This document shows, one piece after another, positions 1-64,000 of a DNA stretch of 64,000 nt. The stretch lies in assembly GCF_029360705.1 (NCBI RefSeq), contig NZ_JARKMX010000014.1, forward strand, positions 496,001-560,000, given 5' to 3'. Made by a program: the position numbers and the translations under genes. Each line of letters starts with the position of its first letter. Position 1 is the stretch's first letter. The notes under the pieces were generated by a model that ran no database searches, had not been told where the DNA came from, and saw nothing but the letters and a program-made list of their open reading frames with translations. The stretch comes from Paraflavitalea pollutisoli (GTDB taxonomy: Bacteria; Bacteroidota; Bacteroidia; Chitinophagales; Chitinophagaceae).

Positions 1-734
1 GTACCATTCACTACGGCAAACTCGGCCGCTGCTTCCTTGTATTTCTTTTGCCATAGATATACCTTACCCAATAAAGCCTGGGCTGCAGCCTTGGTAGCCC
101 GGCCGGCCTGGGTGGTCAACGTGAGCGTGGCGGGCAGGTCGGTGAAGGCTTCTTTAATGTCTTTTTCGATCTGTACATATACCTGGTCGGCGGGCACCTG
201 CAATACGTCGTACATCTTTTCGGGCGCTACCGGCTCGGTGATCAGCGGAATGGCCTTGAAGAAACGTACCAGGTCGAAGTAGAAATAGGCCCGCAGGAAT
301 TTAGCTTCTGCCGTAAAGCGTTTTTTATTGTTCTCCTCCATCGGCACCTTCACCAGTTTTTGCAAAAGCACATTGGCCCGGAATACGCCTGAGAACCCTT
401 TGGACCACAACTCGCCCTGCGGCCCATTGGAGGGGCTGAGGGTATAGTTGGAGATCACCTGGTAGTTGGCGATGTCGTTGGGACCACCACCACCGGCGTA
501 GTGATCATCCGAGCCGGCGTCCATGGTACCGATCTTGGTAACATAGCCATTGCCCTGCCAGCCCACTACATCATACACGGCCACCAGTCCGTTATAAGCT
601 TCCTGCTCATTGCGGTAATAACCGTCTTCCAGGAACTGGCCTTTGGGATCGGCTTTGAGAAATTCTTTGGAGCAGGACGCTGTCAACAGTCCTGCCACCA
701 TCATTACACCATATGTTATTTGAATTGTTTTCAT
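1..734 (-). CDS. RagB/SusD family outer-membrane lipoprotein (C-terminus beyond the window)
   Basis: Partial gene: only the first 244 codons lie in the window and the reading frame is still open at base 1. The product starts with a lipoprotein signal peptide ending in LLTASC (Cys21), followed by KEFL and a helical SusD-type N-terminus. Typical SusD features are the AEAKFLRAYFYFDLVRFF helix at about residues 145-162 and a TPR-like segment, AAAQALLGKVYLWQKKY, at about 220. SusD proteins cap the SusC transporter and bind glycans or other ligands at the cell surface. The start lies 20 bp after the stop of the susC-like gene at 755-3862, so the two form one operon. The ligand cannot be inferred. 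Confidence 0.93.
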   Translation of the reverse strand, partial: MKTIQITYGVMMVAGLLTASCSKEFLKADPKGQFLEDGYYRNEQEAYNGLVAVYDVVGWQGNGYVTKIGTMDAGSDDHYAGGGGPNDIANYQVISNYTLSPSNGPQGELWSKGFSGVFRANVLLQKLVKVPMEENNKKRFTAEAKFLRAYFYFDLVRFFKAIPLITEPVAPEKMYDVLQVPADQVYVQIEKDIKEAFTDLPATLTLTTQAGRATKAAAQALLGKVYLWQKKYKEAAAEFAVVNG

Positions 735-754
735 TTGTCTTGCTTTTTGGATGA

Positions 755-3700
755 TTATAAGCCAACATTGATACCCAACATGAAAGAACGGGCCTGTGGA
801 TAGATGCCCCGGTCGATACTCATGACGCCGCCCCCGATCTCCGGATCGTAGCCCGTATACTGGGTAATGGTGAAGAGATTTTGGCTCATCACGTATACCC
901 GCACGCGGTTAAGTCCAGCCTTGCTGATCATCCCGGCTGGCAAGGTGTAACCCACCTGCAATGTTTTGAGGCGGAAATAACCACCATCTTCCAGGTAGAA
1001 GTCGGAAGGGTTGTTGAAGTTCTTATTGGGATCATCCTGGTTAAGGCGTGGATACACATTGGTAGCGCCTTCACCCGTCCAGCGACCGAGTGCCCGGGTT
1101 TGCCAGTTGGCATTGCCGATATCGAGGCGACGGAGCCCCTGGAAGATCTTGTTGCCGAAGGCACCCTGTCCGAAGATGACGGCATCGAACCCTTTGTAAG
1201 CGAGATTGAAGGTCATACCGTAGGTCCAGGTTGGTGTGGGGTTGCCGATGAATACACGGTCCGCCTCGTCGATGGCTCCATTGCCATCGGTATCCTGCCA
1301 GCGGAAATCGCCGGGTTTGGCGTCTGGCTGTATTTTCTTACCGGTCTTATCGGTATGCGCATCCACTTCAGCCTGGTTCTGGAAAATACCCAGCGTCTTC
1401 AGGCCAAAGAATTCACCGATTGGCTGTCCGACCTGCGTGCGGGTAATACCACCAAAGTTCATGTTCTGAAAGTTGGCACCACCGGTGAGGTATTTGATGC
1501 CATTACCCAGGAAGGTTACTTCGTTCTTCATCCAGGATATGTTGCCATTGGCCGAGAAGGAGAAGTCGCCCATCTTCTTGCGGTAGCCGAGCTCTACTTC
1601 AAAACCGGTATTCTTCACACTGCCGATATTGGCAGCAGGGTTACCGATGGCGCCTACATACCCGGGAATGCGGGGATTCTGGAGGATGTCGACGGTCTTT
1701 TTATTGAACCACTCTACCGTTACATTGATATCATCGAGTAGCACCGCGTCGAAGCCAATATTGGTGGTGCGGGTCTCTTCCCATTTCAGGTTGGGATTGG
1801 AAGGGGCATTGGGGCTGTAACCGGGTGAATAGCTACCCGAGGTACCAATCGTATAGTTACGGCCACTGCCTACGGTGGAGATAAAGGCAAAGTCACCAAT
1901 ATTATCGTTACCTACTGCTCCATAGCCGGCCCGGAACTTCAGGAAGTTGATGCGGCTGTTGGCAGGGAAGAAATTCTCTTTCGAAGCCACCCAACCCAAC
2001 ATGAAGGAAGGAAACACACCATACTGTTTATTGGGACCAAAACGGGAGGAGCCATCCCGGCGTACCAGCGCCTGGAAGAGGTATTTTTCCTGGTAGTCGT
2101 AGGTGATACGACCAAAGAGTGAGCTCACCATATGCTCGATGCCTTCCGAACCATCGGTATTGCGCTGGTCGGCCGGCACTTTGAAGTTAAGTGACGCCTC
2201 ATCGAAGTTATCTGCAGGAATGTTGAAGAAAGTAACACTGGTCATGCGGGCCCTGTTTTCGAGGTAGGCACCCTGACCGGCCAGTACGGTAAAATTATGA
2301 TCGCCGAATGCCCGCGCGTACGAGATGGTATTCTCCAGGTTGTAATCGAAGCGGCGGTTGTTGGTACGGCGAAAATTCGTTTGCGTAGTGCTGTTGGTCG
2401 CATTGAGCCAGAAAACCGGCGTATACGCTTCATCGCCCCAGAAGGCCAGTTTAAGACCAAAGGTCGACTTGATCTTCAGCCCCTTGAGCGGCGATACTTC
2501 GGCATACATATTACCCACCACATTGTCGCTCCAGCTATAGTTGCCCAGGCGGGTTTGAATATAGGCCAGCGGGTTGGTCATCTCCTGCCCTACGATGGTA
2601 GAGATTCCGTAGGGATTACCATTGGCATCGCGGCGCACGCCTTTGTTGGTATACGGTGCTGCCGCTGCTTTGACAGGATCTGTCTCTACCAGCGGGGTAA
2701 TGGGATCGAGGTTGATGGCAGCAGAGAGCGGCCCGCCAAACTCGCTGTTGGTGTTGCCGAGACCCACCGATTTGTCATGGGCATAACCAATGTTCTCCCC
2801 CAGGCTGAGCCAGGAATTGATCTTATGGGTAGAATTGATGCGCACCGCTATACGCTGGTACTTCGAAATATCGGAGGCTACGATGCCCTCCTGGTCTAGG
2901 TAGCCGAGTGACATATAGAAGGTCGATTTGTCGCTGCCGCCACTGATGCTGAGCTCATGGTTCTGCCGGCGGGCGTCTTTGTTGAAGATCACATCCTGCC
3001 AATCGGTACCAGCCCCCAAAGAGGAGGGATTGGCAAAGGGCGCTGGCTTGCCCGCATTGACCGCTGCTTCGTTGCGCAGTGTCGCATAGTCGGTAGCATT
3101 GAGGAGGTCCAGCTTTTTGGCCGGCGCCGATGTGCCATAAAACCCGTTATAGTTGACACTCACGCGGCCAGCCTTACCTTTCTTGGTGGTTACCAGTATA
3201 ACGCCGGTGGCTGCCCGCGAACCATAAATGGCCTGGGAGGCCGCATCTTTCAATACTTCAATCGATTCGATATCAGATTGATTCAGGTAACCAATGCCGC
3301 CTGCATCTACGACGACCCCATCGATCACCCACAGTGGATTGTTGTTATTGAGCGTAGTGATACCCCGTACCCGTACCGTGGCTGCTGACCCTGGCTGACC
3401 GCTGTTGGCAGCAATGGTGATACCGGAAGCCCGGCCCTGCAGCGCATCTTCCACCCGGTTGATGGGCATATTTTCCAGGTCGGATCCCTTCACCCGGGAG
3501 ATGGCCCCCGTGGTCACGCTTTTTTTCTGGGTACCGTATCCGATCACCACGATATCATCGAGATCGGCGGCCCGGGGCTGAAGGGCAATGGCAGCCGGAA
3601 CGCTGCCGACGGCGAACTCACGTTCACCATAACCGAGACTTTTAATGATTAATGTTTCACCGTTAGAAGCGGAGATGATAAAGCTACCGTTAGGATCGGT

Positions 3701-3862
3701 AACGGTACCACGCGTAGTACCTTTTACAGTAATGGAAGCCCCGGCGATGGGCTTACCATCCTGGTCGTTGACCTTACCGGTAACCTGTTGCTGCTGTGCC
3801 CATATCGCGGGCGACACCAACAGGCATAGCAAGAGTAATGCACAAGCAATTGTTTTAGTCAT
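755..3862 (-). CDS. SusC/RagA family TonB-linked outer-membrane protein
   Basis: 1035-aa TonB-dependent transporter. It has a signal peptide (residues 1-22) and a carboxypeptidase-regulatory-like beta-sandwich at about 26-100 (GKVNDQDGKPIAGASITVKG). The plug domain starts around DDIVVIGYGTQKKS and holds the ALQGRASGI and VRVRGI signatures of SusC plugs. A 22-strand barrel runs to the C-terminal aromatic-rich end. There is no STN domain, so signalling through an anti-sigma factor is not expected. The ATG at 3862 is chosen; a TTG two codons upstream is also in frame. The gene precedes the SusD gene at 1-734 by 20 bp and is divergent from the membrane regulator at 4079, which is the obvious candidate to control it. 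Confidence 0.96.
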   Translation of the reverse strand: MTKTIACALLLLCLLVSPAIWAQQQQVTGKVNDQDGKPIAGASITVKGTTRGTVTDPNGSFIISASNGETLIIKSLGYGEREFAVGSVPAAIALQPRAADLDDIVVIGYGTQKKSVTTGAISRVKGSDLENMPINRVEDALQGRASGITIAANSGQPGSAATVRVRGITTLNNNNPLWVIDGVVVDAGGIGYLNQSDIESIEVLKDAASQAIYGSRAATGVILVTTKKGKAGRVSVNYNGFYGTSAPAKKLDLLNATDYATLRNEAAVNAGKPAPFANPSSLGAGTDWQDVIFNKDARRQNHELSISGGSDKSTFYMSLGYLDQEGIVASDISKYQRIAVRINSTHKINSWLSLGENIGYAHDKSVGLGNTNSEFGGPLSAAINLDPITPLVETDPVKAAAAPYTNKGVRRDANGNPYGISTIVGQEMTNPLAYIQTRLGNYSWSDNVVGNMYAEVSPLKGLKIKSTFGLKLAFWGDEAYTPVFWLNATNSTTQTNFRRTNNRRFDYNLENTISYARAFGDHNFTVLAGQGAYLENRARMTSVTFFNIPADNFDEASLNFKVPADQRNTDGSEGIEHMVSSLFGRITYDYQEKYLFQALVRRDGSSRFGPNKQYGVFPSFMLGWVASKENFFPANSRINFLKFRAGYGAVGNDNIGDFAFISTVGSGRNYTIGTSGSYSPGYSPNAPSNPNLKWEETRTTNIGFDAVLLDDINVTVEWFNKKTVDILQNPRIPGYVGAIGNPAANIGSVKNTGFEVELGYRKKMGDFSFSANGNISWMKNEVTFLGNGIKYLTGGANFQNMNFGGITRTQVGQPIGEFFGLKTLGIFQNQAEVDAHTDKTGKKIQPDAKPGDFRWQDTDGNGAIDEADRVFIGNPTPTWTYGMTFNLAYKGFDAVIFGQGAFGNKIFQGLRRLDIGNANWQTRALGRWTGEGATNVYPRLNQDDPNKNFNNPSDFYLEDGGYFRLKTLQVGYTLPAGMISKAGLNRVRVYVMSQNLFTITQYTGYDPEIGGGVMSIDRGIYPQARSFMLGINVGL

Positions 3863-4078
3863 ACACAAGCAGTTTAAAAACGGAGTGATAAAATGGGATT
3901 ATCGTCCTCGTTAGTTGGACAGGGGCAAATTAATCTTGACTACCCCTTTTTTGCTGTGTGGGGCGTACGTCATTACTACTACAATTATTTTTAATATGTT
4001 GAGCACCAATAGCGCCCATTTACGCCAGCCCTACTACAAACAAATTTTCCCCTATTTTTACCGCAAACGATTGCTTGT

Positions 4079-7033
4079 ATGAGGCTGCTGCTTTTGCTAA
4101 TCACCTGTGTATCCCTGCTACCCGTTTGTGCGCAGAACACCATCGGCTTTCCGGATATCATCAATTACCCCAAAGAAAGGTATCGCGGTGGCGGCCAGAA
4201 CTGGGATGTGGCCATCGACCACCGCGGCATGCTGTATTTTGCCAACACGGAAGGGCTACTCACCTACGACGGCCAGTTCTGGAAACTATACCCCATCGCC
4301 AATCATACAAGGCTGCGATCAGTAAAGGTGGACAGCCGGGGATATGTCTTTACCGGCGCCCAGGACGAACTCGGCTACTATTTCCCCGATCAAACGGGCA
4401 CATTGCGCTACCATTCCCTCCGCGCATTGGTACCCAAAAGCAGCGGCACCGTATCGGATGTGTGGGACATCGAGCTACAGGGTGATGCCGTATTCTACCG
4501 CCTTTATAATATGATATTGGAGTACCGCGATGGCCGGATCAAGACCTGGCCGGCCCCGCTGGAATGGCGTAAAATGTTCAAAACCAGCAAAGGATTGTAT
4601 GCCCAGGATAAAAAAGAGGGGTTGATGCAGTTCACCGGCGACAAGTGGATCGTGGTATGCCCCAACAGCCAAATACAGGACAAACTGATCAACAGCCTCC
4701 TCGATGCGCCGGATGGATCACTGTTGATCGCCAGCCATAAAAACGGGTTTTATCAATTGAAGGGCAATCAGTTAACCCCCTGGAAAACCCATGCCGACGA
4801 CGAACTGGCCACCAACCGGATCTACAGCGCCATCTCCCTCAACGAAAATGAAATGGCCGTAGGCACCACCTCCAACGGTTGCTATGTGGTCAATAAGATC
4901 AATGGCCGCATCATCCAGCACTTCAGCATGGAGGAAGGACTGCAAAACAACAACGTGCTCAGGCTTTTTGCCGACAGCCGGCAGAATATCTGGCTGGCCC
5001 TCGACAATGGCATCGACTTTATCCGCTACAATACCTTTATCAAACAGATCTACCCCGACAAAAAGAATCTACTGACCACCTATGCCGCCCAGGTGTACGA
5101 TAAGAAATTGTATGTGGGCACTTCGGATGGCCTGTATGTTACCCCTCTCTGCCATTCCAGCGATTTCAGTTTTTCGGGCAACCATTTCACCCAGGTGCCC
5201 AACAGCCAGGGACAGGTCTGGAACCTGTCGGTCGTCAACAACCAACTGATGATGGGGCACCATGAGGGAGCTTTTGCCATCAACCAGGATCGGGCGCAGC
5301 AACTATCCACCGAAAAGGGTTGTTGGCTGTATCGCCCCTATACGGCACAAGGCTCTTCGTATCAGATGCTGATCGGCGCCTACAATGGTCTGTACGGTGT
5401 GCCAGGAAGCACCGGGGGATTCGTGGCGCCCGCCTATTTTGAAGGACTGCGGGAATCGCTGCGCTTCCTGGCCATCGATAACGAAGATTCGATCTGGTCG
5501 TCGCACCCTTATCGCGGTGTCTACAAACTTAGCCTGGCACACAATCAATTGCACTATACACTGTTTACCAGTAAAGATGGCCTTCCTTCCGACTACGACA
5601 ACTTTGTGTACCGCATCCGCAACCGGATCGTTGTAGCGACACGTCAGGGTATCTATGAATTCAATGCGGGCACACGACGCTTTGAAAAAAGCAGCCTGCT
5701 GTATGAAGTATTTGGCGACATGCCGGTGCAGTTTCTTACAGAGGATGCCAATGGCAATATCTGGTTTACCTCCAACAGAACGCCGGGCATCGTCGATTTT
5801 CACAAGCCTTCAGAAAAGCATTCTTACTCCATTATCTCTTTTCCCGAGCTGCAGCAAAAGATCGTCAATGGGTTTGAGTTCATCTATCCGTATGATGATG
5901 AAAACATCTTCATGGCGGCAGAAAAGGGCTTGTACCACATCAACTACCGCAAGTACATTCAATCGGCCAGCGGTCCTGCCGTCTCCATTGGTGCGGTACG
6001 CACCATGGGTAAATCCGACAGCCTGCTGTTTGGTGGTTATTTCAGCAATGGCGTATCCCTGCAGCGGCAACAAGCCAAAGAGCAGGAAGCCCGGCTGCCA
6101 CATGGATTCAATGATTATCATTTTGAATATGCCTCGCCTGCGCTGGACCAGGGTAGTAATGTAGAATACAGCTACCGCCTCACCGGCTTCAATGACAACT
6201 GGAGCGAATGGACCCCTAAAACGGAAAAAGAATACACCAACCTCCCCTACGGCCACTATGTGTTTGCCGTAAAGGCCCGCAACAACCTGGGCATCGAATC
6301 GGCCGAGACACATTATAGCTTCACGATTTTACCAGCCTTTTACCAGACCACCCTGGCCAAGTCGCTGTATGTGCTGGTGTTTATCGGTCTGCTTTACTGG
6401 CTTTACCGCCGTCAACAGCAAAAGTTTGTGAAACAGCAGCGGGAGTACCAGCAAAAGCAGGAACACCTGATCTCCCTGCACCAACTGGACCTGGAGCGCA
6501 ATGAGAACGAACTGATCAAAGTGCAGAACGATAAACTGGCTTCGGATGTCAACTTCAAGAACCGCGAGCTGGCGTCTGTCACCATGCACCTGGTAGACCG
6601 TGGCCGGGTACTGTCGAACATCAAGGAAGTGTTGAATACCACCATCAAAAAACTGGAACCTACCGTCAACCAGGATCATTTTAAACGGGTAATGCGCCTG
6701 TTTGAGGAAGCCGAAAACAACGAAGAGGACTGGGAGCATTTCTCCCACCATTTCGATGAAGTGCACAGCAATTTCCTGGCACGGGTGAAAAAGCAATTTC
6801 CATCGCTTACCACCACCGATCTTAAATTGTGTGCGTACCTGCACATCGACCTTACCTCGAAAGAGATCGCACAATTGCTGGGGATTTCGGTGCGGGGGGT
6901 GGAAACCAGCCGTTATCGGCTGCGGAAGAAGTTGGGTATTCCCGGAGAAGTATCGCTGAATGCTTACCTGCTGGAAGCCATCGACAACCCCGACCAGCTG
7001 CGGCAACCGCGTGCACCGATGGCGGAGGCCTAA
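4079..7033 (+). CDS. Membrane-spanning regulator: sensor beta-propeller, Y_Y_Y domain, LuxR-type HTH
   Basis: 984-aa one-protein transmembrane regulator. A signal peptide (1-18) is followed by a long periplasmic region of two-component-regulator-propeller repeats (about 30-640; for example GLLTYDGQFWKLY and ENGNIWF-like turns). A Y_Y_Y (triple tyrosine) domain at about 680-752 includes YRLTGFNDNWSEW. One TM helix lies at about 759-777, then a glutamine- and lysine-rich coiled coil at 780-850. The C-terminal LuxR/GerE-type HTH at about 910-955 includes LTSKEIAQLLGISVRGVE. It has the sensing half of a hybrid two-component system but no histidine kinase or receiver domain, so ligand binding outside is presumably passed straight to a membrane-tethered DNA-binding domain, as in SusR. 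It is divergent from the susC/susD pair, 216 bp away. Confidence 0.9.
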   Translation: MRLLLLLITCVSLLPVCAQNTIGFPDIINYPKERYRGGGQNWDVAIDHRGMLYFANTEGLLTYDGQFWKLYPIANHTRLRSVKVDSRGYVFTGAQDELGYYFPDQTGTLRYHSLRALVPKSSGTVSDVWDIELQGDAVFYRLYNMILEYRDGRIKTWPAPLEWRKMFKTSKGLYAQDKKEGLMQFTGDKWIVVCPNSQIQDKLINSLLDAPDGSLLIASHKNGFYQLKGNQLTPWKTHADDELATNRIYSAISLNENEMAVGTTSNGCYVVNKINGRIIQHFSMEEGLQNNNVLRLFADSRQNIWLALDNGIDFIRYNTFIKQIYPDKKNLLTTYAAQVYDKKLYVGTSDGLYVTPLCHSSDFSFSGNHFTQVPNSQGQVWNLSVVNNQLMMGHHEGAFAINQDRAQQLSTEKGCWLYRPYTAQGSSYQMLIGAYNGLYGVPGSTGGFVAPAYFEGLRESLRFLAIDNEDSIWSSHPYRGVYKLSLAHNQLHYTLFTSKDGLPSDYDNFVYRIRNRIVVATRQGIYEFNAGTRRFEKSSLLYEVFGDMPVQFLTEDANGNIWFTSNRTPGIVDFHKPSEKHSYSIISFPELQQKIVNGFEFIYPYDDENIFMAAEKGLYHINYRKYIQSASGPAVSIGAVRTMGKSDSLLFGGYFSNGVSLQRQQAKEQEARLPHGFNDYHFEYASPALDQGSNVEYSYRLTGFNDNWSEWTPKTEKEYTNLPYGHYVFAVKARNNLGIESAETHYSFTILPAFYQTTLAKSLYVLVFIGLLYWLYRRQQQKFVKQQREYQQKQEHLISLHQLDLERNENELIKVQNDKLASDVNFKNRELASVTMHLVDRGRVLSNIKEVLNTTIKKLEPTVNQDHFKRVMRLFEEAENNEEDWEHFSHHFDEVHSNFLARVKKQFPSLTTTDLKLCAYLHIDLTSKEIAQLLGISVRGVETSRYRLRKKLGIPGEVSLNAYLLEAIDNPDQLRQPRAPMAEA

Positions 7034-7175
7034 AAAAACTGGTGGCCATTGGTTATCCAACAAGTTTTTCCGGTAGACTACCGGAACAGTCGACTTGTAC
7101 TATTCGCCGTAAGCTGCGCCCATGGTGCGATGGCCGCGATATAGATATTATCTATTGATTAATAGAAAAGGGTGA

Positions 7176-7206
7176 TTGGCCTCTATAAGCATAACTCCTA
7201 CATTTG
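7176..7206 (+). promoter_or_regulatory. Bacteroidota-type promoter of the peroxiredoxin gene
   Basis: TTGG at 7176-7179 is followed, after exactly 19 bp, by TACATTTG at 7199-7206. This fits the Bacteroidota housekeeping consensus TTTG-N19-TANNTTTG with one mismatch in the -33 box. It lies about 90 bp upstream of the ahpC start codon. Confidence 0.6.
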
Positions 7207-7297
7207 CACCACTTTATTATCTCACACGATTAGCCTGCCTGCGAAAAGTTACGCATCCTTTTTATTTATTGTTTCGTAATTAATCAGCATAATCAAT

Positions 7298-7861
7298 ATG
7301 TCCAACAAGGTTATTTCCATTGGCAGCCAGTTTCCTGCCTACAAGAAGAAAGCAGTAGTATCTATCGAGAAAGGAAAAGAGTTCAGCGAATTGACCAACG
7401 AGAGCAACAATGGTCAGTGGACCGTGATGTTCTGGTGGCCGAAGGATTTCACTTTTGTATGCCCCACAGAGATTGCCGAGTTCAACAAGAAGCACAGTGA
7501 ATTCACTGACCGCGACACCGTGCTGATCGGCGCTTCTACCGATTCTGAATTTGTACACGCTGCCTGGAGAAGAGATCACGCCGACCTGCGTGACCTGAAA
7601 TTCCCCATGCTGGCCGACACGTCCAAATCACTGGCAGAAGAGCTGGGTATCCTGGACAACGAAGAGAAGATCGCTTACCGCGCTACCTTCATTATCGATC
7701 CTCAGGGTATCGTTCGTTGGGTAAGTGTGTATGACCTGAATGTAGGTCGCAACGTACAGGAAGTATTGCGCGTGCTGGATGCCCTGCAAACAGACGAGCT
7801 GTGCCCCTGCAACTGGAACAAAGGACAGGAAACCCTGACCACCCAGTTGAGCTTGAACTAA
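7298..7861 (+). CDS. ahpC: Peroxiredoxin, AhpC/Prx1 type
   Basis: 187-aa typical 2-Cys peroxiredoxin that reduces hydrogen peroxide and organic hydroperoxides in the cytoplasm. The peroxidatic cysteine is Cys55 in FVCPTEI. The resolving cysteine lies in the C-terminal DELCPCNW segment, which is unusual in having two cysteines (169 and 171) one residue apart. Length and layout match the bacterial AhpC group. No AhpF flavoprotein gene is in the window. The next gene encodes an AhpD-like CxxC protein, which may supply electrons instead. Confidence 0.96.
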   Translation: MSNKVISIGSQFPAYKKKAVVSIEKGKEFSELTNESNNGQWTVMFWWPKDFTFVCPTEIAEFNKKHSEFTDRDTVLIGASTDSEFVHAAWRRDHADLRDLKFPMLADTSKSLAEELGILDNEEKIAYRATFIIDPQGIVRWVSVYDLNVGRNVQEVLRVLDALQTDELCPCNWNKGQETLTTQLSLN

Positions 7862-7878
7862 TAAGTACATTATTGGAT

Positions 7879-7930
7879 GAGGTGAGCCGTAGGATGCATT
7901 CGCTCCCCTGCCCTCACCTCTCTTTTTTTA
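7879..7930 (+). terminator. Rho-independent terminator after ahpC
   Basis: GAGGTGAG at 7879-7886 pairs with CTCACCTC at 7913-7920 across a loop of about 26 nt, followed by TCTTTTTTT. The long loop makes it less certain than the other terminators in the window. Confidence 0.55.
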
Positions 7931-7982
7931 TGATCATCTCAGGCACCTGCTTTTTTGCGGGTACCGACTAAATACTTCGATT

Positions 7983-8582
7983 ATGAGTGCTACCATAGCC
8001 ATTCAGAATGAAACCTTTCAGAATCTGCTCAACGATCTGAATATTCCTCAGTATGTGCCTTCTGCCAATGCGCAGGCCCTGTTGCAGGTGAATGCCCGCT
8101 TTATCAAGGACCTGAAGATCAATACCGGCAATGTATTGAACAATACGCAGCAACTGAACCGTAAGGAAGCGTTGTTGCTGGCCCTGTCGGTAGCGATCAA
8201 CGAAAAATTCGACCTGCTGAAGGAAAGCTTCACGACCCTGGCGAAAGAAAATGGCGCTACGGACGAAGAGATCGCTGAAGTGACAGCGTGCACGTCGCTG
8301 ATGAATACAAACAATATATTCTACCGTTTCCGTCATTTCATGGGCAAGGAGTATTACAACAATACCCCTGCCGGTATCAAGATGAGCATCATGGTGAATC
8401 CTGTGCTGGGCAAAGAATTCTTTGAATTGCTGAGCCTGGTGGTGAGCTCCATCAATGGTTGTGAAATGTGTGTTACCGCACACGAAGCTTCTGTATTGCA
8501 ACATGGCAGTTCCGAAGCCCGTGTACTGGAAGCCGTGAAACTCGGCGCGGTGATCAAGGGGTTGATCAGCGTGCTGGCTTAA
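7983..8582 (+). CDS. Carboxymuconolactone decarboxylase/AhpD-like protein
   Basis: 199-aa all-helical protein of the AhpD-like fold. The catalytic signature is CEMCVTAHE with Cys160 and Cys163, which in AhpD forms the thiol pair acting as peroxidase and as electron donor to AhpC. It lies 121 bp after the peroxiredoxin in the same orientation, supporting a paired function in peroxide detoxification. A terminator-like hairpin between them suggests that expression may be partly independent. The family also contains true decarboxylases, but the CxxC-H motif and the neighbour favour the antioxidant role. Confidence 0.88.
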   Translation: MSATIAIQNETFQNLLNDLNIPQYVPSANAQALLQVNARFIKDLKINTGNVLNNTQQLNRKEALLLALSVAINEKFDLLKESFTTLAKENGATDEEIAEVTACTSLMNTNNIFYRFRHFMGKEYYNNTPAGIKMSIMVNPVLGKEFFELLSLVVSSINGCEMCVTAHEASVLQHGSSEARVLEAVKLGAVIKGLISVLA

Positions 8583-8635
8583 TACCGAGCCCCTATTCGT
8601 TTATATAAAGTGCTGTTAAGGCGTTGATTGTTCAG

Positions 8636-8655
8636 CCCGGCCCCGAAAGGCCGGG
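8636..8655. terminator. GC-rich hairpin between convergent genes
   Basis: CCCGGCC at 8636-8642 and GGCCGGG at 8649-8655 form a stem with a CCGAAA loop between the convergent ahpD-like gene and the FG-GAP gene. There is no real T-run on either strand, so termination here is only plausible. Confidence 0.35.
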
Positions 8656-8664
8656 TTGATGCTT

Positions 8665-11600
8665 TCAGGGAAGGCGCGAAGCCAGTTTCGCCGTAGCCCG
8701 GGCTGCCAGCTGCGCTTTCGAAGTGGCCTTTACCCGGTGCACCTGCAACCGGTCGTTGTTGGTAGCTGCTAACACCAGGCGGTCGCCGTTCTTGAGGCGA
8801 ATGCTCGCCAGGTCTTTTACATCACCGCGCAGAATCCAGCCACTGTTGGCCGGGTTCGTGGCCTTGAACTGCTTGTTCTTCTGCCCCCTCAAAAAGCAAC
8901 CATACGACGCATCATAGCGCCCGATCATGACATCGGCCTGGTATTCATTGCCCGCCAGCAACAGATCGGTGATACCGTCGCCATCGAAGTCATCGCACAG
9001 GATCGCATTGACCGGGGCAAACTGCGCTTCTGCCGGCAGATAGCGCTTTACAAACTTCCCATTACCGAGATTCTCCAGCCAGCAACTGGCCAGCTCGTTG
9101 CAGGTCAGGTGCAGCAGACTGTCTTTCGACTTCCCCTTGAAGATACCTTCGTATCCCGCCTGTGCATAGTCTTTGTGGTACAGAAACTGCTTCTTGATCG
9201 CGGGCACCTGGTCGGCGAATTGCCGCCGGTTGATCGCAGGATAAGATCGCTTCCGGCCGGTATTGTCTTTGAGGTAATAGAATGGAATAGGATCTATACT
9301 GCCGTTGCCGTCCATATCACTGGCAAACAACTCCATCGGCTCCTGTTCGCTTACGCGGTAATCACAGTTGAGGCCCATATTGCCGGCAATGAGGTCCATA
9401 TCGCCGTCACCGTCCACATCCAAAGCAGCGAGACTGCGCCACATACCTTCCATCTGTTGCAAGCCGGTAGCCGCCGTCGTTTCGTGAAGCTGTCCACGCA
9501 CATTCTTAAAGAAGCGAATGGGCATCCATTCGCCCGCGATCACCAGGTCTGGCAGTTGGTCATTGTCGAGATCGGTCCAGGCGGCACCTGTGATCATTCC
9601 CGGATGAAGCAAGGCCGGACATACCGTAGCCGTAACATCCGTAAAGAGGCCCTTTTTGTTGTGCAGGATAAAACTGCGGGGAGCGATGGGGTATTGTTTC
9701 GAGACCCGGCCTCCAATAAACAGGTCGGGCAGTCCGTCGCGATCATAATCCGCCACCTGCACACAGCCGGCGATCGTGCGTACCGCTGCAGGAATGGCCG
9801 CTTTATTGGCCGTAAAACGCCCCTTGCCATCATTGAGGTAGAGCACGGGTTGTTGATATACGGACAGGTCATCAAATCGATTATCACCAACCGTGATCAG
9901 CAGATCCTGGTCACCATCCCCATCGGCATCGAAGAACACGCAATCCTGGTCTTCCTGCATCTTGACACTGTCCGTGATATTACTAGCCGCAAAACTGCCA
10001 TAAGCCTGCTGTACAAACAATCGGCCGGAGTAGTTGAAAGCCCCGCCTACAAAGAAATCGGTCAGCCCATCGCGGTTCACATCGGCGGTAGTGATAAAAG
10101 GACCCAGCTGGGAATATTTCTGCGGCAGCAAACGCTGCACGGCAAAATCATTCTGTATACCTTCCACATGCAAGTAATCGATACCCGTAGCCGGTTCGAA
10201 GAATGTCGCAAGTTCGGATACGCCAGTTGGTAACGCAGGTGTTGATGCGTCGCTGATAGACAAAGTGAGCAGCGTATCGGCGGTTACCCCCTTTAATACC
10301 TGACGCCGGCTGTCGGGCCAGCGTACTTCGATAGAATCGATGGTGACCCGCCCCTTTCCGCCTGCCACTGGTACCATACCGTGGGTGGCTACCTGCGCGG
10401 CCCCCAGGCCAGATGACTTTGGTGCTACCCCATTGCCCAGGCCCACAAACAATCGCTGGTCGACTGAAGAGAAATACCCCCGCACAGGATTCTGCTGCAC
10501 ACGCTGCACCGTTCCGTTGTGGTAAACGGTCACGGTGGCGCCAAAGCCCCGTGGATTGGCTTGATCGCCCTTGAGCGCCAGCGTCAGATAATGGGCAGTG
10601 GCTGGTTTCCCCGCCTGCAATGTATTGTTGACCAGCACGAATGCTTCCTGGTTGATATTGTTCACAACAAGATCGAGGTCACCATCATTGTCGAGATCGG
10701 CCCAGGCCGCTCCATTAGACATCGACGGCTCGTCTACGCCGGCCGTTGCCGATGCATCGGCAAACCGGTATTCCCCCGTATTGAGGTAGAGATAGTTTTT
10801 AAGTTTGATGTGATCGAGCGATGCCAGTTTACTGTTGATTAGTTGCCGCTGCTCCTGCGCACTGCGTTGGTTGGCAAACACGGTAGAGCTGAACTCGATA
10901 AAGTCGGCATTGATGAAGTCGCGGCCAATGCCATTGGTGATGTGCATGTCTTTCCAGCCATCGTTGTTGAAATCGGCCATGAGTACACTCCAGCTCCAGT
11001 CGGTGGTCGCTATACCAGCCAGTTGGCCGATCTCACTGAAGAAGGGCATGGAGGTATCGCCCTGCTGGTAATGACCGTTGTTTAACTGCAACAAATTGCG
11101 CATGAAACAGGGTTCATAACCCGACGCCCGCTCGGCCTGGTAACGCTCGTAGTTCATGAAAGAGAAAGTAGTCTTGCGGCGCTGGTTGTCTTCCGGCATC
11201 ATATCGAGCGTCACGATATCGGGCAGGCCATCATTATTGATATCGGCTGCGTCGGTGCCCATGCTGGAATAGCTTTGGTGGCGCAGGCTTTTGGCGGCTA
11301 CGTTCGAAAAAGTACCGTTGCGGTTGTTGAGCCATAACAGATCATCGGATAGAAAATCATTGGCCACATAGATGTCGGGCCAGTCATCGCCATTGAAATC
11401 TTCTACGACTACGCCCAGACCATAAGCATCATCCAGGATACCGGCGGCGCATGTTACATCGGTGAACACGGGATGGTTGCCGCCGGCAGGGGTACCATCG
11501 TTGCGGTACAACCGGTCATTGGCAAGGGACTTACCCGTAAAATTGCGCGGGTAAATGGTATTGGCATTGGGGCCGTTCAATAAATAATTGGCGAGGTACA

Positions 11601-12162
11601 TATCGAGATCGCCATCGCGATCATAATCGACGAACACGGCCTGGGTAGAATAGCTGGTATCAGCCAGTCCATACGTTGCGGCCGATTCGGTAAAATGCAG
11701 CTGACCATCGTTGATGTATAGCAGATTGGCCGCACGTTGCGACAGGTCTTTTCCAAAGGCGGAGACATAAATATCATCGAAGCCATCGTTGTTGATATCG
11801 ACGATGCTGACACCGGTTGCCCAGATATTGGTGAGTAAACCCGCCTGCTCGGTGATATCCTGAAATTGATAGTTCCCCTTGTTGATGTAGAGGCGACAGC
11901 TTACCTGGTTGCCTGTGAAGAATACATCGGGCAGCCCATCATTGTTGAAGTCACCGATCCCTACCCCACCGCCCATATAACCAAACTCGTTGATGAAGGA
12001 TCGGGAGGAATCGGTTTCGCGAACATCATTGATGAAATGAATACCCGTTTGCGATGCCGGCAGTGCTGTAAATAAAGTAGTGGCCTGCTCCTCTCTGCAG
12101 GCCACCATCATGATGCACAGGACGACAATCGATGTATGCAGTACAAACGATCTCGGCGACAT
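8665..12162 (-). CDS. FG-GAP/VCBS repeat lipoprotein with ASPIC/UnbV domain (CRTAC1-like)
   Basis: 1165-aa surface lipoprotein. The signal peptide ends in IMMVAC (Cys22). The chain is filled with calcium-binding FG-GAP/VCBS repeats, seen as recurrent DxNxDGxxD-type loops (for example DFNNDGLPDVFF near residue 75). These are beta-propeller blades in two blocks (about 40-500 and 690-1100). Between them lies an ASPIC/UnbV-type segment with GxGATV and IEVRWPDSRRQ near residues 560-640. Such proteins regularly follow SusCD pairs in Bacteroidota, and the start is only 5 bp after the susD stop, so it belongs to the sigma/FecR-controlled operon. A role in ligand capture at the surface is likely, but the ligand is unknown. 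Confidence 0.9.
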   Translation of the reverse strand: MSPRSFVLHTSIVVLCIMMVACREEQATTLFTALPASQTGIHFINDVRETDSSRSFINEFGYMGGGVGIGDFNNDGLPDVFFTGNQVSCRLYINKGNYQFQDITEQAGLLTNIWATGVSIVDINNDGFDDIYVSAFGKDLSQRAANLLYINDGQLHFTESAATYGLADTSYSTQAVFVDYDRDGDLDMYLANYLLNGPNANTIYPRNFTGKSLANDRLYRNDGTPAGGNHPVFTDVTCAAGILDDAYGLGVVVEDFNGDDWPDIYVANDFLSDDLLWLNNRNGTFSNVAAKSLRHQSYSSMGTDAADINNDGLPDIVTLDMMPEDNQRRKTTFSFMNYERYQAERASGYEPCFMRNLLQLNNGHYQQGDTSMPFFSEIGQLAGIATTDWSWSVLMADFNNDGWKDMHITNGIGRDFINADFIEFSSTVFANQRSAQEQRQLINSKLASLDHIKLKNYLYLNTGEYRFADASATAGVDEPSMSNGAAWADLDNDGDLDLVVNNINQEAFVLVNNTLQAGKPATAHYLTLALKGDQANPRGFGATVTVYHNGTVQRVQQNPVRGYFSSVDQRLFVGLGNGVAPKSSGLGAAQVATHGMVPVAGGKGRVTIDSIEVRWPDSRRQVLKGVTADTLLTLSISDASTPALPTGVSELATFFEPATGIDYLHVEGIQNDFAVQRLLPQKYSQLGPFITTADVNRDGLTDFFVGGAFNYSGRLFVQQAYGSFAASNITDSVKMQEDQDCVFFDADGDGDQDLLITVGDNRFDDLSVYQQPVLYLNDGKGRFTANKAAIPAAVRTIAGCVQVADYDRDGLPDLFIGGRVSKQYPIAPRSFILHNKKGLFTDVTATVCPALLHPGMITGAAWTDLDNDQLPDLVIAGEWMPIRFFKNVRGQLHETTAATGLQQMEGMWRSLAALDVDGDGDMDLIAGNMGLNCDYRVSEQEPMELFASDMDGNGSIDPIPFYYLKDNTGRKRSYPAINRRQFADQVPAIKKQFLYHKDYAQAGYEGIFKGKSKDSLLHLTCNELASCWLENLGNGKFVKRYLPAEAQFAPVNAILCDDFDGDGITDLLLAGNEYQADVMIGRYDASYGCFLRGQKNKQFKATNPANSGWILRGDVKDLASIRLKNGDRLVLAATNNDRLQVHRVKATSKAQLAARATAKLASRLP

Positions 12163-12167
12163 AGTTA

Positions 12168-13739
12168 TTAATAATCTGGGTTTTGCTTGGGAAGATCTCC
12201 CGTACCCAATTTGGGATTGTTATCGATCTCTGCCTGTGGTATCGGCAGGAACTCATCCCTCGATTTGTAATAGGAAATGGGATCAGATCCGGCGGCCGCA
12301 TAATAGCCCTTCTTGCGCCAGCGCAGGATATCCCGGTTACGCACTTCTTCACCACCCAGCTCTACCGTCTTTTCATGCATGAGGGCTTTGGTGACCTGGT
12401 CTTTGGTACCAGTGGGGTACTGTGCGGTTGGATAGGCCGGCATGGCCACGCTGACACGGGCCCTTACCTGGTTGAGGTAGCCTACCGCAGCAGCCGTATT
12501 GCCCAACTCGTTCTCACATTCTGCCAGCATCAGCAGTACCTCGGCATAGCGGATGATGCGCTGGTTGATACCACCTGGCCTGAAACCACTGTTGTCTTTG
12601 TAGATCAACATGAACTTGCGCCAGCTGATCTTTTTAGTAACCCCATTCACTACCGAGGCATTACCATTCTGCTCGGCATCCGTGAGGGTATTGGCGTTGT
12701 TATTGTATTTGTCACCCGTCTGGTACACAGAAAAAGAAAAACGTGGGTCGGTCTTGGTGGCCCCGGTTGCCGTATTCTCAAAGGCATTCAGGTATTTGTT
12801 CGAAGGTATAAGGTTGCGCCAGGCGATGGGTGAATACTCCTGGTTGCGCACGGTGCTCTGTGGCTGGGCATTGGGCTGGTCGTCGCCCGTATATCCCCAG
12901 TTGAAGTTGTTATCGCCCCGGTCGAAGAACACGGCCTCAAAGATCGACTCGCTGTTGAATTCATGTTCTTCGTCGAAATTGTCGAGGTAATTATCGGTCA
13001 GCTTATAGAGCGTATTGCCGGGATTCACGGCCAGCAGGGCTGTCTTGGCGCTACCATAGTCACCCTTCTGCATATAAGCTCTTCCGAGCATGGCATTGGC
13101 GGCTCCTTTAGAAGCCCGTCCCTTGTCCGTAGGCGTGGTTTCCAAACCGGCGGCAGCATCTTTCAGGTCCTGGAAGATCTGTGTATACACGGCATCTGCC
13201 GTAGCACGGGGCTGAAACTGATCAGGAGCAGTCACCTGTTTGGTGTACAATGGTACACCACCCCACATGGATACCAGTTCAAAATAAGCCCACCCGCGGA
13301 AGAATTTGGCTTCTGCCACCAGGCGGTCCCGCAGGGTATTGTTGTCGGTCACATTGGGCGCATTGTCGATCACCGTATTCGAACGGTGGATGACTGTATA
13401 CAACCCATTCCATACGCTGTTCATCACGGCATTGGAAGGTACCGTGCCGCCCGTCAGCATTTGCGTACGAGGTGGTTCCAGCTGTCCGCCTCCCGCTGCC
13501 ACATCGTCGCTGCGGGTATCGTGTACGAAGAACCATTCGCGGCCGATGAGGGCAGCCGAGTGGAAGATGGAATAGATCGCGTTGGTCCCCCCCAGCAACT
13601 CATTGCTGTTCTTGAAGTAGTTGTTGACGGTGGGTGAATTGGGATTTGTTTTATCGAGGTCCCTGTTACAGGCAACGATCACCATCACTGCCAACAGGCA
13701 GGCGGCAATCATTACTTTATAGACAGTTGTATATTTCAT
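12168..13739 (-). CDS. RagB/SusD family nutrient-uptake lipoprotein
   Basis: 523-aa SusD homologue of normal length. The lipoprotein signal ends at VIVAC (Cys24). It has the N-terminal TPR-like helices (AEAKFFRGWAYFELVSMWGG near residues 140-160) and the conserved C-terminal region RYAEVLLMLAECENELGN followed by VGYLNQVRARV. The ending ILRWRKKGYY...LPIPQAEIDNNP is classical for the family. It follows the STN-bearing SusC by 68 bp and precedes the FG-GAP lipoprotein by 5 bp. It is predicted to form the lid of that SusC. Confidence 0.96.
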   Translation of the reverse strand: MKYTTVYKVMIAACLLAVMVIVACNRDLDKTNPNSPTVNNYFKNSNELLGGTNAIYSIFHSAALIGREWFFVHDTRSDDVAAGGGQLEPPRTQMLTGGTVPSNAVMNSVWNGLYTVIHRSNTVIDNAPNVTDNNTLRDRLVAEAKFFRGWAYFELVSMWGGVPLYTKQVTAPDQFQPRATADAVYTQIFQDLKDAAAGLETTPTDKGRASKGAANAMLGRAYMQKGDYGSAKTALLAVNPGNTLYKLTDNYLDNFDEEHEFNSESIFEAVFFDRGDNNFNWGYTGDDQPNAQPQSTVRNQEYSPIAWRNLIPSNKYLNAFENTATGATKTDPRFSFSVYQTGDKYNNNANTLTDAEQNGNASVVNGVTKKISWRKFMLIYKDNSGFRPGGINQRIIRYAEVLLMLAECENELGNTAAAVGYLNQVRARVSVAMPAYPTAQYPTGTKDQVTKALMHEKTVELGGEEVRNRDILRWRKKGYYAAAGSDPISYYKSRDEFLPIPQAEIDNNPKLGTGDLPKQNPDY

Positions 13740-13807
13740 AAGAAGCTATTTTAGAAATATCGTTTTTGTTATCAAGTCGTTTTAATCAACCAGCTTTTAC
13801 CGGTGTA

Positions 13808-16800
13808 TCAGAAGCCCACCTGCAGGCCAAACTGGAATGACCGGGCAGCAGGATACTGACCATAGTCGATACCATTGGTGAGGGTGGTGTTCTTGGAACC
13901 GATCTCCGGATCCCAACCATCGTAACCGGTAATGGTCAACAGGTTTTGAGAAGAGACATACAACCGGAAGCTGCTGATGGCACCGCCGGTGATGTTCTGC
14001 AATACCTTGTTGGGAATGGTGTAACCAATGATCAGGTTCTTGAGGCGCAGGTAAGAACCGTCTTCTATCCAGCGGTCGGAAGGACGCACGTTCTGGTTAG
14101 GATCGCCGCTCACGGCACGGGGGATATTGGTGTTCTTGTTATTGGGCGTCCACGCATTCAATACACCTGTGCCGGCGCCAAACAAGCGCGCCATACCCTC
14201 CGTGATGATGCGGGCTGCATTGAAGATCTTATTGCCCTGTACACCCTGGAAGAACAGCGAGGCATCAAAGTTCTTGTATTTGGCACCGTAGTTCAGCGCA
14301 TAGGAGAACTTAGGCAGGTAATCGCCCAAAATGGCGCGGTCATTATCGGTAATGCGGCCATCGTTGTCGAGGTCGGCGAACTTGAGATCACCTGCTTTGG
14401 TACCCGGCAGTTGGGTAGGGCTTTTCGATACTTCATCGTCCGACTGGAAGATGCCCAATACCCGGTATCCATAAAAAGACTGGATCACCTCACCAGCCTT
14501 GGTGCGCGTGATAGGGGTACCACCGCCAAAATCCTGGTCGCCACCCTGGTCAATGGTAGCTGTTTCCGTATTCAGGCTAAGTACTTTATTGCGGATGAAG
14601 CTGATGTTGCCCGTCAAGTTCCAGGTAAATTCTCCATCCGTTTTATTGTAACCAGCCTGTAGCTCCAGGCCCTTGTTTTCCATCGAGGCTACGTTGGCCA
14701 GTACACCGGCACCGTTAAAACCAAACGAAGGTGGTGTAGGCACGTTCAGGATGAGGTTGTCTGTTTTACGGATAAAATATTCGGCCGAGAGGGTAATCCG
14801 GTTGTTGAGAAAACCCACGTCGAGGCCGATATTGGTTTGCTTGGTCTTTTCCCATTCCAAATCAGCATTGCCCAGGGCATTGTAATAAGAACCATTGCCG
14901 GTGGAGTTCACGTTGTTGAACGGATAAGTAGCCCCGTTGGCAAACACCGTTACCTGCCAGGGGTAGTCATTGGCCAATGCCGCTACCGCATTCAGACCAG
15001 TGATACCGTAGCCGGCCCTGACTTTCAACTCAGAGATAAAAGGAGCAGTACGCATGAACTGCTCCTGGTCGATACGCCAGCCTATGGAGGCAGAAGGGAA
15101 GTTGGCGTATTTCTTTCCGGGTGCCCAGAGCGACAACCCATCCCGACGGATGGCCGCGCTCAACAGGTATTTGCCGGCGTATTCATAGTTGACCCGACCT
15201 ACCATCGATTGCAGGAAGTTTTCGCTGCGGGTCGACACATAACTAACGTTGGTGGCGCCGCGCAGCACATCGATATCGTTGCTGTTCTGGTTACCCGAGG
15301 CATTCTCCAGCGAACTCTTGGTACCCTGTACTTCAAAAACGCCGATGGCATTGATGTGGTGCTCGCCAAAGGTTTTATCGAAGGTCAGTTGTTCAGTAAA
15401 CAACAGGGTGGTAGACAGATTGCGCTGGTTGCGGATGGTTGAAACGCCTGCATTCCTGCCCTTGTCGTTGAAGATGGGGCTGAACTGGTGCTGGAACAGG
15501 TTGACGTAATCAACGCCAAAGGTGGAGCGGAACTTCAGCCAAGGCGTGAAGTTGACCTCCAGGAAAGCCGTACCGAGCAATTTCAGGGTTTTGTTTTTGG
15601 CATTGCCCAGCAGTTCCGCATCTTCGATCGGGTTCGTAGGGTCAGAGCCGTCGAAGCTGTTTTCTGCGCCCCGGTATCCACCAATTGTCGTGGGATCGAA
15701 CACGGGGAGATAAGGCAAGCTACGCACGACATTCACCAGGCGTGTACGATTGCCCGACGTATTATCGTATCGTTGGTTGGAATAAGAGATAAAGAGGTTT
15801 TGTCCGAAGGTGAACACTTTGCTGATGACGTGGTCGGAGTTGATGCGGAAATTGCCCCGCTCATAATTAACGCCGGTAGCGATGCCATCCTGCTTGAAGT
15901 AACCGGCCGAAGCAAAGAAGCGGGAAGCGTTGTTACCACCACTCAGCGACAGATCCTGCTGCGTGATGATACCACTCTTGAAATAGGCATCCTGCCAATC
16001 GGTATTGGTCTGCGCAAAGGTCTGCGTGGCACCGTCATAAATAGGCTTGTTGAAATTGGCTGGCTCCAGGCGTGGTGGCGGAGCGATACCGGCGGCACCG
16101 TTCAGCGCCCTTTCGTATTGCAGGTATTGCGTAGTATTGAGCAGGTCGATCTGCCGCCAGGCCTTCTGGGTACCTACATAGCTGTCGAGGTTTACCCGCA
16201 GCTTGTTGTCTCTCCTGCCCTTCTTCGTGGTGATAAGGATTACCCCATTGGTGGCGCGCGAACCATAAATGGCAGCGGCGCTGGCATCCTTCAATACTTC
16301 TACCGACTCGATATCGCGGCTATTGAAATTGCTGAGGTTTCCGGTGGGAAAGCCATCGATCACATACAGCGGGTCGCTTGCAAAGCTGATAGAGCTGATA
16401 CCACGGATACGCACAATGGGTGACGTACCGGGTTCACCGTTATTGGTGACGGTGAGCCCCGCGACACGGCCTTGCAGGGCCGATTCTACGCTGGCTACCG
16501 GTAGTTCGGCAATGGTTTTACCACTAACGGAAGAAATGGCACCGGTCAGCGAACTTCTGCGCTGGGTACCATAGCCCACGATGATCACTTCATTCATATT
16601 GACCATCTCGGCTTGCATGGTGACGGCAAGGTCACTCTCCTGCCCAACCGTGGCGGTAAATTGCTTATACCCCACCATGGAGAATACGAGCACATCACCC
16701 GATTCGGCATTGATGCTGAATTCGCCGGCCTGGTTGGTGGCCGTACCTTTGGCGGTACCCTTTACCACGACCGACACACCGGCCAGTCCATCCCCTTTTT

Positions 16801-17263
16801 CGTTGGTCACTTTTCCCGTAATAGGTTTATAGCTGGGCTCTGCGGCTCCTTCGCCATAGGCAGCAGCCTCATCGTAATACGCGATGGCGGCTGTGGAGCC
16901 ATCTCCTTTCCGCATCAGCACCACCTGCGTACCGGAAACCTGGTAGCAGATATTGAGTGGCTTCAGCAATACATCGAGCACGTCGCCCAGGCGACGGTCT
17001 TTGGCCACTACGGAAACTTTTTGACGGGTGGGAATGCGCTGTGCGCTGTAAACGAACTTGATACCGGCCAGAGAGCTGATCTCTCCCAGTACCATTTTGA
17101 CTTCCTTCTGTTCTGCAACCAGGTTGATCTTCTTATTCAGTATCTCCTGCCCATGGATGGGGCTGGCCTGAATGACCACCTGAAGTGTCGTTATCAATAA
17201 TAGCGGCAGCAGTCCTATTCTCATAAACCCGTAAATTAACTGGTTAACGAGCCCTTTTTTCAT
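13808..17263 (-). CDS. SusC/RagA family TonB-linked receptor with N-terminal STN signalling domain
   Basis: 1151 aa from the ATG at 17263; an in-frame TTG 15 codons upstream is less likely because the signal peptide begins at MKKGLVNQ. Order of domains: signal peptide; STN secretin/TonB short domain at about 40-110 (INLVAEQKEVKMVLGEIS); carboxypeptidase-like beta-sandwich at about 150-235; plug beginning at NEVIIVGYGTQRRSS with LQGRVAGLTV and VRIRGISS; then the barrel. The STN domain passes substrate occupancy to a FecR anti-sigma factor, which matches the fecR and sigma genes directly upstream. It is the transporter of this cell-surface-signalling operon. Confidence 0.96.
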   Translation of the reverse strand: MKKGLVNQLIYGFMRIGLLPLLLITTLQVVIQASPIHGQEILNKKINLVAEQKEVKMVLGEISSLAGIKFVYSAQRIPTRQKVSVVAKDRRLGDVLDVLLKPLNICYQVSGTQVVLMRKGDGSTAAIAYYDEAAAYGEGAAEPSYKPITGKVTNEKGDGLAGVSVVVKGTAKGTATNQAGEFSINAESGDVLVFSMVGYKQFTATVGQESDLAVTMQAEMVNMNEVIIVGYGTQRRSSLTGAISSVSGKTIAELPVASVESALQGRVAGLTVTNNGEPGTSPIVRIRGISSISFASDPLYVIDGFPTGNLSNFNSRDIESVEVLKDASAAAIYGSRATNGVILITTKKGRRDNKLRVNLDSYVGTQKAWRQIDLLNTTQYLQYERALNGAAGIAPPPRLEPANFNKPIYDGATQTFAQTNTDWQDAYFKSGIITQQDLSLSGGNNASRFFASAGYFKQDGIATGVNYERGNFRINSDHVISKVFTFGQNLFISYSNQRYDNTSGNRTRLVNVVRSLPYLPVFDPTTIGGYRGAENSFDGSDPTNPIEDAELLGNAKNKTLKLLGTAFLEVNFTPWLKFRSTFGVDYVNLFQHQFSPIFNDKGRNAGVSTIRNQRNLSTTLLFTEQLTFDKTFGEHHINAIGVFEVQGTKSSLENASGNQNSNDIDVLRGATNVSYVSTRSENFLQSMVGRVNYEYAGKYLLSAAIRRDGLSLWAPGKKYANFPSASIGWRIDQEQFMRTAPFISELKVRAGYGITGLNAVAALANDYPWQVTVFANGATYPFNNVNSTGNGSYYNALGNADLEWEKTKQTNIGLDVGFLNNRITLSAEYFIRKTDNLILNVPTPPSFGFNGAGVLANVASMENKGLELQAGYNKTDGEFTWNLTGNISFIRNKVLSLNTETATIDQGGDQDFGGGTPITRTKAGEVIQSFYGYRVLGIFQSDDEVSKSPTQLPGTKAGDLKFADLDNDGRITDNDRAILGDYLPKFSYALNYGAKYKNFDASLFFQGVQGNKIFNAARIITEGMARLFGAGTGVLNAWTPNNKNTNIPRAVSGDPNQNVRPSDRWIEDGSYLRLKNLIIGYTIPNKVLQNITGGAISSFRLYVSSQNLLTITGYDGWDPEIGSKNTTLTNGIDYGQYPAARSFQFGLQVGF

Positions 17264-17350
17264 ATTTTTGCAATGTTTGGTTAAGGCAATTTGTTTTGTT
17301 TTAATCAACGTCTGATTCCCCCCTTCTTTAACGGTAGCGGGGATGGTACC

Positions 17351-17381
17351 GGGCTGATATTGTTCGCAGCAATAGCAGCCC
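17351..17381. other. Intergenic hairpin between fecR and susC
   Basis: GGGCTG at 17351-17356 pairs with CAGCCC at 17376-17381, and an inner ATTG/CAAT stem extends it. A TTTTTT run follows on the plus strand, but no plus-strand gene ends here. For the minus-strand fecR-to-susC transcript it is a hairpin without a T-run, possibly a processing or stability element. Confidence 0.4.
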
Positions 17382-17400
17382 TTTTTTATTGGTTAATACG

Positions 17401-18507
17401 TTACTGACATCCGTTAGACTGAATCACTACCTGGCCATCTATCACTTCGTAGGCGGCTCCGATAGCAGAACAGATCAGGTCCAGTTTATGGTAAAAATTT
17501 TCATTCTTCAGGTCGGCGGTGACGGTACATTTCTCCAGCAGTTCATTGTCGTACACGATGTTGATGCCATAAGCCCGCGACAGTTCGCTGAATACCATAA
17601 TCAGGCTGGCATCCTCGTACTCCATTTTCTGCTCTTTCATGCGCGGTACGACCAGCAGCGGTTCATCAAGCAATACCTTCTGGAATTTATGTCCCAGTTT
17701 TTCGTATACGAGTTGCTGATTGGGGGTTAGTATGACTTCGCCGGGCTTGTGATCGGTAGCACTGCGGCGGGTAGTGGTAACGGCTTGTGAATAGACGGTC
17801 ACTTTGCCGGTGCGAACGATGACCTGTATCGTGGTATCGCTATCGAATGACCGGACGGTAAAACTGGTACCCAGTACTTTGGTGACCAGTTCGTTGGCAA
17901 AGACCCGGAACGGGCGATCGGGATTGCGGGCCACTTCAAAAAAAGCTTCTCCCGACAGGTATACGTCTCGGAAACTGCCGGTATCGAAGTGGTTGCCATA
18001 CCCGATGCGGCTGCCAGGCGACAGTGACAGGGCGCTACCATCGGCCAGGGCAATGGTAATAGGCTTATCGGATGTATTTACATGCTCTATCAGGCTGCGG
18101 GTAGCGGTCATCGACTCCCAGGTATAATTCTCACGATCGGTGGTATGACTGATCATATACCAGCAGGCACCACCCATCAACATCAAAAGTATCGCTGCTG
18201 CCGCCCGCCAACGGGTGCGCCGTATGGGCACTACCGGAGCGGCCGGTTCTGCCGTAGGTTGCTGGTGGATGGTTTGCAGCAACCGGTCGGTTTCCGCATT
18301 GATCTCTCCACTGTCTATGGCTGGTGGCGCTATGTACAGGGACTGAACAATGGTCCGGGCCTCTGCCACCAGTAGGTGCTTATCGGGGTTCCTGGCCAGC
18401 CAGTTGCGCCAGGTTAGTTCATCTTCCGGCCGACGCTCGTAGACCCAGCGGACAAAGTCCTCGTCGATTACGAAGTCTGTGATATCATACAAGCGAAAAT
18501 CTTTCAT
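17401..18507 (-). CDS. FecR family anti-sigma factor
   Basis: 368-aa single-pass inner-membrane anti-sigma factor. The cytoplasmic N-terminus (1-98) includes WRNWLARNPDK, typical of Bacteroidota FecR proteins. One TM helix lies at 101-119. The periplasmic FecR domain at about 130-245 contains LADGSALSLSPGSRI, GEAFFEV and FRVFANELVTKVLGTSFTV, and a DUF4974-like end at about 290-365 holds VFSELSRAYGINIVYD. In the known scheme the STN domain of the adjacent SusC contacts FecR and so releases the sigma factor encoded just upstream. All three genes are contiguous here. Confidence 0.95.
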   Translation of the reverse strand: MKDFRLYDITDFVIDEDFVRWVYERRPEDELTWRNWLARNPDKHLLVAEARTIVQSLYIAPPAIDSGEINAETDRLLQTIHQQPTAEPAAPVVPIRRTRWRAAAAILLMLMGGACWYMISHTTDRENYTWESMTATRSLIEHVNTSDKPITIALADGSALSLSPGSRIGYGNHFDTGSFRDVYLSGEAFFEVARNPDRPFRVFANELVTKVLGTSFTVRSFDSDTTIQVIVRTGKVTVYSQAVTTTRRSATDHKPGEVILTPNQQLVYEKLGHKFQKVLLDEPLLVVPRMKEQKMEYEDASLIMVFSELSRAYGINIVYDNELLEKCTVTADLKNENFYHKLDLICSAIGAAYEVIDGQVVIQSNGCQ

Positions 18508-18683
18508 GCCTGGCGATGTTATAGAGATAAGTTCCGGGAACCGCCCCGATCTACTGAGTTTTGGGAAAGTTTTTTTGGCGAAAGCTTCAATTGACGGTTA
18601 ACACCTTGATGCTGTAGTCGTTAGTGTGAGGAGTTTTTTTCATCCGCCGTCGGGAATCGCGCTGTGGGGCGGTTAAGCGCTGG

Positions 18684-19256
18684 CTATTTGACGAATTCTG
18701 CCTGCCAAAGGCTGCGGAGCTTTTGAAGCGTTTCGTGCAGGAGGTTATAAACGCTTTGACGGCTGATGTTCATGAGTTCGGCGATCTGTCCGTGATCGAG
18801 ACGCTGGTAGAATTTAAGATAGATGACTTCCTGCTGACGTTTGGAAAGCAGGGCAAGGGTATTGCGCACGGCAATGGCCTTCTCTTCAGACACCTGTTTG
18901 TCGATGATGAGTTTCTCGATGGAGAACTCCTGGAAGAACGGGTAACCATCCTGCCAATCGGCCAGGGGGGTATTGTGGTGGAGCTGGTGCAGGGATTTGA
19001 GCACCTTGTTTTTGACGGCCCGCAACAGGTAATATTTGAAAGAAAGGATGGCAGGGGCATTGTTGCGACGCTGCCAGAGGCTGATAAATACCTCCTGAAT
19101 AGCGTCTTTCACAAGGCCTGTATCGGTGGTGAAACGGATGCCGTAGCTGTACAGGTCGGCATAATACTGCTTCATCAGCGTAGCAAGGGCTTGCTCATCG
19201 CTTTGTTGCAACTGGTGCAGCAGGTTCTGGTCAGCATGGGTGTCATGCAGCGGCAT
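18684..19256 (-). CDS. ECF RNA polymerase sigma-70 factor, Bacteroidota FecI-like
   Basis: 190 aa from the ATG at 19256; a TTG two codons upstream is also in frame. Region 2 contains YYADLYSYGIRFT and KDAIQEVFISLWQRR (core binding and -10 recognition). Region 4 contains KRQQEVIYLKFYQRLDHGQIAELMN with the HTH continuing to SRQSVYNLLHETLQKLR. No region 1.1 or 3 is present, as expected for ECF factors. It lies 176 bp upstream of fecR in the same direction and should direct transcription of the susC-susD-FG-GAP genes. Confidence 0.95.
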   Translation of the reverse strand: MPLHDTHADQNLLHQLQQSDEQALATLMKQYYADLYSYGIRFTTDTGLVKDAIQEVFISLWQRRNNAPAILSFKYYLLRAVKNKVLKSLHQLHHNTPLADWQDGYPFFQEFSIEKLIIDKQVSEEKAIAVRNTLALLSKRQQEVIYLKFYQRLDHGQIAELMNISRQSVYNLLHETLQKLRSLWQAEFVK

Positions 19257-19434
19257 TAGCAATCACTTGTTTGGTAGCATGTTTAACGGAGTATCCGTTA
19301 TTCCCGGATAATGTCATACCTAAGTTCTCCTATATTCTTAAACGTTTGCGTAACTGGATAAAAATTCATCAATATTGGCTAAAAATCTATCAATATCAGG
19401 TAAACGTTCTAAGTAGTTGCCTGTAGGGGCGCCA

Positions 19435-19464
19435 ACAAAAAATGGGTGCCCGAGGGCACCCATT
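19435..19464 (-). terminator. Rho-independent terminator after the arginine decarboxylase gene
   Basis: AATGGGTGCCC at 19441-19451 and GGGCACCCATT at 19454-19464 form a near-perfect stem. On the minus strand it is followed by TTTTTTGTTGG, about 25 bases after the stop codon. Confidence 0.85.
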
Positions 19465-19488
19465 TGGTATTGAAAGCTGGTTCAATGC

Positions 19489-20889
19489 TTATTTTACGTA
19501 ACCGAGGATCTTCAGCATGCTTTGCGCCGATTGCTCCTTGGCGTAGACCCAGTCTACCAGTTTGCCGTTTTTGTCCTGGCCAACAATGATGTGCTTGGGG
19601 GATGGGATGAGGCAATGTTTGATACCACCATATCCGCTGATCTGATCCTGGTAGGCGCCTGTATGGAAGAAACCCAGGTAGAGCGGTTCTCCATTGGTGA
19701 CCTTGGGCAGGAATACTTCGTTCACGTGCTCTTCCGAATCGTAATAGTCATGGCTATCACAGGTGATGCCGCCCAATACGACGCGTTGGTACTCCTGATC
19801 CCATTTATTGACCGGCAACAACAGGAATTTCTCGCCGATGCCCCAGGTATCGGGCAGGGTGGTAATGAACGAGGAATCGATCATATACCAGATCTCGCGA
19901 TCGTTCTGCATCTTTTGGCCGATCACGCTATAGATATGCGCCATGCTCTCTCCTACCGTATAGCTACCGAATTCGGTAAAGATGTGCGGCATGGGCACGT
20001 TGTTCTTTTTACAGGCTTTCTTGATGTTACCGATGATCTCATTGATCATAAACTGGTAATCGTATTCGAAGCCGAGCGAGTGCTTGATGGGGAAGCCGCC
20101 GCCAATATTGATGGAGTCCAGTTCGGGGCAGATCTTTTTCAACTGGCAATACAGGTTGATCACCTTGTTGAGCTCACTCCAGTAATAGATATCATCCTTG
20201 ATCCCCTTGTTGAGGAAGATGTGGAGCATCTTCAGCTGGAAGCGGTCTTCATTACCTTCGATCTTATCGACATAGAACTCAAGTACGTCGCGTGGACGGA
20301 AACCGAGGCGGGAGGTATAGAAGGGGAAATTGGGTTCCTCTTCTGCCGCGATGCGGATGCCGAGTTTGAAAGGGCCTTTTACCGACTTCTTGTATTGCTG
20401 CAGTTCCTCTTTGTTGTCGAGAATGGGGATCACATTCTTGAAACCAGTGTTCAGCAGTCCTGCGATACGGCTGGTATAAGTCTTTTGCTTATAACCGTTG
20501 CAGATGATGAAGGTATCTTTCGTGATCTTCTTTTTCTCGTAGAGCTTCTTGATGATCTCGATATCGTAGGCATAAGAAGTCTCCAGGTGGATATCGTGCT
20601 TCAATGCTTCTTCTACCACGAATGAGAAATGCGAACTCTTGGTACAATAACAATAATTGTACTCACCCGTGTAGCGATGTTTCTTCATCGCATTGTCAAA
20701 CATCTTCTTCGCCTTCTTGATCTGCATGCCGATCTTGGGCAGATAAGTAAGCTTCATGGGCGTACCATACTTCTCGATCAGGGCCATCAGGTCGAGGCCG
20801 TTGAAGTGCAGGTTATTGCCCTTTGTTTCAAACCCTTCCTGTGGAAAGTTAAAGGTTTGCGACACCAGGTCGGTGTACGAGTTGTTCAT
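19489..20889 (-). CDS. speA: Arginine decarboxylase (PLP fold-type III)
   Basis: 466-aa cytoplasmic PLP enzyme that converts arginine to agmatine, the first step of polyamine synthesis. The chain resembles the compact Bacteroidota form rather than the much longer E. coli SpeA. The N-terminus holds NFPQEGFETKGNNLHFNG and YGTPMKLTYLPKIG. The Schiff-base lysine is probably Lys84 in YCYCTKSSH. The C-terminal half has GGGFPIKHSLGFEYD and the CDSHDYYD cysteine-aspartate segment that helps form the other active site in fold-III dimers. The ATG at 20889 is chosen over an in-frame TTG at 20931 because the conserved start motif follows it. The gene is monocistronic, with its own promoter and terminator. 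Confidence 0.88.
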   Translation of the reverse strand: MNNSYTDLVSQTFNFPQEGFETKGNNLHFNGLDLMALIEKYGTPMKLTYLPKIGMQIKKAKKMFDNAMKKHRYTGEYNYCYCTKSSHFSFVVEEALKHDIHLETSYAYDIEIIKKLYEKKKITKDTFIICNGYKQKTYTSRIAGLLNTGFKNVIPILDNKEELQQYKKSVKGPFKLGIRIAAEEEPNFPFYTSRLGFRPRDVLEFYVDKIEGNEDRFQLKMLHIFLNKGIKDDIYYWSELNKVINLYCQLKKICPELDSINIGGGFPIKHSLGFEYDYQFMINEIIGNIKKACKKNNVPMPHIFTEFGSYTVGESMAHIYSVIGQKMQNDREIWYMIDSSFITTLPDTWGIGEKFLLLPVNKWDQEYQRVVLGGITCDSHDYYDSEEHVNEVFLPKVTNGEPLYLGFFHTGAYQDQISGYGGIKHCLIPSPKHIIVGQDKNGKLVDWVYAKEQSAQSMLKILGYVK

Positions 20890-20956
20890 GAACTGATTCT
20901 GGCTGATGGCAGTGAATTTAAATTGTGACAAAAAAACACCGTACGAAAAAAGTACA

Positions 20957-20986
20957 CAAAAGTAATAGTTTGCAGGGTTTTACAAA
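20957..20986 (-). promoter_or_regulatory. Bacteroidota-type promoter of the arginine decarboxylase gene
   Basis: Read on the minus strand, TTTG (20986-20983) is followed after 18 bp by TACTTTTG (20964-20957), a full match to TANNTTTG. It implies a leader of about 60 nt before the ATG at 20889. Confidence 0.55.
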
Positions 20987-21071
20987 TAAAAACCTTGCCA
21001 GCCGCGGCAGGGCGGCCACTATAGCCCTTTAAAACAACAGGATTATCTTTTTGTTAAGCGGATATAGACAT

Positions 21072-21100
21072 AAAAAAGCCGGATGTGTAACACATCCGGC
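21072..21100 (-). terminator. Rho-independent terminator after rplT
   Basis: Perfect 10-bp stem, GCCGGATGTG at 21078-21087 and CACATCCGGC at 21091-21100, with a 3-nt loop. TTTTTTA follows on the minus strand, 22 bp after the rplT stop. Confidence 0.9.
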
Positions 21101-21122
21101 TGGTATCTTATAGCACGTAGGC

Positions 21123-21467
21123 TTATTTTACAGAGGCTACCAGGAGCTTGAAGGTATCAGGCTCGTTCATAGCGAGGTCAGCCAGTACTTTACGATCGAG
21201 GGTGATACCCTTTTCATTCAGCTTGTGAATGAACACAGAGTAAGTCAGACCTTCGGGACGTACAGCGGCGTTGATACGCGCGATCCACAGAGCGCGGTAT
21301 TCTCTTTTCTTCAATTTGCGGCCTACATAACGGTACTGAAGACCTTTCTCCAATACGTTCTTGGCTACAGTGTATACATTCTTACGTTTGCCATAGAAGC
21401 CCTTGGCTTGTTTCAAAATCCTTTTGCGGCGTGCCCGGCTAGCTACAGCATTTACTGAACGTGGCAT
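21123..21467 (-). CDS. rplT: 50S ribosomal protein L20
   Basis: 114-aa ribosomal protein, full length for L20. It starts [19 protein letters not shown] with the basic [15 protein letters not shown] helix, and then [24 protein letters not shown], which binds 23S rRNA early in large-subunit assembly. It is 48 bp downstream of rpmI and co-transcribed with it. In many bacteria L20 also represses its own operon by binding the leader mRNA. Confidence 0.99.
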
Positions 21468-21515
21468 ATCTTAATAATTTGAGAAGTTAAAGTTGATAGT
21501 TTAAACGGCTAATAC

Positions 21516-21713
21516 TTATTTCAGCCTGAGTAGACGTTTTACAAAGTCTACGTTGGACTTGTGTACAACACCGTCCTTGGCCATAGCACGTTTACGCTTC
21601 TTTGATTTCTTGGTCAGAATGTGACGCTTGAAAGACTTCTGGTGAGTGATCTTGCCGGTGCCGGTTACTTTGAAACGCTTCTTGGCACTCGAGTTTGTTT
21701 TTACTTTAGGCAT
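21516..21713 (-). CDS. rpmI: 50S ribosomal protein L35
   Basis: 65-aa basic ribosomal protein starting [20 protein letters not shown] and ending [11 protein letters not shown], the normal size for L35. An in-frame upstream start would add 15 residues with no family support, so the ATG at 21713 is used. It is first in a two-gene rpmI-rplT operon. Unusually, infC is not directly upstream but almost 9 kb away, so the pair needs its own promoter. Confidence 0.98.
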
Positions 21714-21831
21714 TTTAATACCTTTAATTGTTACACCCTGCTGGCGCCCCCGATCCACCGGGGAACTTTTTGGGCCTTGTGGGCAATAAGGTCTTTACCA
21801 ATGGGAATCGATAAAAACCGAAAATGGAGCG

Positions 21832-21839
21832 CAAAGGTA
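21832..21839 (-). promoter_or_regulatory. Candidate -7 box for rpmI-rplT
   Basis: Minus-strand TACCTTTG at 21839-21832 fits TANNTTTG. The sequence 19 bp upstream is TTCG, a partial -33 match. It would give a leader of roughly 110-115 nt that includes a CCCC/GGGG hairpin near 21748-21763. Confidence 0.35.
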
Positions 21840-22228
21840 AGTAAAAGCAAGTCAAATACGAATCTTTTCCGCAGAAAGATTGGAAGATATTCCCTCCCCC
21901 ACAATTGACACAAGATAACCATCCGACCTGTAACCCGCACGCCAGCATCAAACACAACCATATATAAGGTGTTCAACCACAATTAACCATGAAAATTATA
22001 CCCACTGTTAAGTCCATTAATGGTACGCCAAAAATACGTCAGCGGCAAAGGTATTGATTTTGAGAAAAAGTCTAATCATATTAAATATCAACAAGTTAAG
22101 CCAATAACTCAAATACCTGTCCGCCGCTAAATGCTTATAGTCCGGGCTTTTTACTTCTTCTCCATTGCCGGTCAACACTCTTACTAGCTGGAATTCATTG
22201 AAAACCCTATCTTTAGTCCCTATCCCCC
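21840..22228. other. AT-rich intergenic region between divergent rpmI and the ThuA fusion gene
   Basis: No supported gene. The only plus-strand ATG-initiated stretch that looks gene-like is 22 codons (21989-22057) and matches nothing I recognise. The region should hold the divergent promoters. TATCTTTA at 22208-22215, just before the ThuA start, is a near match to the -7 box but lacks a clear -33 partner. Confidence 0.5.
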
Positions 22229-25200
22229 ATGCATATGAAAAAAACGCTCGCAGTCCTCGCTCTTGTAGCTTTCTTATTCCATCTATCCAGTTGTAGCAGA
22301 ACCCGGCCCGGACAACCCCGTGTGCTGGTCTTTTCCAAAACGACCGGTTTCCGGCACAGTTCCATTCCCCAGGGCATCGCTGCCATTACTAAACTGGGGC
22401 AGGAAAACGGGTTTTCCGTTGACACCACCGAAAATGCCGACTATTTTAATGAGGACTCGCTGGCCAAATATGCCGCTGTCATCTTCCTCCACACCACTGG
22501 CGACCTCCTCAACCAATACCAGGAGGCCGATTTCGAGCGCTATATCCAATCGGGCGGTGGCTTTGTGGGCATCCACGCAGCGGCCGATGCCGAGTACGAC
22601 TGGGGTTGGTACGGCCGCCTGGTAGGCGGTTATTTCGAAAGCCATCCCGAACAGCAGGTGGCTAAACTGATCGTACAGGATTCGACAAATGCAGCCACCA
22701 AACACCTCCCCCACGTGTGGGAACGCAAGGATGAATGGTACAACTTCAAGAACCTGAACCCCGACGTTCACGTATTACTCACCATCGATGAGAAGAGCTA
22801 CCAGGGCGGTAAGAATGGCGACCACCACCCCATGGCCTGGTACCATGATTTCGACGGTGGCCGCGCTTTTTACACCGAGCTGGGCCATACCGAGGAATCG
22901 TTTGTAGAAGATAATTATCTTAAACATGTGCTCGCCGGCATTCAATACGCCATTGGCAAGAACGACCAGCTCGATTTTGCCAAAGCCAAACAGCTGCGCA
23001 CACCCGATGAAGACCGCTTTACCAAAACTGTCTTGGCGCAGGGCATGTTCTTCGAACCCACCGAAATGACCATCCTGCCCAATTTCGATATCCTCGTGGC
23101 GCAACGCCGGGGTGAATTGATGTTGTACAAGCACGCCGATTCGGGTGGCACGGTAAAACAGGTGGGATATCTGAATGTGTACCACAAAACCGAAACGCCC
23201 AACGTAAATGCCGAAGAAGGATTCCTCGGACTGCAAGCCGATCCCAACTTCGCGAAGAATCATTATATCTACGCTTTCTATAGCCCGAAGGACACGTCCG
23301 TCAACCGCCTGTCGCGCTTTCAGTTCGAGAACGACAGCCTGGACATGCAATCTGAACACATCATCCTGCAATTCTATTCGCAACGCAATATCTGTTGCCA
23401 TACCGGAGGCTCCATTGCCTTTGGCAAAGAGGGCAACGAGTTGTTCCTGTCTACAGGCGATAATTCAACGCCTTTCGACGAACCCAATCAGCCTTATGTG
23501 AACCACGGCTTTGGCCCCACCGATGACCGACCCGATCACTTCCAGTATGACGCACGTCGCTCCTCTTCCAACACCAATGACCTGCGCGGAAAGATCCTGC
23601 GCATAAAACTGAAAGAAGACGGTACGTATGAGATCCCCGAAGGCAACCTGTTTCCGAAAGGTACCGCCAATACCAAACCAGAGATCTATGTGATGGGCAA
23701 CCGTAACCCTTACCGTATTTCCGTCGATAAAAAGACCAACTTCCTCTATTGGGGTGAAGTAGGACCAGATGCCAACAACGACAGCCTGAGCACGCGTGGC
23801 CCCCGTGGTTATGATGAGGTAAACCAGGCCCGCAAAGCTGGTTATTTTGGCTGGCCATTGTTTGTCGGCAATAACTATCCGTACCGGGCTTATGACTATG
23901 CGAGCGGCGCCACCGGCGAACTGTATGAGGCCGGTAAACCCGTCAACAATTCGCGCAACAATACTGGATTGCAGGCTTTACCACCCGCGCAACCTGCTTT
24001 TATCTGGTATCCATATGGCCCTTCAAAAGATTTTCCGCAAGTAGGCACCGGTGCCCGCAATGCCATGGCAGGTCCTGTATACTACACGGATATGTACCCG
24101 GCGGCTACCCGATTGCCGGATTACTACAATAACAAGCTGATCATTTATGATTGGGTACGTGGCTGGATGAAAGCGGTGACCATGAAGCCCAATGGCGACT
24201 TCGACAAGATGGAGCCATTCATGGAGCATACGAAGCTGAACTCGATGATCGACCTCGAAGTAGGTCCCGATGGTCGCCTCTATGCACTGGAATATGGTAC
24301 CGGCTGGTTCAGCAAGAATGCGGATGCCGGCATCTCCCGGTTCGATTACAACGGTGGCAACCGCGCCCCCAAAGTAGACAGCCTGCAGGTAAACCGGCAG
24401 GACGGCGCGCTCCCTTTCCAGGTGAAAGCAACGGTCAAAGCCAAAGACCCCGAAAAGGATAAGCTGACTTATACCTGGCATATCGGCGACAGCACGGTAG
24501 TCACTAGCGAACCTGCCCTGGACTACACCATAAAAAAAGCCGGAGACTATGCGATCTCCGTAGAGGTGGCGGATGATAAAGGCGCCAAATCGAAGAGCAG
24601 CGTAACAAATATTTATGCAGGCAACGAAGCCCCGGTTGTGACACTCGCCATCCAGGGCAACCAGACCTTCTATTTCCCCGGCAAAGCCATTCAATACAGC
24701 GTGAACATCGAAGACCGCGATGATACCGCGAAGGTGCGCGACCTGAGCAACCTGATCGTGTCGGCCGACTATGTAGAAGGAAGCGACAAGGCCGGAGCTT
24801 CACAAGGTCACCAGGTATTGACAGAAGCCACCATGGGTAAGAACATGATGTTATCGCTGGATTGTAAGACCTGCCACAAAGTGGACGAAAAATCGATCGG
24901 ACCTTCTTTCGTCGATGTAGCGAAACGTTATGAAAAAGATGCCAAGGCCGTGCCTTACCTGGTAGACAAGATCATCAAAGGCGGCGGCGGTGTATGGGGC
25001 GAAGTAGCCATGGCTGCTCACCCCACCCTGAAGGAATCGGATGCCCGGCAGATCGTCGTCTGGATACAATCGCTGACTGCCAGCCAGGAAGCCAAGAAAT
25101 CCTTACCACCTACAGGTTCGGTGCAGCCGACACTCGGTAAACCCGTCAAGGACAATGGGATTTTTTCTCTGAGCGCCAGCTATACCGACAAGGGTGGCAA

Positions 25201-25657
25201 CAACATCAAGCCCCTTACAGGCAACGATGCCATCACCCTGCGCAATCCCAAGGTGACATTCAGAAACGTAAAGAAGCTGGAGAAATATACCAGTATCAAT
25301 GCCAACGGCAGCACCATTTTGATAACGCCGAAAGAATTGGGCTGGTTTGCGTTGGAACGCATCGACCTGACCGGTATTAACAATGCTACTTTGTTGGCCG
25401 GTTATCAGCAACCGCCTACCAAAGGGTATACTTTCGAAGTGCGCCTCGATGCACCGGATGGCAAACTGCTGGGCGGCTTCACCCTGGGCGCCGGAGGCCC
25501 TGCAGCAAAAAGCGAAAACACTTTCATTAGCAAGGAATTGCCCGTTAAGCTGGAACCCGTTACCGATGGCAAAAAACACACGCTGTACATCGTCAGCAAA
25601 CCCTTAGATGCTACAGAAAGCAACACGGTGGGACTGACAGCCATCTCTTTTAAATAA
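22229..25657 (+). CDS. ThuA / glucose-sorbosone dehydrogenase / PKD / cytochrome c fusion lipoprotein
   Basis: 1142-aa multidomain periplasmic or surface lipoprotein (LHLSSC, Cys22). In order: a ThuA-like class I glutamine-amidotransferase fold (about 30-245; GFVGIHAAADAEYDWGW); a soluble glucose/sorbosone-dehydrogenase beta-propeller (about 265-700; GGSIAFGKEGNELFLSTGDN and NRNPYRISVDKK); a PKD-like domain (about 720-800); a class I cytochrome c domain with CKTCHK near residue 881 and a downstream Met candidate; and a C-terminal beta-sandwich (about 985-1142). The likely role is oxidation of a sugar with electrons passed to the fused heme, but the substrate is unknown. The architecture recurs in Bacteroidota. 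The gene stands alone, flanked by its own terminator. Confidence 0.9.
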   Translation: MHMKKTLAVLALVAFLFHLSSCSRTRPGQPRVLVFSKTTGFRHSSIPQGIAAITKLGQENGFSVDTTENADYFNEDSLAKYAAVIFLHTTGDLLNQYQEADFERYIQSGGGFVGIHAAADAEYDWGWYGRLVGGYFESHPEQQVAKLIVQDSTNAATKHLPHVWERKDEWYNFKNLNPDVHVLLTIDEKSYQGGKNGDHHPMAWYHDFDGGRAFYTELGHTEESFVEDNYLKHVLAGIQYAIGKNDQLDFAKAKQLRTPDEDRFTKTVLAQGMFFEPTEMTILPNFDILVAQRRGELMLYKHADSGGTVKQVGYLNVYHKTETPNVNAEEGFLGLQADPNFAKNHYIYAFYSPKDTSVNRLSRFQFENDSLDMQSEHIILQFYSQRNICCHTGGSIAFGKEGNELFLSTGDNSTPFDEPNQPYVNHGFGPTDDRPDHFQYDARRSSSNTNDLRGKILRIKLKEDGTYEIPEGNLFPKGTANTKPEIYVMGNRNPYRISVDKKTNFLYWGEVGPDANNDSLSTRGPRGYDEVNQARKAGYFGWPLFVGNNYPYRAYDYASGATGELYEAGKPVNNSRNNTGLQALPPAQPAFIWYPYGPSKDFPQVGTGARNAMAGPVYYTDMYPAATRLPDYYNNKLIIYDWVRGWMKAVTMKPNGDFDKMEPFMEHTKLNSMIDLEVGPDGRLYALEYGTGWFSKNADAGISRFDYNGGNRAPKVDSLQVNRQDGALPFQVKATVKAKDPEKDKLTYTWHIGDSTVVTSEPALDYTIKKAGDYAISVEVADDKGAKSKSSVTNIYAGNEAPVVTLAIQGNQTFYFPGKAIQYSVNIEDRDDTAKVRDLSNLIVSADYVEGSDKAGASQGHQVLTEATMGKNMMLSLDCKTCHKVDEKSIGPSFVDVAKRYEKDAKAVPYLVDKIIKGGGGVWGEVAMAAHPTLKESDARQIVVWIQSLTASQEAKKSLPPTGSVQPTLGKPVKDNGIFSLSASYTDKGGNNIKPLTGNDAITLRNPKVTFRNVKKLEKYTSINANGSTILITPKELGWFALERIDLTGINNATLLAGYQQPPTKGYTFEVRLDAPDGKLLGGFTLGAGGPAAKSENTFISKELPVKLEPVTDGKKHTLYIVSKPLDATESNTVGLTAISFK

Positions 25658-25680
25658 TCAGTTATCTATCTAATTACACA

Positions 25681-25713
25681 AAAGGGGTGATCCGCATGGA
25701 TCACCCCTTTTTT
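25681..25713 (+). terminator. Rho-independent terminator after the ThuA fusion gene
   Basis: AAAGGGGTGATCC at 25681-25693 pairs perfectly with GGATCACCCCTTT at 25698-25710, ending in a T6 run on the plus strand. Confidence 0.9.
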
Positions 25714-25753
25714 ATGGGAACAACATTGCTGGCATATATTTTTCTCCTGACAC

Positions 25754-25788
25754 AAAAAGGCGTCCCTGTCAGATACAGAGACGCCTTT
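25754..25788 (-). terminator. Rho-independent terminator after the SBBP-repeat gene
   Basis: AAAGGCGTC...CTGT at 25757-25769 pairs with ACAG...GACGCCTTT at 25775-25788, and TTTTTGTG follows on the minus strand. It lies 33 bp past the stop of the SBBP gene and faces the plus-strand terminator at 25681. Confidence 0.85.
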
Positions 25789-25820
25789 AATAAGATGAGC
25801 CAATCCATCAGAAAGTTCGC

Positions 25821-28800
25821 TTATCGCTGCTTGATCACCGTAGCAGTTTGTACCGAGCTGGTATTGCTGATGAAGAGGCTGGTATAGTAGATGCCTGAAC
25901 CCAGTTTCGCCAGCGTCATAGATACCGTGTTCCTGCCAGGCTTCAATACCACTTTTACCTGGTGTACGACAGTACCGGCCGTGTTGATGACCCGGATCGT
26001 GCCTGATTGATTCTTGTTAGAGGTGTTGTTGTAAGACAGCGTATAAGCATTGTCGGTCACCGTGGGGTACACCGCCAGCTGGCCGTTTGTGGCGCTGTAG
26101 TTGACCCGAACGATTTGGCTATACGAACTTCTGCCATCGAGGTCGGTTTGTTTCAGCCGGTAATACGACCAGCCAGTCAACGGTTGTTTATCGATGAACT
26201 GGTAGTCCATCCGCGTTTGACAATCGACACATCCGGCGATGCGTCCCAATGCCGTAAACTGGCTGCCATCGGCACTCCTCTCCAGCGTGAAATAATCATT
26301 GTTGACCTGCGAGGAAACCGTCCACCTGGTTACCACCTGCGATGGTTGCTGCACAGCTGTGAAAGATTCCAGTTTGATGGGCAACATGGTCATCATGGAG
26401 AACTGGGCCAGGTAGATATCGCTGCCGCTGATGGATCTGAACGGATACGCCGCTGCACCAGACAGGTTATCGACATTCGCTACCGACATGAAACTTCCCG
26501 CCAGGTAAATATTATCTGCATCATCGAAGGCAATACTACCGGGCTGGTCGTTCTGCCCGCCACCGATCGCCCTGCCGCCGTTGTACCGCAAGGAGCGATC
26601 AAATACCAGCAGGAAAACATCGGCATTCCCTTCGTTAGGAAAAATCGCTGCCCCTGGCCCCATGCTCCAATCCACACTCCAAAACTGACCGGCCACGTAC
26701 ACATTACCCCGGGCGTCCAGTTTCAGTTTTGTCACCATATCGTTGAGGCTGCCGCCAAAAGAGCGGGCGTTCACATAGTTGCCGGCCGCATCGTACTTCG
26801 CGACAAAACCATCGAGGGTGCCAGCGCTCGTCAGTGCTTCTACTCCCGTGCCGGGATCAAAATCGACCGTATTCATAAAATGACCCGCTACATACAGGTT
26901 ACCATCGGCATCGACCGCCAGGGCGCCCGCATTGTCGTTGCCGGTACTACCCAATCGAAAAGCATTGGCATAATTTCCATTCGCATCCAGCTTCGACACA
27001 TAGATATCGGCAATGCCGGCAGTGACCAGGCTTACCACACCAGCACCCGGATCGGCATCCATGGTGCCCCAAACATTACCGGCACTGTATACATTGCCCG
27101 ACGCATCGACGGCGATAGATGAAGGCGTCTCGTTATCCGTGCCGCCCATCACCGAGGCGAAAACATAGCCTAGATTGGAATTGTATTTGGCTACAAAAAT
27201 ATCTGATCCGCTGCCTGCAGCAGACCGGTTGGCGACGCCCGTACCAGGATCGAAATCGACCGTACCATAGAAGGTTCCGGTCAGGTACACCGCGCCGGCA
27301 TTGTCGATGGTCATGGCACTGATCACATCGTAGCTGGTGCCACCAAAAATCACCGCATTCACATAATTGCCGCTACTGTTCAGTTTAAGTAGAAAAATAT
27401 CATCACTGGAGCCAGTGGCGGTTCGGTTGGCGGTGCCCGTACCTGGATCCAAATCGACCGTACCAGAGAAACTGCCGGTAACATAGATATTGCCGGCGGC
27501 ATCCGTGGCGATGCCTTTACCCTGTGTACTACTGGTGTTGCCGATCCGGCGGGCAAACAACAACTGGCCAGCCGCATTGTACTTGGCGATGTAACAATCG
27601 ACGTACCCTGTTGACGTCAGGGAAGTAACGCCCGTTCCGGGATCGAAATCGACCGTGCGGGAGAAATACCCGATCACGTAATAGTTGTTGCTGGCATCGA
27701 TCCAGGTAGCGTTGACCATATTGTTGGAAGATGCATTGAGTGGGATATTGTGTACAAAGGAAGCAGAATAAGCCCCCGCACTGGTAAGTTTTAAATGATA
27801 GCCGATCGTTTGGGTACCCGGTGCCGTAACATTCAAAGTAGCAGCTCCCGGATTGAGATCGACAGTGCCACTAAAACTACCATTGACATATACGTTATTG
27901 CTGGCATCTGTCGCAAAAGCACCTACCCGGTCGTAGCTGGTGCCTCCTACTTTCACCGCCCAGGAATAGACACCGGCTGTCGTATATTTGGCGATGAAAC
28001 CATCAGCACTACCAGCACTTACCAGGTTGTTTGTAGCCGCTGCCGGGTTGAAATCGACCGTACCGCTAAAGTAGCCGCCGATAATAGCATTTCCGGCAGC
28101 ATCTACTTTCAACGCCTGGGCCACCTCGCCGCCTGTATTGTTGCCCATGCGGACAGCCCAGCTATACACACCAGCAGCTGTATACTTCGCCAGAAAGATA
28201 TCACTGTACCCGGCGGAGGCCTGGTTCGCCACAGCAGTAGCCGGGTTGAAGTCGACCGTATTCTCAAACGATCCAGTCAGGTACACATTACCACTGGCAT
28301 CTGTATCCAGTCCATAGGCGATATCGGTACCAGTACCTCCCACCACAAACCCCCAGGTGTAATTACCGGAAAGGTCATATTTCGCCAGAAAAATATCGGT
28401 GGCGGTGGAGGCGCTTACCTGTGACAGGTTACTGACCCCAGGTCCAGGATCAAAGTCGGTAGCTGCTCCATATAAGTAGCCCGTGATGTACAGCGCGTTG
28501 GACACCACCTTTATTTTGTTGCTATAGATCTGTGTAGAGCCAGTAGGGGCGCCCATATTAAAGGCAAACTGGTAATTACCGTCGTTGTCATATTTTGCCA
28601 CATAACAATCGATAGCGCCTTTCCTGGTAAGCGTGGCCACGCCTGGTCCCGGATCAAAATCAGCCGCATCACTCGACAACATACCCGTGAGGTAGATATT
28701 GCCGGAAGCATCCAACCCCATGCTATTGGCCATGTCATTGGTATTGCCTCCCATCGATTTCGCAAACACAAAATCACCCGACGGTGTAAACTTGGAGAAG

Positions 28801-29282
28801 AAGATGTCATAGTTACCATTGCTGGTAAGTTTGGTGACACCGACACCCGGATCGAAATCGACCGTGTTGGAAAAATAACCGCTTACGATGATATTACCGC
28901 TGTTATCGATCGCCACATTACTGGGCAGATCCTGTCCTCCCGATCCCCAGGATCGGCCCCAGAGAAAAGCACCGGCCGAACTGTATTTCGCCAGGAAACA
29001 ATCTTCCTGACCATTGCTGATAACATAAGAAACGCCGGTACCGGGATCGAGATCGGCGGTTGCCCGCAGCACGCCGACCTGGTAGATATTGCCCGATGCA
29101 TCCACCACACTGGCGATAGGCTGTGTGTCGCCGCCTGATGCAATGGTGGCACTGATGGTTTGTGTGGAAAGAATAGATTGTGCAGAGAGCCGGGATGAAA
29201 AGCAAAGGCAGGAAAGAACAATCGCAGCACAGGATCGTGCCACTGCACGACACCTGCCCAAGGGTGGGTAAAAAGTTTTCAT
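25821..29282 (-). CDS. SBBP beta-propeller-repeat protein with T9SS type A sorting domain
   Basis: 1153-aa secreted protein. After a signal peptide (about 1-34, ending near RLSAQ) come about 12 repeats of 65-70 residues. Each carries an acidic calcium-loop-like motif such as VDFDPGTGV, VDLDPGTGT or ADFDPGPGV, followed by FLAKY and then DASGNIYLTG. This is the SBBP (beta-propeller) repeat pattern. The C-terminus (about 1070-1153; LAVYPTVTDNAYTLSYN, then GSGIYYTSLFI) is a type A T9SS sorting domain, so the protein is exported and probably anchored at the cell surface. The function is unknown. It lies inside the split thrS-infC / rpmI-rplT region and is transcribed alone. Confidence 0.9.
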   Translation of the reverse strand: MKTFYPPLGRCRAVARSCAAIVLSCLCFSSRLSAQSILSTQTISATIASGGDTQPIASVVDASGNIYQVGVLRATADLDPGTGVSYVISNGQEDCFLAKYSSAGAFLWGRSWGSGGQDLPSNVAIDNSGNIIVSGYFSNTVDFDPGVGVTKLTSNGNYDIFFSKFTPSGDFVFAKSMGGNTNDMANSMGLDASGNIYLTGMLSSDAADFDPGPGVATLTRKGAIDCYVAKYDNDGNYQFAFNMGAPTGSTQIYSNKIKVVSNALYITGYLYGAATDFDPGPGVSNLSQVSASTATDIFLAKYDLSGNYTWGFVVGGTGTDIAYGLDTDASGNVYLTGSFENTVDFNPATAVANQASAGYSDIFLAKYTAAGVYSWAVRMGNNTGGEVAQALKVDAAGNAIIGGYFSGTVDFNPAAATNNLVSAGSADGFIAKYTTAGVYSWAVKVGGTSYDRVGAFATDASNNVYVNGSFSGTVDLNPGAATLNVTAPGTQTIGYHLKLTSAGAYSASFVHNIPLNASSNNMVNATWIDASNNYYVIGYFSRTVDFDPGTGVTSLTSTGYVDCYIAKYNAAGQLLFARRIGNTSSTQGKGIATDAAGNIYVTGSFSGTVDLDPGTGTANRTATGSSDDIFLLKLNSSGNYVNAVIFGGTSYDVISAMTIDNAGAVYLTGTFYGTVDFDPGTGVANRSAAGSGSDIFVAKYNSNLGYVFASVMGGTDNETPSSIAVDASGNVYSAGNVWGTMDADPGAGVVSLVTAGIADIYVSKLDANGNYANAFRLGSTGNDNAGALAVDADGNLYVAGHFMNTVDFDPGTGVEALTSAGTLDGFVAKYDAAGNYVNARSFGGSLNDMVTKLKLDARGNVYVAGQFWSVDWSMGPGAAIFPNEGNADVFLLVFDRSLRYNGGRAIGGGQNDQPGSIAFDDADNIYLAGSFMSVANVDNLSGAAAYPFRSISGSDIYLAQFSMMTMLPIKLESFTAVQQPSQVVTRWTVSSQVNNDYFTLERSADGSQFTALGRIAGCVDCQTRMDYQFIDKQPLTGWSYYRLKQTDLDGRSSYSQIVRVNYSATNGQLAVYPTVTDNAYTLSYNNTSNKNQSGTIRVINTAGTVVHQVKVVLKPGRNTVSMTLAKLGSGIYYTSLFISNTSSVQTATVIKQR
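26830..29070 (-). repeat. Tandem imperfect repeats (about 195-210 bp) inside the SBBP gene
   Basis: A GGATCAAAATCG-like core recurs near 26850, 27044, 27247, 27442, 27637, 27847, 28044, 28241, 28446, 28650, 28847 and 29045. This is 12 copies at 194-210 bp spacing, encoding the DPG loops of the protein repeats. Confidence 0.8.
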
Positions 29283-29414
29283 AGTAGTTCCTGGATTTGG
29301 ACCCCAGGTTTTGTTTTTGGTTTTCCGAATTGAATTTCAACCCGTAAGATCAGGCTTAATTGTAATTGCGGTGTAGACCCCGGGGTTCAATTCCACCCTA
29401 ATCCATAAAATAAC

Positions 29415-29441
29415 AGCGTCCCGTACACCGTACGGGACGCT
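29415..29441 (-). terminator. Hairpin terminator after the TMEM220-like gene
   Basis: AGCGTCCCGTAC at 29415-29426 and GTACGGGACGCT at 29430-29441 make a perfect 12-bp stem. The minus strand continues GTTATTTTATGG, a weak T-tract. Confidence 0.6.
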
Positions 29442-29529
29442 ATTCTAACTACATTCTAATATCGTTTTAATAACTTGCTCTTTTTTCGTCTGCCACACTA
29501 TCGGGAATGGTCAATAGCACAGTCAGTCA

Positions 29530-29910
29530 TCACACCTTTTTCAATTTTCTCTTCGCGTAATAGTAGTCGATGATCAGCACAATGTTCAGGATCATCAGTC
29601 CAAAAAACTCCCGGGTATCTTCAATCCAGGGCGTGGAGGCTTTCATGCTTTGTGCAATATTCTCCGCCTGGTGTTCGGTGAGCCAGTCCCATACGCCATT
29701 TTTTTCGGTGAACAGGAAAATGGCGTAGATGGTAAAAACAGCGAACCCAAACAGGTAAGCCTTGGGATAGTACTTTCCGCGGAAAGCGAGCCAGCATAAC
29801 ACGGCGCCATAACCGTAAATAGGGATCCACACATACGGATCGGGATCATTGTATTGCAAGGCTGCACTGACGACGAAGAGCAGACAAAAAAGCAGGTTGA
29901 AGATCTTCAT
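29530..29910 (-). CDS. TMEM220-like transmembrane protein
   Basis: 126-aa integral membrane protein with about four hydrophobic helices: MKIFNLLFCLLFVVSAALQY, YGAVLCWLAF, YLFGFAVFTIYAIFLF and FGLMILNIVLIIDYYYA. The QYNDPDPYVWIPIYGYGA motif after the first helix, and a final basic tail, fit the transmembrane 220 family, whose function is not known. It starts 21 bp after the MmcQ/YjbR-like gene, so the two are co-transcribed. Confidence 0.8.
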   Translation of the reverse strand: MKIFNLLFCLLFVVSAALQYNDPDPYVWIPIYGYGAVLCWLAFRGKYYPKAYLFGFAVFTIYAIFLFTEKNGVWDWLTEHQAENIAQSMKASTPWIEDTREFFGLMILNIVLIIDYYYAKRKLKKV

Positions 29911-29931
29911 AACACAATATAGGAATAATGA

Positions 29932-30273
29932 TTACAGGCCATATTCGGCCTTTACCTTTTTGGGCAGTTTGTCACGGATGAGTTCATACGATTGCCGCAG
30001 CAACAGCGCTACTTCTTTCTTGCCTACCTTCTCCGGTTGCGTCACCGTCACCCATCTGGCCCGGGCCAGGTAAGGTGCCGGCATAAAGCCGTCCGTACCG
30101 GATAGTTCTTCAAACTGATCATCGGGCACTTTGAAGGAGATACGCCCATCATCGAGGCCAAACAGGCAGAACATCTTTTTGGCCACCATAAAGCACAGGG
30201 ATTGCTCCCATTTCACTTCCTCTTCCGTAGCTGGCCAGGCCAGGCAATGTTGCTGCAACCATTCGAGTTCCAT
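29932..30273 (-). CDS. MmcQ/YjbR family protein
   Basis: 113-aa cytoplasmic protein of the MmcQ/YjbR (CyaY-like double-wing) family. Visible family features are KWEQSLCFMVAKKMFCLFGL, RISFKVPDDQFEEL and the PAPYLARARWVTV segment, ending with LLRQSYELIRDKLPKK. The fold is usually called DNA-binding by homology, but the biochemical role is not established. It is 84 bp downstream of infC, separated from it by a strong terminator, and followed by the TMEM220-like gene. Confidence 0.85.
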   Translation of the reverse strand: MELEWLQQHCLAWPATEEEVKWEQSLCFMVAKKMFCLFGLDDGRISFKVPDDQFEELSGTDGFMPAPYLARARWVTVTQPEKVGKKEVALLLRQSYELIRDKLPKKVKAEYGL

Positions 30274-30303
30274 AAATGGCTGTTTTAAGGTAGTACCGTG
30301 TAA

Positions 30304-30335
30304 TAAAAAAGCATCCTGCGGCCTACGCAGGATGC
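30304..30335 (-). terminator. Rho-independent terminator after infC
   Basis: GCATCCTGCG at 30311-30320 and CGCAGGATGC at 30326-30335 form a perfect 10-bp stem, followed on the minus strand by TTTTTTAT. It lies 23 bp past the infC stop and closes the thrS-infC unit. Confidence 0.9.
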
Positions 30336-30357
30336 TTTGTCGTATCGTATCGGAAGA

Positions 30358-30951
30358 CTAGCCCTCTTTGGCGTCTTTCTTCTTCTTTTGACTCTTCGGT
30401 GCGATGATCATCAGCATACGCTTTCCTTCCAGTTTGGGCATGCCCTCGGGCTGTCCGCTTTCTGCCAGGCGCTCTGCAAATTTCAGCAATACGAGCTCTC
30501 CGCGCTCTTTGAACATGATGGCGCGGCCTTTGAACTGCACATACGCTTTCACCTTGTTGCCCTCTTTGAGGAAGGTTTCTGCGTGACGTGCTTTGAAATC
30601 AAAGTCATGGTCATCTGTACCAGGCGTAAAACGGATCTCTTTTACTTCGGCCGTTTTACTGTTGGCCTTCATCTCCTTTTCCTTCTTCTTCTTCTCGTAC
30701 AGGAATTTATTATAATCGATGATCTTACAAACCGGTGGATCAGCCTGCGGTGAAATCTCTACCAGGTCCAGCCCCTGTTCCTGCGCCATCTTTTGCGCTT
30801 CCTGGGTAGAATAAACACCTACTGTTACGTTGTCGCCAACCAAACGCACCTGTGGTACGCGGATCATGTGGTTGGTACGATGTTCTTGTTGTTGTTCCTT
30901 TCTGAAACGTGGATTGAATGCACCTCTTGGAGGTCTCGGTGGAAATGCCAT
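30358..30951 (-). CDS. infC: Translation initiation factor IF-3
   Basis: 197-aa IF-3. The N-terminal domain has RVPQVRLVGDNVTVGVYST and ALEMA-like AQEQGLDLVEISPQADPPVCK. After the lysine-rich linker (KFLYEKKKKEKEMKA) the C-terminal domain runs from KEIRFTPGTDDHDFDFK to the basic end. IF-3 binds the 30S subunit and checks the start codon. The N-terminal extension (MAFPPRPPRGAFNPRF) is typical of Bacteroidota. It starts 152 bp after thrS. A terminator follows, so the usual continuation into rpmI-rplT is lost here. Confidence 0.98.
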   Translation of the reverse strand: MAFPPRPPRGAFNPRFRKEQQQEHRTNHMIRVPQVRLVGDNVTVGVYSTQEAQKMAQEQGLDLVEISPQADPPVCKIIDYNKFLYEKKKKEKEMKANSKTAEVKEIRFTPGTDDHDFDFKARHAETFLKEGNKVKAYVQFKGRAIMFKERGELVLLKFAERLAESGQPEGMPKLEGKRMLMIIAPKSQKKKKDAKEG

Positions 30952-31103
30952 TTACAATTTTTACGTGAATAATTTACAATACCGGCGTATTTACTTTTGG
31001 GTTTTCACTGCCTCAGTCTGCCGGCGACTGGCTGCAGGCCCGGCGATGGCCGGAATGTTTTTATGAGTACGATGCTTATAAACTCGTTGCGACTACATTT
31101 ATT

Positions 31104-33044
31104 TTACTCCCCTCTTCTTTCTTTGATCTCGGCGGTCAGTTCTTTAATGAACTCATCAACGCTTTTAGATCCCAGATCACCCTTACCCTGACGGCGGATG
31201 GAGGCCGAACCATCGTTCATTTCCTTCTCTCCTACTACCAACATATAAGGTACTTTCATCAACTCGGTATCGCGAATCTTCTTACCGATCTTCTCGTTGC
31301 GGTCGTCGACCTCACCACGAATATCTGCATTTTTCAGCGATTCTAAAATACTATTTGCGTAGGGCAGGAACTTATCCGAAATCGGTAAAACCTTTACCTG
31401 TACGGGTGCCAGCCAGGCCGGGAACTTTCCGGCATAGTGCTCGAGCAGGAAGCCGATGAACCGTTCGTGGGTACCCAGGGGCGCCCGGTGAATGATCAGC
31501 GGCACTTCGGGTGCGTTGTCCTTGTTGGTAAACTCTAGCCCAAAGCGGCGGCCCTGCGCAAAATCCACCTGGTTGGTGGCCAGGGTAAACTCACGGCCGA
31601 TGGTGCTCCAGATCTGAACGTCGATCTTGGGGCCGTAGAAGGCGCCCTCGTCGGGTACTTCGATGTAAGGAATATTCGATTCCTTCAGTACTTGGCGTAC
31701 CATTTCCTCGGTTTCCAACCACAATTCAGGCTCATTGATGTACTTCTGGCCCAGCTTGGAAGGCTCGTGCAGCGACAGGCGCATCACGTATTTCTCAATG
31801 CCAAAGATCCTAAAGTACTTGATATACATATCGTTAACAGCCCTGAACTCATCAGCAAACTGTTCGCGGGTGCAATAGATATGCGCGTCGTTCATGTGCA
31901 AACACCGTACCCGCATCAGCCCAAACAGCTCTCCACTTTGCTCATAGCGGTAGCAGGTACCGTATTCCGCCAGGCGGAGAGGCAGTTCCTTATAGCTTCT
32001 GTGCTCGGCAGAGAAGATCTTGTGGTGGTGGGGACAGTTCATGGCCTTCAGGTAGTATTTGGTACCGTCCAGTTCCATGGGCGGATACATACTGTCCTGA
32101 TAATAAGGCAAGTGTCCACTGGTGAGGTACATACTCTCCTTGGCGATATGGGGCGTTACCACCCTTTTGTAGCCACCCTTGGTTTCTGTTTCCTTGGCCA
32201 GCTTTTCCAGCTCCTCGATGATGATGGTTCCGTTGGGCATCCACAGGGGCAAACCAGGACCTACATCATCATCCATGGTGAAGATCCCCAGTTCCTTACC
32301 CAGTTTGCGGTGGTCGCGTTTTTTGGCTTCCTCCAGCAGGGTCAGGTATTCGTCCAGCTCTTTTTGAGAGGGGAAGGTAACCCCGTAGATGCGGGTCAGC
32401 ATCTTGTTGTTGGAGTCGTTTTTCCAGTACGCACCGGCGATATTGGTCAGTTTGATGGCCTTGATCGGTCCGGTACTGGGAATATGCGGTCCACGGCAGA
32501 GATCAGTGAAATTACCCTGTGTGTAGAAGGTGATCTCGCCGTCATTCAGGCCGCTGAGCAGGTCGAGCTTGTACTCGTCGCCCTTGCCGGTAAAATATTC
32601 GATCGCTTCCGCCTTGGGCATGGCCTTGCGGATATAGCTATTGTTTTGTTTGGCCAGCTCGGTCATTTTTTTCTCGAGCTTGCTCAGGTCCTCTTCGGTA
32701 ACCTGGCGACCGCCGAGGTCGATATCGTAATAGAAACCTGGTTGTTTTTCCAAAGCAGGGCCCACCCAGAATTTGGCACCCGGGAACATATCTTCCACGG
32801 CTTCCGCCATGAGGTGGGCGGAGGAATGCCAGAACGTGTTTTTACCACCGTCTTCATTCCACGTCAGCAGTTTCAGTGAAGCGTCTTCCGTGATGGGCCG
32901 TGTAGCGTCCCATACCTGTCCATTTATTTCTGCTGCCAGTACTTTTCTGGCCAGTCCTTCACTGATCGATTTGGCGATGTCCAAAGCGGAAACGCCCGCT
33001 TCGTACTCCCGCACTGCTCCGTCCGGTAATGTAATCTTGATCAT
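31104..33044 (-). CDS. thrS: Threonine--tRNA ligase
   Basis: 646 aa from the ATG at 33044 (MIKITLPDGAV); an in-frame upstream extension of 49 residues lacks family similarity and is rejected. Domains: TGS (1-62); editing domain with HSSAHLMAEAVEDMFP; class II catalytic core with zinc ligands in KAMNCPHHHKIF, the FGLMRVRCLHMNDAHIYC segment, and YGPKIDVQIWS leading to motif 3 HRAPLGTHERFIGFLLEHY; and a C-terminal anticodon-binding domain (VQVKVLPISDKF). It charges tRNA-Thr. The infC gene lies 152 bp downstream. Confidence 0.98.
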   Translation of the reverse strand: MIKITLPDGAVREYEAGVSALDIAKSISEGLARKVLAAEINGQVWDATRPITEDASLKLLTWNEDGGKNTFWHSSAHLMAEAVEDMFPGAKFWVGPALEKQPGFYYDIDLGGRQVTEEDLSKLEKKMTELAKQNNSYIRKAMPKAEAIEYFTGKGDEYKLDLLSGLNDGEITFYTQGNFTDLCRGPHIPSTGPIKAIKLTNIAGAYWKNDSNNKMLTRIYGVTFPSQKELDEYLTLLEEAKKRDHRKLGKELGIFTMDDDVGPGLPLWMPNGTIIIEELEKLAKETETKGGYKRVVTPHIAKESMYLTSGHLPYYQDSMYPPMELDGTKYYLKAMNCPHHHKIFSAEHRSYKELPLRLAEYGTCYRYEQSGELFGLMRVRCLHMNDAHIYCTREQFADEFRAVNDMYIKYFRIFGIEKYVMRLSLHEPSKLGQKYINEPELWLETEEMVRQVLKESNIPYIEVPDEGAFYGPKIDVQIWSTIGREFTLATNQVDFAQGRRFGLEFTNKDNAPEVPLIIHRAPLGTHERFIGFLLEHYAGKFPAWLAPVQVKVLPISDKFLPYANSILESLKNADIRGEVDDRNEKIGKKIRDTELMKVPYMLVVGEKEMNDGSASIRRQGKGDLGSKSVDEFIKELTAEIKERRGE

Positions 33045-33188
33045 TTTGATAAGTGCCGTTTCTGTTTTCGGTTTATATAACAAGCGGTATGAGGTAACTG
33101 TTCGTATCGATGGGAATGGCGGCGTCCAACATTTATTTGAATCGCGTATCTTCGGCCGTACTCCTGTTATCTCATATCCGAAAGACCG

Positions 33189-33196
33189 CAAATTTA
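33189..33196 (-). promoter_or_regulatory. Candidate -7 box for thrS
   Basis: Minus-strand TAAATTTG (33196-33189) fully matches TANNTTTG. The -33 position 19 bp upstream reads TGTC, only a partial match. It lies about 145 bp upstream of the thrS start. Confidence 0.35.
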
Positions 33197-33280
33197 ACGA
33201 ACTTTTGCAGACCGCGACATACGATATTTGTCGTAATAAAAGAAGAATTTAACTAATTTGCCACCGTGAGGTGTTTATTC

Positions 33281-34465
33281 ATGAAGCGATTTCTACTATT
33301 TGCATTATGTTTTGCCAGCCTTTCCCTTGCCGCTCAGGATCTGACAGGTATCTGGCGGGGCGGATTCAGGACAACGGGGCAGGCCAGGTTGATGGAGGTG
33401 CTGGGAGCAGACGAGCGGTACAAATTTGAAGTACAGCTCGATCAAAAAGGCAAGCGGTTTGAAGGTGTTACGTATTCTTACCTGACCACTGTTTTTTACG
33501 GCAAGGCCACTTGCCAGGGCACGGTGAATCCCACTACCAGCAAAGTTTTACTGGAAGAGATCAAGATTGTCGAGCAACGCATGAGTGCAGGCAGCAGCAT
33601 CTGCATCATGACGCTCTTTTTACAATATTCCAAAGTAGGTGACGAAGAGTTCCTCGAAGGCACTTACTCCAGCATCAAAACAAGCGATTCGACCGACTGT
33701 GGCCGCGGAACCGTCTTCCTCCGCAAGGTGCCTACCTCCGACTTTTACAAAGAGCCTTTCCTGGTAGAGCGGGAAAAGAAAGGGATCAAACCGCCGCCAC
33801 CCGTGGCAAAAAAGCCAGATAGCGCTGTCGTGAAAAAGACAACACCGGTCACGAAACCGACAACGCCGGTGAAGAAGCCTACTACCACGGTACCACCCAC
33901 TACCGTAAAGAAACCGGTAACGCCGCCACCAGCGACCGTGAAGAAACCAACGACCACCACACCGGCCAAGAAACCAACACCAATACCCAACCCACCAGTC
34001 GCCCAAAAACAGGTCGAGGTAAAACCGTCACCGAACGTGAAGATCGACTCGGCCAATAAACCGGAAAAACCCGTTATTGCAGTGGCCCCGGTACCAACGC
34101 CGAAAATATTGCTGACGCGCGAAAATGAACTGGCCAAGACCATCATTACCGGTGCCAACCAGATCACTTTGCGGATCTATGACAATGGCAGTGTAGATGG
34201 CGATACCATTTCGGTATATGTCGACAAGAAACTGGTATTGTCGAAAAAGCGGTTGACTGAAAAGGCCATCACACTCACCCTCGACCTGAGTGAAGACCTA
34301 CCCTACCACGAATTGGTGATGGTGGCCGAAAACCTCGGTGAGATCCCTCCAAACACATCATTGATGATCGTGGATGCGGGCAAAAAGCAATACGAGGTCC
34401 GGATCACCTCCACCGAACAAAAGAATGCGATGGTGATCTTCCGGTTTGACAAATCGGTGCCTTAA
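33281..34465 (+). CDS. Secreted protein with N-terminal LTGIWRG domain, Lys/Pro/Thr-rich linker and C-terminal beta domain
   Basis: 394 aa from the ATG at 33281; an in-frame GTG at 33266 is less likely because the signal peptide MKRFLLFALCFASLSLAAQ begins at the ATG. The mature N-terminus (QDLTGIWRGGF) opens a beta-rich domain to about residue 165. A low-complexity linker of about 100 residues follows, rich in KKPT, PTTVKKP and VTPPP units. The C-terminal domain (about 285-394) has LRIYDNGSVDGDTISVYVDK, then KKRLTEKAITLTL and AENLGEIPPNTSLMIVDAG. Both globular parts are repeated in the next gene, 290 bp downstream. I do not know a named family or function; it is presumably periplasmic or surface exposed. 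Confidence 0.8.
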   Translation: MKRFLLFALCFASLSLAAQDLTGIWRGGFRTTGQARLMEVLGADERYKFEVQLDQKGKRFEGVTYSYLTTVFYGKATCQGTVNPTTSKVLLEEIKIVEQRMSAGSSICIMTLFLQYSKVGDEEFLEGTYSSIKTSDSTDCGRGTVFLRKVPTSDFYKEPFLVEREKKGIKPPPPVAKKPDSAVVKKTTPVTKPTTPVKKPTTTVPPTTVKKPVTPPPATVKKPTTTTPAKKPTPIPNPPVAQKQVEVKPSPNVKIDSANKPEKPVIAVAPVPTPKILLTRENELAKTIITGANQITLRIYDNGSVDGDTISVYVDKKLVLSKKRLTEKAITLTLDLSEDLPYHELVMVAENLGEIPPNTSLMIVDAGKKQYEVRITSTEQKNAMVIFRFDKSVP

Positions 34466-34484
34466 TAAAATCATTGAGCCTAGT

Positions 34485-34516
34485 AAGCCCGGTAGCAACA
34501 GCGCCGGGCTTTTTTA
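34485..34516 (+). terminator. Rho-independent terminator after the linker-protein gene
   Basis: AGCCCGG at 34486-34492 pairs with CCGGGCT at 34504-34510, followed by TTTTTTATT, 20 bp past the stop. Confidence 0.8.
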
Positions 34517-34755
34517 TTGGCATCAGTATCACCAAACCACATTTGTCAACAACACAAGCCTTCCACTCCCCTGCCAGCTTCGCAAGTAGCACTATATACA
34601 TGGTGGTGATGTTGTGCGGTGTTATTCCGGTGTCAATGGAGCGACTGCCTGGCGGGTAATTACATCGTATTCCGAAAGCTTACTGACACGATGCCGTTCA
34701 CATAAAATTGAACAGGCAGATCGTAATAAATCTTAATTTCCAATAAAATCCCCTG

Positions 34756-35601
34756 ATGCGTTTTATTCTCCTGTCCTTTTTGGTACTATGCAGTAGTGCG
34801 CTTGCGGCACAATCCCTCACCGGCATCTGGCGCGGAAAGCGTACGCAGGGTTCACAAGGTTGTTTTCCTGAATACTTTCTGGAGTTACACATCACCTGGT
34901 CAAACGAGACGAGTTTCATGGGCAACGCGTACAGTTTTGTCAACGAAAAACAGTATACCAAAGTCAATTTTACCGGCAAATTCAACCCGCTCAATAAACG
35001 CATGGTGATCACAGAAAGTGCCGTATTGCAATACAGCGTGCCGGATCATTGCATACCCTGTATCAAAATATACGACCTTACCTGGTCGAAGAATGGCAAA
35101 CAGGAAGTGCTGGTGGGCGATTGGACCGGGCATGAGATGGGTAATAACAATCCTTGTCCGCCGGGCAAGATCACCCTCAACCGCGAAACGGTGCCCACCT
35201 TCCCCGTCGACCTCTACCAAAGTGACACGTTGCTGAAATTGCAAAAGAACTTCCGGTTGCAAGACCGGGAAAAGGAAGTGGTACAAACCATCGAGATCGA
35301 TACTCCAGCCATCAAGATCGAACTGTACGACAACGCAGAGATCGACGACGATACCGTGAGCATCTTCGTCAACAACACGCTGCTGCTCCACAAAAAACGA
35401 CTGACCGACCGGGCGCTGCCGGTCACCTTCAATGCATTTCCCGGAACAGACTACGAGTTGATGATGTATGCGGAAAACCTTGGCCGCATCCCACCGAATA
35501 CGGCGTTGATGGTCATCACGGCCGGCAAAAAACGATACGAGGTCAGACTATCGTCGAGCGAGCAAAAAAGTGCCGTAGTGAAGTTCAGGTATTTGAAGTG
35601 A
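34756..35601 (+). CDS. Secreted paralogue of the upstream LTGIWRG protein, without the linker
   Basis: 281-aa exported protein: signal peptide 1-18 (MRFILLSFLVLCSSALAAQ), then SLTGIWRGKRTQGS at the mature N-terminus. The N-terminal domain contains NAYSFVNEKQYTKVNFTGKF and a CIPC pair near residue 95. The C-terminal domain (about 175-281) aligns with the preceding gene over IELYDNAEIDDDTVSIFVNN, then KKRLTDRALP, AENLGRIPPNTALMVITAGKK and a final SSEQKSAVVKFRY. It lacks the Lys/Pro/Thr linker. The pair is a tandem duplication with later divergence. The function is unknown to me. Confidence 0.8.
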   Translation: MRFILLSFLVLCSSALAAQSLTGIWRGKRTQGSQGCFPEYFLELHITWSNETSFMGNAYSFVNEKQYTKVNFTGKFNPLNKRMVITESAVLQYSVPDHCIPCIKIYDLTWSKNGKQEVLVGDWTGHEMGNNNPCPPGKITLNRETVPTFPVDLYQSDTLLKLQKNFRLQDREKEVVQTIEIDTPAIKIELYDNAEIDDDTVSIFVNNTLLLHKKRLTDRALPVTFNAFPGTDYELMMYAENLGRIPPNTALMVITAGKKRYEVRLSSSEQKSAVVKFRYLK

Positions 35602-35669
35602 AGGCAGCCTGGCATATAGGCAACGAGAAAAAGGATAGCTATCATCTATTTAACCTTGCTAATAAGACA

Positions 35670-35693
35670 AATGCCCCGCTCTCGCGGGGCATT
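35670..35693. terminator. Bidirectional hairpin between convergent genes
   Basis: AATGCCCCGC at 35670-35679 and GCGGGGCATT at 35684-35693 with a 4-nt loop lie between the plus-strand paralogue and the minus-strand peptidase. The T-tracts on both sides are short (GTTGTGT and TTGTCTTATT). Confidence 0.6.
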
Positions 35694-35730
35694 GTTGTGT
35701 TTGCGTCGGTCCTATAGCCGAAAAGTTGGA

Positions 35731-37302
35731 TTAGAAACCTTGTCTTCCGCCACCTTGTTGGCTAGCCGGCTTGCGTGGTAATTTCTCATCACGCTGAGCG
35801 GCATGGTACACGAAAGAAGCGATCACGGTAGCAGCCTGTTTCAGGTCATCTGCCTGCAGGTGATCGTAAGAGTCCATATTGGTATGGTGCGTACGGGTAT
35901 TGTATTCGATCTCATCCTGTATGAACTGGAAGCCGGGTAAGCCGATACCATCAAACGACTGGTGGTCGGTACCACCGGTGTTCTGCAGGGTGACGGTTGT
36001 TGCGCCGAGGTCCTTGAAGGGCTCGAGCCATTTGGCAAAGATGGGCTTTACCCCTTCGTTGCCCTGAAGGTACACGCCCCGTACTTTACCCGTTCCATTG
36101 TCGAGGTTAAAATAGGCAGATACCTTATCTCCTTCAACATTATAGCGGCGGGTAGTCGTATCAGTAAAGTGATTGCGTACATAGTTGCGTGAACCATGCA
36201 AACCTTGCTCTTCCCCACCCCACAAAGCGATCCGAATGGTACGGCGTGGTTGAATGTTCAGCACTTTCAGGATGCGGATGGCTTCCATCATGACGGCACA
36301 GCCTGCTGCATTGTCCGTAGCACCCACAGAACCATGCCAGGAGTCGAGGTGACCACCGAGCATGACCAGTTCTTCTTTCAGTTTGGGATCGGTGCCTTTG
36401 ATCTCGGCGATCACATTGTACCCTTTGAGGTCACTGGTGTAGAACTTCGATTTTACGTCAACATCGATCTTGACGGGGATATTAGCCGCTACCAGTCTCT
36501 GCAGCGACATATAATCTTCGTAAGCCAGCATGATATCCAGGAAATTCTCGGGGCTGCCGCCAACATAAGCGCCACCACCTTGTACAAACAGGGTACCATC
36601 ACGACCGCGGGGGCTGGTGCTCAGCAGGGCAATAGCGCCTTCTGCTTTGGCCATTTCGCGGATCTTGGCCTGCAGGGCTGCTGCCGCGCCAAAGTTACCA
36701 CGACCGCCGGGGCCACCAGGACCACCAGGACGGTTGGCCGCTGGCTGGGGCGTCCAGGCTGCCATCTTCGCCAGTTCTTCGTCGGTATGACGACCCGCAT
36801 CGGCCTTATACGTAGGCTTCAGGGTATCGGTACGGGGCACTAGCAGGAGTTTGCCTTTCAATTTACCCTTGTATTTTTCGAGGTCGGTAGAGTCCTTCAC
36901 GTTGAAGAGGATCACCTCCGCATTTTTAAGCCCCTTGGTACTGGAGGTCCAGGTTTTGGGAAATGCGATCAGCGGACGATAGTAAGGCGCCGTCATCGCT
37001 ACGTATGACTTTTCCAACTCCCATCCTTTACCCCAATCGCCCCAGGCTTCGAGCTTGGCGTCGGCTGCCCCGAATTTGGTCAGTTCGGCCTTGGCCCAAT
37101 TGGCGGCCCGCAGGTAACCGGGAGAGTTGTTGAGACGGGGACCGCTTACCTCGGTGAGGTAAAAGACGATGTCCATCACTTTGGAGTTGTTGAGCCCTTC
37201 CTGGCGGATCTTTTGCACCATGGCATCATCGAGCTTTTCGGACTGCGCGAAGGCCATGTACCCTGCCAGCAAGGTGGAACAGGTGAACAGTAGTTTTCTC
37301 AT
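35731..37302 (-). CDS. M28 family zinc aminopeptidase
   Basis: 523 aa from the ATG at 37302, where a clear signal peptide starts (MRKLLFTCSTLLAGYMAFAQ); the longer in-frame version is rejected. It has a PA-type insert at about 125-290 and an M28 catalytic domain at about 295-510. The di-zinc ligands are visible as His318 (GGHLDSWHG), Asp330 (ATDNAAG), Glu365 with general base Glu364 (WGGEEQGLHG), Asp401 (FNLDNGTG) and His447 (GTDHQSFD). A glycine/proline insert (RPGGPGGPGGRG, 191-202) sits in the PA region and a glycine-rich tail ends the protein. It probably removes N-terminal amino acids from peptides in the periplasm or outside. Its position after the PUL may be coincidental. Confidence 0.93.
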   Translation of the reverse strand: MRKLLFTCSTLLAGYMAFAQSEKLDDAMVQKIRQEGLNNSKVMDIVFYLTEVSGPRLNNSPGYLRAANWAKAELTKFGAADAKLEAWGDWGKGWELEKSYVAMTAPYYRPLIAFPKTWTSSTKGLKNAEVILFNVKDSTDLEKYKGKLKGKLLLVPRTDTLKPTYKADAGRHTDEELAKMAAWTPQPAANRPGGPGGPGGRGNFGAAAALQAKIREMAKAEGAIALLSTSPRGRDGTLFVQGGGAYVGGSPENFLDIMLAYEDYMSLQRLVAANIPVKIDVDVKSKFYTSDLKGYNVIAEIKGTDPKLKEELVMLGGHLDSWHGSVGATDNAAGCAVMMEAIRILKVLNIQPRRTIRIALWGGEEQGLHGSRNYVRNHFTDTTTRRYNVEGDKVSAYFNLDNGTGKVRGVYLQGNEGVKPIFAKWLEPFKDLGATTVTLQNTGGTDHQSFDGIGLPGFQFIQDEIEYNTRTHHTNMDSYDHLQADDLKQAATVIASFVYHAAQRDEKLPRKPASQQGGGRQGF

Positions 37303-37315
37303 GAACAATAAAAAT

Positions 37316-37513
37316 TTATGGTTGGACGCGAAAAGTAGGGGTTTCCTGCTGTAAACCCCGATGCCAATGCGATAATTTGTACCTGGCCGGGATGGGCGGC
37401 GAGGACCAGGCCCCCATCGCCATCCATAATAAATATTTACCATGCGCCAGGTAATCGGCAACATACACACCAAAAAAACCGGCGGACGCTTTCAAAGCAG
37501 CACGCCGGTTCAT
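37316..37513 (-). pseudogene. Small ORF with Tat-like start, possible gene remnant
   Basis: A 65-codon ORF between the FAD oxidoreductase and the peptidase begins MNRRAALKASAGFFGVYVA, a twin-arginine-like start followed by a short hydrophobic stretch. The rest has no recognisable domain and the ORF stops 13 bp before the peptidase start. Many Bacteroidota oxidoreductase subunits and DUF1501-type proteins begin this way, so this may be the 5' end of a lost gene. It could equally be a chance ORF. Confidence 0.3.
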
Positions 37514-37532
37514 AAAAGAAGTTCATTATTTA

Positions 37533-39818
37533 CTAGCCATAACACCGTACCCCAAACAAAGCAGCAGGTACGTCGGCAGAAGGATGATCGAGTTCGATGA
37601 TCAGCTTTTCAACCGCCACCGGTTTCTCCAATTTGATCTTGTTATGGGTGCGGTAGTTGCCATTTACTGCAGCCAATAGCTGTCCCGATTCATTCTTGAT
37701 ACGATAATTCCTTACACAGAATGGCATCACGGTTTCCGGATGGTGCATCAGCACAGATTCCAGGGGATGATCATAGTCTGCATCAAAAAAAAGATCGATA
37801 CTATTGATGGTTTGAGGGGTGCCCCATCCGATGCTTAGCCTCGGATGAGGATCCTTCCAGTCTGCCACCCAGGCATTGGGGCGATCAGTAGGCCGATCGA
37901 TTCCATTGCGGATATTGTCGATTCCAAAAGCATTCAATGCAGCAGTGTATTTGAAAGCGATATTGTGCCCCTCCGGCCTGCGCTGCGGACACCAGAACTC
38001 GAAAGTATCCATACCGATATCTTCAGGTGGCGTCTGCTTGCCATAATTGGAAACTGCTTTGTTGATGGTATTGAAAACAGATAATATCCCTGTTACTCTT
38101 TTACTGGTATGATGCAACTGGACCAGCGGGTTCTTCATAATGGTCAGAAATGCATAACCTGGTTTTTCCATAACGGCGTCGAATGCGATCTGCAAACAAT
38201 TGCGGCCGGGTTGTATAGCAAGAACCTGCTTTGCCAGGCTGATATCCGGCGTGTGATTACCCTGCTTACTGCTGATGCGCAATTCTAGTTCCAGCTGCGT
38301 CTCGGTTTCCGATTGCACATGAATGACAAAGGGAGCTACTTCGCCAGCCTCCAGCGGTACCATTTGCGCAAGAGAAAGCGTCAGCGGCTTCAGAAAACCT
38401 TCTTCCGGCAGTTCCTGCAATACCAGTTCACTGCTCGCCTCGATGGTGGCGATCTGCACTTTATCAGCCTTGTCAACGAGGGCTAGTCCGGGAATATATT
38501 GACCTGTTTGCTGCAGGCGCTGTTGCAACGCGCCAATTCTGCCCTTTTGAATGATCTCCGCAGGCAACAGCCCTTCTTCTTTACACAGCGCAGCCGCCAT
38601 ACCTACGGCTTGCGAAGCATAAGCAGCGGTGGCCATTACCCGGGTAGAACCAAAAGCGACATGCGAAGCACTAATGATTCGCCCGCCCAGGAAAAGGTTG
38701 CTGATATTCCGGCTGTACAGGCAGCGATAAGGGATCTGGTAAATCCCTTTGGCGTGCCATTGGTTGCAACCGGGTTTTTCACTGAATACACCGTCGGCCG
38801 GGTGAAGATCGATACTCCAGCCACCAAAAGCTACCGCATCTTCATGCGTCCGTTGCTCAACGATATCCTGTTGTATCAGCATATAGTCGCCTTCAAACCG
38901 GCGGCTTTCCCGTTTGCCGGGGATCGTACCCACCCATTCGAGCGTGAGATTGGCCGCCTCCGGAAAGGCGCCTGAGTTTTTGATATGGTTCCATACGCCA
39001 TAGATCACTTTCCAAAGCTCCCATTTGATCTGTTCGGTATCGTGCACCGTGTCCAACCGTCCACCATACTCGATCCACCAAAGCTTACACCCAAACTCCT
39101 GTGCATTGAATGATTTGAAACGAGGTATCTGGGCAATATCCTTCAGTGCAAAGGCAGGCGGTACAAAATTGACCGGACGGCCCGTATCCTTACTATAGAA
39201 ATACAAAGTATGTCCGAGCAGTTCTCCGTATTCTTTCGTGGGCGCAAACAGCTCGCCAAACTCCTCCATACTTTCCGCCCCCATGCGAAAAGCAGCACCG
39301 GACAGGAAACCCACTACCCCATCGCCCGAAGCATCACAAAACAAGGGCGCAGACAACACATATTCTGTCTGGTTTTGACTGCAGAATGCTTTTACCGAGC
39401 TGATCTTGTCTGCACTTTCTTTCTCCACATCGTATACCGCCGTATTGAGCAATAACTTGATATTGGATTCATTGACTACTTTATCCAGCAACAGCATGTC
39501 CAGGATCACGGCATTACCTTCCGGATTGCGATACGTATTCTCCACCAGAATTTCATCGATCACACCACCTTCACGGGCCCAGCGGTTGTTATTGCCCATA
39601 TGCGAAGTGGCGCCCAGCACCCACAGCCGCACTTCACTGCTGCTGTTACCGCCCAATACGGGCCTGTCCTGTACAAGTACAACGGTGCAACCTTCCCGTG
39701 CAGCGGTAATTGCACAGCAAACACCGGAAAGACCTCCACCTACAACGACCAGGTCTGCCTGAATCTTTTTGTTCATCAACGAGCGCTTGTTTCCTGTACT
39801 GTTCTTATCTACTTTCAT
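37533..39818 (-). CDS. FAD-dependent oxidoreductase with C-terminal beta-sandwich
   Basis: 761-aa flavoprotein of the FAD_oxidored type. The Rossmann motif is ADLVVVGGGLSGVCCAITAA (about residues 22-41), followed by the GG-doublet and VLGGNSSSEVRLWVLGA. NLFLGGRIISASHVAFGSTRVM near residue 390 is typical of the C-terminal FAD contact in this family. From about 470 there are one or two beta-rich regions, ending with a discoidin-like segment (IDLFFDADYDHP...RNYRIKNESGQLL). There is no obvious signal peptide. It is the last gene of the GH97 transcription unit, 48 bp after the large unclassified protein, so oxidation of a released sugar or glycan is a reasonable guess. The substrate is unknown. 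Confidence 0.85.
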   Translation of the reverse strand: MKVDKNSTGNKRSLMNKKIQADLVVVGGGLSGVCCAITAAREGCTVVLVQDRPVLGGNSSSEVRLWVLGATSHMGNNNRWAREGGVIDEILVENTYRNPEGNAVILDMLLLDKVVNESNIKLLLNTAVYDVEKESADKISSVKAFCSQNQTEYVLSAPLFCDASGDGVVGFLSGAAFRMGAESMEEFGELFAPTKEYGELLGHTLYFYSKDTGRPVNFVPPAFALKDIAQIPRFKSFNAQEFGCKLWWIEYGGRLDTVHDTEQIKWELWKVIYGVWNHIKNSGAFPEAANLTLEWVGTIPGKRESRRFEGDYMLIQQDIVEQRTHEDAVAFGGWSIDLHPADGVFSEKPGCNQWHAKGIYQIPYRCLYSRNISNLFLGGRIISASHVAFGSTRVMATAAYASQAVGMAAALCKEEGLLPAEIIQKGRIGALQQRLQQTGQYIPGLALVDKADKVQIATIEASSELVLQELPEEGFLKPLTLSLAQMVPLEAGEVAPFVIHVQSETETQLELELRISSKQGNHTPDISLAKQVLAIQPGRNCLQIAFDAVMEKPGYAFLTIMKNPLVQLHHTSKRVTGILSVFNTINKAVSNYGKQTPPEDIGMDTFEFWCPQRRPEGHNIAFKYTAALNAFGIDNIRNGIDRPTDRPNAWVADWKDPHPRLSIGWGTPQTINSIDLFFDADYDHPLESVLMHHPETVMPFCVRNYRIKNESGQLLAAVNGNYRTHNKIKLEKPVAVEKLIIELDHPSADVPAALFGVRCYG

Positions 39819-39866
39819 CGTTACCTGTTATAAATATTTGAATAAGGTTTAATGATAGGTACCTAC

Positions 39867-42695
39867 TCATTTGCCCAGGGTTACCGTTTCCGTTTTCAGC
39901 GCTGAGCCATCTACGCCGGTCAGCGAGAGATAGAATTGTACGGTAGCTGCTTGTGCTGCCGGTACTGTAAATTCAAAAGGATAGGCAACATCATCGATCC
40001 TGACTTGCTCACCATCCGGTTTAGTACAAAACAAAGTGGCTTTGCTGAACTTATTATCGTCTGCTTCCAGGTACACGAATAACCTTCTGTCGTATTGACC
40101 GAGGCGTATCAGCATCGCATGAGTCCCGCCAGGCTTGAGTTTTACATAATCCCTTCCAGCTATTCCGTAATTCGAATTCAACAACGCCTGCTGAAATGAT
40201 GACCGGATAGCTGCGCCTTCGATGCGCACCGCTGTAAGGCCGTTGGCCGGCACCTGGATCTCGAAGCTGCCATCTTTGATGGCCTGCTGCCGCTGGCCGG
40301 TGAATGATTGCACCACACTCCCGTTTCGTAATTGCACACGGGCCGGATCGATACGCACGTTTGTCGTTACTGCTTTGGTCGATTGGTTGGCAAAGGCCAG
40401 GTAGAGCGTATTGCCTTTCCGGGCTGCGACATAATTCAACTCGTTACTGGCAATGTTCAGCAACCGGGCAGGCATCCACAACTGCACCTCCTTTTCCGAA
40501 TAAAAGGTTCCTTTTTGTGCACCATATAATTTGTTCTGCAGATAAGCATACCCTTCCATGTATTCCGACGGAAAATCGATCTGCCCCTTGCTGCGCACGA
40601 AAGCATCCGTCACCAGGTAGTCGAGCAACATACTCGCCATCGGTAGAATATGATTGTAATGAAATGAATTCACACTCTGCGCCTTGTGCTCATGCAGGGG
40701 AAAGTCAAGCTTTTCATAAGCGGTCGTTCGCTCCGTATTGATGTGATAACCCGGGAAATTACGGTAGCGGCCGATCATGGCTGCCTTGGCCACCTGCACC
40801 AGGAAACTGTCTTTGGCATAATAACCCAGCCGCAGCATCCAGGGTGCATAATTCGCCATGAAGATGCCACGGTGACCGGTAGAGGTGCCCGAAGACTCCG
40901 GTGTAAGGCCGATCTCCGAAAGCCGCCAGGCCGGCGCCTGTTCTTCCGGGTAGTACATTTGTGTATGCCCCTTTGACCGCAGGTACCAGTACATCGGTGC
41001 TTTACCGCCTTTGTTGACGGTAATCAGGCTATCCGGTATCGCCGGACTCATCCAGGTAAACATAGTATAGTTGCGTGCCCCTTCCCTGGCCGACTGCAGG
41101 TAACGGTCATTGCCCGTCAGTTCATACAATTGCAGGAACTCGATCCACCGACCGGTAAAAGTGGGCCAGAAGAAATAACCGGTTTGCATGGGATCATTGA
41201 AAGCAGTTTGTGGCTGATCGATCCGTTGTGCTATATAGCGGTCTGCACCAGCAACACTGGCCTGCAGGTATTTATTATCGCCGGTGGCTTTATACAACCA
41301 CATATCGCTGATCCAATTCCTGCCTACCTCTTTGTATTCCATATTGCGCACCCGCGTGGCATGGTATTCTTTTTCAGCCATGGCCAGGAAGAAAGGATTC
41401 TTTTTCCCAAACACTTCGTACAGGGCCAGCAATTCGGATATCGGTGCAATAGGTCCTTTCATTTTACGGCTGGGACTTTGGATCTTCTGCGTACTATCCA
41501 ACGCAAAAAGAAACTTCTCCCGGCTCAGCATAAACTCCATCAGGGGATATGCCCGCTTTTCAAACATCACCGAATCATCGCGCACGATCGCCAGCTCCAG
41601 CGGATTCAGGCTCGACACGTTCTTTACGGCGCCCGGGACATCGGTACTATAGGCACAGCCTTTAAGGCTGTCGATGAACCAGGCATAATGCGACAAGGAA
41701 TAATCCACCATATTGTCCAGCGCTGTATTCAGCGAAGCGATATCGTTTTGCCTGTAGTCCCGGAAACCGAAAACTGTTCTGGCCAGTTGCTCATAAGTCT
41801 GGTTGACCGTCATCGGCGACACGACCAGGTAACAACTGAAATCGAACGACTGGCCTGGCTCCATTTTCGATTGATAGCCCCCAGGCAACGGTGCATAGAT
41901 CTGTGGCTGCAATTGCTTTTGATCATTGACCAATGCCACACCAAACCGGCTATTGGGTAAGGTAGGCAGCGGTTGAAAAGGCAGTTCTTTGCTCGCCGCC
42001 AGTACGCCAATGGTATTGGCACCATCAAAAACCAGCGTCGATGGCAGGGGCGCCATAAAGGCCGGTGTACAATAGGCAGCGTCCGGAATACGCTTTTCCT
42101 GCCAGATCAGCGGTTGCCAGATACCAGCTGCCTGGTCAGGCGTAAAGGAAGGAGCGCCCGTGTATCCCACGCTGTAATAACCGGGTTTATGAGGCTTGAA
42201 AGAAAAATGCAAAGAAGGGTACGGACCTTTTTCTAACAGGTACGCGGTTAAAGTAAAATCTCCGGTAGCGGGGAATAGAAAAAATATTGTGTCCTGTACT
42301 AGTTGAAAGCCTGTAGCCATCAATACCGTACGATCACCGGCATGATATATATTAGCGGTCCTGCCTTCAGCTTTCGTACGCAGGATCCGGTCATCGAAAC
42401 CATCACCCGCCATGGCAGCACCAACCTTTTTCTGTTTGAAATCATTCCGGCTGCTGTCACTCACTTTCCAGGTGAGTACATTGTATTCTACTTTTTGTAA
42501 TCCGGCCGGCTTCAATGCCATTCCCGGATCGGTTGCATTATAGAGAATGGTAAATCCCGGTAAGAAACGATAGTCTTTTTTCCCGCTTTTGATGATCAGG
42601 TCTTTCTTACCCACGACCACCTGTGCCCGCAACATAATAGCCGGGACATGGGCGACAAGCAATAGCAGGCAATAGCTCAACAATCTTCCTTTCAT
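39867..42695 (-). CDS. Large exported protein, unclassified glycan-active candidate (paralogue 1 of 3)
   Basis: 942-aa exported protein that I cannot place in a named family. A signal peptide (1-24) is followed by a beta-rich half (about 30-310). A helical region (about 320-720) has hairpin units such as DMWLYKATGDNKYLQASVAG and LQLYELTGNDRYLQSAREGA, the LYxxTGDxxYLxxA pattern of alpha/alpha-toroid glycosidases and lyases. The conserved core shared with the two paralogues includes YAPWMLRLGYY, AKAAMIGRYRNFPGY and LDYLVTDAFVRSKGQIDFP (about 690-708). A beta C-terminus follows. It starts 6 bp after GH97, so the two are translated from one mRNA. A glycan-cleaving role is inferred from fold and context only; no catalytic residue can be named. 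Confidence 0.8.
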   Translation of the reverse strand: MKGRLLSYCLLLLVAHVPAIMLRAQVVVGKKDLIIKSGKKDYRFLPGFTILYNATDPGMALKPAGLQKVEYNVLTWKVSDSSRNDFKQKKVGAAMAGDGFDDRILRTKAEGRTANIYHAGDRTVLMATGFQLVQDTIFFLFPATGDFTLTAYLLEKGPYPSLHFSFKPHKPGYYSVGYTGAPSFTPDQAAGIWQPLIWQEKRIPDAAYCTPAFMAPLPSTLVFDGANTIGVLAASKELPFQPLPTLPNSRFGVALVNDQKQLQPQIYAPLPGGYQSKMEPGQSFDFSCYLVVSPMTVNQTYEQLARTVFGFRDYRQNDIASLNTALDNMVDYSLSHYAWFIDSLKGCAYSTDVPGAVKNVSSLNPLELAIVRDDSVMFEKRAYPLMEFMLSREKFLFALDSTQKIQSPSRKMKGPIAPISELLALYEVFGKKNPFFLAMAEKEYHATRVRNMEYKEVGRNWISDMWLYKATGDNKYLQASVAGADRYIAQRIDQPQTAFNDPMQTGYFFWPTFTGRWIEFLQLYELTGNDRYLQSAREGARNYTMFTWMSPAIPDSLITVNKGGKAPMYWYLRSKGHTQMYYPEEQAPAWRLSEIGLTPESSGTSTGHRGIFMANYAPWMLRLGYYAKDSFLVQVAKAAMIGRYRNFPGYHINTERTTAYEKLDFPLHEHKAQSVNSFHYNHILPMASMLLDYLVTDAFVRSKGQIDFPSEYMEGYAYLQNKLYGAQKGTFYSEKEVQLWMPARLLNIASNELNYVAARKGNTLYLAFANQSTKAVTTNVRIDPARVQLRNGSVVQSFTGQRQQAIKDGSFEIQVPANGLTAVRIEGAAIRSSFQQALLNSNYGIAGRDYVKLKPGGTHAMLIRLGQYDRRLFVYLEADDNKFSKATLFCTKPDGEQVRIDDVAYPFEFTVPAAQAATVQFYLSLTGVDGSALKTETVTLGK

Positions 42696-42701
42696 AACAG
42701 A

Positions 42702-44567
42702 TCACTGCTTTATTTGGATCACCAGACCACCGTTGGCCGGCAGGTTGAATGACGATACTGTATTCTTATTGGGTAGCTGCTTTGCGCGCATAAACCCTTT
42801 CCCGTCTGCCGCATCGGTGATCACCGTTACCTTGCCCTTTACCGGGCTTCCGGCAAAAGCCGGGTTTAGCTGAAAGGGCATTTCCCGGTCAGTGCCATTG
42901 ATCACCGCGACATACCAGGTATTACCCTTGCGGCGTGCGAAGGCCGCACAAGTGCCGATATCACTGCCAGGCAGCACAATGGTACTGTCCCAGGTAGTGG
43001 GCAATGTATTAAGCAAAGGCAGGATAGGTTTGTATACCGGTTGCCGTAGTAATTCCACCGGATTTTCTGCAATGCACTGAAACGGCGAGTCGAAGAGGTA
43101 CAACAACGCCAGTTGATGGGTATAGGTGGTATTGGCCCGGTTACTGAAGAAGGCGGGCGTATAGTCGCCATGGCCGCATAATAACCGGGTGAACGGCAAC
43201 GCCGCATTGTGCCAGGCGGGGATAGGCTCGTTCATGATATTGAGTTCCATACCGCGGATCCCCTCGCGGGTGAGCTCATTGGGATAGGTTGTGCTTTCAC
43301 CGGTAGGTGCCTGACAGCCATGGAAATTCACCAGCAATTTTCTGGCGGCGCAAGCCCGTAGCAGCCCGATCTCAAAATCGATGAAGCCCTTGTCTTCACT
43401 GTTCATGAAATCGGTTTTGATGCCCACTGCCCCACTGCGGCGGATGCTATCGAGAAAAAGGTTTCGCAGCACGGTATCCAGCAGGTCTTTGCTGTGCTTC
43501 CATACCCATACCCCTACCTGCTTGTTAGCAGCATAGCGGCTGAGTGAAGTCAGCTCTGCCCACTTATCGGTCCACTTTGTTTCCCAGCCTTCATCGATCA
43601 GGGTATATTGGAAACGGAGCTTCGCCGCTGCATCGACGAAGCGCCTTTCCTCGGCAGGCTGCATATAATTTTCTTCGTTGCGCGAGATCCAGCTCCACAC
43701 AGAAACACCAGGCTTGATCCACGAGCGATCGGCAAAAAGTGTAGCATCGGGAGCGGGATTCAATAACGGAATAACTTTGTTATTGACCAGCTCATCGAGG
43801 TTCTTCGCAAACAGGATCACCCGCCAGGGCGTCGATAATTTTTCGCGCACGGTAAAGCCAGCCTCTCCCTCTGTAAAATTCACCTGTACTGTATTGTCAC
43901 CGACAGCCTTCAGGCGCATACCACTGTAGCCGTACAATGCCGCTTCGGTTACCACCATGTATTTATTGTCCGGCAATGCTGCTACCAGGGGTTTCCCTTG
44001 TATCGGCCCCTCTGAGGAGACCGTAGGCAACTTATCGGGCGTTGTTTGCTGCCAAAGACCGGCATAAGATTTCAGTTTCCAGTTGCTGTTCCTTTCAAAA
44101 TACCAGATACGCGCCTGATCGGGAAATTGAAACGTGGTCAGTTCCTCCTGCACCCGAACGGGTTGCACTCCTGCAGGCCGATAACGGAACGCAAAGCCAT
44201 TATCGAACAAACGGAAGGTAACTGTGTCGGTCGCTTCCTGTTGGCGTACCAACACCACGTATTCAATACTATGACTATTTACGGGCCGTTCACCCAGCCC
44301 AATTAATCTCACCTCACGCATATCCTGCCTGCGGTGAAGCCTGATATCCGACACTTGGGTTCCAACGCTTCTTCCATCTGCCACGATACCGAGGGTTGCC
44401 TGTTTCACCAGTACGACATCACCCGCCTTCAAATGATAGCTGAGTTTTCCGTGAGCAAGGTAGAGTTCTGCTTGCAGGGATTGATGAGGACTGGTCAGCC
44501 GGATCGGCTCACCGGCCATAGAAAGGCCAGCCAGACATACGAGGACTATGGTAAGCAATACGCGCAT
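42702..44567 (-). CDS. Glycoside hydrolase family 97, retaining-type motif
   Basis: 621-aa exported enzyme: signal peptide 1-18, N-terminal beta-super-sandwich (about 25-270), (beta/alpha)8 barrel (about 285-540) and C-terminal beta domain. Family GH97 is clear from WSWISRNEEN (about 291-300), LIDEGWETKW and YPNELTREGIRGMELN. GH97 has inverting alpha-glucosidases (SusB type, glutamate base) and retaining alpha-galactosidases with an aspartate nucleophile. Here Asp386 in GIKTDFM and Glu441 are 55 residues apart, the same spacing as the nucleophile and acid/base I recall for the retaining BT1871 enzyme. Alpha-galactosidase activity is therefore the best guess. It is first in its unit, behind one of the two palindromic operators. 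Confidence 0.9.
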   Translation of the reverse strand: MRVLLTIVLVCLAGLSMAGEPIRLTSPHQSLQAELYLAHGKLSYHLKAGDVVLVKQATLGIVADGRSVGTQVSDIRLHRRQDMREVRLIGLGERPVNSHSIEYVVLVRQQEATDTVTFRLFDNGFAFRYRPAGVQPVRVQEELTTFQFPDQARIWYFERNSNWKLKSYAGLWQQTTPDKLPTVSSEGPIQGKPLVAALPDNKYMVVTEAALYGYSGMRLKAVGDNTVQVNFTEGEAGFTVREKLSTPWRVILFAKNLDELVNNKVIPLLNPAPDATLFADRSWIKPGVSVWSWISRNEENYMQPAEERRFVDAAAKLRFQYTLIDEGWETKWTDKWAELTSLSRYAANKQVGVWVWKHSKDLLDTVLRNLFLDSIRRSGAVGIKTDFMNSEDKGFIDFEIGLLRACAARKLLVNFHGCQAPTGESTTYPNELTREGIRGMELNIMNEPIPAWHNAALPFTRLLCGHGDYTPAFFSNRANTTYTHQLALLYLFDSPFQCIAENPVELLRQPVYKPILPLLNTLPTTWDSTIVLPGSDIGTCAAFARRKGNTWYVAVINGTDREMPFQLNPAFAGSPVKGKVTVITDAADGKGFMRAKQLPNKNTVSSFNLPANGGLVIQIKQ

Positions 44568-44580
44568 AAGTAACAGGTTT

Positions 44581-44588
44581 CAAATTTA
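44581..44588 (-). promoter_or_regulatory. Candidate -7 box for the GH97 unit
   Basis: Minus-strand TAAATTTG (44588-44581) matches TANNTTTG exactly, but the -33 position has no TTTG and the implied leader is only a few bases, so it is tentative. Confidence 0.3.
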
Positions 44589-44607
44589 GTCACGACCATG
44601 TTTTGCC

Positions 44608-44625
44608 TATAGCGTCTACGCTATA
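44608..44625. promoter_or_regulatory. 18-bp palindrome between operator and GH97 start
   Basis: TATAGCG at 44608-44614 and CGCTATA at 44619-44625 form a perfect inverted repeat with a 4-bp centre, covering the expected -33 region of the GH97 promoter. No copy was seen in front of susC. It could be a second regulator site or simply an RNA hairpin. Confidence 0.4.
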
Positions 44626-44634
44626 AAATCAGGC

Positions 44635-44667
44635 TGGGAACATTCCCAATTCATGGGAATGTTCCCA
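44635..44667. promoter_or_regulatory. Palindromic operator copy 2 (GH97 promoter)
   Basis: Arms TGGGAACATTCCC (44635-44647) and GGGAATGTTCCCA (44655-44667) are perfect reverse complements around the spacer AATTCAT. Each arm is itself a near-palindrome (GGGAA-N2-TTCCC). It lies entirely in the 103-bp gap between the SGNH stop and the GH97 start, its near edge 67 bp before the GH97 ATG. The same 33-bp element occurs at 59780 beside the lacI gene. Confidence 0.85.
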
Positions 44668-44670
44668 TAG

Positions 44671-46101
44671 TTACCGGTTCCCGTTCACGGGTTGTAAAGG
44701 TTTACCGTTCAGTAATATTTTGCCGAGGTAGAAGACTGTCCTGTCATAGCGGCCGGGGTTGGCCGTAATATCCTGTAGTTGCTTTTCACCCAGTATAGCC
44801 CGCTTATCAGCCTTATCCGCAGAGATGCGCACCGTAACCGTATGTTCACCCGGCGCGAGCCGGATGCAGTCAAACTGGCCCCGGTAGCGGTTATTACAGA
44901 AGCTGTTAAACCGATTAAGGTATGCAGTCCCACCATCTCTGATGGCGGACACCCTTGTACCTGGCAGTACGCCCGATATCTGCACCGGACGACCATCCAC
45001 TTCAATTGCCAATTGACCCACTTCAGGGCCACCGATATCGAAGAAGCCAAAGAGGTCGCCGGAGAACCGGAACGTAAATCCAGCGCCGGGTCGTTCTCCT
45101 TTCAAGAGGTAAGGGAACCAACCTTTGAAAGAGTTTAGATAGCTACTGTCTGCCGGATCGATCTTTTGCCAGTCCCCTTCAAACCGGGCAATGGATTCCG
45201 GGGCATACATGCCGGCGGCTTCCCAGTTACCGGCGATTACCGGAACAGGCAATCCATGTTGCAACTGCCCGGCAGTAGATTGCATGCGCTGCATACTGCG
45301 CGCAATAGCGCCTGCATAGAGATCGCCGCCTGCTGACAACGGATGGATCCCATCCACCGAAAAAATCGTTTTTCCCGGTATGGACCGACTATCCGATTTC
45401 CAGACCAGCTTATCTTCCTGCTCCAGCATAGCTGGCTGCATACCCAAATGAATAGCCGGTATGCCGTAGTGTGCTGCAATCGAATCAAAACCAGCTATAT
45501 TATCCGGCACTTTACCGGCTGCGTAGAACGCAGTCTGCCCATTGAACAATGTATAGAGCAGGCAGATGTCGATGGTGGGATCTTCACGGCGGATCTGCCG
45601 GATCATACCTTCCAGTCCATCCCGGTAAGCGCCATTTACCGCAAATTCGATAAACACCAGGTCGGGCCGGTATTGCAGCAACTGTTCCCACAACCGGCAG
45701 GCACCCAAATCTGTGCCGGTACCCGACACGCCTGCATTGATCGCCTTCATAGGTGTGCGCGGATACATCGACTGGATAAACCGGGCACTACCGGCCCGAT
45801 AGCCCTGCACCGCCTGGGTGATGCTGCCACCGATATAGCCGATGGTCACTGCTTTCCCGGCAGCTGCCTTCTTAAAAAAATTAGGTAGTCCATCACGTAC
45901 GGTACATTCCTGTACATTATCGAACGGCAATGGCGTTATCACCCGCACTTCCCTGGCACCGGGGTCAAAGAACAAGGGCGAAGCGCCGGATTGCGAGGCC
46001 GCAATCAATTTATCCCTGCTTTCATCGCTGGTCTTATTCACCTGTGCGCAGGCAACGCTGCCCATCACTAATATAGCCATTATGGAACAACAGATCCGCA
46101 T
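44671..46101 (-). CDS. SGNH/GDSL hydrolase (probable carbohydrate esterase)
   Basis: 476-aa exported esterase-like protein: signal peptide 1-19 (ending VACAQ). An SGNH domain (about 65-275) has block I GYIGGSITQ with nucleophile Ser93, block II NAGVSGTGTD (Gly127), block III EFAVNG with Asn156, and block V VDGIHP with Asp250 and His253. The C-terminal half (about 290-470) is beta-rich, possibly a carbohydrate-binding jelly roll. In a PUL such enzymes usually remove acetyl or other ester groups so that glycosidases can act. It starts 9 bp after the 1133-aa protein gene and is the last gene of the susC-led unit, just before the second operator. Confidence 0.88.
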   Translation of the reverse strand: MRICCSIMAILVMGSVACAQVNKTSDESRDKLIAASQSGASPLFFDPGAREVRVITPLPFDNVQECTVRDGLPNFFKKAAAGKAVTIGYIGGSITQAVQGYRAGSARFIQSMYPRTPMKAINAGVSGTGTDLGACRLWEQLLQYRPDLVFIEFAVNGAYRDGLEGMIRQIRREDPTIDICLLYTLFNGQTAFYAAGKVPDNIAGFDSIAAHYGIPAIHLGMQPAMLEQEDKLVWKSDSRSIPGKTIFSVDGIHPLSAGGDLYAGAIARSMQRMQSTAGQLQHGLPVPVIAGNWEAAGMYAPESIARFEGDWQKIDPADSSYLNSFKGWFPYLLKGERPGAGFTFRFSGDLFGFFDIGGPEVGQLAIEVDGRPVQISGVLPGTRVSAIRDGGTAYLNRFNSFCNNRYRGQFDCIRLAPGEHTVTVRISADKADKRAILGEKQLQDITANPGRYDRTVFYLGKILLNGKPLQPVNGNR

Positions 46102-46110
46102 AAGTATAGT

Positions 46111-49100
46111 CTATTCAAATTGTATGTTGGTGGTCGTTAGTTTTCCATCACTGCCCTTTAACTGCAGTTTCCCTGTCAGCGGTTTGCCAGCCGGCAATTT
46201 ATAGACCGACCATTCATACGGGTAACTATCCTTACTCACCTGTGTGCCTGCTAGGGAAAAACTTATACTGGCACCGTCAACAGGTCCCGCTTCCAGGTAA
46301 CCATATATAGAATCCCAGCCAAAAGGCGACCGGATCCTGAACACATAACATTTACCGTAGGGCGCGCCCAGATCGATCACTTGCATGCCGTGCTGAACGG
46401 GTGCCTGCACTGCGGGTTTGTTGGTTGCCTTCAATGGAACCGATAAGGCCACCATTCCTTTGGCCGGCACGGATATTTCCATGGCGCGGTTCTTCAATGG
46501 AATAGGCTCTTGTTTACTGCCATCAACGTGTTGCAATACCGCAGGGCCCGTAGCTGCCACAGGCACTTCCACGCCAAGCGAGATATCCGCCGTTTGTCGC
46601 TCCGCCCCTTCATTCATCACCAGTATCCAGAAACGATCATCGGATATAGCCGTTACATAATTAAAGCCAGGTCGGTCAATCGTCACAAGGCCACGTTTCA
46701 TCCAGAGACTGGCAGCCTGGTCACCAAACACCGTTCCCTTGCCGGCACCAAAAGCCCTGTTGTTGAACCACACGAATCCATCCTGCTTACCGAAGGGGAA
46801 TTGCACTTTTCCATTCGACCGCGTGATCGCTTCCGTAATGAGGTAATCAAGGGTGAATGCCAGGTGCGGCGGAATATGGTGGTAATAGATCGAGCTTACA
46901 TCTGGTCCTTTATACGGAAAGTCTTTGGAGTGCGTAATATCTGTAAAGCCGGAAGCATAATACCCAGGATAGGTCGAGAAACGTCCTATAACTGCGTTTC
47001 GTGCATAGGTGAGGAAGATCTTTTGCTGACTGTACTGGTGCAGCCTTAACAGGTGCGGTGCCCAACTGCTCATGAAGACAGGCCTTACGGTTTTACCCGC
47101 ATCGAAATACGTGAAAGGCTGTTCAAAGCCCAGGCCTACCGGCGACACCAGCCATTGCGGCACCTGCTTTTCCGGCGCATCGCCCTTCACCCGGGGAAAG
47201 CCCAGGCGGTATCTTTTATCGCCTTTCCACCACAAGGTAGTATTGCCTTCGTATTGATTGCCCGGGTGAATAACCTGCAGGGTATCCTTTACCTGGGGAT
47301 ACGAGCGTATACCCGCCACGGTGTGATAGGCAGATGATTCGGCGGCCTCCAGAAATCTTTTCTCCTGCGTCGCCTCATAAATGTCGATCATGTCCCACCA
47401 ATAGGCATAAAAAGAAGTATTGTAGAAAGGTTCTCTCGACAGTGGCTTCGTAATGGCCCCATTAACCTGTAATGCAATAAACCGGTCTGCACTCACCTTC
47501 GCTTTATTGAGCCACTGCTGGTCACCGGTAAGCCGCCAGGCGGCCAGTTCCTGCGTGTAGGTCGGCACTTCCACGGAGTACCCTTTTGCAGGCCGTATCG
47601 CTCCACCTGGCAAAGCGATCTCCCTTAACCAGGGGTTTGCCTCACCCAGCAAACGATTCAACCCTTCGTAGTAGTTGGTGGTAAATTGTGATCCAAAGGG
47701 ACTCAGTTGTAGAGACTTTTTATCACTGTTGAATGGGGTGCCGGACACCGCTTTAGCCCAGCGAAATCCACTGCGCGATAAGGTATATTCAATGGTAGGC
47801 AAAGCGCGTTTGAGGTAGAAGTCTTCGTCTTTGGTCATCACTGCCACCGATACCAGGGTGAGTGGCGAAGCATGTACCACCGTCGGCACAACAGCAGGAT
47901 TGGCCTCGATATCATAAAAGCCTTTCAGTCCCGCATCCCAACCTGCCGCCGAATCGTTCTTCATCAGCTCCACCATATTGAAAGCTGTTTCCGTCAGCGA
48001 AGTATTATCCTGTTTACGATAATCAGTCACGCGGTAGATGCTGTCCGATACATAGGTCAACACCTCGTTCCATCCTGTGGCGAAAGCACCGATGGCAAAC
48101 TCCCGCTTTAAAATACTTCCCGCCGTCAGTTTAGAATCCGGCTGACCAAGGATGGGTGAAAAGGCTACTGGCTGCACGCGGTTGCTTTCATTTTTTACGG
48201 TAAACCCAAGGGGGCCGTTGGCACTGCCCCAGTCATTGGGCGCAAAGCTGCGCGCCAGGCCGCTGGCAAACGTGCTGACTAGTCCCCATTCAGTTCTCAT
48301 CTCGGCAATCGACACCGGCTGCGGCATCATCCCGGATGGTACCATCACCGGTTGAGGAGACAAGCGCTGGTACTGGAACATGGGTGGCAACAATATATTG
48401 GTGGCGCTATCGGCTGCTATGCTTTGGAAGGCAGCCAGCCCCATACTGTAATAACCAGCAAGCTGTGGTTTATATTGCAGGTTCACTTCCACATGTCTCG
48501 CCCCGGGCGCCAATGACCAGGTACCTGTCAGAATCGGTTCCCCGGCCACGGTATAGTTTACTTCGATCGTTTGTGCATTCAACTGCTTTGCCGCCACCGG
48601 TATGGCTTCCGTCACCTGACCGGCAAAGAAAGGATTGAGGATAACATCCGTTTCCAGGATGGAGTATTTATGGCCGTTATTCTCAAATGAGGTGAGTCCG
48701 GTACTACCATTCCAGGAGGGAAAGAAATTGCCAAAGCCGAGCTGCGGATCGTCGGCCCGAATGATATACACTTTATGGTCTTCCCGCTTCGCATCCATAC
48801 TGCCCCACTTACCTTGTATGCGGATATCCGTTTTAGCCACCAGCCGTTTTGTTTCGCTGCCCGTTGCCGGCATGAACCGTACGCGCACCTCATCGTTTTG
48901 GATCGATGCTACAGGTGGTCGCACACCGCTGGCCAGTGCCGCAGATAGCTGGGGAAATTGCACCGGTGTTGGCTGCACGACCACCGGCTTCACCCGCAGA
49001 CTCGTCAGTGTCGATAGCGGCTGCGCATTGGGATCAAAACCATCGGCCGCTGAGAGGATGATCGCATCACAGCGTCCGAAATTACCCCGGCTGTCATTGA

Positions 49101-49512
49101 GCCTGAGCACTGCATTGCCTGCCGGCAATGTCACCGTTCCTGCTTGCTCCCAATAGAATCCCGGTTTACCATGCCTGCCCGATTCCTCTGGCATAATTTG
49201 ATCGTTCACCGAAAGCCTGAACAACCTGGTGCCTGGCCGGTCGTTTGGATAATCGGCCGCCCGAACCCATACCTGGTAATTGCCTGCCTGTTTCACAGCT
49301 ACTACAGTCAATGCATCGACCGCTTTGGTCTTGCCAGACATAACACGCAGAATACTGTTGTTGAAAAATCCTTTACCTCCCTCCCGCTCTACCACCCAGC
49401 CACCTTTGAACTGGAAGTCTTCTGCTTCAATGAGGTATTGAGCCTGTTGGCCACGGGCTATGGCAGCGCCCAACAAGCAACTGATGAAGAACAAAACACG
49501 CAGGTTTTGCAT
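46111..49512 (-). CDS. Large exported protein with N-terminal carbohydrate-binding-like domain, unclassified (paralogue 2 of 3)
   Basis: 1133-aa exported protein, largest of three paralogues. A signal peptide (1-21) is followed by a CBM-like beta-sandwich at about 24-160, recognisable by YLIEAEDFQFKGGW, AGNYQVWVRA and LRLNDSRGNFGRCDAIILS. A beta-rich segment (about 190-530) precedes helical hairpins (about 590-900; LAAWRLTGDQQWLNKAKVSA and MIDIYEATQEKRFLEAAESS). The core shared with the other two is WAPHLLRLHQYS, ARNAVIGRFSTYPGYY and LDYLITEAITRSNGKVQFP (about 886-905). A beta C-terminus ends the protein. The family is not known to me; the layout suggests a polysaccharide lyase or glycosidase. 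The genes on both sides are 33 and 9 bp away. Confidence 0.8.
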   Translation of the reverse strand: MQNLRVLFFISCLLGAAIARGQQAQYLIEAEDFQFKGGWVVEREGGKGFFNNSILRVMSGKTKAVDALTVVAVKQAGNYQVWVRAADYPNDRPGTRLFRLSVNDQIMPEESGRHGKPGFYWEQAGTVTLPAGNAVLRLNDSRGNFGRCDAIILSAADGFDPNAQPLSTLTSLRVKPVVVQPTPVQFPQLSAALASGVRPPVASIQNDEVRVRFMPATGSETKRLVAKTDIRIQGKWGSMDAKREDHKVYIIRADDPQLGFGNFFPSWNGSTGLTSFENNGHKYSILETDVILNPFFAGQVTEAIPVAAKQLNAQTIEVNYTVAGEPILTGTWSLAPGARHVEVNLQYKPQLAGYYSMGLAAFQSIAADSATNILLPPMFQYQRLSPQPVMVPSGMMPQPVSIAEMRTEWGLVSTFASGLARSFAPNDWGSANGPLGFTVKNESNRVQPVAFSPILGQPDSKLTAGSILKREFAIGAFATGWNEVLTYVSDSIYRVTDYRKQDNTSLTETAFNMVELMKNDSAAGWDAGLKGFYDIEANPAVVPTVVHASPLTLVSVAVMTKDEDFYLKRALPTIEYTLSRSGFRWAKAVSGTPFNSDKKSLQLSPFGSQFTTNYYEGLNRLLGEANPWLREIALPGGAIRPAKGYSVEVPTYTQELAAWRLTGDQQWLNKAKVSADRFIALQVNGAITKPLSREPFYNTSFYAYWWDMIDIYEATQEKRFLEAAESSAYHTVAGIRSYPQVKDTLQVIHPGNQYEGNTTLWWKGDKRYRLGFPRVKGDAPEKQVPQWLVSPVGLGFEQPFTYFDAGKTVRPVFMSSWAPHLLRLHQYSQQKIFLTYARNAVIGRFSTYPGYYASGFTDITHSKDFPYKGPDVSSIYYHHIPPHLAFTLDYLITEAITRSNGKVQFPFGKQDGFVWFNNRAFGAGKGTVFGDQAASLWMKRGLVTIDRPGFNYVTAISDDRFWILVMNEGAERQTADISLGVEVPVAATGPAVLQHVDGSKQEPIPLKNRAMEISVPAKGMVALSVPLKATNKPAVQAPVQHGMQVIDLGAPYGKCYVFRIRSPFGWDSIYGYLEAGPVDGASISFSLAGTQVSKDSYPYEWSVYKLPAGKPLTGKLQLKGSDGKLTTTNIQFE

Positions 49513-49545
49513 AATACAATTTTGAAGGGTTTTCTACTACACGGA

Positions 49546-52158
49546 TCACCAGGCGATCTCGATCACCTGCATACCATAAGCGGGGATGGACAGCTTCCAT
49601 CGGTCACCGGTTGGCAACGTTGATCGCCGGCCATCGGCATCCCGCAGGTGAACTGCCCCGTGACGGATACGGTCGTTATTCAGTATCTTATTGTAATCGA
49701 CGGTTATCGTTGTTGCCAGTAGATCGTCATCATTATTCAGCAACAGCAAGAAGAGTTTTCGTTGCGTCGTATCGATGGCACCGAAATAGTCCAGATAGGG
49801 GCTATCTGTCTGCAACATGCCTTGCTTCAGCAGCAAAGATGCTGATTGACCATACACCTTACCAGGCTTGAAGCCATAGCTCTGGTGTGGGCCTACCTTG
49901 GGCGTGATCCATCCGCGAGGGAAACTCACCTGGCCTTTTGAACGCAGCGACGCTTCCGACAGCAGGTAATCCGTGATCCAGCCGATCTGCCACCAGGCGT
50001 GATGCGGATACGGCCCCGCTCCCCGGTTCATGACATCCCAATAGTAAGACGCTACGCTGGTCGACGAGTCGACAAAAGCATCGCGTCCCAACGCTGCGGC
50101 ACGCGCCATTGTCAGGAACAGGGAATCTTGGGTGAGGGAAAACATACGTACGAAAAGCCCGGCATGACTAGCGAGTAATATCGGCCCACGTAAGGTGGCA
50201 GAACCAAAGCTGCCGCCGTGTTCGAAACTGAGGCCCACCTGACTGATCTCCCAATCGCGCCGGGGTACACCGCGTACCGATTTCTGTAATTGGGAAGGTA
50301 TGGGATGCGTATACACACTGGTGGTATACAATTGAGCTGTTCTGATGGCCGCATCCTGGTGACGTTTATCTTTTGTGATAGCGTACAGATCAAGCAAAGC
50401 CTGTGCACTCTGTCCCGTTGCAAAGTCGGGGGCGAACCGCGTATCGCCACACACGCCGGTAAAATGCCCTTTATCGACCGCATGGGTCATAAACCATTCT
50501 GCTCCTTTGATAGCGCCCTGCAGGTATTTTTGATCGCCCAACAATTTATAAGCGATCAACAAACCATAGAAAGTGGGCCGCAGGTCTTCCAGGTCGGTAA
50601 ACATAGGCTGTTGCGTGGCATGATCGTAGGCCACCGCCCAACGGCCTTCGGGGCTCATCCAGTTTAGTAATTTGTCGGCTGCCATCCGCACTTCACGACG
50701 CATGGCTGTATCATTGGGCTCAAACAACAATATATTGCCGGCATCCATCAACACATAATACGTGGTACCGATGGGCTCCACATAAGGTCCCCACTCTTCC
50801 GTAAATTTTTTCTTCGTAGGCAGGTAATATTGACCGGCAGCCGAACCGTAGAAGAAGCCCGCCACCGTATCTTGTTGGGTGAGTTTAAAATTGCGCGCAT
50901 AGGGAAGTCTGGTGGCCTGCAATACCGGATCGCCGGAAATACGGGCCAGCATCCACATCGCGCCATAGTCTGCATTCTTGATGGCAAAGCCATCGCCGCC
51001 ATGCACACCACCGCGGTAATCCTGCGCGCCGATGGTCAGTCCGCGGTATTGTTCGGTCCTCCATTTGGAGGTACTGTCGTCGATCACATACTGGTGCATC
51101 CGTTGAATGCGATCGGTGAGGGAATGACCGGCCTGTTTCAAAGACAAAAAATCCTTTAGCCGGTACACATCATTCGCGGCATGTTTATATACATTGTACC
51201 AATTGTCAGCCTTGATGGTATACCGGAAAGAAAAACGAACAGTATCACCCTTTTTCAGCCAGGATCCTTTTTCACCCAATATGGGATGCCAGGCCATAGG
51301 CGTCAATTGGGCTGCCCTGTTCATAACAGACAATCCCAACTGCCAGGTGTTTTGTGTACTATGGTCCGTCTCCCAGGGGTCGCGGCTGGTGCCGGGTTCC
51401 GGGATAACGGCGAAGGTGATGCCTTGTTTATTGGTAACGAGTGGTGATAATGTACTCGCCGTCCTTTCACGGGTCACTACCGGCAAGGCAGGTATGCCTT
51501 GTCCATATCCATAAGATTTTACCAGGTTCATTTCGATCGCGCTGCCCTGAAAATGTCCGGGCACCATGGCCCAGGCAAGGTCCTTTTCCGCCGTAGTGGC
51601 GAGTGTGGGCGATGCCAGGGAAAAGAAACCATCAGCTTTGGCCTGCAATACAAGGTCGACCAGGATATCGCTGCCGTAGGCAGCATCCATACGCCAGGTG
51701 GCTGTCACCGTTGCCTTGTCCAGTTGCTGACTGAACTGCAACTGCTTGCCCACCTGCTTCATTTGCGCAGGATAGAATCCTGCCGCCTCGCCGGACTTAT
51801 TGAGCGCCACGGGTAGCAAGGTCTGCTTCCAGGGCGGCAGGATATAGCGGTATTGCGGCTCCGGTATATCAATCAGTTTTCCTTGTTCATCATATACTTT
51901 GGCCGGCACCGTATCGGGCCTGGCGGCGGTATACAGGAACATATACTCGCCACTAAGGCCCGGCAGCAATAGCCATTTGTTGCCTTGCTTCACCGCCAGC
52001 TTTTGCAAACGCCACCCTGCCTCAGACTGCTGCCATTCTACCTGCAAAGCAGAAGAGGACAAGCTCGCTTTATCAGCCTTTGTTGGCTGTGCTGCCGCAG
52101 TAACAGAGCACACAACAGCCGTACAAATAGCCACTATATTTTGGGGGAGGATATTCAT
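49546..52158 (-). CDS. Large exported protein, unclassified glycan-active candidate (paralogue 3 of 3)
   Basis: 870-aa exported protein with signal peptide 1-23, a beta-rich N-terminal half (about 35-330) and a helical half (about 340-750). The helical hairpins LLIAYKLLGDQKYLQGAIKGA and LLDLYAITKDKRHQDAAIRTA are toroid-like. Conserved core positions match the other two paralogues: HAGLFVRMFSL, ARAAALGRD and TDYLLSEASLRSKGQVSFP (about 728-746), then GKVYGQSASLLLKQGML. It is the most diverged of the three. Its start codon overlaps the symporter stop (ATGA at 52158-52155), so translation is coupled to sugar import. The enzyme class is unassigned. Confidence 0.8.
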   Translation of the reverse strand: MNILPQNIVAICTAVVCSVTAAAQPTKADKASLSSSALQVEWQQSEAGWRLQKLAVKQGNKWLLLPGLSGEYMFLYTAARPDTVPAKVYDEQGKLIDIPEPQYRYILPPWKQTLLPVALNKSGEAAGFYPAQMKQVGKQLQFSQQLDKATVTATWRMDAAYGSDILVDLVLQAKADGFFSLASPTLATTAEKDLAWAMVPGHFQGSAIEMNLVKSYGYGQGIPALPVVTRERTASTLSPLVTNKQGITFAVIPEPGTSRDPWETDHSTQNTWQLGLSVMNRAAQLTPMAWHPILGEKGSWLKKGDTVRFSFRYTIKADNWYNVYKHAANDVYRLKDFLSLKQAGHSLTDRIQRMHQYVIDDSTSKWRTEQYRGLTIGAQDYRGGVHGGDGFAIKNADYGAMWMLARISGDPVLQATRLPYARNFKLTQQDTVAGFFYGSAAGQYYLPTKKKFTEEWGPYVEPIGTTYYVLMDAGNILLFEPNDTAMRREVRMAADKLLNWMSPEGRWAVAYDHATQQPMFTDLEDLRPTFYGLLIAYKLLGDQKYLQGAIKGAEWFMTHAVDKGHFTGVCGDTRFAPDFATGQSAQALLDLYAITKDKRHQDAAIRTAQLYTTSVYTHPIPSQLQKSVRGVPRRDWEISQVGLSFEHGGSFGSATLRGPILLASHAGLFVRMFSLTQDSLFLTMARAAALGRDAFVDSSTSVASYYWDVMNRGAGPYPHHAWWQIGWITDYLLSEASLRSKGQVSFPRGWITPKVGPHQSYGFKPGKVYGQSASLLLKQGMLQTDSPYLDYFGAIDTTQRKLFLLLLNNDDDLLATTITVDYNKILNNDRIRHGAVHLRDADGRRSTLPTGDRWKLSIPAYGMQVIEIAW

Positions 52159-53897
52159 GCCTGTTCAGATTGAGTATAGGTAGCAGGCGATGGCTTCATG
52201 CCATTGGTATGCTGCGGTATTTTAGCTTTAATGGCTGCGCGGAAGGGAATGATCGCACTCAACAGGATCAACAACGCAATAACGGCCACAAGGCCAGATC
52301 CTGCCGTCGTAAGCAGGCTTAGCGCAAGCAACAGTACCGCAATGAAGGCCAGTGCAAAGGCGATCACCCGCAAGCCGAACCTATTCTGCTTTTTCACCTC
52401 CAGTGCTTCTTCTTCATTCACTTGTTGCGCATTTGCCTTGCGTTGCGCTTTGCCGGTAAGGTAGGCGTCGTATTCCGGGCTTACCTTATTGGCAGAACGC
52501 ATATACCACTCCCAGGCAGCCAGCATCATAAACGGCAGGCCTACACCCAATACCATTTCCGCACCGCGGCTGAGTTTGAAACCTAGGGTCAGCGGCAGGA
52601 TCATTTTAAAGACCAGGTTTACCGCCAGACTAGTCAGGGTGATCGACAAGGTGGCTTTTCCCGTGAGGCGTTTAGAGAACAGTGCCCAGATAGGCGGGGC
52701 CAGCAGCGGACCGCCTGTTATGGCGCCGATGCTCAGCGTAAACTCTACGATGCCGCCGATATACGGAACAATGAGTGCAATGCCGATCATACCCAACCCA
52801 AATAACCAGGAGGAGATCCGCGCCACCCGCATCAATTGACTATCGGAAGCACCGGGATTGATGCTGCCTTTATAAATATCGTTGGTGAATACTGCCGATA
52901 CCACATTCAACGCGGTATTGGCAGATGCAGAGGTTGAGAAATACATGCCCGTCAGGATCAAACCCATAAGGCCCGCAGGCAACACATGTTTGCAGATCAT
53001 CAGGTAGGCATTCTCAGTATCGAGTCCGGTCAATCCCGGATTGATGGTTTTGTACACCATCGGCGGCAACATCCAAAGAATGGGGCTGATCAGGTACAAG
53101 CCTGCAAAAAGAAAAGCCACCTTAGAGGCCGACTTAGGTTTGTCAACACTGGTATAGCGTTGCACAAAAGTCCAGTTACCACCGATATAGAAAATATGGT
53201 AGAGTGCGAAAGCCAGGATAAAACCCCAGGTATATTCACCATTCACTACCTGGAAAAAGCGGTCGGGCGCTTTCTGCAGGAACTGTTCTACGCCACCCGC
53301 CGCATCGAATGCCAATGGCATGATGATAAGGATAGCGGCTGTCAGGATAACGAATTGCAGGATATCGGTGACCATGACCGCCCAAAGTCCCCCCACGGCC
53401 GTATAAGCGATCATGAACAAACCGAGCACAATGGTAGTAGGCAGCAACGGAAAGCCGAGCGAAGACCCTACCAGTTTGGCCACGGAATACAATACAGATC
53501 CCTTGATGAAAAGGGACACCAGCATAAAGATGTAGATATAACTTTTCTGCACCCGCTCCCCCAGCCTTTCACGGATAAATTCGGCAGCCGTGAGGTTGCC
53601 CGTTGCCTTCCACCGGGGCGCCAGGTAAAGCCCTGTAATGAGGCCGCCTATGCACATGGTCCACTGGATGGTAATGGCCACCCAACCATGCTGATAGGCT
53701 ATGGAGCCCCACGCAACGAAAGTGCCGGCAGAAAAAAAGCTCATGAAAAGCGATAAGCCACCGATCGTCCAGGGAACGGCTTCGCCACCGGCAAAAAATG
53801 ACTTCAGGTTCCTGCCGGTACGGGCAAACAGGAACCCGATCAGCATGATGAAGACGGAGAAGACAACGATGACAGCGGTATCGATGGTTGAGTGCAT
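52155..53897 (-). CDS. Sodium:solute symporter (SSS family)
   Basis: 580-aa inner-membrane transporter with about 13-14 TM helices. SSS-family landmarks are FFAGGEAVPWTIGGLSLFMS and FSAGTFVAWGSIAYQ in the first third, with GLWAVMVTDILQFVILTAAI and GLILTGMYFSTSASANTALN further on. A charged loop near 490-520 precedes the last helices. Within the PUL it should import the mono- or disaccharide made in the periplasm, driven by sodium. It lies 27 bp after the DUF5017 gene and overlaps the next gene by 4 bp. Confidence 0.93.
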   Translation of the reverse strand: MHSTIDTAVIVVFSVFIMLIGFLFARTGRNLKSFFAGGEAVPWTIGGLSLFMSFFSAGTFVAWGSIAYQHGWVAITIQWTMCIGGLITGLYLAPRWKATGNLTAAEFIRERLGERVQKSYIYIFMLVSLFIKGSVLYSVAKLVGSSLGFPLLPTTIVLGLFMIAYTAVGGLWAVMVTDILQFVILTAAILIIMPLAFDAAGGVEQFLQKAPDRFFQVVNGEYTWGFILAFALYHIFYIGGNWTFVQRYTSVDKPKSASKVAFLFAGLYLISPILWMLPPMVYKTINPGLTGLDTENAYLMICKHVLPAGLMGLILTGMYFSTSASANTALNVVSAVFTNDIYKGSINPGASDSQLMRVARISSWLFGLGMIGIALIVPYIGGIVEFTLSIGAITGGPLLAPPIWALFSKRLTGKATLSITLTSLAVNLVFKMILPLTLGFKLSRGAEMVLGVGLPFMMLAAWEWYMRSANKVSPEYDAYLTGKAQRKANAQQVNEEEALEVKKQNRFGLRVIAFALAFIAVLLLALSLLTTAGSGLVAVIALLILLSAIIPFRAAIKAKIPQHTNGMKPSPATYTQSEQA

Positions 53898-53924
53898 AGT
53901 GTTGGCGGATATGCTCCAGGGAAT

Positions 53925-54812
53925 TTAGGGAGTTATGGTGATGGTCAGTTCCTTTATGACGCGCGCAGGTGTATTATAATAAGAAGCATTACTGGCTTCA
54001 AACACTACCTTGTATGTTCCTGGTTTGTTGAACAGGTCGGTGGCCGGTGCATAACGTGTGAGATTGGTCGTGATATTCTTGATGGCAATTCCCTTATCCG
54101 GTGTAGCCGTATTGGGATTGAAACTTTTTGACAACACCCAATCATCGTCTGCATTGTTGGCCGTAGCCTGACTCAGCAGCTGCGCGCTCGTAATTGACCA
54201 GTTAGACGCCGGATTCACGAAGCTGACAGACTTCCAGGCCGCGGTAGACATATTGGCCATCGGTGTAACCACACCATCCGGCGCCTGGTTGTCCGCATTG
54301 AAAGTGCGTATCACCCACCGGTTAGGACCAGCCAGGGCGGGTGTTACATACCGGAAGGCGATGGTGGCCGACTTGTTGTTATTGGTAAATTCAGAGAGGT
54401 CGACCGATCCGGATTGTGTCTGGTCCACACCCGAAGACAGTGTGAACCGGCTGGTCACATCCGTCCAGGTAGCCGTTTTCACATTTGTGGTATCGAACAC
54501 CCCATTGAAGTCGTTCGACACGAGCACGGTCATGTTGTTGCGGATGCCAAACTGCTGCCAGGTATTGAACTTTACCAGCAGTTTATTGCCCGTAGAGAAA
54601 GTTCTCTCGCGGAACTCATATACACGACCGGGCGTACCTGGCCAAAACACCATGTTCTGGGGGCTACCGGTGAAATGAAAGATGATCGAGTCGCCCAGTT
54701 TAAACGTTGAGCCGTTAGCCGTGACTTCGAAAGCAGGGGCCTCCACTTCATCGCGCTTGCTGCAGGATCCCAGGAGCAGGCCAGCCAGGGTATATAGAAG
54801 AAGTTTATTCAT
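53925..54812 (-). CDS. DUF5017-type surface lipoprotein, putative glycan-binding
   Basis: 295 aa from the ATG at 54812 (MNKLLLYTLAGLLLGSC, lipobox cysteine at residue 17); a 71-residue in-frame upstream extension is rejected. The mature protein is all-beta. It begins with FEVTANGSTFKLGDSIIFHF and RVYEFRERTF, features of DUF5017, then a galactose-binding-like part with VTPALAGPNRWVIRTFNAD, and ends in a PKD-like strand (PGTYKVVFEASN). Small lipoproteins in this position, directly after susD, commonly act as surface glycan-binding proteins. It lies 29 bp after susD. Confidence 0.8.
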   Translation of the reverse strand: MNKLLLYTLAGLLLGSCSKRDEVEAPAFEVTANGSTFKLGDSIIFHFTGSPQNMVFWPGTPGRVYEFRERTFSTGNKLLVKFNTWQQFGIRNNMTVLVSNDFNGVFDTTNVKTATWTDVTSRFTLSSGVDQTQSGSVDLSEFTNNNKSATIAFRYVTPALAGPNRWVIRTFNADNQAPDGVVTPMANMSTAAWKSVSFVNPASNWSITSAQLLSQATANNADDDWVLSKSFNPNTATPDKGIAIKNITTNLTRYAPATDLFNKPGTYKVVFEASNASYYNTPARVIKELTITITP

Positions 54813-54841
54813 GTCCTTGATATTCGAATGTTGAATAGATA

Positions 54842-56485
54842 TTACCAACCGGGGTTTTGTGATACATAGGGGTTCACAGCGATCTCCGTATTGGGAATGG
54901 GGAACAATACGCTCCTGGCCGTGATCCGGGCAGCCTGCTTGATGGCCGCATCGGATAAGGTACTGGGCATATTGGTTTGGTAAGCGGCCACCTGCTGTTG
55001 CATGGTGCTGACATAAGTACCCCAACGCAACAGATCATGTTTCCGCAACCCCTCGTAACTCAACTCCCGGAACCTTTCCAGCTTGATGGCTTCGAGGTAG
55101 TCGGTCGTAACGATACCCGGATCGAGGTCCACCGTTTGATCGGCCACCGCGGCGGGTTTTCCAAATCCCCTCCTTCTCACCTGGTTAACATACTCTATGC
55201 CGGTAGGTGTGGCACCCACTACATGGGCTTCCGCTTCCGCATACATCAGCAATACATCCGAATAGCGGAGCATGGGAAAGTTGATACAGGTAAAATCCTG
55301 GTTCTTGGGGGTAGTTACTTCATACTCCCGGCGGTACTTACCGGCGCTTCTTTCATAGATCTGCGTTGAGGTCCAGTTGGTCCTTGTCACCGGCGCTGTT
55401 GTACCGGTACCGGTTATCACAAAACGGTAAGGAGCAACGGTCCAATCCCTCCGCAGGTCGCCATCTTCATACGCGCTGTACAGTTTGGCGGTGGCGTGCA
55501 CATAATCGTAGGCAAATCCTGTATCGATGTTCGGACAGAACACACCCATCCAGGAGCCTACATAGCCGCCCTCGCGGATAATTTCCTGGTTATTGCCAAA
55601 GTATTCTACTTCCCAGATACTCTCTTTGATATCGTACCGGTTTCTCGACAAGTTAATGAAGACCTCGGAAAAGCTGGGATTGAGCGCATGTAGCTTCGAG
55701 TCAATCACTTTCTGTGCATACAATTGCGCTTCCGCATATTTGGATTCGTCTTTCAGGGGTTCGCCTGCCATGGTGAGGTACACCCTGGCCAACACGCCCT
55801 GCACAGCCGATTTACTGACCCGTCCATTAAAGCCATAGGCCGTAATTTCCTTTACCAGCCCTTCAGCCTCTTTCATATCCTGTACGATCTGCGCATACAC
55901 TTCGGCCAGTGGTGCGCGGGGCAGGCTGGGCTCCAGCGGAGATTTCGTATAGGTGAGTTTCAGGGGCACACCACCCCAGTTATCTGCCAGCACGAAATAG
56001 TAGAATCCGCGCAGAAACAAGGCCTGGCCTTTTATTTCATTCTTAACGGAATCGGGCACGTCGGCGCCACCTACCCGCTCGATCAGCATATTGGCGCGCT
56101 CGATGCCCACATACAGGGCCTCCCAGCAGCGGTTAAGCTCCAGCATACTTGCATCGAGTGTATTGGACATATAACCGGTAGGCTGGTTCTTGATGAAGAA
56201 TTCATCACTGAAACTGAGGAAGCCGTACAAGGCACTGCCGTAGGTACGACGATCGCCGAGGCGGTCGTAGACCGATGACAGGGCGCGATCGAGGTCCTCG
56301 CGTGTTTTATAATAGGTTTCCGGTGTAATGGAATCGACCGGTTTGGTATCGAGGAATCGCTTGCAGGAGTTGAAAAGCAGCGCCAGGCAGCAGATCGTGA
56401 ATAGCAGACGCAGGCTTTTGACCGCCCGCCCGGCTACCTGGGGCTGTTTGTTCTTTAGCACCGATGAAAAAAGAATGGGGAACAT
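54842..56485 (-). CDS. RagB/SusD family glycan-binding lipoprotein of the PUL
   Basis: 547-aa SusD homologue. The lipoprotein signal is slightly long (lipobox LLFNSC, Cys41) because the ATG at 56485 precedes a basic stretch; a later start is possible but no better ATG is in frame. It has KRFLDTKPVDSITPETYY, the ERANMLIERV helix, GQALFLRGFYYFVLADNWGG and the C-terminal MLRYSDVLLMYAEAEAHV, followed by LERFRELSYEGLRKHDLLRWG. It is encoded 21 bp after susC and is expected to lid that transporter and bind the PUL glycan. Confidence 0.96.
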   Translation of the reverse strand: MFPILFSSVLKNKQPQVAGRAVKSLRLLFTICCLALLFNSCKRFLDTKPVDSITPETYYKTREDLDRALSSVYDRLGDRRTYGSALYGFLSFSDEFFIKNQPTGYMSNTLDASMLELNRCWEALYVGIERANMLIERVGGADVPDSVKNEIKGQALFLRGFYYFVLADNWGGVPLKLTYTKSPLEPSLPRAPLAEVYAQIVQDMKEAEGLVKEITAYGFNGRVSKSAVQGVLARVYLTMAGEPLKDESKYAEAQLYAQKVIDSKLHALNPSFSEVFINLSRNRYDIKESIWEVEYFGNNQEIIREGGYVGSWMGVFCPNIDTGFAYDYVHATAKLYSAYEDGDLRRDWTVAPYRFVITGTGTTAPVTRTNWTSTQIYERSAGKYRREYEVTTPKNQDFTCINFPMLRYSDVLLMYAEAEAHVVGATPTGIEYVNQVRRRGFGKPAAVADQTVDLDPGIVTTDYLEAIKLERFRELSYEGLRKHDLLRWGTYVSTMQQQVAAYQTNMPSTLSDAAIKQAARITARSVLFPIPNTEIAVNPYVSQNPGW

Positions 56486-56506
56486 ATGCTAAGCAGTTTA
56501 ATATCG

Positions 56507-59500
56507 TTAGAAAGTTACGTTGAGGCCAAGGGTGATGGTCCTGGCTTTGGGATAGGCCGACCAATCGAAGCTGGGGGTGAGTGGAGAGTTCCGTACAGAT
56601 ACTTCCGGATCCACACCCGAGTAATTGGTCCAGGTCACCAGGTTCTGCGCGGCTGCATACAACCGGATGCTCTTGATCTTTATGCGCTTCAACACCGGCG
56701 AAGGCAAAGTATACCCCAGGGCAACCGTCTTCAGGCGCAGGTAAGATCCGTCTTCGATCACCCGGTTGGAATACACGTTGGGACTAGTCACCCCGGCCAC
56801 CGGTAATTCAGCGTCGATATTATCGGGTCGCCACCGGTCTTCAAATGATTTGAACATATTGAGGTAAGGTCTTCCCTCCATGCCTTCAAACACCAGGCGG
56901 TTCGCATTCAGCACATCGTTGCCATAAGACCATTGGAAGAATACACTCAGGTCAAAATCGCGGTACCTGAAATTATTGGTGAAGCCGCCGATATGTTTGG
57001 GCATCGGGTTACCGATGATTGTCTGGTCATTGGCATCCACTACCCCATCACCGTTGATATCCTTGTATTTCACAAATCCTGGTTTGATGAGTGACCTGTC
57101 TTGTCCATTATTGGGGATCTCTTCTTTCAGTTGATAGCTCCCATTGGGCAGTTTGATAAAATCCTGCTCCTGGTACAATCCATCATTGATGAACCCTAGG
57201 AACATGGCTACCGGCATGCCCGGACGGGCCAGGTAAGGAAGACCGTTGTTGAAATTGTCGTTCCAGCCCTGTACACGGGTAGTAATGCTTGGCTGATCGT
57301 AGTTCAGTTCCAGTATCTTATTGCGGTTGAAGGCGATGTTGAAATTGGTATTCCAGGAGAAACGCTTGTTATCTACATTCATGGTATTCAGGGTAAACTC
57401 AAGACCATTGTTAGATACCTTACCGATGTTCTTGTAGCCGTTCAGGTAACCGGAAGAAGCGGCGAGGTTGGCCAGCAGCAGCAGATCGCTGGTGCGCTTG
57501 TTGTAATAATCGACTGTCAATGCCAGGCGGTTATTAAAGAACGCCAGATCGAGACCAAGGTCGAGTTGTGCCGTACGCTCCCATTGTAATTCTTCATTAC
57601 CCACTTCAACCGGGGCAGATCCGGGAATATGTATGTTGTTGAAATAATAACCCGGGGTAGTGTTGCCGCTGCCATTGGTGAAACCGGTTTGGCGTAGTAC
57701 CGACAGGTACGCAAAATCAGCTACGCGGTTGTTGCCGGTAACGCCATAACTGGTGCGCAGTTTCATATCCGTGATCCAGTCGAACTGCTTCATGAAGCTT
57801 TCCTGTTTGATGCGCCATGCGAAAGATCCCGACGGGAAATATCCCCAGCGCCTGCCAGGCGCAAACTTAGATGATCCATCTGCCCGGAAAGAGGCGGTAA
57901 AAAGATATTTCTGATTCCAGGTATAGTTCGCTCTTCCCAGGAAGCTCGCGAGTGCCGCTTCCGAATCCGCAGACGTATTGGTGAGCGGAATACCTTCATC
58001 GAGACCACTGATGCCCAGTGCTTCGTTGGGCACCTTGCCGGCAGAGAATCCATCGGCAATGGCCCGCGTTCGTTGCAGGGTAAAACCACCCACCACATTC
58101 AATACATGGTTTTTATTGAAGCGCTTGTTGTAGGTCAGCGTATTCTCATTGAGCCAACTGGTAAATACATTGTTGTTGATAGAACCATTCACGCCATAGG
58201 TTTGCCCGTACACGGTACGGGGATTACCGGCGGCTGTTTTTGAGTTGTTGAAGACCTCCCGGCGGTTACCGTTTCTGGTAACGCCACCGCTGATGCGCAG
58301 CGTGAGGTCTTTGGATATTTTATAGTTCAGGTATCCGTTGGCCAGCAGCACATTGGTAAAGCCTACAATATGGGCGTTCTTCGCAGACACGATAGGATTA
58401 ACGCGCAGGTCGGAATTGGTAGAGATATTGGGATCGAACGCATCGTCGACAAAGCTGAGATCGGCCAGCGAATCACCTGTCAGCGGCCGGTAGCCCCAGG
58501 CGCTGAAGAAAAGATAAGAGGAAGCATTGATACCATTCTCGCCACCATTGGTAGCAACCTGACCTTGCGTCCGCAACCAGGAGTAATTGACATTCACACC
58601 TACTTTCAGCTTGTCCGAGACAGTTTGATCCAGCACTACCCGGCCCTGGTATCTTGTGAAACCACTGTTGATGATAATGCCCTGCTGGTCGAGGGCTGAT
58701 CCTGAGATCACATAACGGCTCTTATCATTGCCACCCGTGAGGGAGATGCTATGGTTTTGCATGGGTGCGGTGCGGAAGATCTGATCCTGCCAGTTAACGC
58801 CTTCCGCATTTTTATAAGAGTCGAGCGTTTTGCCGTTATTGAGGTAGAGGCCCGATTGGGTCGGGTTGAGCTCCAGTTGGTATTTCACAAATTCGTACGG
58901 GCTCATCACCTCCTGGCGTTTGATCTCCTGTTGTAATCCATACCAGGCATTGTAAGTGAGGACCGGTGGGCCGGTCTTTCCTTTTTTGGTGGTAATGAGT
59001 ACGACACCATTGGCGCCCCTGGCACCATAGATGGCAGTAGCGGAGGCATCTTTTAATACTTCGATCGATTCGATATCATCAGGATTGAAAGCATTGTTGC
59101 CGGGGTTCTCGATCGGGAAGCCGTCGATCACATATAGCGGGGCATTGTTCTGAGTAATGGAGTTGCCACCGCGGATAGTGATGAGGTTGCTGGCGCCAGG
59201 TTGACCATCGATGGCGCTTACCTGCACACCGGCCACCCGGCCGCCGAGGGCGTCTTCGAAAGAAGCAACCGGCGCCTTCTTCATGTCTGTCACCTTTACC
59301 TGCCCCACCGAACCGGTCAGGTCCCGTTTCTTGACGGTACCATAACCGATCACCACCACATCGTCGAGGTCCTTCATCGAGCTGGTGAGCTTGAGGTTGT
59401 ACACCGTAATACCGGCACTTAGTTTCAGTTCCTTGGTGACAAACCCTACCATGGAAAAAGCGAGTTCGGCGCCTTTCAGGTTGTCTACGGTAATGATGAA

Positions 59501-59716
59501 GATCCCATTGTCATTGGTGATTGCGGTAACCTTTTTGCCTTTCAGCTGAACCGTGACGTCGGCCAGGGGCTCGTCCTCCTCATCGGTTACTTTACCGGTT
59601 ATGACCTGGGAGGTGGAAGCGGGGGGAGCATTCTGGGCCTGCAGGCCGGAGAATGTCGTTACGACTGTAATCAGTGTAAGTAGTAGTGCAGCTAATCTTT
59701 GTTTCATACGGAGCAT
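56507..59716 (-). CDS. SusC/RagA family TonB-linked outer-membrane transporter of the PUL
   Basis: 1069-aa TonB-dependent transporter. The signal peptide begins MLRMKQRLAALLLTL (a start three codons later, at 59707, is also possible). Then come a carboxypeptidase-like beta-sandwich (about 38-110), a plug from DDVVVIGYGTVKKRDLTGSV with ALGGRVAGVQVSA and ITIRGGNSI, and a barrel to the end. There is no STN domain, which fits control by the divergent LacI protein rather than an anti-sigma factor. It heads the seven-gene unit that runs to the SGNH gene. A palindromic operator lies 63 bp before the start. Confidence 0.96.
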   Translation of the reverse strand: MLRMKQRLAALLLTLITVVTTFSGLQAQNAPPASTSQVITGKVTDEEDEPLADVTVQLKGKKVTAITNDNGIFIITVDNLKGAELAFSMVGFVTKELKLSAGITVYNLKLTSSMKDLDDVVVIGYGTVKKRDLTGSVGQVKVTDMKKAPVASFEDALGGRVAGVQVSAIDGQPGASNLITIRGGNSITQNNAPLYVIDGFPIENPGNNAFNPDDIESIEVLKDASATAIYGARGANGVVLITTKKGKTGPPVLTYNAWYGLQQEIKRQEVMSPYEFVKYQLELNPTQSGLYLNNGKTLDSYKNAEGVNWQDQIFRTAPMQNHSISLTGGNDKSRYVISGSALDQQGIIINSGFTRYQGRVVLDQTVSDKLKVGVNVNYSWLRTQGQVATNGGENGINASSYLFFSAWGYRPLTGDSLADLSFVDDAFDPNISTNSDLRVNPIVSAKNAHIVGFTNVLLANGYLNYKISKDLTLRISGGVTRNGNRREVFNNSKTAAGNPRTVYGQTYGVNGSINNNVFTSWLNENTLTYNKRFNKNHVLNVVGGFTLQRTRAIADGFSAGKVPNEALGISGLDEGIPLTNTSADSEAALASFLGRANYTWNQKYLFTASFRADGSSKFAPGRRWGYFPSGSFAWRIKQESFMKQFDWITDMKLRTSYGVTGNNRVADFAYLSVLRQTGFTNGSGNTTPGYYFNNIHIPGSAPVEVGNEELQWERTAQLDLGLDLAFFNNRLALTVDYYNKRTSDLLLLANLAASSGYLNGYKNIGKVSNNGLEFTLNTMNVDNKRFSWNTNFNIAFNRNKILELNYDQPSITTRVQGWNDNFNNGLPYLARPGMPVAMFLGFINDGLYQEQDFIKLPNGSYQLKEEIPNNGQDRSLIKPGFVKYKDINGDGVVDANDQTIIGNPMPKHIGGFTNNFRYRDFDLSVFFQWSYGNDVLNANRLVFEGMEGRPYLNMFKSFEDRWRPDNIDAELPVAGVTSPNVYSNRVIEDGSYLRLKTVALGYTLPSPVLKRIKIKSIRLYAAAQNLVTWTNYSGVDPEVSVRNSPLTPSFDWSAYPKARTITLGLNVTF

Positions 59717-59779
59717 CGTTCGCTAACAAAAATGCCAATTACGGATCTGAGGACAAAGAATCTTCCCTCATTTTATTAA

Positions 59780-59812
59780 TGGGAACATTCCCAATTTACG
59801 GGAATGTTCCCA
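59780..59812. promoter_or_regulatory. Palindromic operator copy 1 (susC-lacI divergent promoter region)
   Basis: Arms TGGGAACATTCCC (59780-59792) and GGGAATGTTCCCA (59800-59812) with spacer AATTTAC: the same arms as at 44635, differing only in the spacer. It sits in the 137-bp gap between susC and lacI, with its near edge 63 bp before the susC start and 41 bp before the lacI start, so it could control both. Confidence 0.88.
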
Positions 59813-59853
59813 TATCGTTCCAATTCCTTTTATTTGTATCCTAATCCCTCTGC

Positions 59854-60867
59854 ATGAAGCGCCATCAGACAACGATTGTAGACATTGCCAAAAAGCTGAA
59901 CCTCTCCAAATCCACTGTATCGCGTGTACTCACCGGCCATCCCAGCGTTAGTGAAAAAACGCGGCAGGCCGTACTGGAACTGGCGGGGCAGCTCGATTAC
60001 CAGCGGAATATGCTATCCGTAAGCTTACTTAATAAAAAAAGCAATACCATTGGTATCATCGTGCCCGAATTCATGAGTTCCTATTTCCCACAGGTGATCA
60101 TGGGTGCACAGGAAGTGGCTGCAGAAGCAGGCTACAACCTGATCATTGGCCACTCCAATGAAACCTACGAAACAGAAGTGGCCAATACGCGGCTGATGCT
60201 GGCCAACCAGGTAGACGGGCTGTTGGTTTCCCTGACCAAAGAGACCCGCAATTTTGACCACCTGAAGATTTTCGAACGTAAAGGAATTCCCATTGTGTTC
60301 TTCAACCGGGTGTGCGATGAAATGGATGTACCAAAGGTGGTGGTAGATGATTATGAGGGCGCTTTCCGGGCGGTGGAGCACCTGATCAAAAGAAAGAAAA
60401 AACGAATCGCTCACCTGGCGGGGCCTGATTCGCTGCTCATCAGCGTAAAAAGATTGCGGGGCTACCGGGACGCTTTGAAGAAATACAATATTCCCATCGA
60501 TGAGGAATTGATCATTCCTTATGACCTCACCATTGCCAAGGTGAAGATCTATGTCAACCACTTATTGCGGTTGAGCAACCCACCCGATGCTATCTTTGCG
60601 ATCAACGATCCTACCGCCATCGAAGCGCTGCAGATCGTAAAAAAGAAAGGGCTGGATGTACCGAAGGACATCGCGATCGTCGGCTTCAGCAATGACCTTG
60701 CTTCCGGCCTCATCGATCCCGCGCTCACAACGGTTTCCCAGCCCGTAAAAGAAATGGGGCAAACAGCCGCCCAACTACTCATCGATCAGATCAACCGCGA
60801 CGTATCGGAATGGAAAACGATTATCCGCGTATTGAAAACAGAACTGATCGTGCGTAAAAGCAGTTGA
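59854..60867 (+). CDS. LacI family transcriptional regulator of the PUL
   Basis: 337-aa LacI/GalR-type regulator. The N-terminal HTH (TTIVDIAKKLNLSKSTVSRV, about residues 6-25) and hinge (LAGQLDYQRNMLSVSLLNKKS) are followed by a periplasmic-binding-protein-like effector domain (NTIGIIVPEFMSSYFPQVI to the end; PDAIFAINDPTAIEALQ and ALTTVSQPVKEMGQTAA are standard signatures). It is divergent from the susC-led unit, and the shared gap contains operator copy 1. An oligosaccharide effector that lifts repression is likely. TTTATTTG at 59829-59836 is a possible -7 box for this gene, one mismatch from consensus. Confidence 0.94.
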   Translation: MKRHQTTIVDIAKKLNLSKSTVSRVLTGHPSVSEKTRQAVLELAGQLDYQRNMLSVSLLNKKSNTIGIIVPEFMSSYFPQVIMGAQEVAAEAGYNLIIGHSNETYETEVANTRLMLANQVDGLLVSLTKETRNFDHLKIFERKGIPIVFFNRVCDEMDVPKVVVDDYEGAFRAVEHLIKRKKKRIAHLAGPDSLLISVKRLRGYRDALKKYNIPIDEELIIPYDLTIAKVKIYVNHLLRLSNPPDAIFAINDPTAIEALQIVKKKGLDVPKDIAIVGFSNDLASGLIDPALTTVSQPVKEMGQTAAQLLIDQINRDVSEWKTIIRVLKTELIVRKSS

Positions 60868-60910
60868 GCAAGCGGCATACCGTGATCGTTTTGCCAACGC
60901 CCACAGTTGA

Positions 60911-62578
60911 TCAGGGCGTATTATTGATATTCCATACCGATACAGTGTTGATGGCTCCCCAGCGCTTACCATGTTCCCTTGTCTGACAGGGATATGGCAC
61001 CACGGTATTGGATGTTTGCATCAACCCGCTGACCGACGCAAATACCATTGCAGGATAAGGACATTTTTCGATCGTATTGTGGTGTACATTGATCTGGCTA
61101 AAAGCACCTGCTGTGGCCGGCACCTGCGGAATGCCATTGACGTACCAGACAGACAGCGCACCGGGTGGCATACCCTGGTTGGTTTTCTCAAACATGCACT
61201 CAAATAGTTTGTTGTATTTGATCTCCACATTATCGGCGAAACCGCCACCCATCCAGGTGATCTCAGGCGCTACGAGGATACCATTCATGGCCGTGCCGGC
61301 GATCTCATTGTCCTGCACTACCCCATGAGAGCTTTTGATGAGGATGCCGCGGGAGCGGTTGGCGCCAACCTTGTTGTTGCGCACCATAAAACCTTTTCCC
61401 GTATGATTTTCATTGTACACCAGGTCTCCCAATCCCATGGCCGGCAACGTGTCGACCGTGAGGATCGTTCCCCGGGTATAGCTTGTTTTAAACAGCAATT
61501 CGGGATACCGGTTGGTGATCGTATCGCGGTCTGCCGCGGTGGGCGTGAAAGTAGCGATCGCCGTGATCTTCATCATACCAGCCTTGGTGCCTGCGTACAA
61601 TACATGTTGCAGTGTATCGCCCACATAAAAGATGGGCAACCCTTCCCTGCTCAGCACATGCATGGTTTTGGCGGATGTATCGATGCGGCATACCGGGAAT
61701 GAGCGACCTACGATCACGATGCAATCATCACCATTGTGCTTCACCTCGCAGTTCTCGATCAGCGGCCCTACACTGGCCAGGCTGCTGTGGATTCCGTCAG
61801 CATTGCCCGACCGCAACCGTGCAGGAATACCAGGCGGCATACTGCCCCTGCCCACTTTGCAACGGTTGTAATGTGAATTGCGGCTATCCCGCTCGAAGAA
61901 AGAGAAACTGTTGGAACCATAGATGGTGACATCCTGCACCGTAGCATTGGTACATTTTTCCAGCATAAAGCAATGCGCAGGCGGATTGGTCTTCGTGCTC
62001 ACCACATCCAGCACGACCAGGTCGCCTACTTTTTCGAAGGCTACCCAGGCGGCATTCTTGGTTAGCCGGAATTTACGGGTGGTACCAATACGGGCAAAAG
62101 ACGTATAATGGCCTTCGCTCGTTGTGATGCTGTTGCGCTTCAACTGACGGGTGGCGGGGTCATAGAACTGTACGCGGCTATGCCGTACATTGTCCACCGC
62201 ATAACCGGTATCGATCTCCACTTCAAACCACAGATTGGTGGGATCTTTGGCGACGATCACTCCCTGCGTAAAACAAAGCGGATCGTAGTCGATCGTGAGG
62301 TCCTTGATGGTGATATCCGTACAATTGAGGAAGCGGAAAGCCAGTTCCTGCGAGTTGCAGATGATGGTGGAATTGTTACCCCGGATCTCTACATTGCTGA
62401 GGTTGTGAAACTGATAGGCGCCATTCGTCATATTGTTGAGCAGGTAGGTACCTGCCGGTATATTGATCACGGCGCTACCGGCCTGTGCGTCGAGGATGGG
62501 TTTCAATTCGGGCCATTGCCTGGCAGATGCCGTCAGGGATACCAGGAGAAAAAATAACAAGTAAAATATCCTATTCAT
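60911..62578 (-). CDS. Right-handed parallel beta-helix glycosidase candidate (GH110/GH28-like)
   Basis: 555-aa exported protein: signal peptide 1-19, then a beta-helix with repeats such as NVEIRGNNSTIICNS and DITIKDLTIDYDP. The acidic cluster GNADGIHSS (Asp261) and NGDDCIVI (Asp284, Asp285) is the active-site layout of inverting beta-helix hydrolases. The 23/24-residue spacing agrees with the three aspartates I recall for GH110 alpha-1,3-galactosidases (321, 344, 345 in PdGH110B), whereas GH28 polygalacturonases have a spacing nearer 21. GH110-like is preferred, with GH28-like as the alternative. It converges on lacI (43 bp between stops) and starts 46 bp after the T9SS protein gene, so it is probably co-transcribed with that gene. 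Confidence 0.75.
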   Translation of the reverse strand: MNRIFYLLFFLLVSLTASARQWPELKPILDAQAGSAVINIPAGTYLLNNMTNGAYQFHNLSNVEIRGNNSTIICNSQELAFRFLNCTDITIKDLTIDYDPLCFTQGVIVAKDPTNLWFEVEIDTGYAVDNVRHSRVQFYDPATRQLKRNSITTSEGHYTSFARIGTTRKFRLTKNAAWVAFEKVGDLVVLDVVSTKTNPPAHCFMLEKCTNATVQDVTIYGSNSFSFFERDSRNSHYNRCKVGRGSMPPGIPARLRSGNADGIHSSLASVGPLIENCEVKHNGDDCIVIVGRSFPVCRIDTSAKTMHVLSREGLPIFYVGDTLQHVLYAGTKAGMMKITAIATFTPTAADRDTITNRYPELLFKTSYTRGTILTVDTLPAMGLGDLVYNENHTGKGFMVRNNKVGANRSRGILIKSSHGVVQDNEIAGTAMNGILVAPEITWMGGGFADNVEIKYNKLFECMFEKTNQGMPPGALSVWYVNGIPQVPATAGAFSQINVHHNTIEKCPYPAMVFASVSGLMQTSNTVVPYPCQTREHGKRWGAINTVSVWNINNTP

Positions 62579-62624
62579 AACTATTGAGCTTTATGGTATT
62601 GTGAAATAGGTGGGGCCCGGCGGG

Positions 62625-63953
62625 CTACAGCTTCACCAACTTTTTAGTAGCTGCTGTTTTACCATCGTGCAGGGTGACATAGTAAATGCCCTGCAAGAGT
62701 CCCGTGAGATCGATGTTCACCCGGCCATTTTGCAGTCCACCACCTTCTACTCTTTTTACGACCTGTCCGGAGGAATTGGTCACCACCAGTGTTCCTTTGT
62801 TCAATTGTTTCGCATCGAACGTTACCAATACCTGGTCGCGGGCTGCATTGGGCGTCAGTTGCAGTTGCCGGAGGGATGATGCTTCGGAAGCAACCAGGGA
62901 AGGCGAAACAGCTTCGGGCGCCATCACGATGGAGCGGAACACCTGCATATCGTTGGAGTGAACGATCAGTTTCGGCGTGAGTGCTGCGAACGAAGCATTG
63001 TACCCAGTATTATCAGTGAGCGTAACTACTTCTCCGCTGGCGCCGGTACTGTTGTCATTCCGGCGGATGGCGTACATCACGACATGACCGCTGGCATTGA
63101 GTTGCCCGGTCACAGCGCGGTATTTATCAGACAAGGCGCCGATGGCCCCATTGCTCACCCAGGTACCGCCCGATAGCGAATATTTCTTCAATTGGTTATC
63201 ATCCGCCACGTACAGCACATCCGATCCCGATCCGGCATTGATCATAAAGAATTGATAGGGACTACCGGCCGTGGATACACCGGGCAGGTTGGTCATTGTT
63301 TGGCCCGTGGTAACAGGTAGCCCGGTTCCCACCGACGTGATGCGCAATGAGCCTGAGGTAGAAGTAGCATACAACTGACCGTTTATCACCATGAGGTTAC
63401 GGGCTGTGGTGGTGGTAAGTTGCGTGTGCGTGGTACCACCCAATGTAGAGTGCATGACGCCGCCCGAGCCGCCACTGGTCCAGATACTGGCGCCATCGAT
63501 CACGGCAGCACGAATAGACTGCGTGTTGAAAGCGCTGAGGGCCGTACTGGTGTTAATAGCAGCATTATGATCGATGACCCCTACTACCCTTTTTACCGTA
63601 GCGCTGGCGGAGGCGGAAACACCTGCCAGTCCGGGAGCAGCATCATAACCGGCCAGTGCCAGTTGACTCCCATCCTGCGAAAGGCTGACATACCCTTCGG
63701 TATAGTCACTGGTAGAGATGGGCAGCGTGAGGCGTTTGTTGGTACCGTCTACCACGGTGGGCAGCGCAATGGTACGGACAAGATCCCCGCAGGGATTGTA
63801 TTCGTCGAGGTAAACGGGTTGCGCGACACCGGCCGTCAGTACACCAGCGCCGGAACCTATTCTTACCACTACGAAATTTCCAGGCGTAAATGCCTGCGAG
63901 AAGGTGTTGGTAGCTATCAGCACCAACAACAAATGAAGGATTGTTTTTTTCAT
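62625..63953 (-). CDS. Secreted protein with T9SS type A sorting domain, function unknown
   Basis: 442 aa from the ATG at 63953 (MKKTILHLLLVLIATNTFSQ signal peptide); an in-frame start ten codons earlier is rejected. The body (about 22-345) is a serine/threonine/glycine-rich beta structure with a possible propeller rhythm (VVGVIDHNAAI, ARNLMVINGQLYATST, DVLYVADDNQLKKYSL). The C-terminal 75 residues (LQLTPNAARDQVLVTFDAKQ, then LLQGIYYVTLHDG and KKLVKL) are a T9SS type A signal for export across the outer membrane. I cannot assign a function. Its promoter lies at or beyond the right edge of the window. Confidence 0.85.
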   Translation of the reverse strand: MKKTILHLLLVLIATNTFSQAFTPGNFVVVRIGSGAGVLTAGVAQPVYLDEYNPCGDLVRTIALPTVVDGTNKRLTLPISTSDYTEGYVSLSQDGSQLALAGYDAAPGLAGVSASASATVKRVVGVIDHNAAINTSTALSAFNTQSIRAAVIDGASIWTSGGSGGVMHSTLGGTTHTQLTTTTARNLMVINGQLYATSTSGSLRITSVGTGLPVTTGQTMTNLPGVSTAGSPYQFFMINAGSGSDVLYVADDNQLKKYSLSGGTWVSNGAIGALSDKYRAVTGQLNASGHVVMYAIRRNDNSTGASGEVVTLTDNTGYNASFAALTPKLIVHSNDMQVFRSIVMAPEAVSPSLVASEASSLRQLQLTPNAARDQVLVTFDAKQLNKGTLVVTNSSGQVVKRVEGGGLQNGRVNIDLTGLLQGIYYVTLHDGKTAATKKLVKL

Positions 63954-64000
63954 ATGGCAAATCGTATTGTGAACAAGTAACACAAAAAACGATTGGCCGG

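Follow-up and report, generated by a model that had tools for sequence, protein, structure and literature searches.

Three paralogous proteins of a Paraflavitalea pollutisoli PUL as a candidate new family of glycan-cleaving enzymes

In a window of 64,000 nucleotides from Paraflavitalea pollutisoli, which is the whole stretch of DNA that was analyzed, three large paralogous proteins (P1, P2 and P3) probably form an unrecognized family of glycan-cutting enzymes, because no searched family model matches them and an uncharacterized flavin enzyme usually adjoins their genes. The reading that we consider reasonably likely is that they are old subfamilies of one new family of six-hairpin enzymes that cleave glycans in the periplasm, operating in a pathway with SusC/SusD, GH97, a GDSL esterase, a sodium:solute symporter (SSF) and the flavoenzyme.

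The P1 (942 aa, 39867..42695), P2 (1133 aa, 46111..49512) and P3 (870 aa, 49546..52158) genes are all located on the minus strand. The preliminary description had placed them in a PUL, and this call was correct because a SusC/SusD pair is present together with exported CAZymes and a regulator. The minus strand carries SusC (56507..59716), SusD (54842..56485), a DUF5017 protein (53925..55025), the SSF symporter (52155..53897), P3, P2, the GDSL esterase/acylhydrolase (44671..46101), GH97 (42702..44567), P1, the FAD-dependent oxidoreductase of PF12831 (37533..39818) and, last in its unit, an M28 peptidase (35731..37473) that had no match across 37 related loci. The DUF5017 protein is probably a surface lipoprotein, and its true start is probably an internal ATG. 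The best PDB sequence matches of GH97 were alpha-galactosidases, one of them named as retaining. The oxidoreductase displayed no signal-peptide-like N-terminus and extends about 320 aa beyond its FAD domain, and past the nucleotide-binding stretch it had no solved relative in the PDB.

A LacI-family regulator is encoded divergently (59854..60867, plus strand). Tandem operator-like inverted repeats precede SusC (59780..59813) and the GH97-P1-FAD unit (44635..44668). The two tandem repeats are near-identical and are the sole exact pattern matches in the 8.76-Mb genome, and the LacI-family regulator may bind at both. Both operator-controlled units hold paralogues as first described, with P3 and P2 in one and P1 in the other. 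A beta-helix protein outside the operon (60911..62578, minus strand) scored 35.7 bits against a GH28 cut-off of 22.9 with part of the model covered, and it aligned with the GLAA-B-type protein of a Paenibacillus locus at 21% over 496 columns.

The three proteins proved to be true paralogues, since BLASTP E-values from 1e-71 to 2e-18 are far past chance. P1 and P2 shared 26% identity over 864 columns (E 1e-71), P2 and P3 25% (E 2e-31), and P1 and P3 22% (E 2e-18). Across the whole genome, P1 matched only P2 and P3. The three core motifs of the preliminary description were recovered from the sequences and the alignment in all proteins, namely APWMLRL/APHLLRL/HAGLFVRM, AKAAMIGR/ARNAVIGR/ARAAALGR and DYLVTDAFVRSKGQIDFP/DYLITEAITRSNGKVQFP/DYLLSEASLRSKGQVSFP. 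From their signal-peptide-like N-termini, P1-P3 look exported or periplasmic.

P2 has an additional N-terminal domain (about aa 24-170, 49003..49443, minus strand), which had been described as carbohydrate-binding-like. The extra stretch is real as sequence, and no Pfam model names it. It starts with EAEDF, presumably as in CBM6/35-like domains, and similar stretches (26-32%) precede FAD domains in related loci. Within P2, the domain is a feature of one branch, being absent in the alignment from three P2 relatives of 964-970 aa (L015, L016 and L018).

AlphaFold2 models of P1 (pLDDT 83.5) and P3 (88.0) displayed the beta-rich N-half and the helical toroid that had been predicted. Both models contain an N-terminal beta-sandwich, an (alpha/alpha)6 toroid and C-terminal beta domains, of which P3 lacks the last one. 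All on the minus strand, the toroid spans about aa 315-701 in P1 (40593..41753) and 49942..51120 in P3, and it was placed by alignment only in P2 (46819..48018). GH15, GH65, GH94 and GH95 glycosidases and phosphorylases are likewise built as beta-sandwich, toroid and C-terminal beta domain. The P1 and P3 models showed this layout, at low TM-scores, and their first two domains are those of PL27, with no close full-length match. The best structural matches of P3 fell among these glycosidases and phosphorylases. The best 9 of its 50 listed Foldseek matches included dextran dextrinase at the top (1.1e-9), chitobiose phosphorylase (4.7e-9), GH65 enzymes (5.5e-9), cellobiose phosphorylase (3.3e-8), human PGGHG (5.5e-8) and a GH95 1,2-alpha-L-fucosidase (8.3e-8), with family numbers that we partly take from recall. 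The best P1 values were 9.3e-7 for GH127 and 1.1e-5 for PL27. Among the 50 Foldseek matches listed per model, TM-scores reached at most 0.41 and the rmsd was mostly above 15, and thus the match is one of layout only. The listed matches of P3 also included enzymes with a non-toroid barrel, GH97 among them; part of the Foldseek signal may therefore stem from the beta-sandwich. A viral structure library gave weak matches, the best to a GH95-type viral protein (1.2e-5).

P1-P3 remained below the cut-off of every Pfam and NCBIfam model, in keeping with the preliminary description, which could not match them to a CAZy family. They had no significant match among PDB sequences, and in these three libraries no characterized family was confidently matched by all three. 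To extend the comparison to relatives, 36 loci out of 40 were aligned with P1, P2 and P3 (39 rows), leaving out L014, whose reading frames are broken, and L041-L043, which matched over about 70-135 residues. A profile of the 39 relatives matched mainly short stretches of toroid proteins in the PDB (GH76-type, GH88-type and others; best 3e-8). At E ≤ 0.01, individual relatives matched the Pfam models for GH127 (21 of 39, best 3e-7), GH88 (14 of 39, best 1.2e-7), the D-glucuronyl C5-epimerase C-terminus (7 of 39, best 6.4e-6) and pectic acid lyase (PF09492, 2 of 39, best 0.0017), which places the family within the wider six-hairpin world. The proposal of new glycoside hydrolase or lyase families was thus partly supported, in that no model reached its cut-off, and was weakened in that relatives partly match the GH127 and GH88 models.

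These matches would be explained if P1-P3 were divergent GH127/GH88-type six-hairpin members that current models miss, a reading that we regard as unlikely. Against the GH127 cut-off of 24.9 bits (PF07944), P1 scored 21.3, P3 16.2 and P2 had no match; against that of GH88 (PF07470, 26.6 bits), P3 scored 16.6 over 84 residues and P1 and P2 had no match. Judging from the scored pairs, the best-scoring relatives are likely above the GH127 cut-off, and those for GH88 should exceed theirs. With hhalign, the family profile gave 75-79% over 74-80 columns against GH127 (seven proteins of the own genome) and 69-77% over 82-83 columns against GH88 (five proteins), compared to 90% between GH127 and GH88 as a yardstick. 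However, the matches of listed extent span only about 75-130 residues, and the domain order differs, with the beta-sandwich first in P. The GH127 beta-L-arabinofuranosidase HypBA1 shares the toroid hairpins, has partial Pfam matches and accounts for the best P1 Foldseek E-value. GH127 chemistry requires a conserved cysteine, and one title among the P1 Foldseek matches refers to cysteine-directed inhibitors, whereas the P family has none family-wide; the best cysteine column held 16 of 35 letters, and cysteine there is a P3 trait. Full GH127 membership was therefore ruled out by score, cysteine and domain order. The GH88/GH105 unsaturated uronyl hydrolases resemble 14 of 39 relatives in their hairpins, but over about 80 residues where the extent is listed, and the P toroid is flanked by beta domains on both sides.

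Kinship by profile was rejected for GH95 (hhalign 3-8%, five own-genome proteins) and for the heparinase II/III type (PF07940; 2-3%, three proteins). Despite the shared layout, no GH15, GH65, GH94 or GH95 model was among the 15 families matched by the 39 relatives at E ≤ 0.01 or among the P1-P3 matches. The own genome had no match to GH65 (PF03632), so that no GH65 yardstick was available.

Six polar residues were invariant in all 39 alignment rows, and four of these lie on one face. By secondary structure, E600, R643, Y650 and H682 of P1 all map to one toroid face, where they occupy loops or the start of a helix. Their equivalents are E646, R692, Y705 and H720 in P3 and, by alignment, E797, R844, Y851 and H879 in P2. 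Cleft and catalysis are inferred here for P1-P3, and we place the catalytic center most probably on the toroid face with the long loops, near these four residues of P1. E600 is the sole invariant acid in the presumed cleft and the invariant D692 is in mid-helix, so that the usual acid pair of hydrolases is not visible family-wide. In GH15, GH65, GH94 and GH95, the catalytic acid pair sits in the loops of helices 5-6 and 11-12. In the P family, no acid column spans all subfamilies in the helix 5-6 loop, as judged from the alignment and from secondary structure.

The invariant Glu/Arg/Tyr/His set allows a hydrolase or a lyase. Invariant Tyr, His, Arg and Glu with a single loop acid, as found here, are typical of toroid lyases. 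P1-P3 could thus be beta-eliminating lyases that form a new PL family with a PL27-like layout, in which Tyr650 and His682 would serve as acid and base and Arg643 and Glu600 would neutralize the uronate; we consider this possible although rather improbable. The PL27 L-rhamnose-alpha-1,4-D-glucuronate lyase BACCELL_00875 of Bacteroides (5no8) was the most collinear enzyme match of P1 (E 1.4e-5, TM-score by target 0.38), with an rmsd of 10 compared to 22-27 for the GH127 matches. According to PMC8377490, this enzyme has an N-terminal beta-sandwich followed by an (alpha/alpha)6 barrel, which are the first two domains of P1. The PF09492 matches of the two relatives and a weak profile match to exopolygalacturonate lyase (E 0.075) point the same way. 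However, P has further C-terminal beta domains, PL27 was missing from the 30 PDB sequences matched by the profile at E ≤ 10, P1-P3 had no match to PF09492 (PL10), and none of the 50 listed structures of P3 is named a lyase. Moreover, the P locus carries no sign of uronate chemistry. It contains no GH88/105 gene, the GH88 matches of the genome are all outside it, and none was present in the ten recurrent neighbor clusters that were scanned.

The beta-1,2-glucanases of clan GH-S (GH144, GH162 and GH192-194) also resemble P in having an (alpha/alpha)6 barrel with conserved Glu and Tyr, both clan-wide according to PMC12102758, which describes an atypical reaction geometry and mainly a single barrel domain. 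In contrast to this likeness, GH144 (5z06) was only a 4e-3 Foldseek match of P1 and was not a profile sequence match.

The C5-epimerase matches, together with a weak profile match to cellobiose 2-epimerase (E 0.33), would suit toroid-class proteins that cleave nothing and serve instead as sugar epimerases, isomerases or binding proteins. This is very unlikely, since P3 matches the epimerase model over 33 residues and three paralogues next to GH97 and an esterase favor bond-breaking steps.

P1, P2 and P3 represent separate old lineages and did not arise in this locus. Elsewhere they occur singly, in pairs or in varying combinations, and the tree together with these loci ruled out a recent local triplication. 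The P family was present in 40 of 394 Chitinophagaceae genomes (about one tenth, own included), a count that includes one genome (G536) whose sole match is a fragment of 153 positions at the edge of a contig. In a draw across the phylum, 15 of 19 matching genomes were dropped as hairpin matches of 68-135 positions, and four with a long P match were kept. The family also occurs on contigs labeled with other phyla. In L024, the relative and a GDSL domain form a single fusion protein. Two Paenibacillus loci carry a P2 relative with GH97, at 45% in L023 and at 43% in L026, which also holds GDSL (26%), the GLAA-B-type beta-helix protein and ABC transporter genes.

The PF12831 flavoprotein was found in 51 of the 394 Chitinophagaceae genomes (own included). 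It accompanied the P family in 38 genomes, which is 38 of the 40 with P, a count that ignores shared descent and rests on a search in which two candidates were scored per genome in most rows. Both were on the same contig in 36 of the 38 and within 10 kb in 36 genomes, with a median gap of 170 bp. Among the 37 related loci L004-L040, the fetched flanks contained a FAD enzyme match in 29 (27 at ≥50% identity, L027 and L040 at 38-39%), SSF in 26 and GDSL in 17. In the phylum draw, a full-length FAD enzyme was present in 6 of 395 genomes, and these comprised all four long-P genomes (own included) and two others; two of eight genomes, with partial matches of 41-44%, were not taken as orthologues. 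Four P2 relatives outside Bacteroidota (L019, L021, L023 and L026) had no FAD match in their flanks. Furthermore, 13 of the 51 genomes carried the FAD enzyme without P, and therefore the flavoenzyme is not specific to P. In several of these it adjoins GH2, GH29, GH95, GH43 or sulfatase genes. Such genes, or GH97 or acetylesterase genes, recognized either in a scan or because they clustered with a gene that had been scanned, were present in 11 of 14 flavoenzyme stretches without P and absent from L100, L102 and L109.

In the favored pathway, whose direction and substrate we infer, SusC/SusD would import an oligosaccharide, and P3, P2, GH97, the GDSL esterase and P1 would dismantle it at different bonds. 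The freed sugar would then be carried by the Na+ symporter into the cytoplasm and oxidized there by the PF12831 flavoenzyme, while the LacI repressor and the two tandem operators would switch both transcription units. We lean toward glycosidases that act in exo fashion on an acylated heteroglycan rich in galactose. The neighbors point to alpha-galactosides because GH97 and a GLAA-B-type neighbor are present. A more far-reaching version is tentative and, in our judgment, improbable. It combines a CAZyme family with a Glu/Arg/Tyr/His center in place of the usual carboxylate pair and a redox-coupled pathway of SSF and PF12831 flavoenzyme, in which the sugar freed outside would be oxidized by flavin inside the cell ahead of its entry into metabolism. 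Where Spirosomataceae loci encode ApbE and exported FAD enzymes, this oxidation would take place outside the cell as well.

In the open PMC literature, as far as its text was accessible, no treatment of the P family or of PF12831 enzymes of PULs was found, and the accessible part of PMC11892949 mentions neither an oxidoreductase nor GH97. P1-P3 stand for a family of large exported proteins with three branches, to which none of the searched libraries (Pfam, NCBIfam and PDB) assigns a name, a structure or an activity; its flavoenzyme companion does carry a Pfam name. The tight linkage between the two makes the proposed pairing directly testable. If true, it would extend what is known of galactose-rich glycan use by soil and gut Bacteroidota, with a new CAZyme family and a step that depends on flavin.

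The SusC-to-M28 array occupies the minus strand from approximately 59.7 kb to 35.7 kb in the order SusC, SusD, DUF5017 protein, SSF symporter, P3 (870 aa, 49546-52158), P2 (1133 aa, 46111-49512), GDSL esterase, GH97, P1 (942 aa, 39867-42695), PF12831 FAD-dependent flavoprotein (37533-39818), and M28 peptidase, and the LacI gene is divergent from it. P1 and P2 were 26% identical (E 1e-71), P2 and P3 25% (E 2e-31), and P1 and P3 22% (E 2e-18), and these three were the matches to P1 in its own genome at E<=0.001. Together with the signal-peptide-like N-termini of P1, P2, and P3, recognized by eye, and the SusC/SusD pair, these values bear out the preliminary description of three putatively exported paralogues in one PUL. 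Elsewhere in the window, a further SusC/SusD pair was observed, accompanied by a FecR gene and a large FG-GAP/UnbV protein (8665-17308 and 17401-18507), and one protein of 1142 aa combines ThuA, sorbosone dehydrogenase, PKD, and cytochrome c domains (22229-25657).

Two copies of a 34-base tandem inverted repeat (TGGGAACATTCCCA...GGGAATGTTCCCAT) were located before SusC (59780-59813) and before GH97-P1 (44635-44668). None of 100 shuffled controls yielded such a repeat, and exact matching across the genome found it at these two places only. A looser form matched 7 of 111 compared loci, of which L002 and L044 are DNA of the window itself; the remaining five are L004, L006, L078, and L005 with its copy L079. 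Judged by position, the looser repeats of L004-L006 lie upstream of GH97-P1 or P1 genes; in L078, the repeat falls between the SusC and LacI genes. Tandem repeats precede both units; therefore, P2/P3 and P1 probably form one regulon, and we infer that the LacI protein binds the repeats.

In Pfam, P1 matched GH127 at 21.3 bits, below the cut-off of 24.9, P3 matched GH88 (16.6 bits) and GH127 (16.2 bits), and P2 had zero matches. NCBIfam models matched none of the three, and a PDB sequence search returned nothing for P1 or P2 and two globins at E 1.6 for P3. Across 39 relatives (proteins of 36 loci plus P1, P2, and P3), Pfam at E<=0.01 detected GH127 in 21, GH88 in 14, a C5-epimerase model in 7, and pectic acid lyase in 2. 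A search of the PDB with their profile gave 30 sequence matches at E<=10, the best of them at 3e-8; most covered roughly 70-100 positions of a toroid protein, with GH76-type mannanases and GH88 among them. Compared with families of the same genome, hhalign gave 75-79% for GH127, 69-77% for GH88, 3-8% for GH95, and 2-3% for heparinase, against 90% between GH127 and GH88 as a yardstick. Judged by these sequence scores, P1-P3 belong among the six-hairpin proteins and stand about as far off as two six-hairpin families do from each other. No Pfam or NCBIfam cut-off was reached by P1, P2, or P3. The earlier proposal of a new family stands unrefuted and is plausible.

Confident AlphaFold2 models of P1 (pLDDT 83.5, pTM 0.89) and P3 (pLDDT 88.0, pTM 0.90) predicted an N-terminal beta-sandwich, about twelve toroid helices, and a C-terminal beta domain. 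An extra strand stretch was predicted in P1 and, by alignment, in P2, and is absent from P3. The nine best Foldseek matches of P3 were GH15/65/94/95-type enzymes (1.1e-9 to 1.7e-7), and the best for P1 were GH127 and PL27; TM-scores among the matches listed for both models were at most 0.41.

Six residues were invariant in 39 of 39 aligned rows: E600, R643, Y650, H682, D692, and R701 (P1 numbering). By the secondary structure of the P1 model, E600 falls in the long loop preceding helix 616-627, and R643 and Y650 fall in the loop preceding helix 680-701, which has H682 at its start. Because the helices alternate, these four would share one face, the presumed active site; D692 and R701 are predicted along the last helix. 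The remaining acids are common within subfamilies only. The invariant set fits equally a toroid lyase and a hydrolase whose second acid would be subfamily-specific or whose mechanism would be atypical, the latter as described for toroid beta-1,2-glucanases (PMC12102758). The P3 subfamily has a trait of its own, an invariant cysteine (C570 of P3) within a GVCGD stretch (15/15 rows).

In a midpoint-rooted tree of 59 rows, P1, P2, and P3 fell into separate groups on long stems, and the program warns that long branches may join falsely. P3 grouped with a Humibacter row (support 100/100) and P1 with L013 and L024 (100/98). The Bacteroidota rows of P2 were supported at 100/99, and at 94/73 once Lentisphaerota, actinobacterial, and Paenibacillus rows joined. 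Among the 37 loci with relatives (L004-L040, several on short contigs), by our reading, all three occurred together in 6, including L014 with broken frames and L005 with P3 cut at the edge. Pairs were P2+P3 (5/37), P1+P3 (3/37), and P1+P2 (1/37, a short contig); single copies were P3 (15/37), P2-like (4/37), and P1-like (3/37). A local burst as the source of the three copies was rejected on the separate tree groups and the varied combinations across these loci; P1, P2, and P3 are modules. As for individual loci, L013 lies on a contig labelled Williamsia (Actinomycetota) with SusC/SusD and LacI matches, and is possibly a wrongly binned Bacteroidota contig. In Chitinophaga sp. E66, the orthologous locus (L014) is split into many frames in every one of the six genes that had more than one match, which may reflect sequencing error, not decay. 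In Niastella, a P1-like protein carries a fused C-terminal GDSL domain (L024:9701-13276).

Outside Bacteroidota, two Paenibacillus loci encode P2-like proteins, 1903 and 2004 aa long, and a GH97 43-45% identical to that of the window; ABC-transporter genes were recognized there by their clustering with scanned genes. In one of the two loci, a GDSL gene is present as well, together with a beta-helix protein of GLAA-B type, which the window's beta-helix protein (60911-62578) matched at 21% identity over 496 columns (E 9e-13). The window's GH97 resembles alpha-galactosidases of known structure and retains the DFM and EG(I/V)xGxE stretches, which we take to hold the catalytic residues. These GH97 and beta-helix neighbours would point to alpha-galactoside-bearing glycans.

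The frequent company of the flavoprotein and the symporter is the most informative addition to the preliminary observation. Across the 37 loci, partner matches comprised the flavoprotein in 29 (27 at >=50% identity), SSF in 26, and GDSL in 17; of the 8 flavoprotein-less loci, L009, L012, L032, and L035 are short contigs or start at a contig end. Counting the window's own genome in this and the phylum draw, P was found in 40 of 394 Chitinophagaceae genomes (15/101 genera), the flavoprotein in 51 (21/101 genera), and both in 38 (hypergeometric 2.7e-39, which ignores descent). The two shared a contig in 36 of these 38, with gaps of at most 9.9 kb (median 170 bp). Two genomes carried P only: in G536 (84% complete), a P fragment lies where a contig ends, and in G715 (99% complete, 130 contigs), both P matches lie at contig starts. 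In the phylum draw, long P matches occurred in 4 of 395 genomes, all within the 6 having a full-length flavoprotein.

The flavoprotein was 50-73% identical to 17 orthologues picked for alignment, and it matched nothing in the PDB at E<=0.001 outside the dinucleotide-binding stretch. It extends about 320 aa past the FAD domain despite a start that, by eye, seems to have no signal-peptide-like sequence. A further FAD enzyme, 600-686 aa long, is encoded in five Spirosomataceae loci (L033, L034, L036, L038, L039); in some it appears exported, with a Tat-like N-terminus in L039 and a domain resembling the P2 N-terminus in L036 and L038. All five contain an additional, unassigned gene of 311-408 aa, and four an ApbE-type gene. 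The flavoprotein occurred without P in 13 Chitinophagaceae genomes. Including one genome of another family, 14 such stretches (L075, L076, L100-L111) were compared; 3 had none of the GH2, GH43, GH29, GH95, GH97, sulfatase, or acetylesterase (SASA esterase) genes, and 11 carried such genes. The neighbours of the flavoprotein at these P-less loci are a lead to its substrate.
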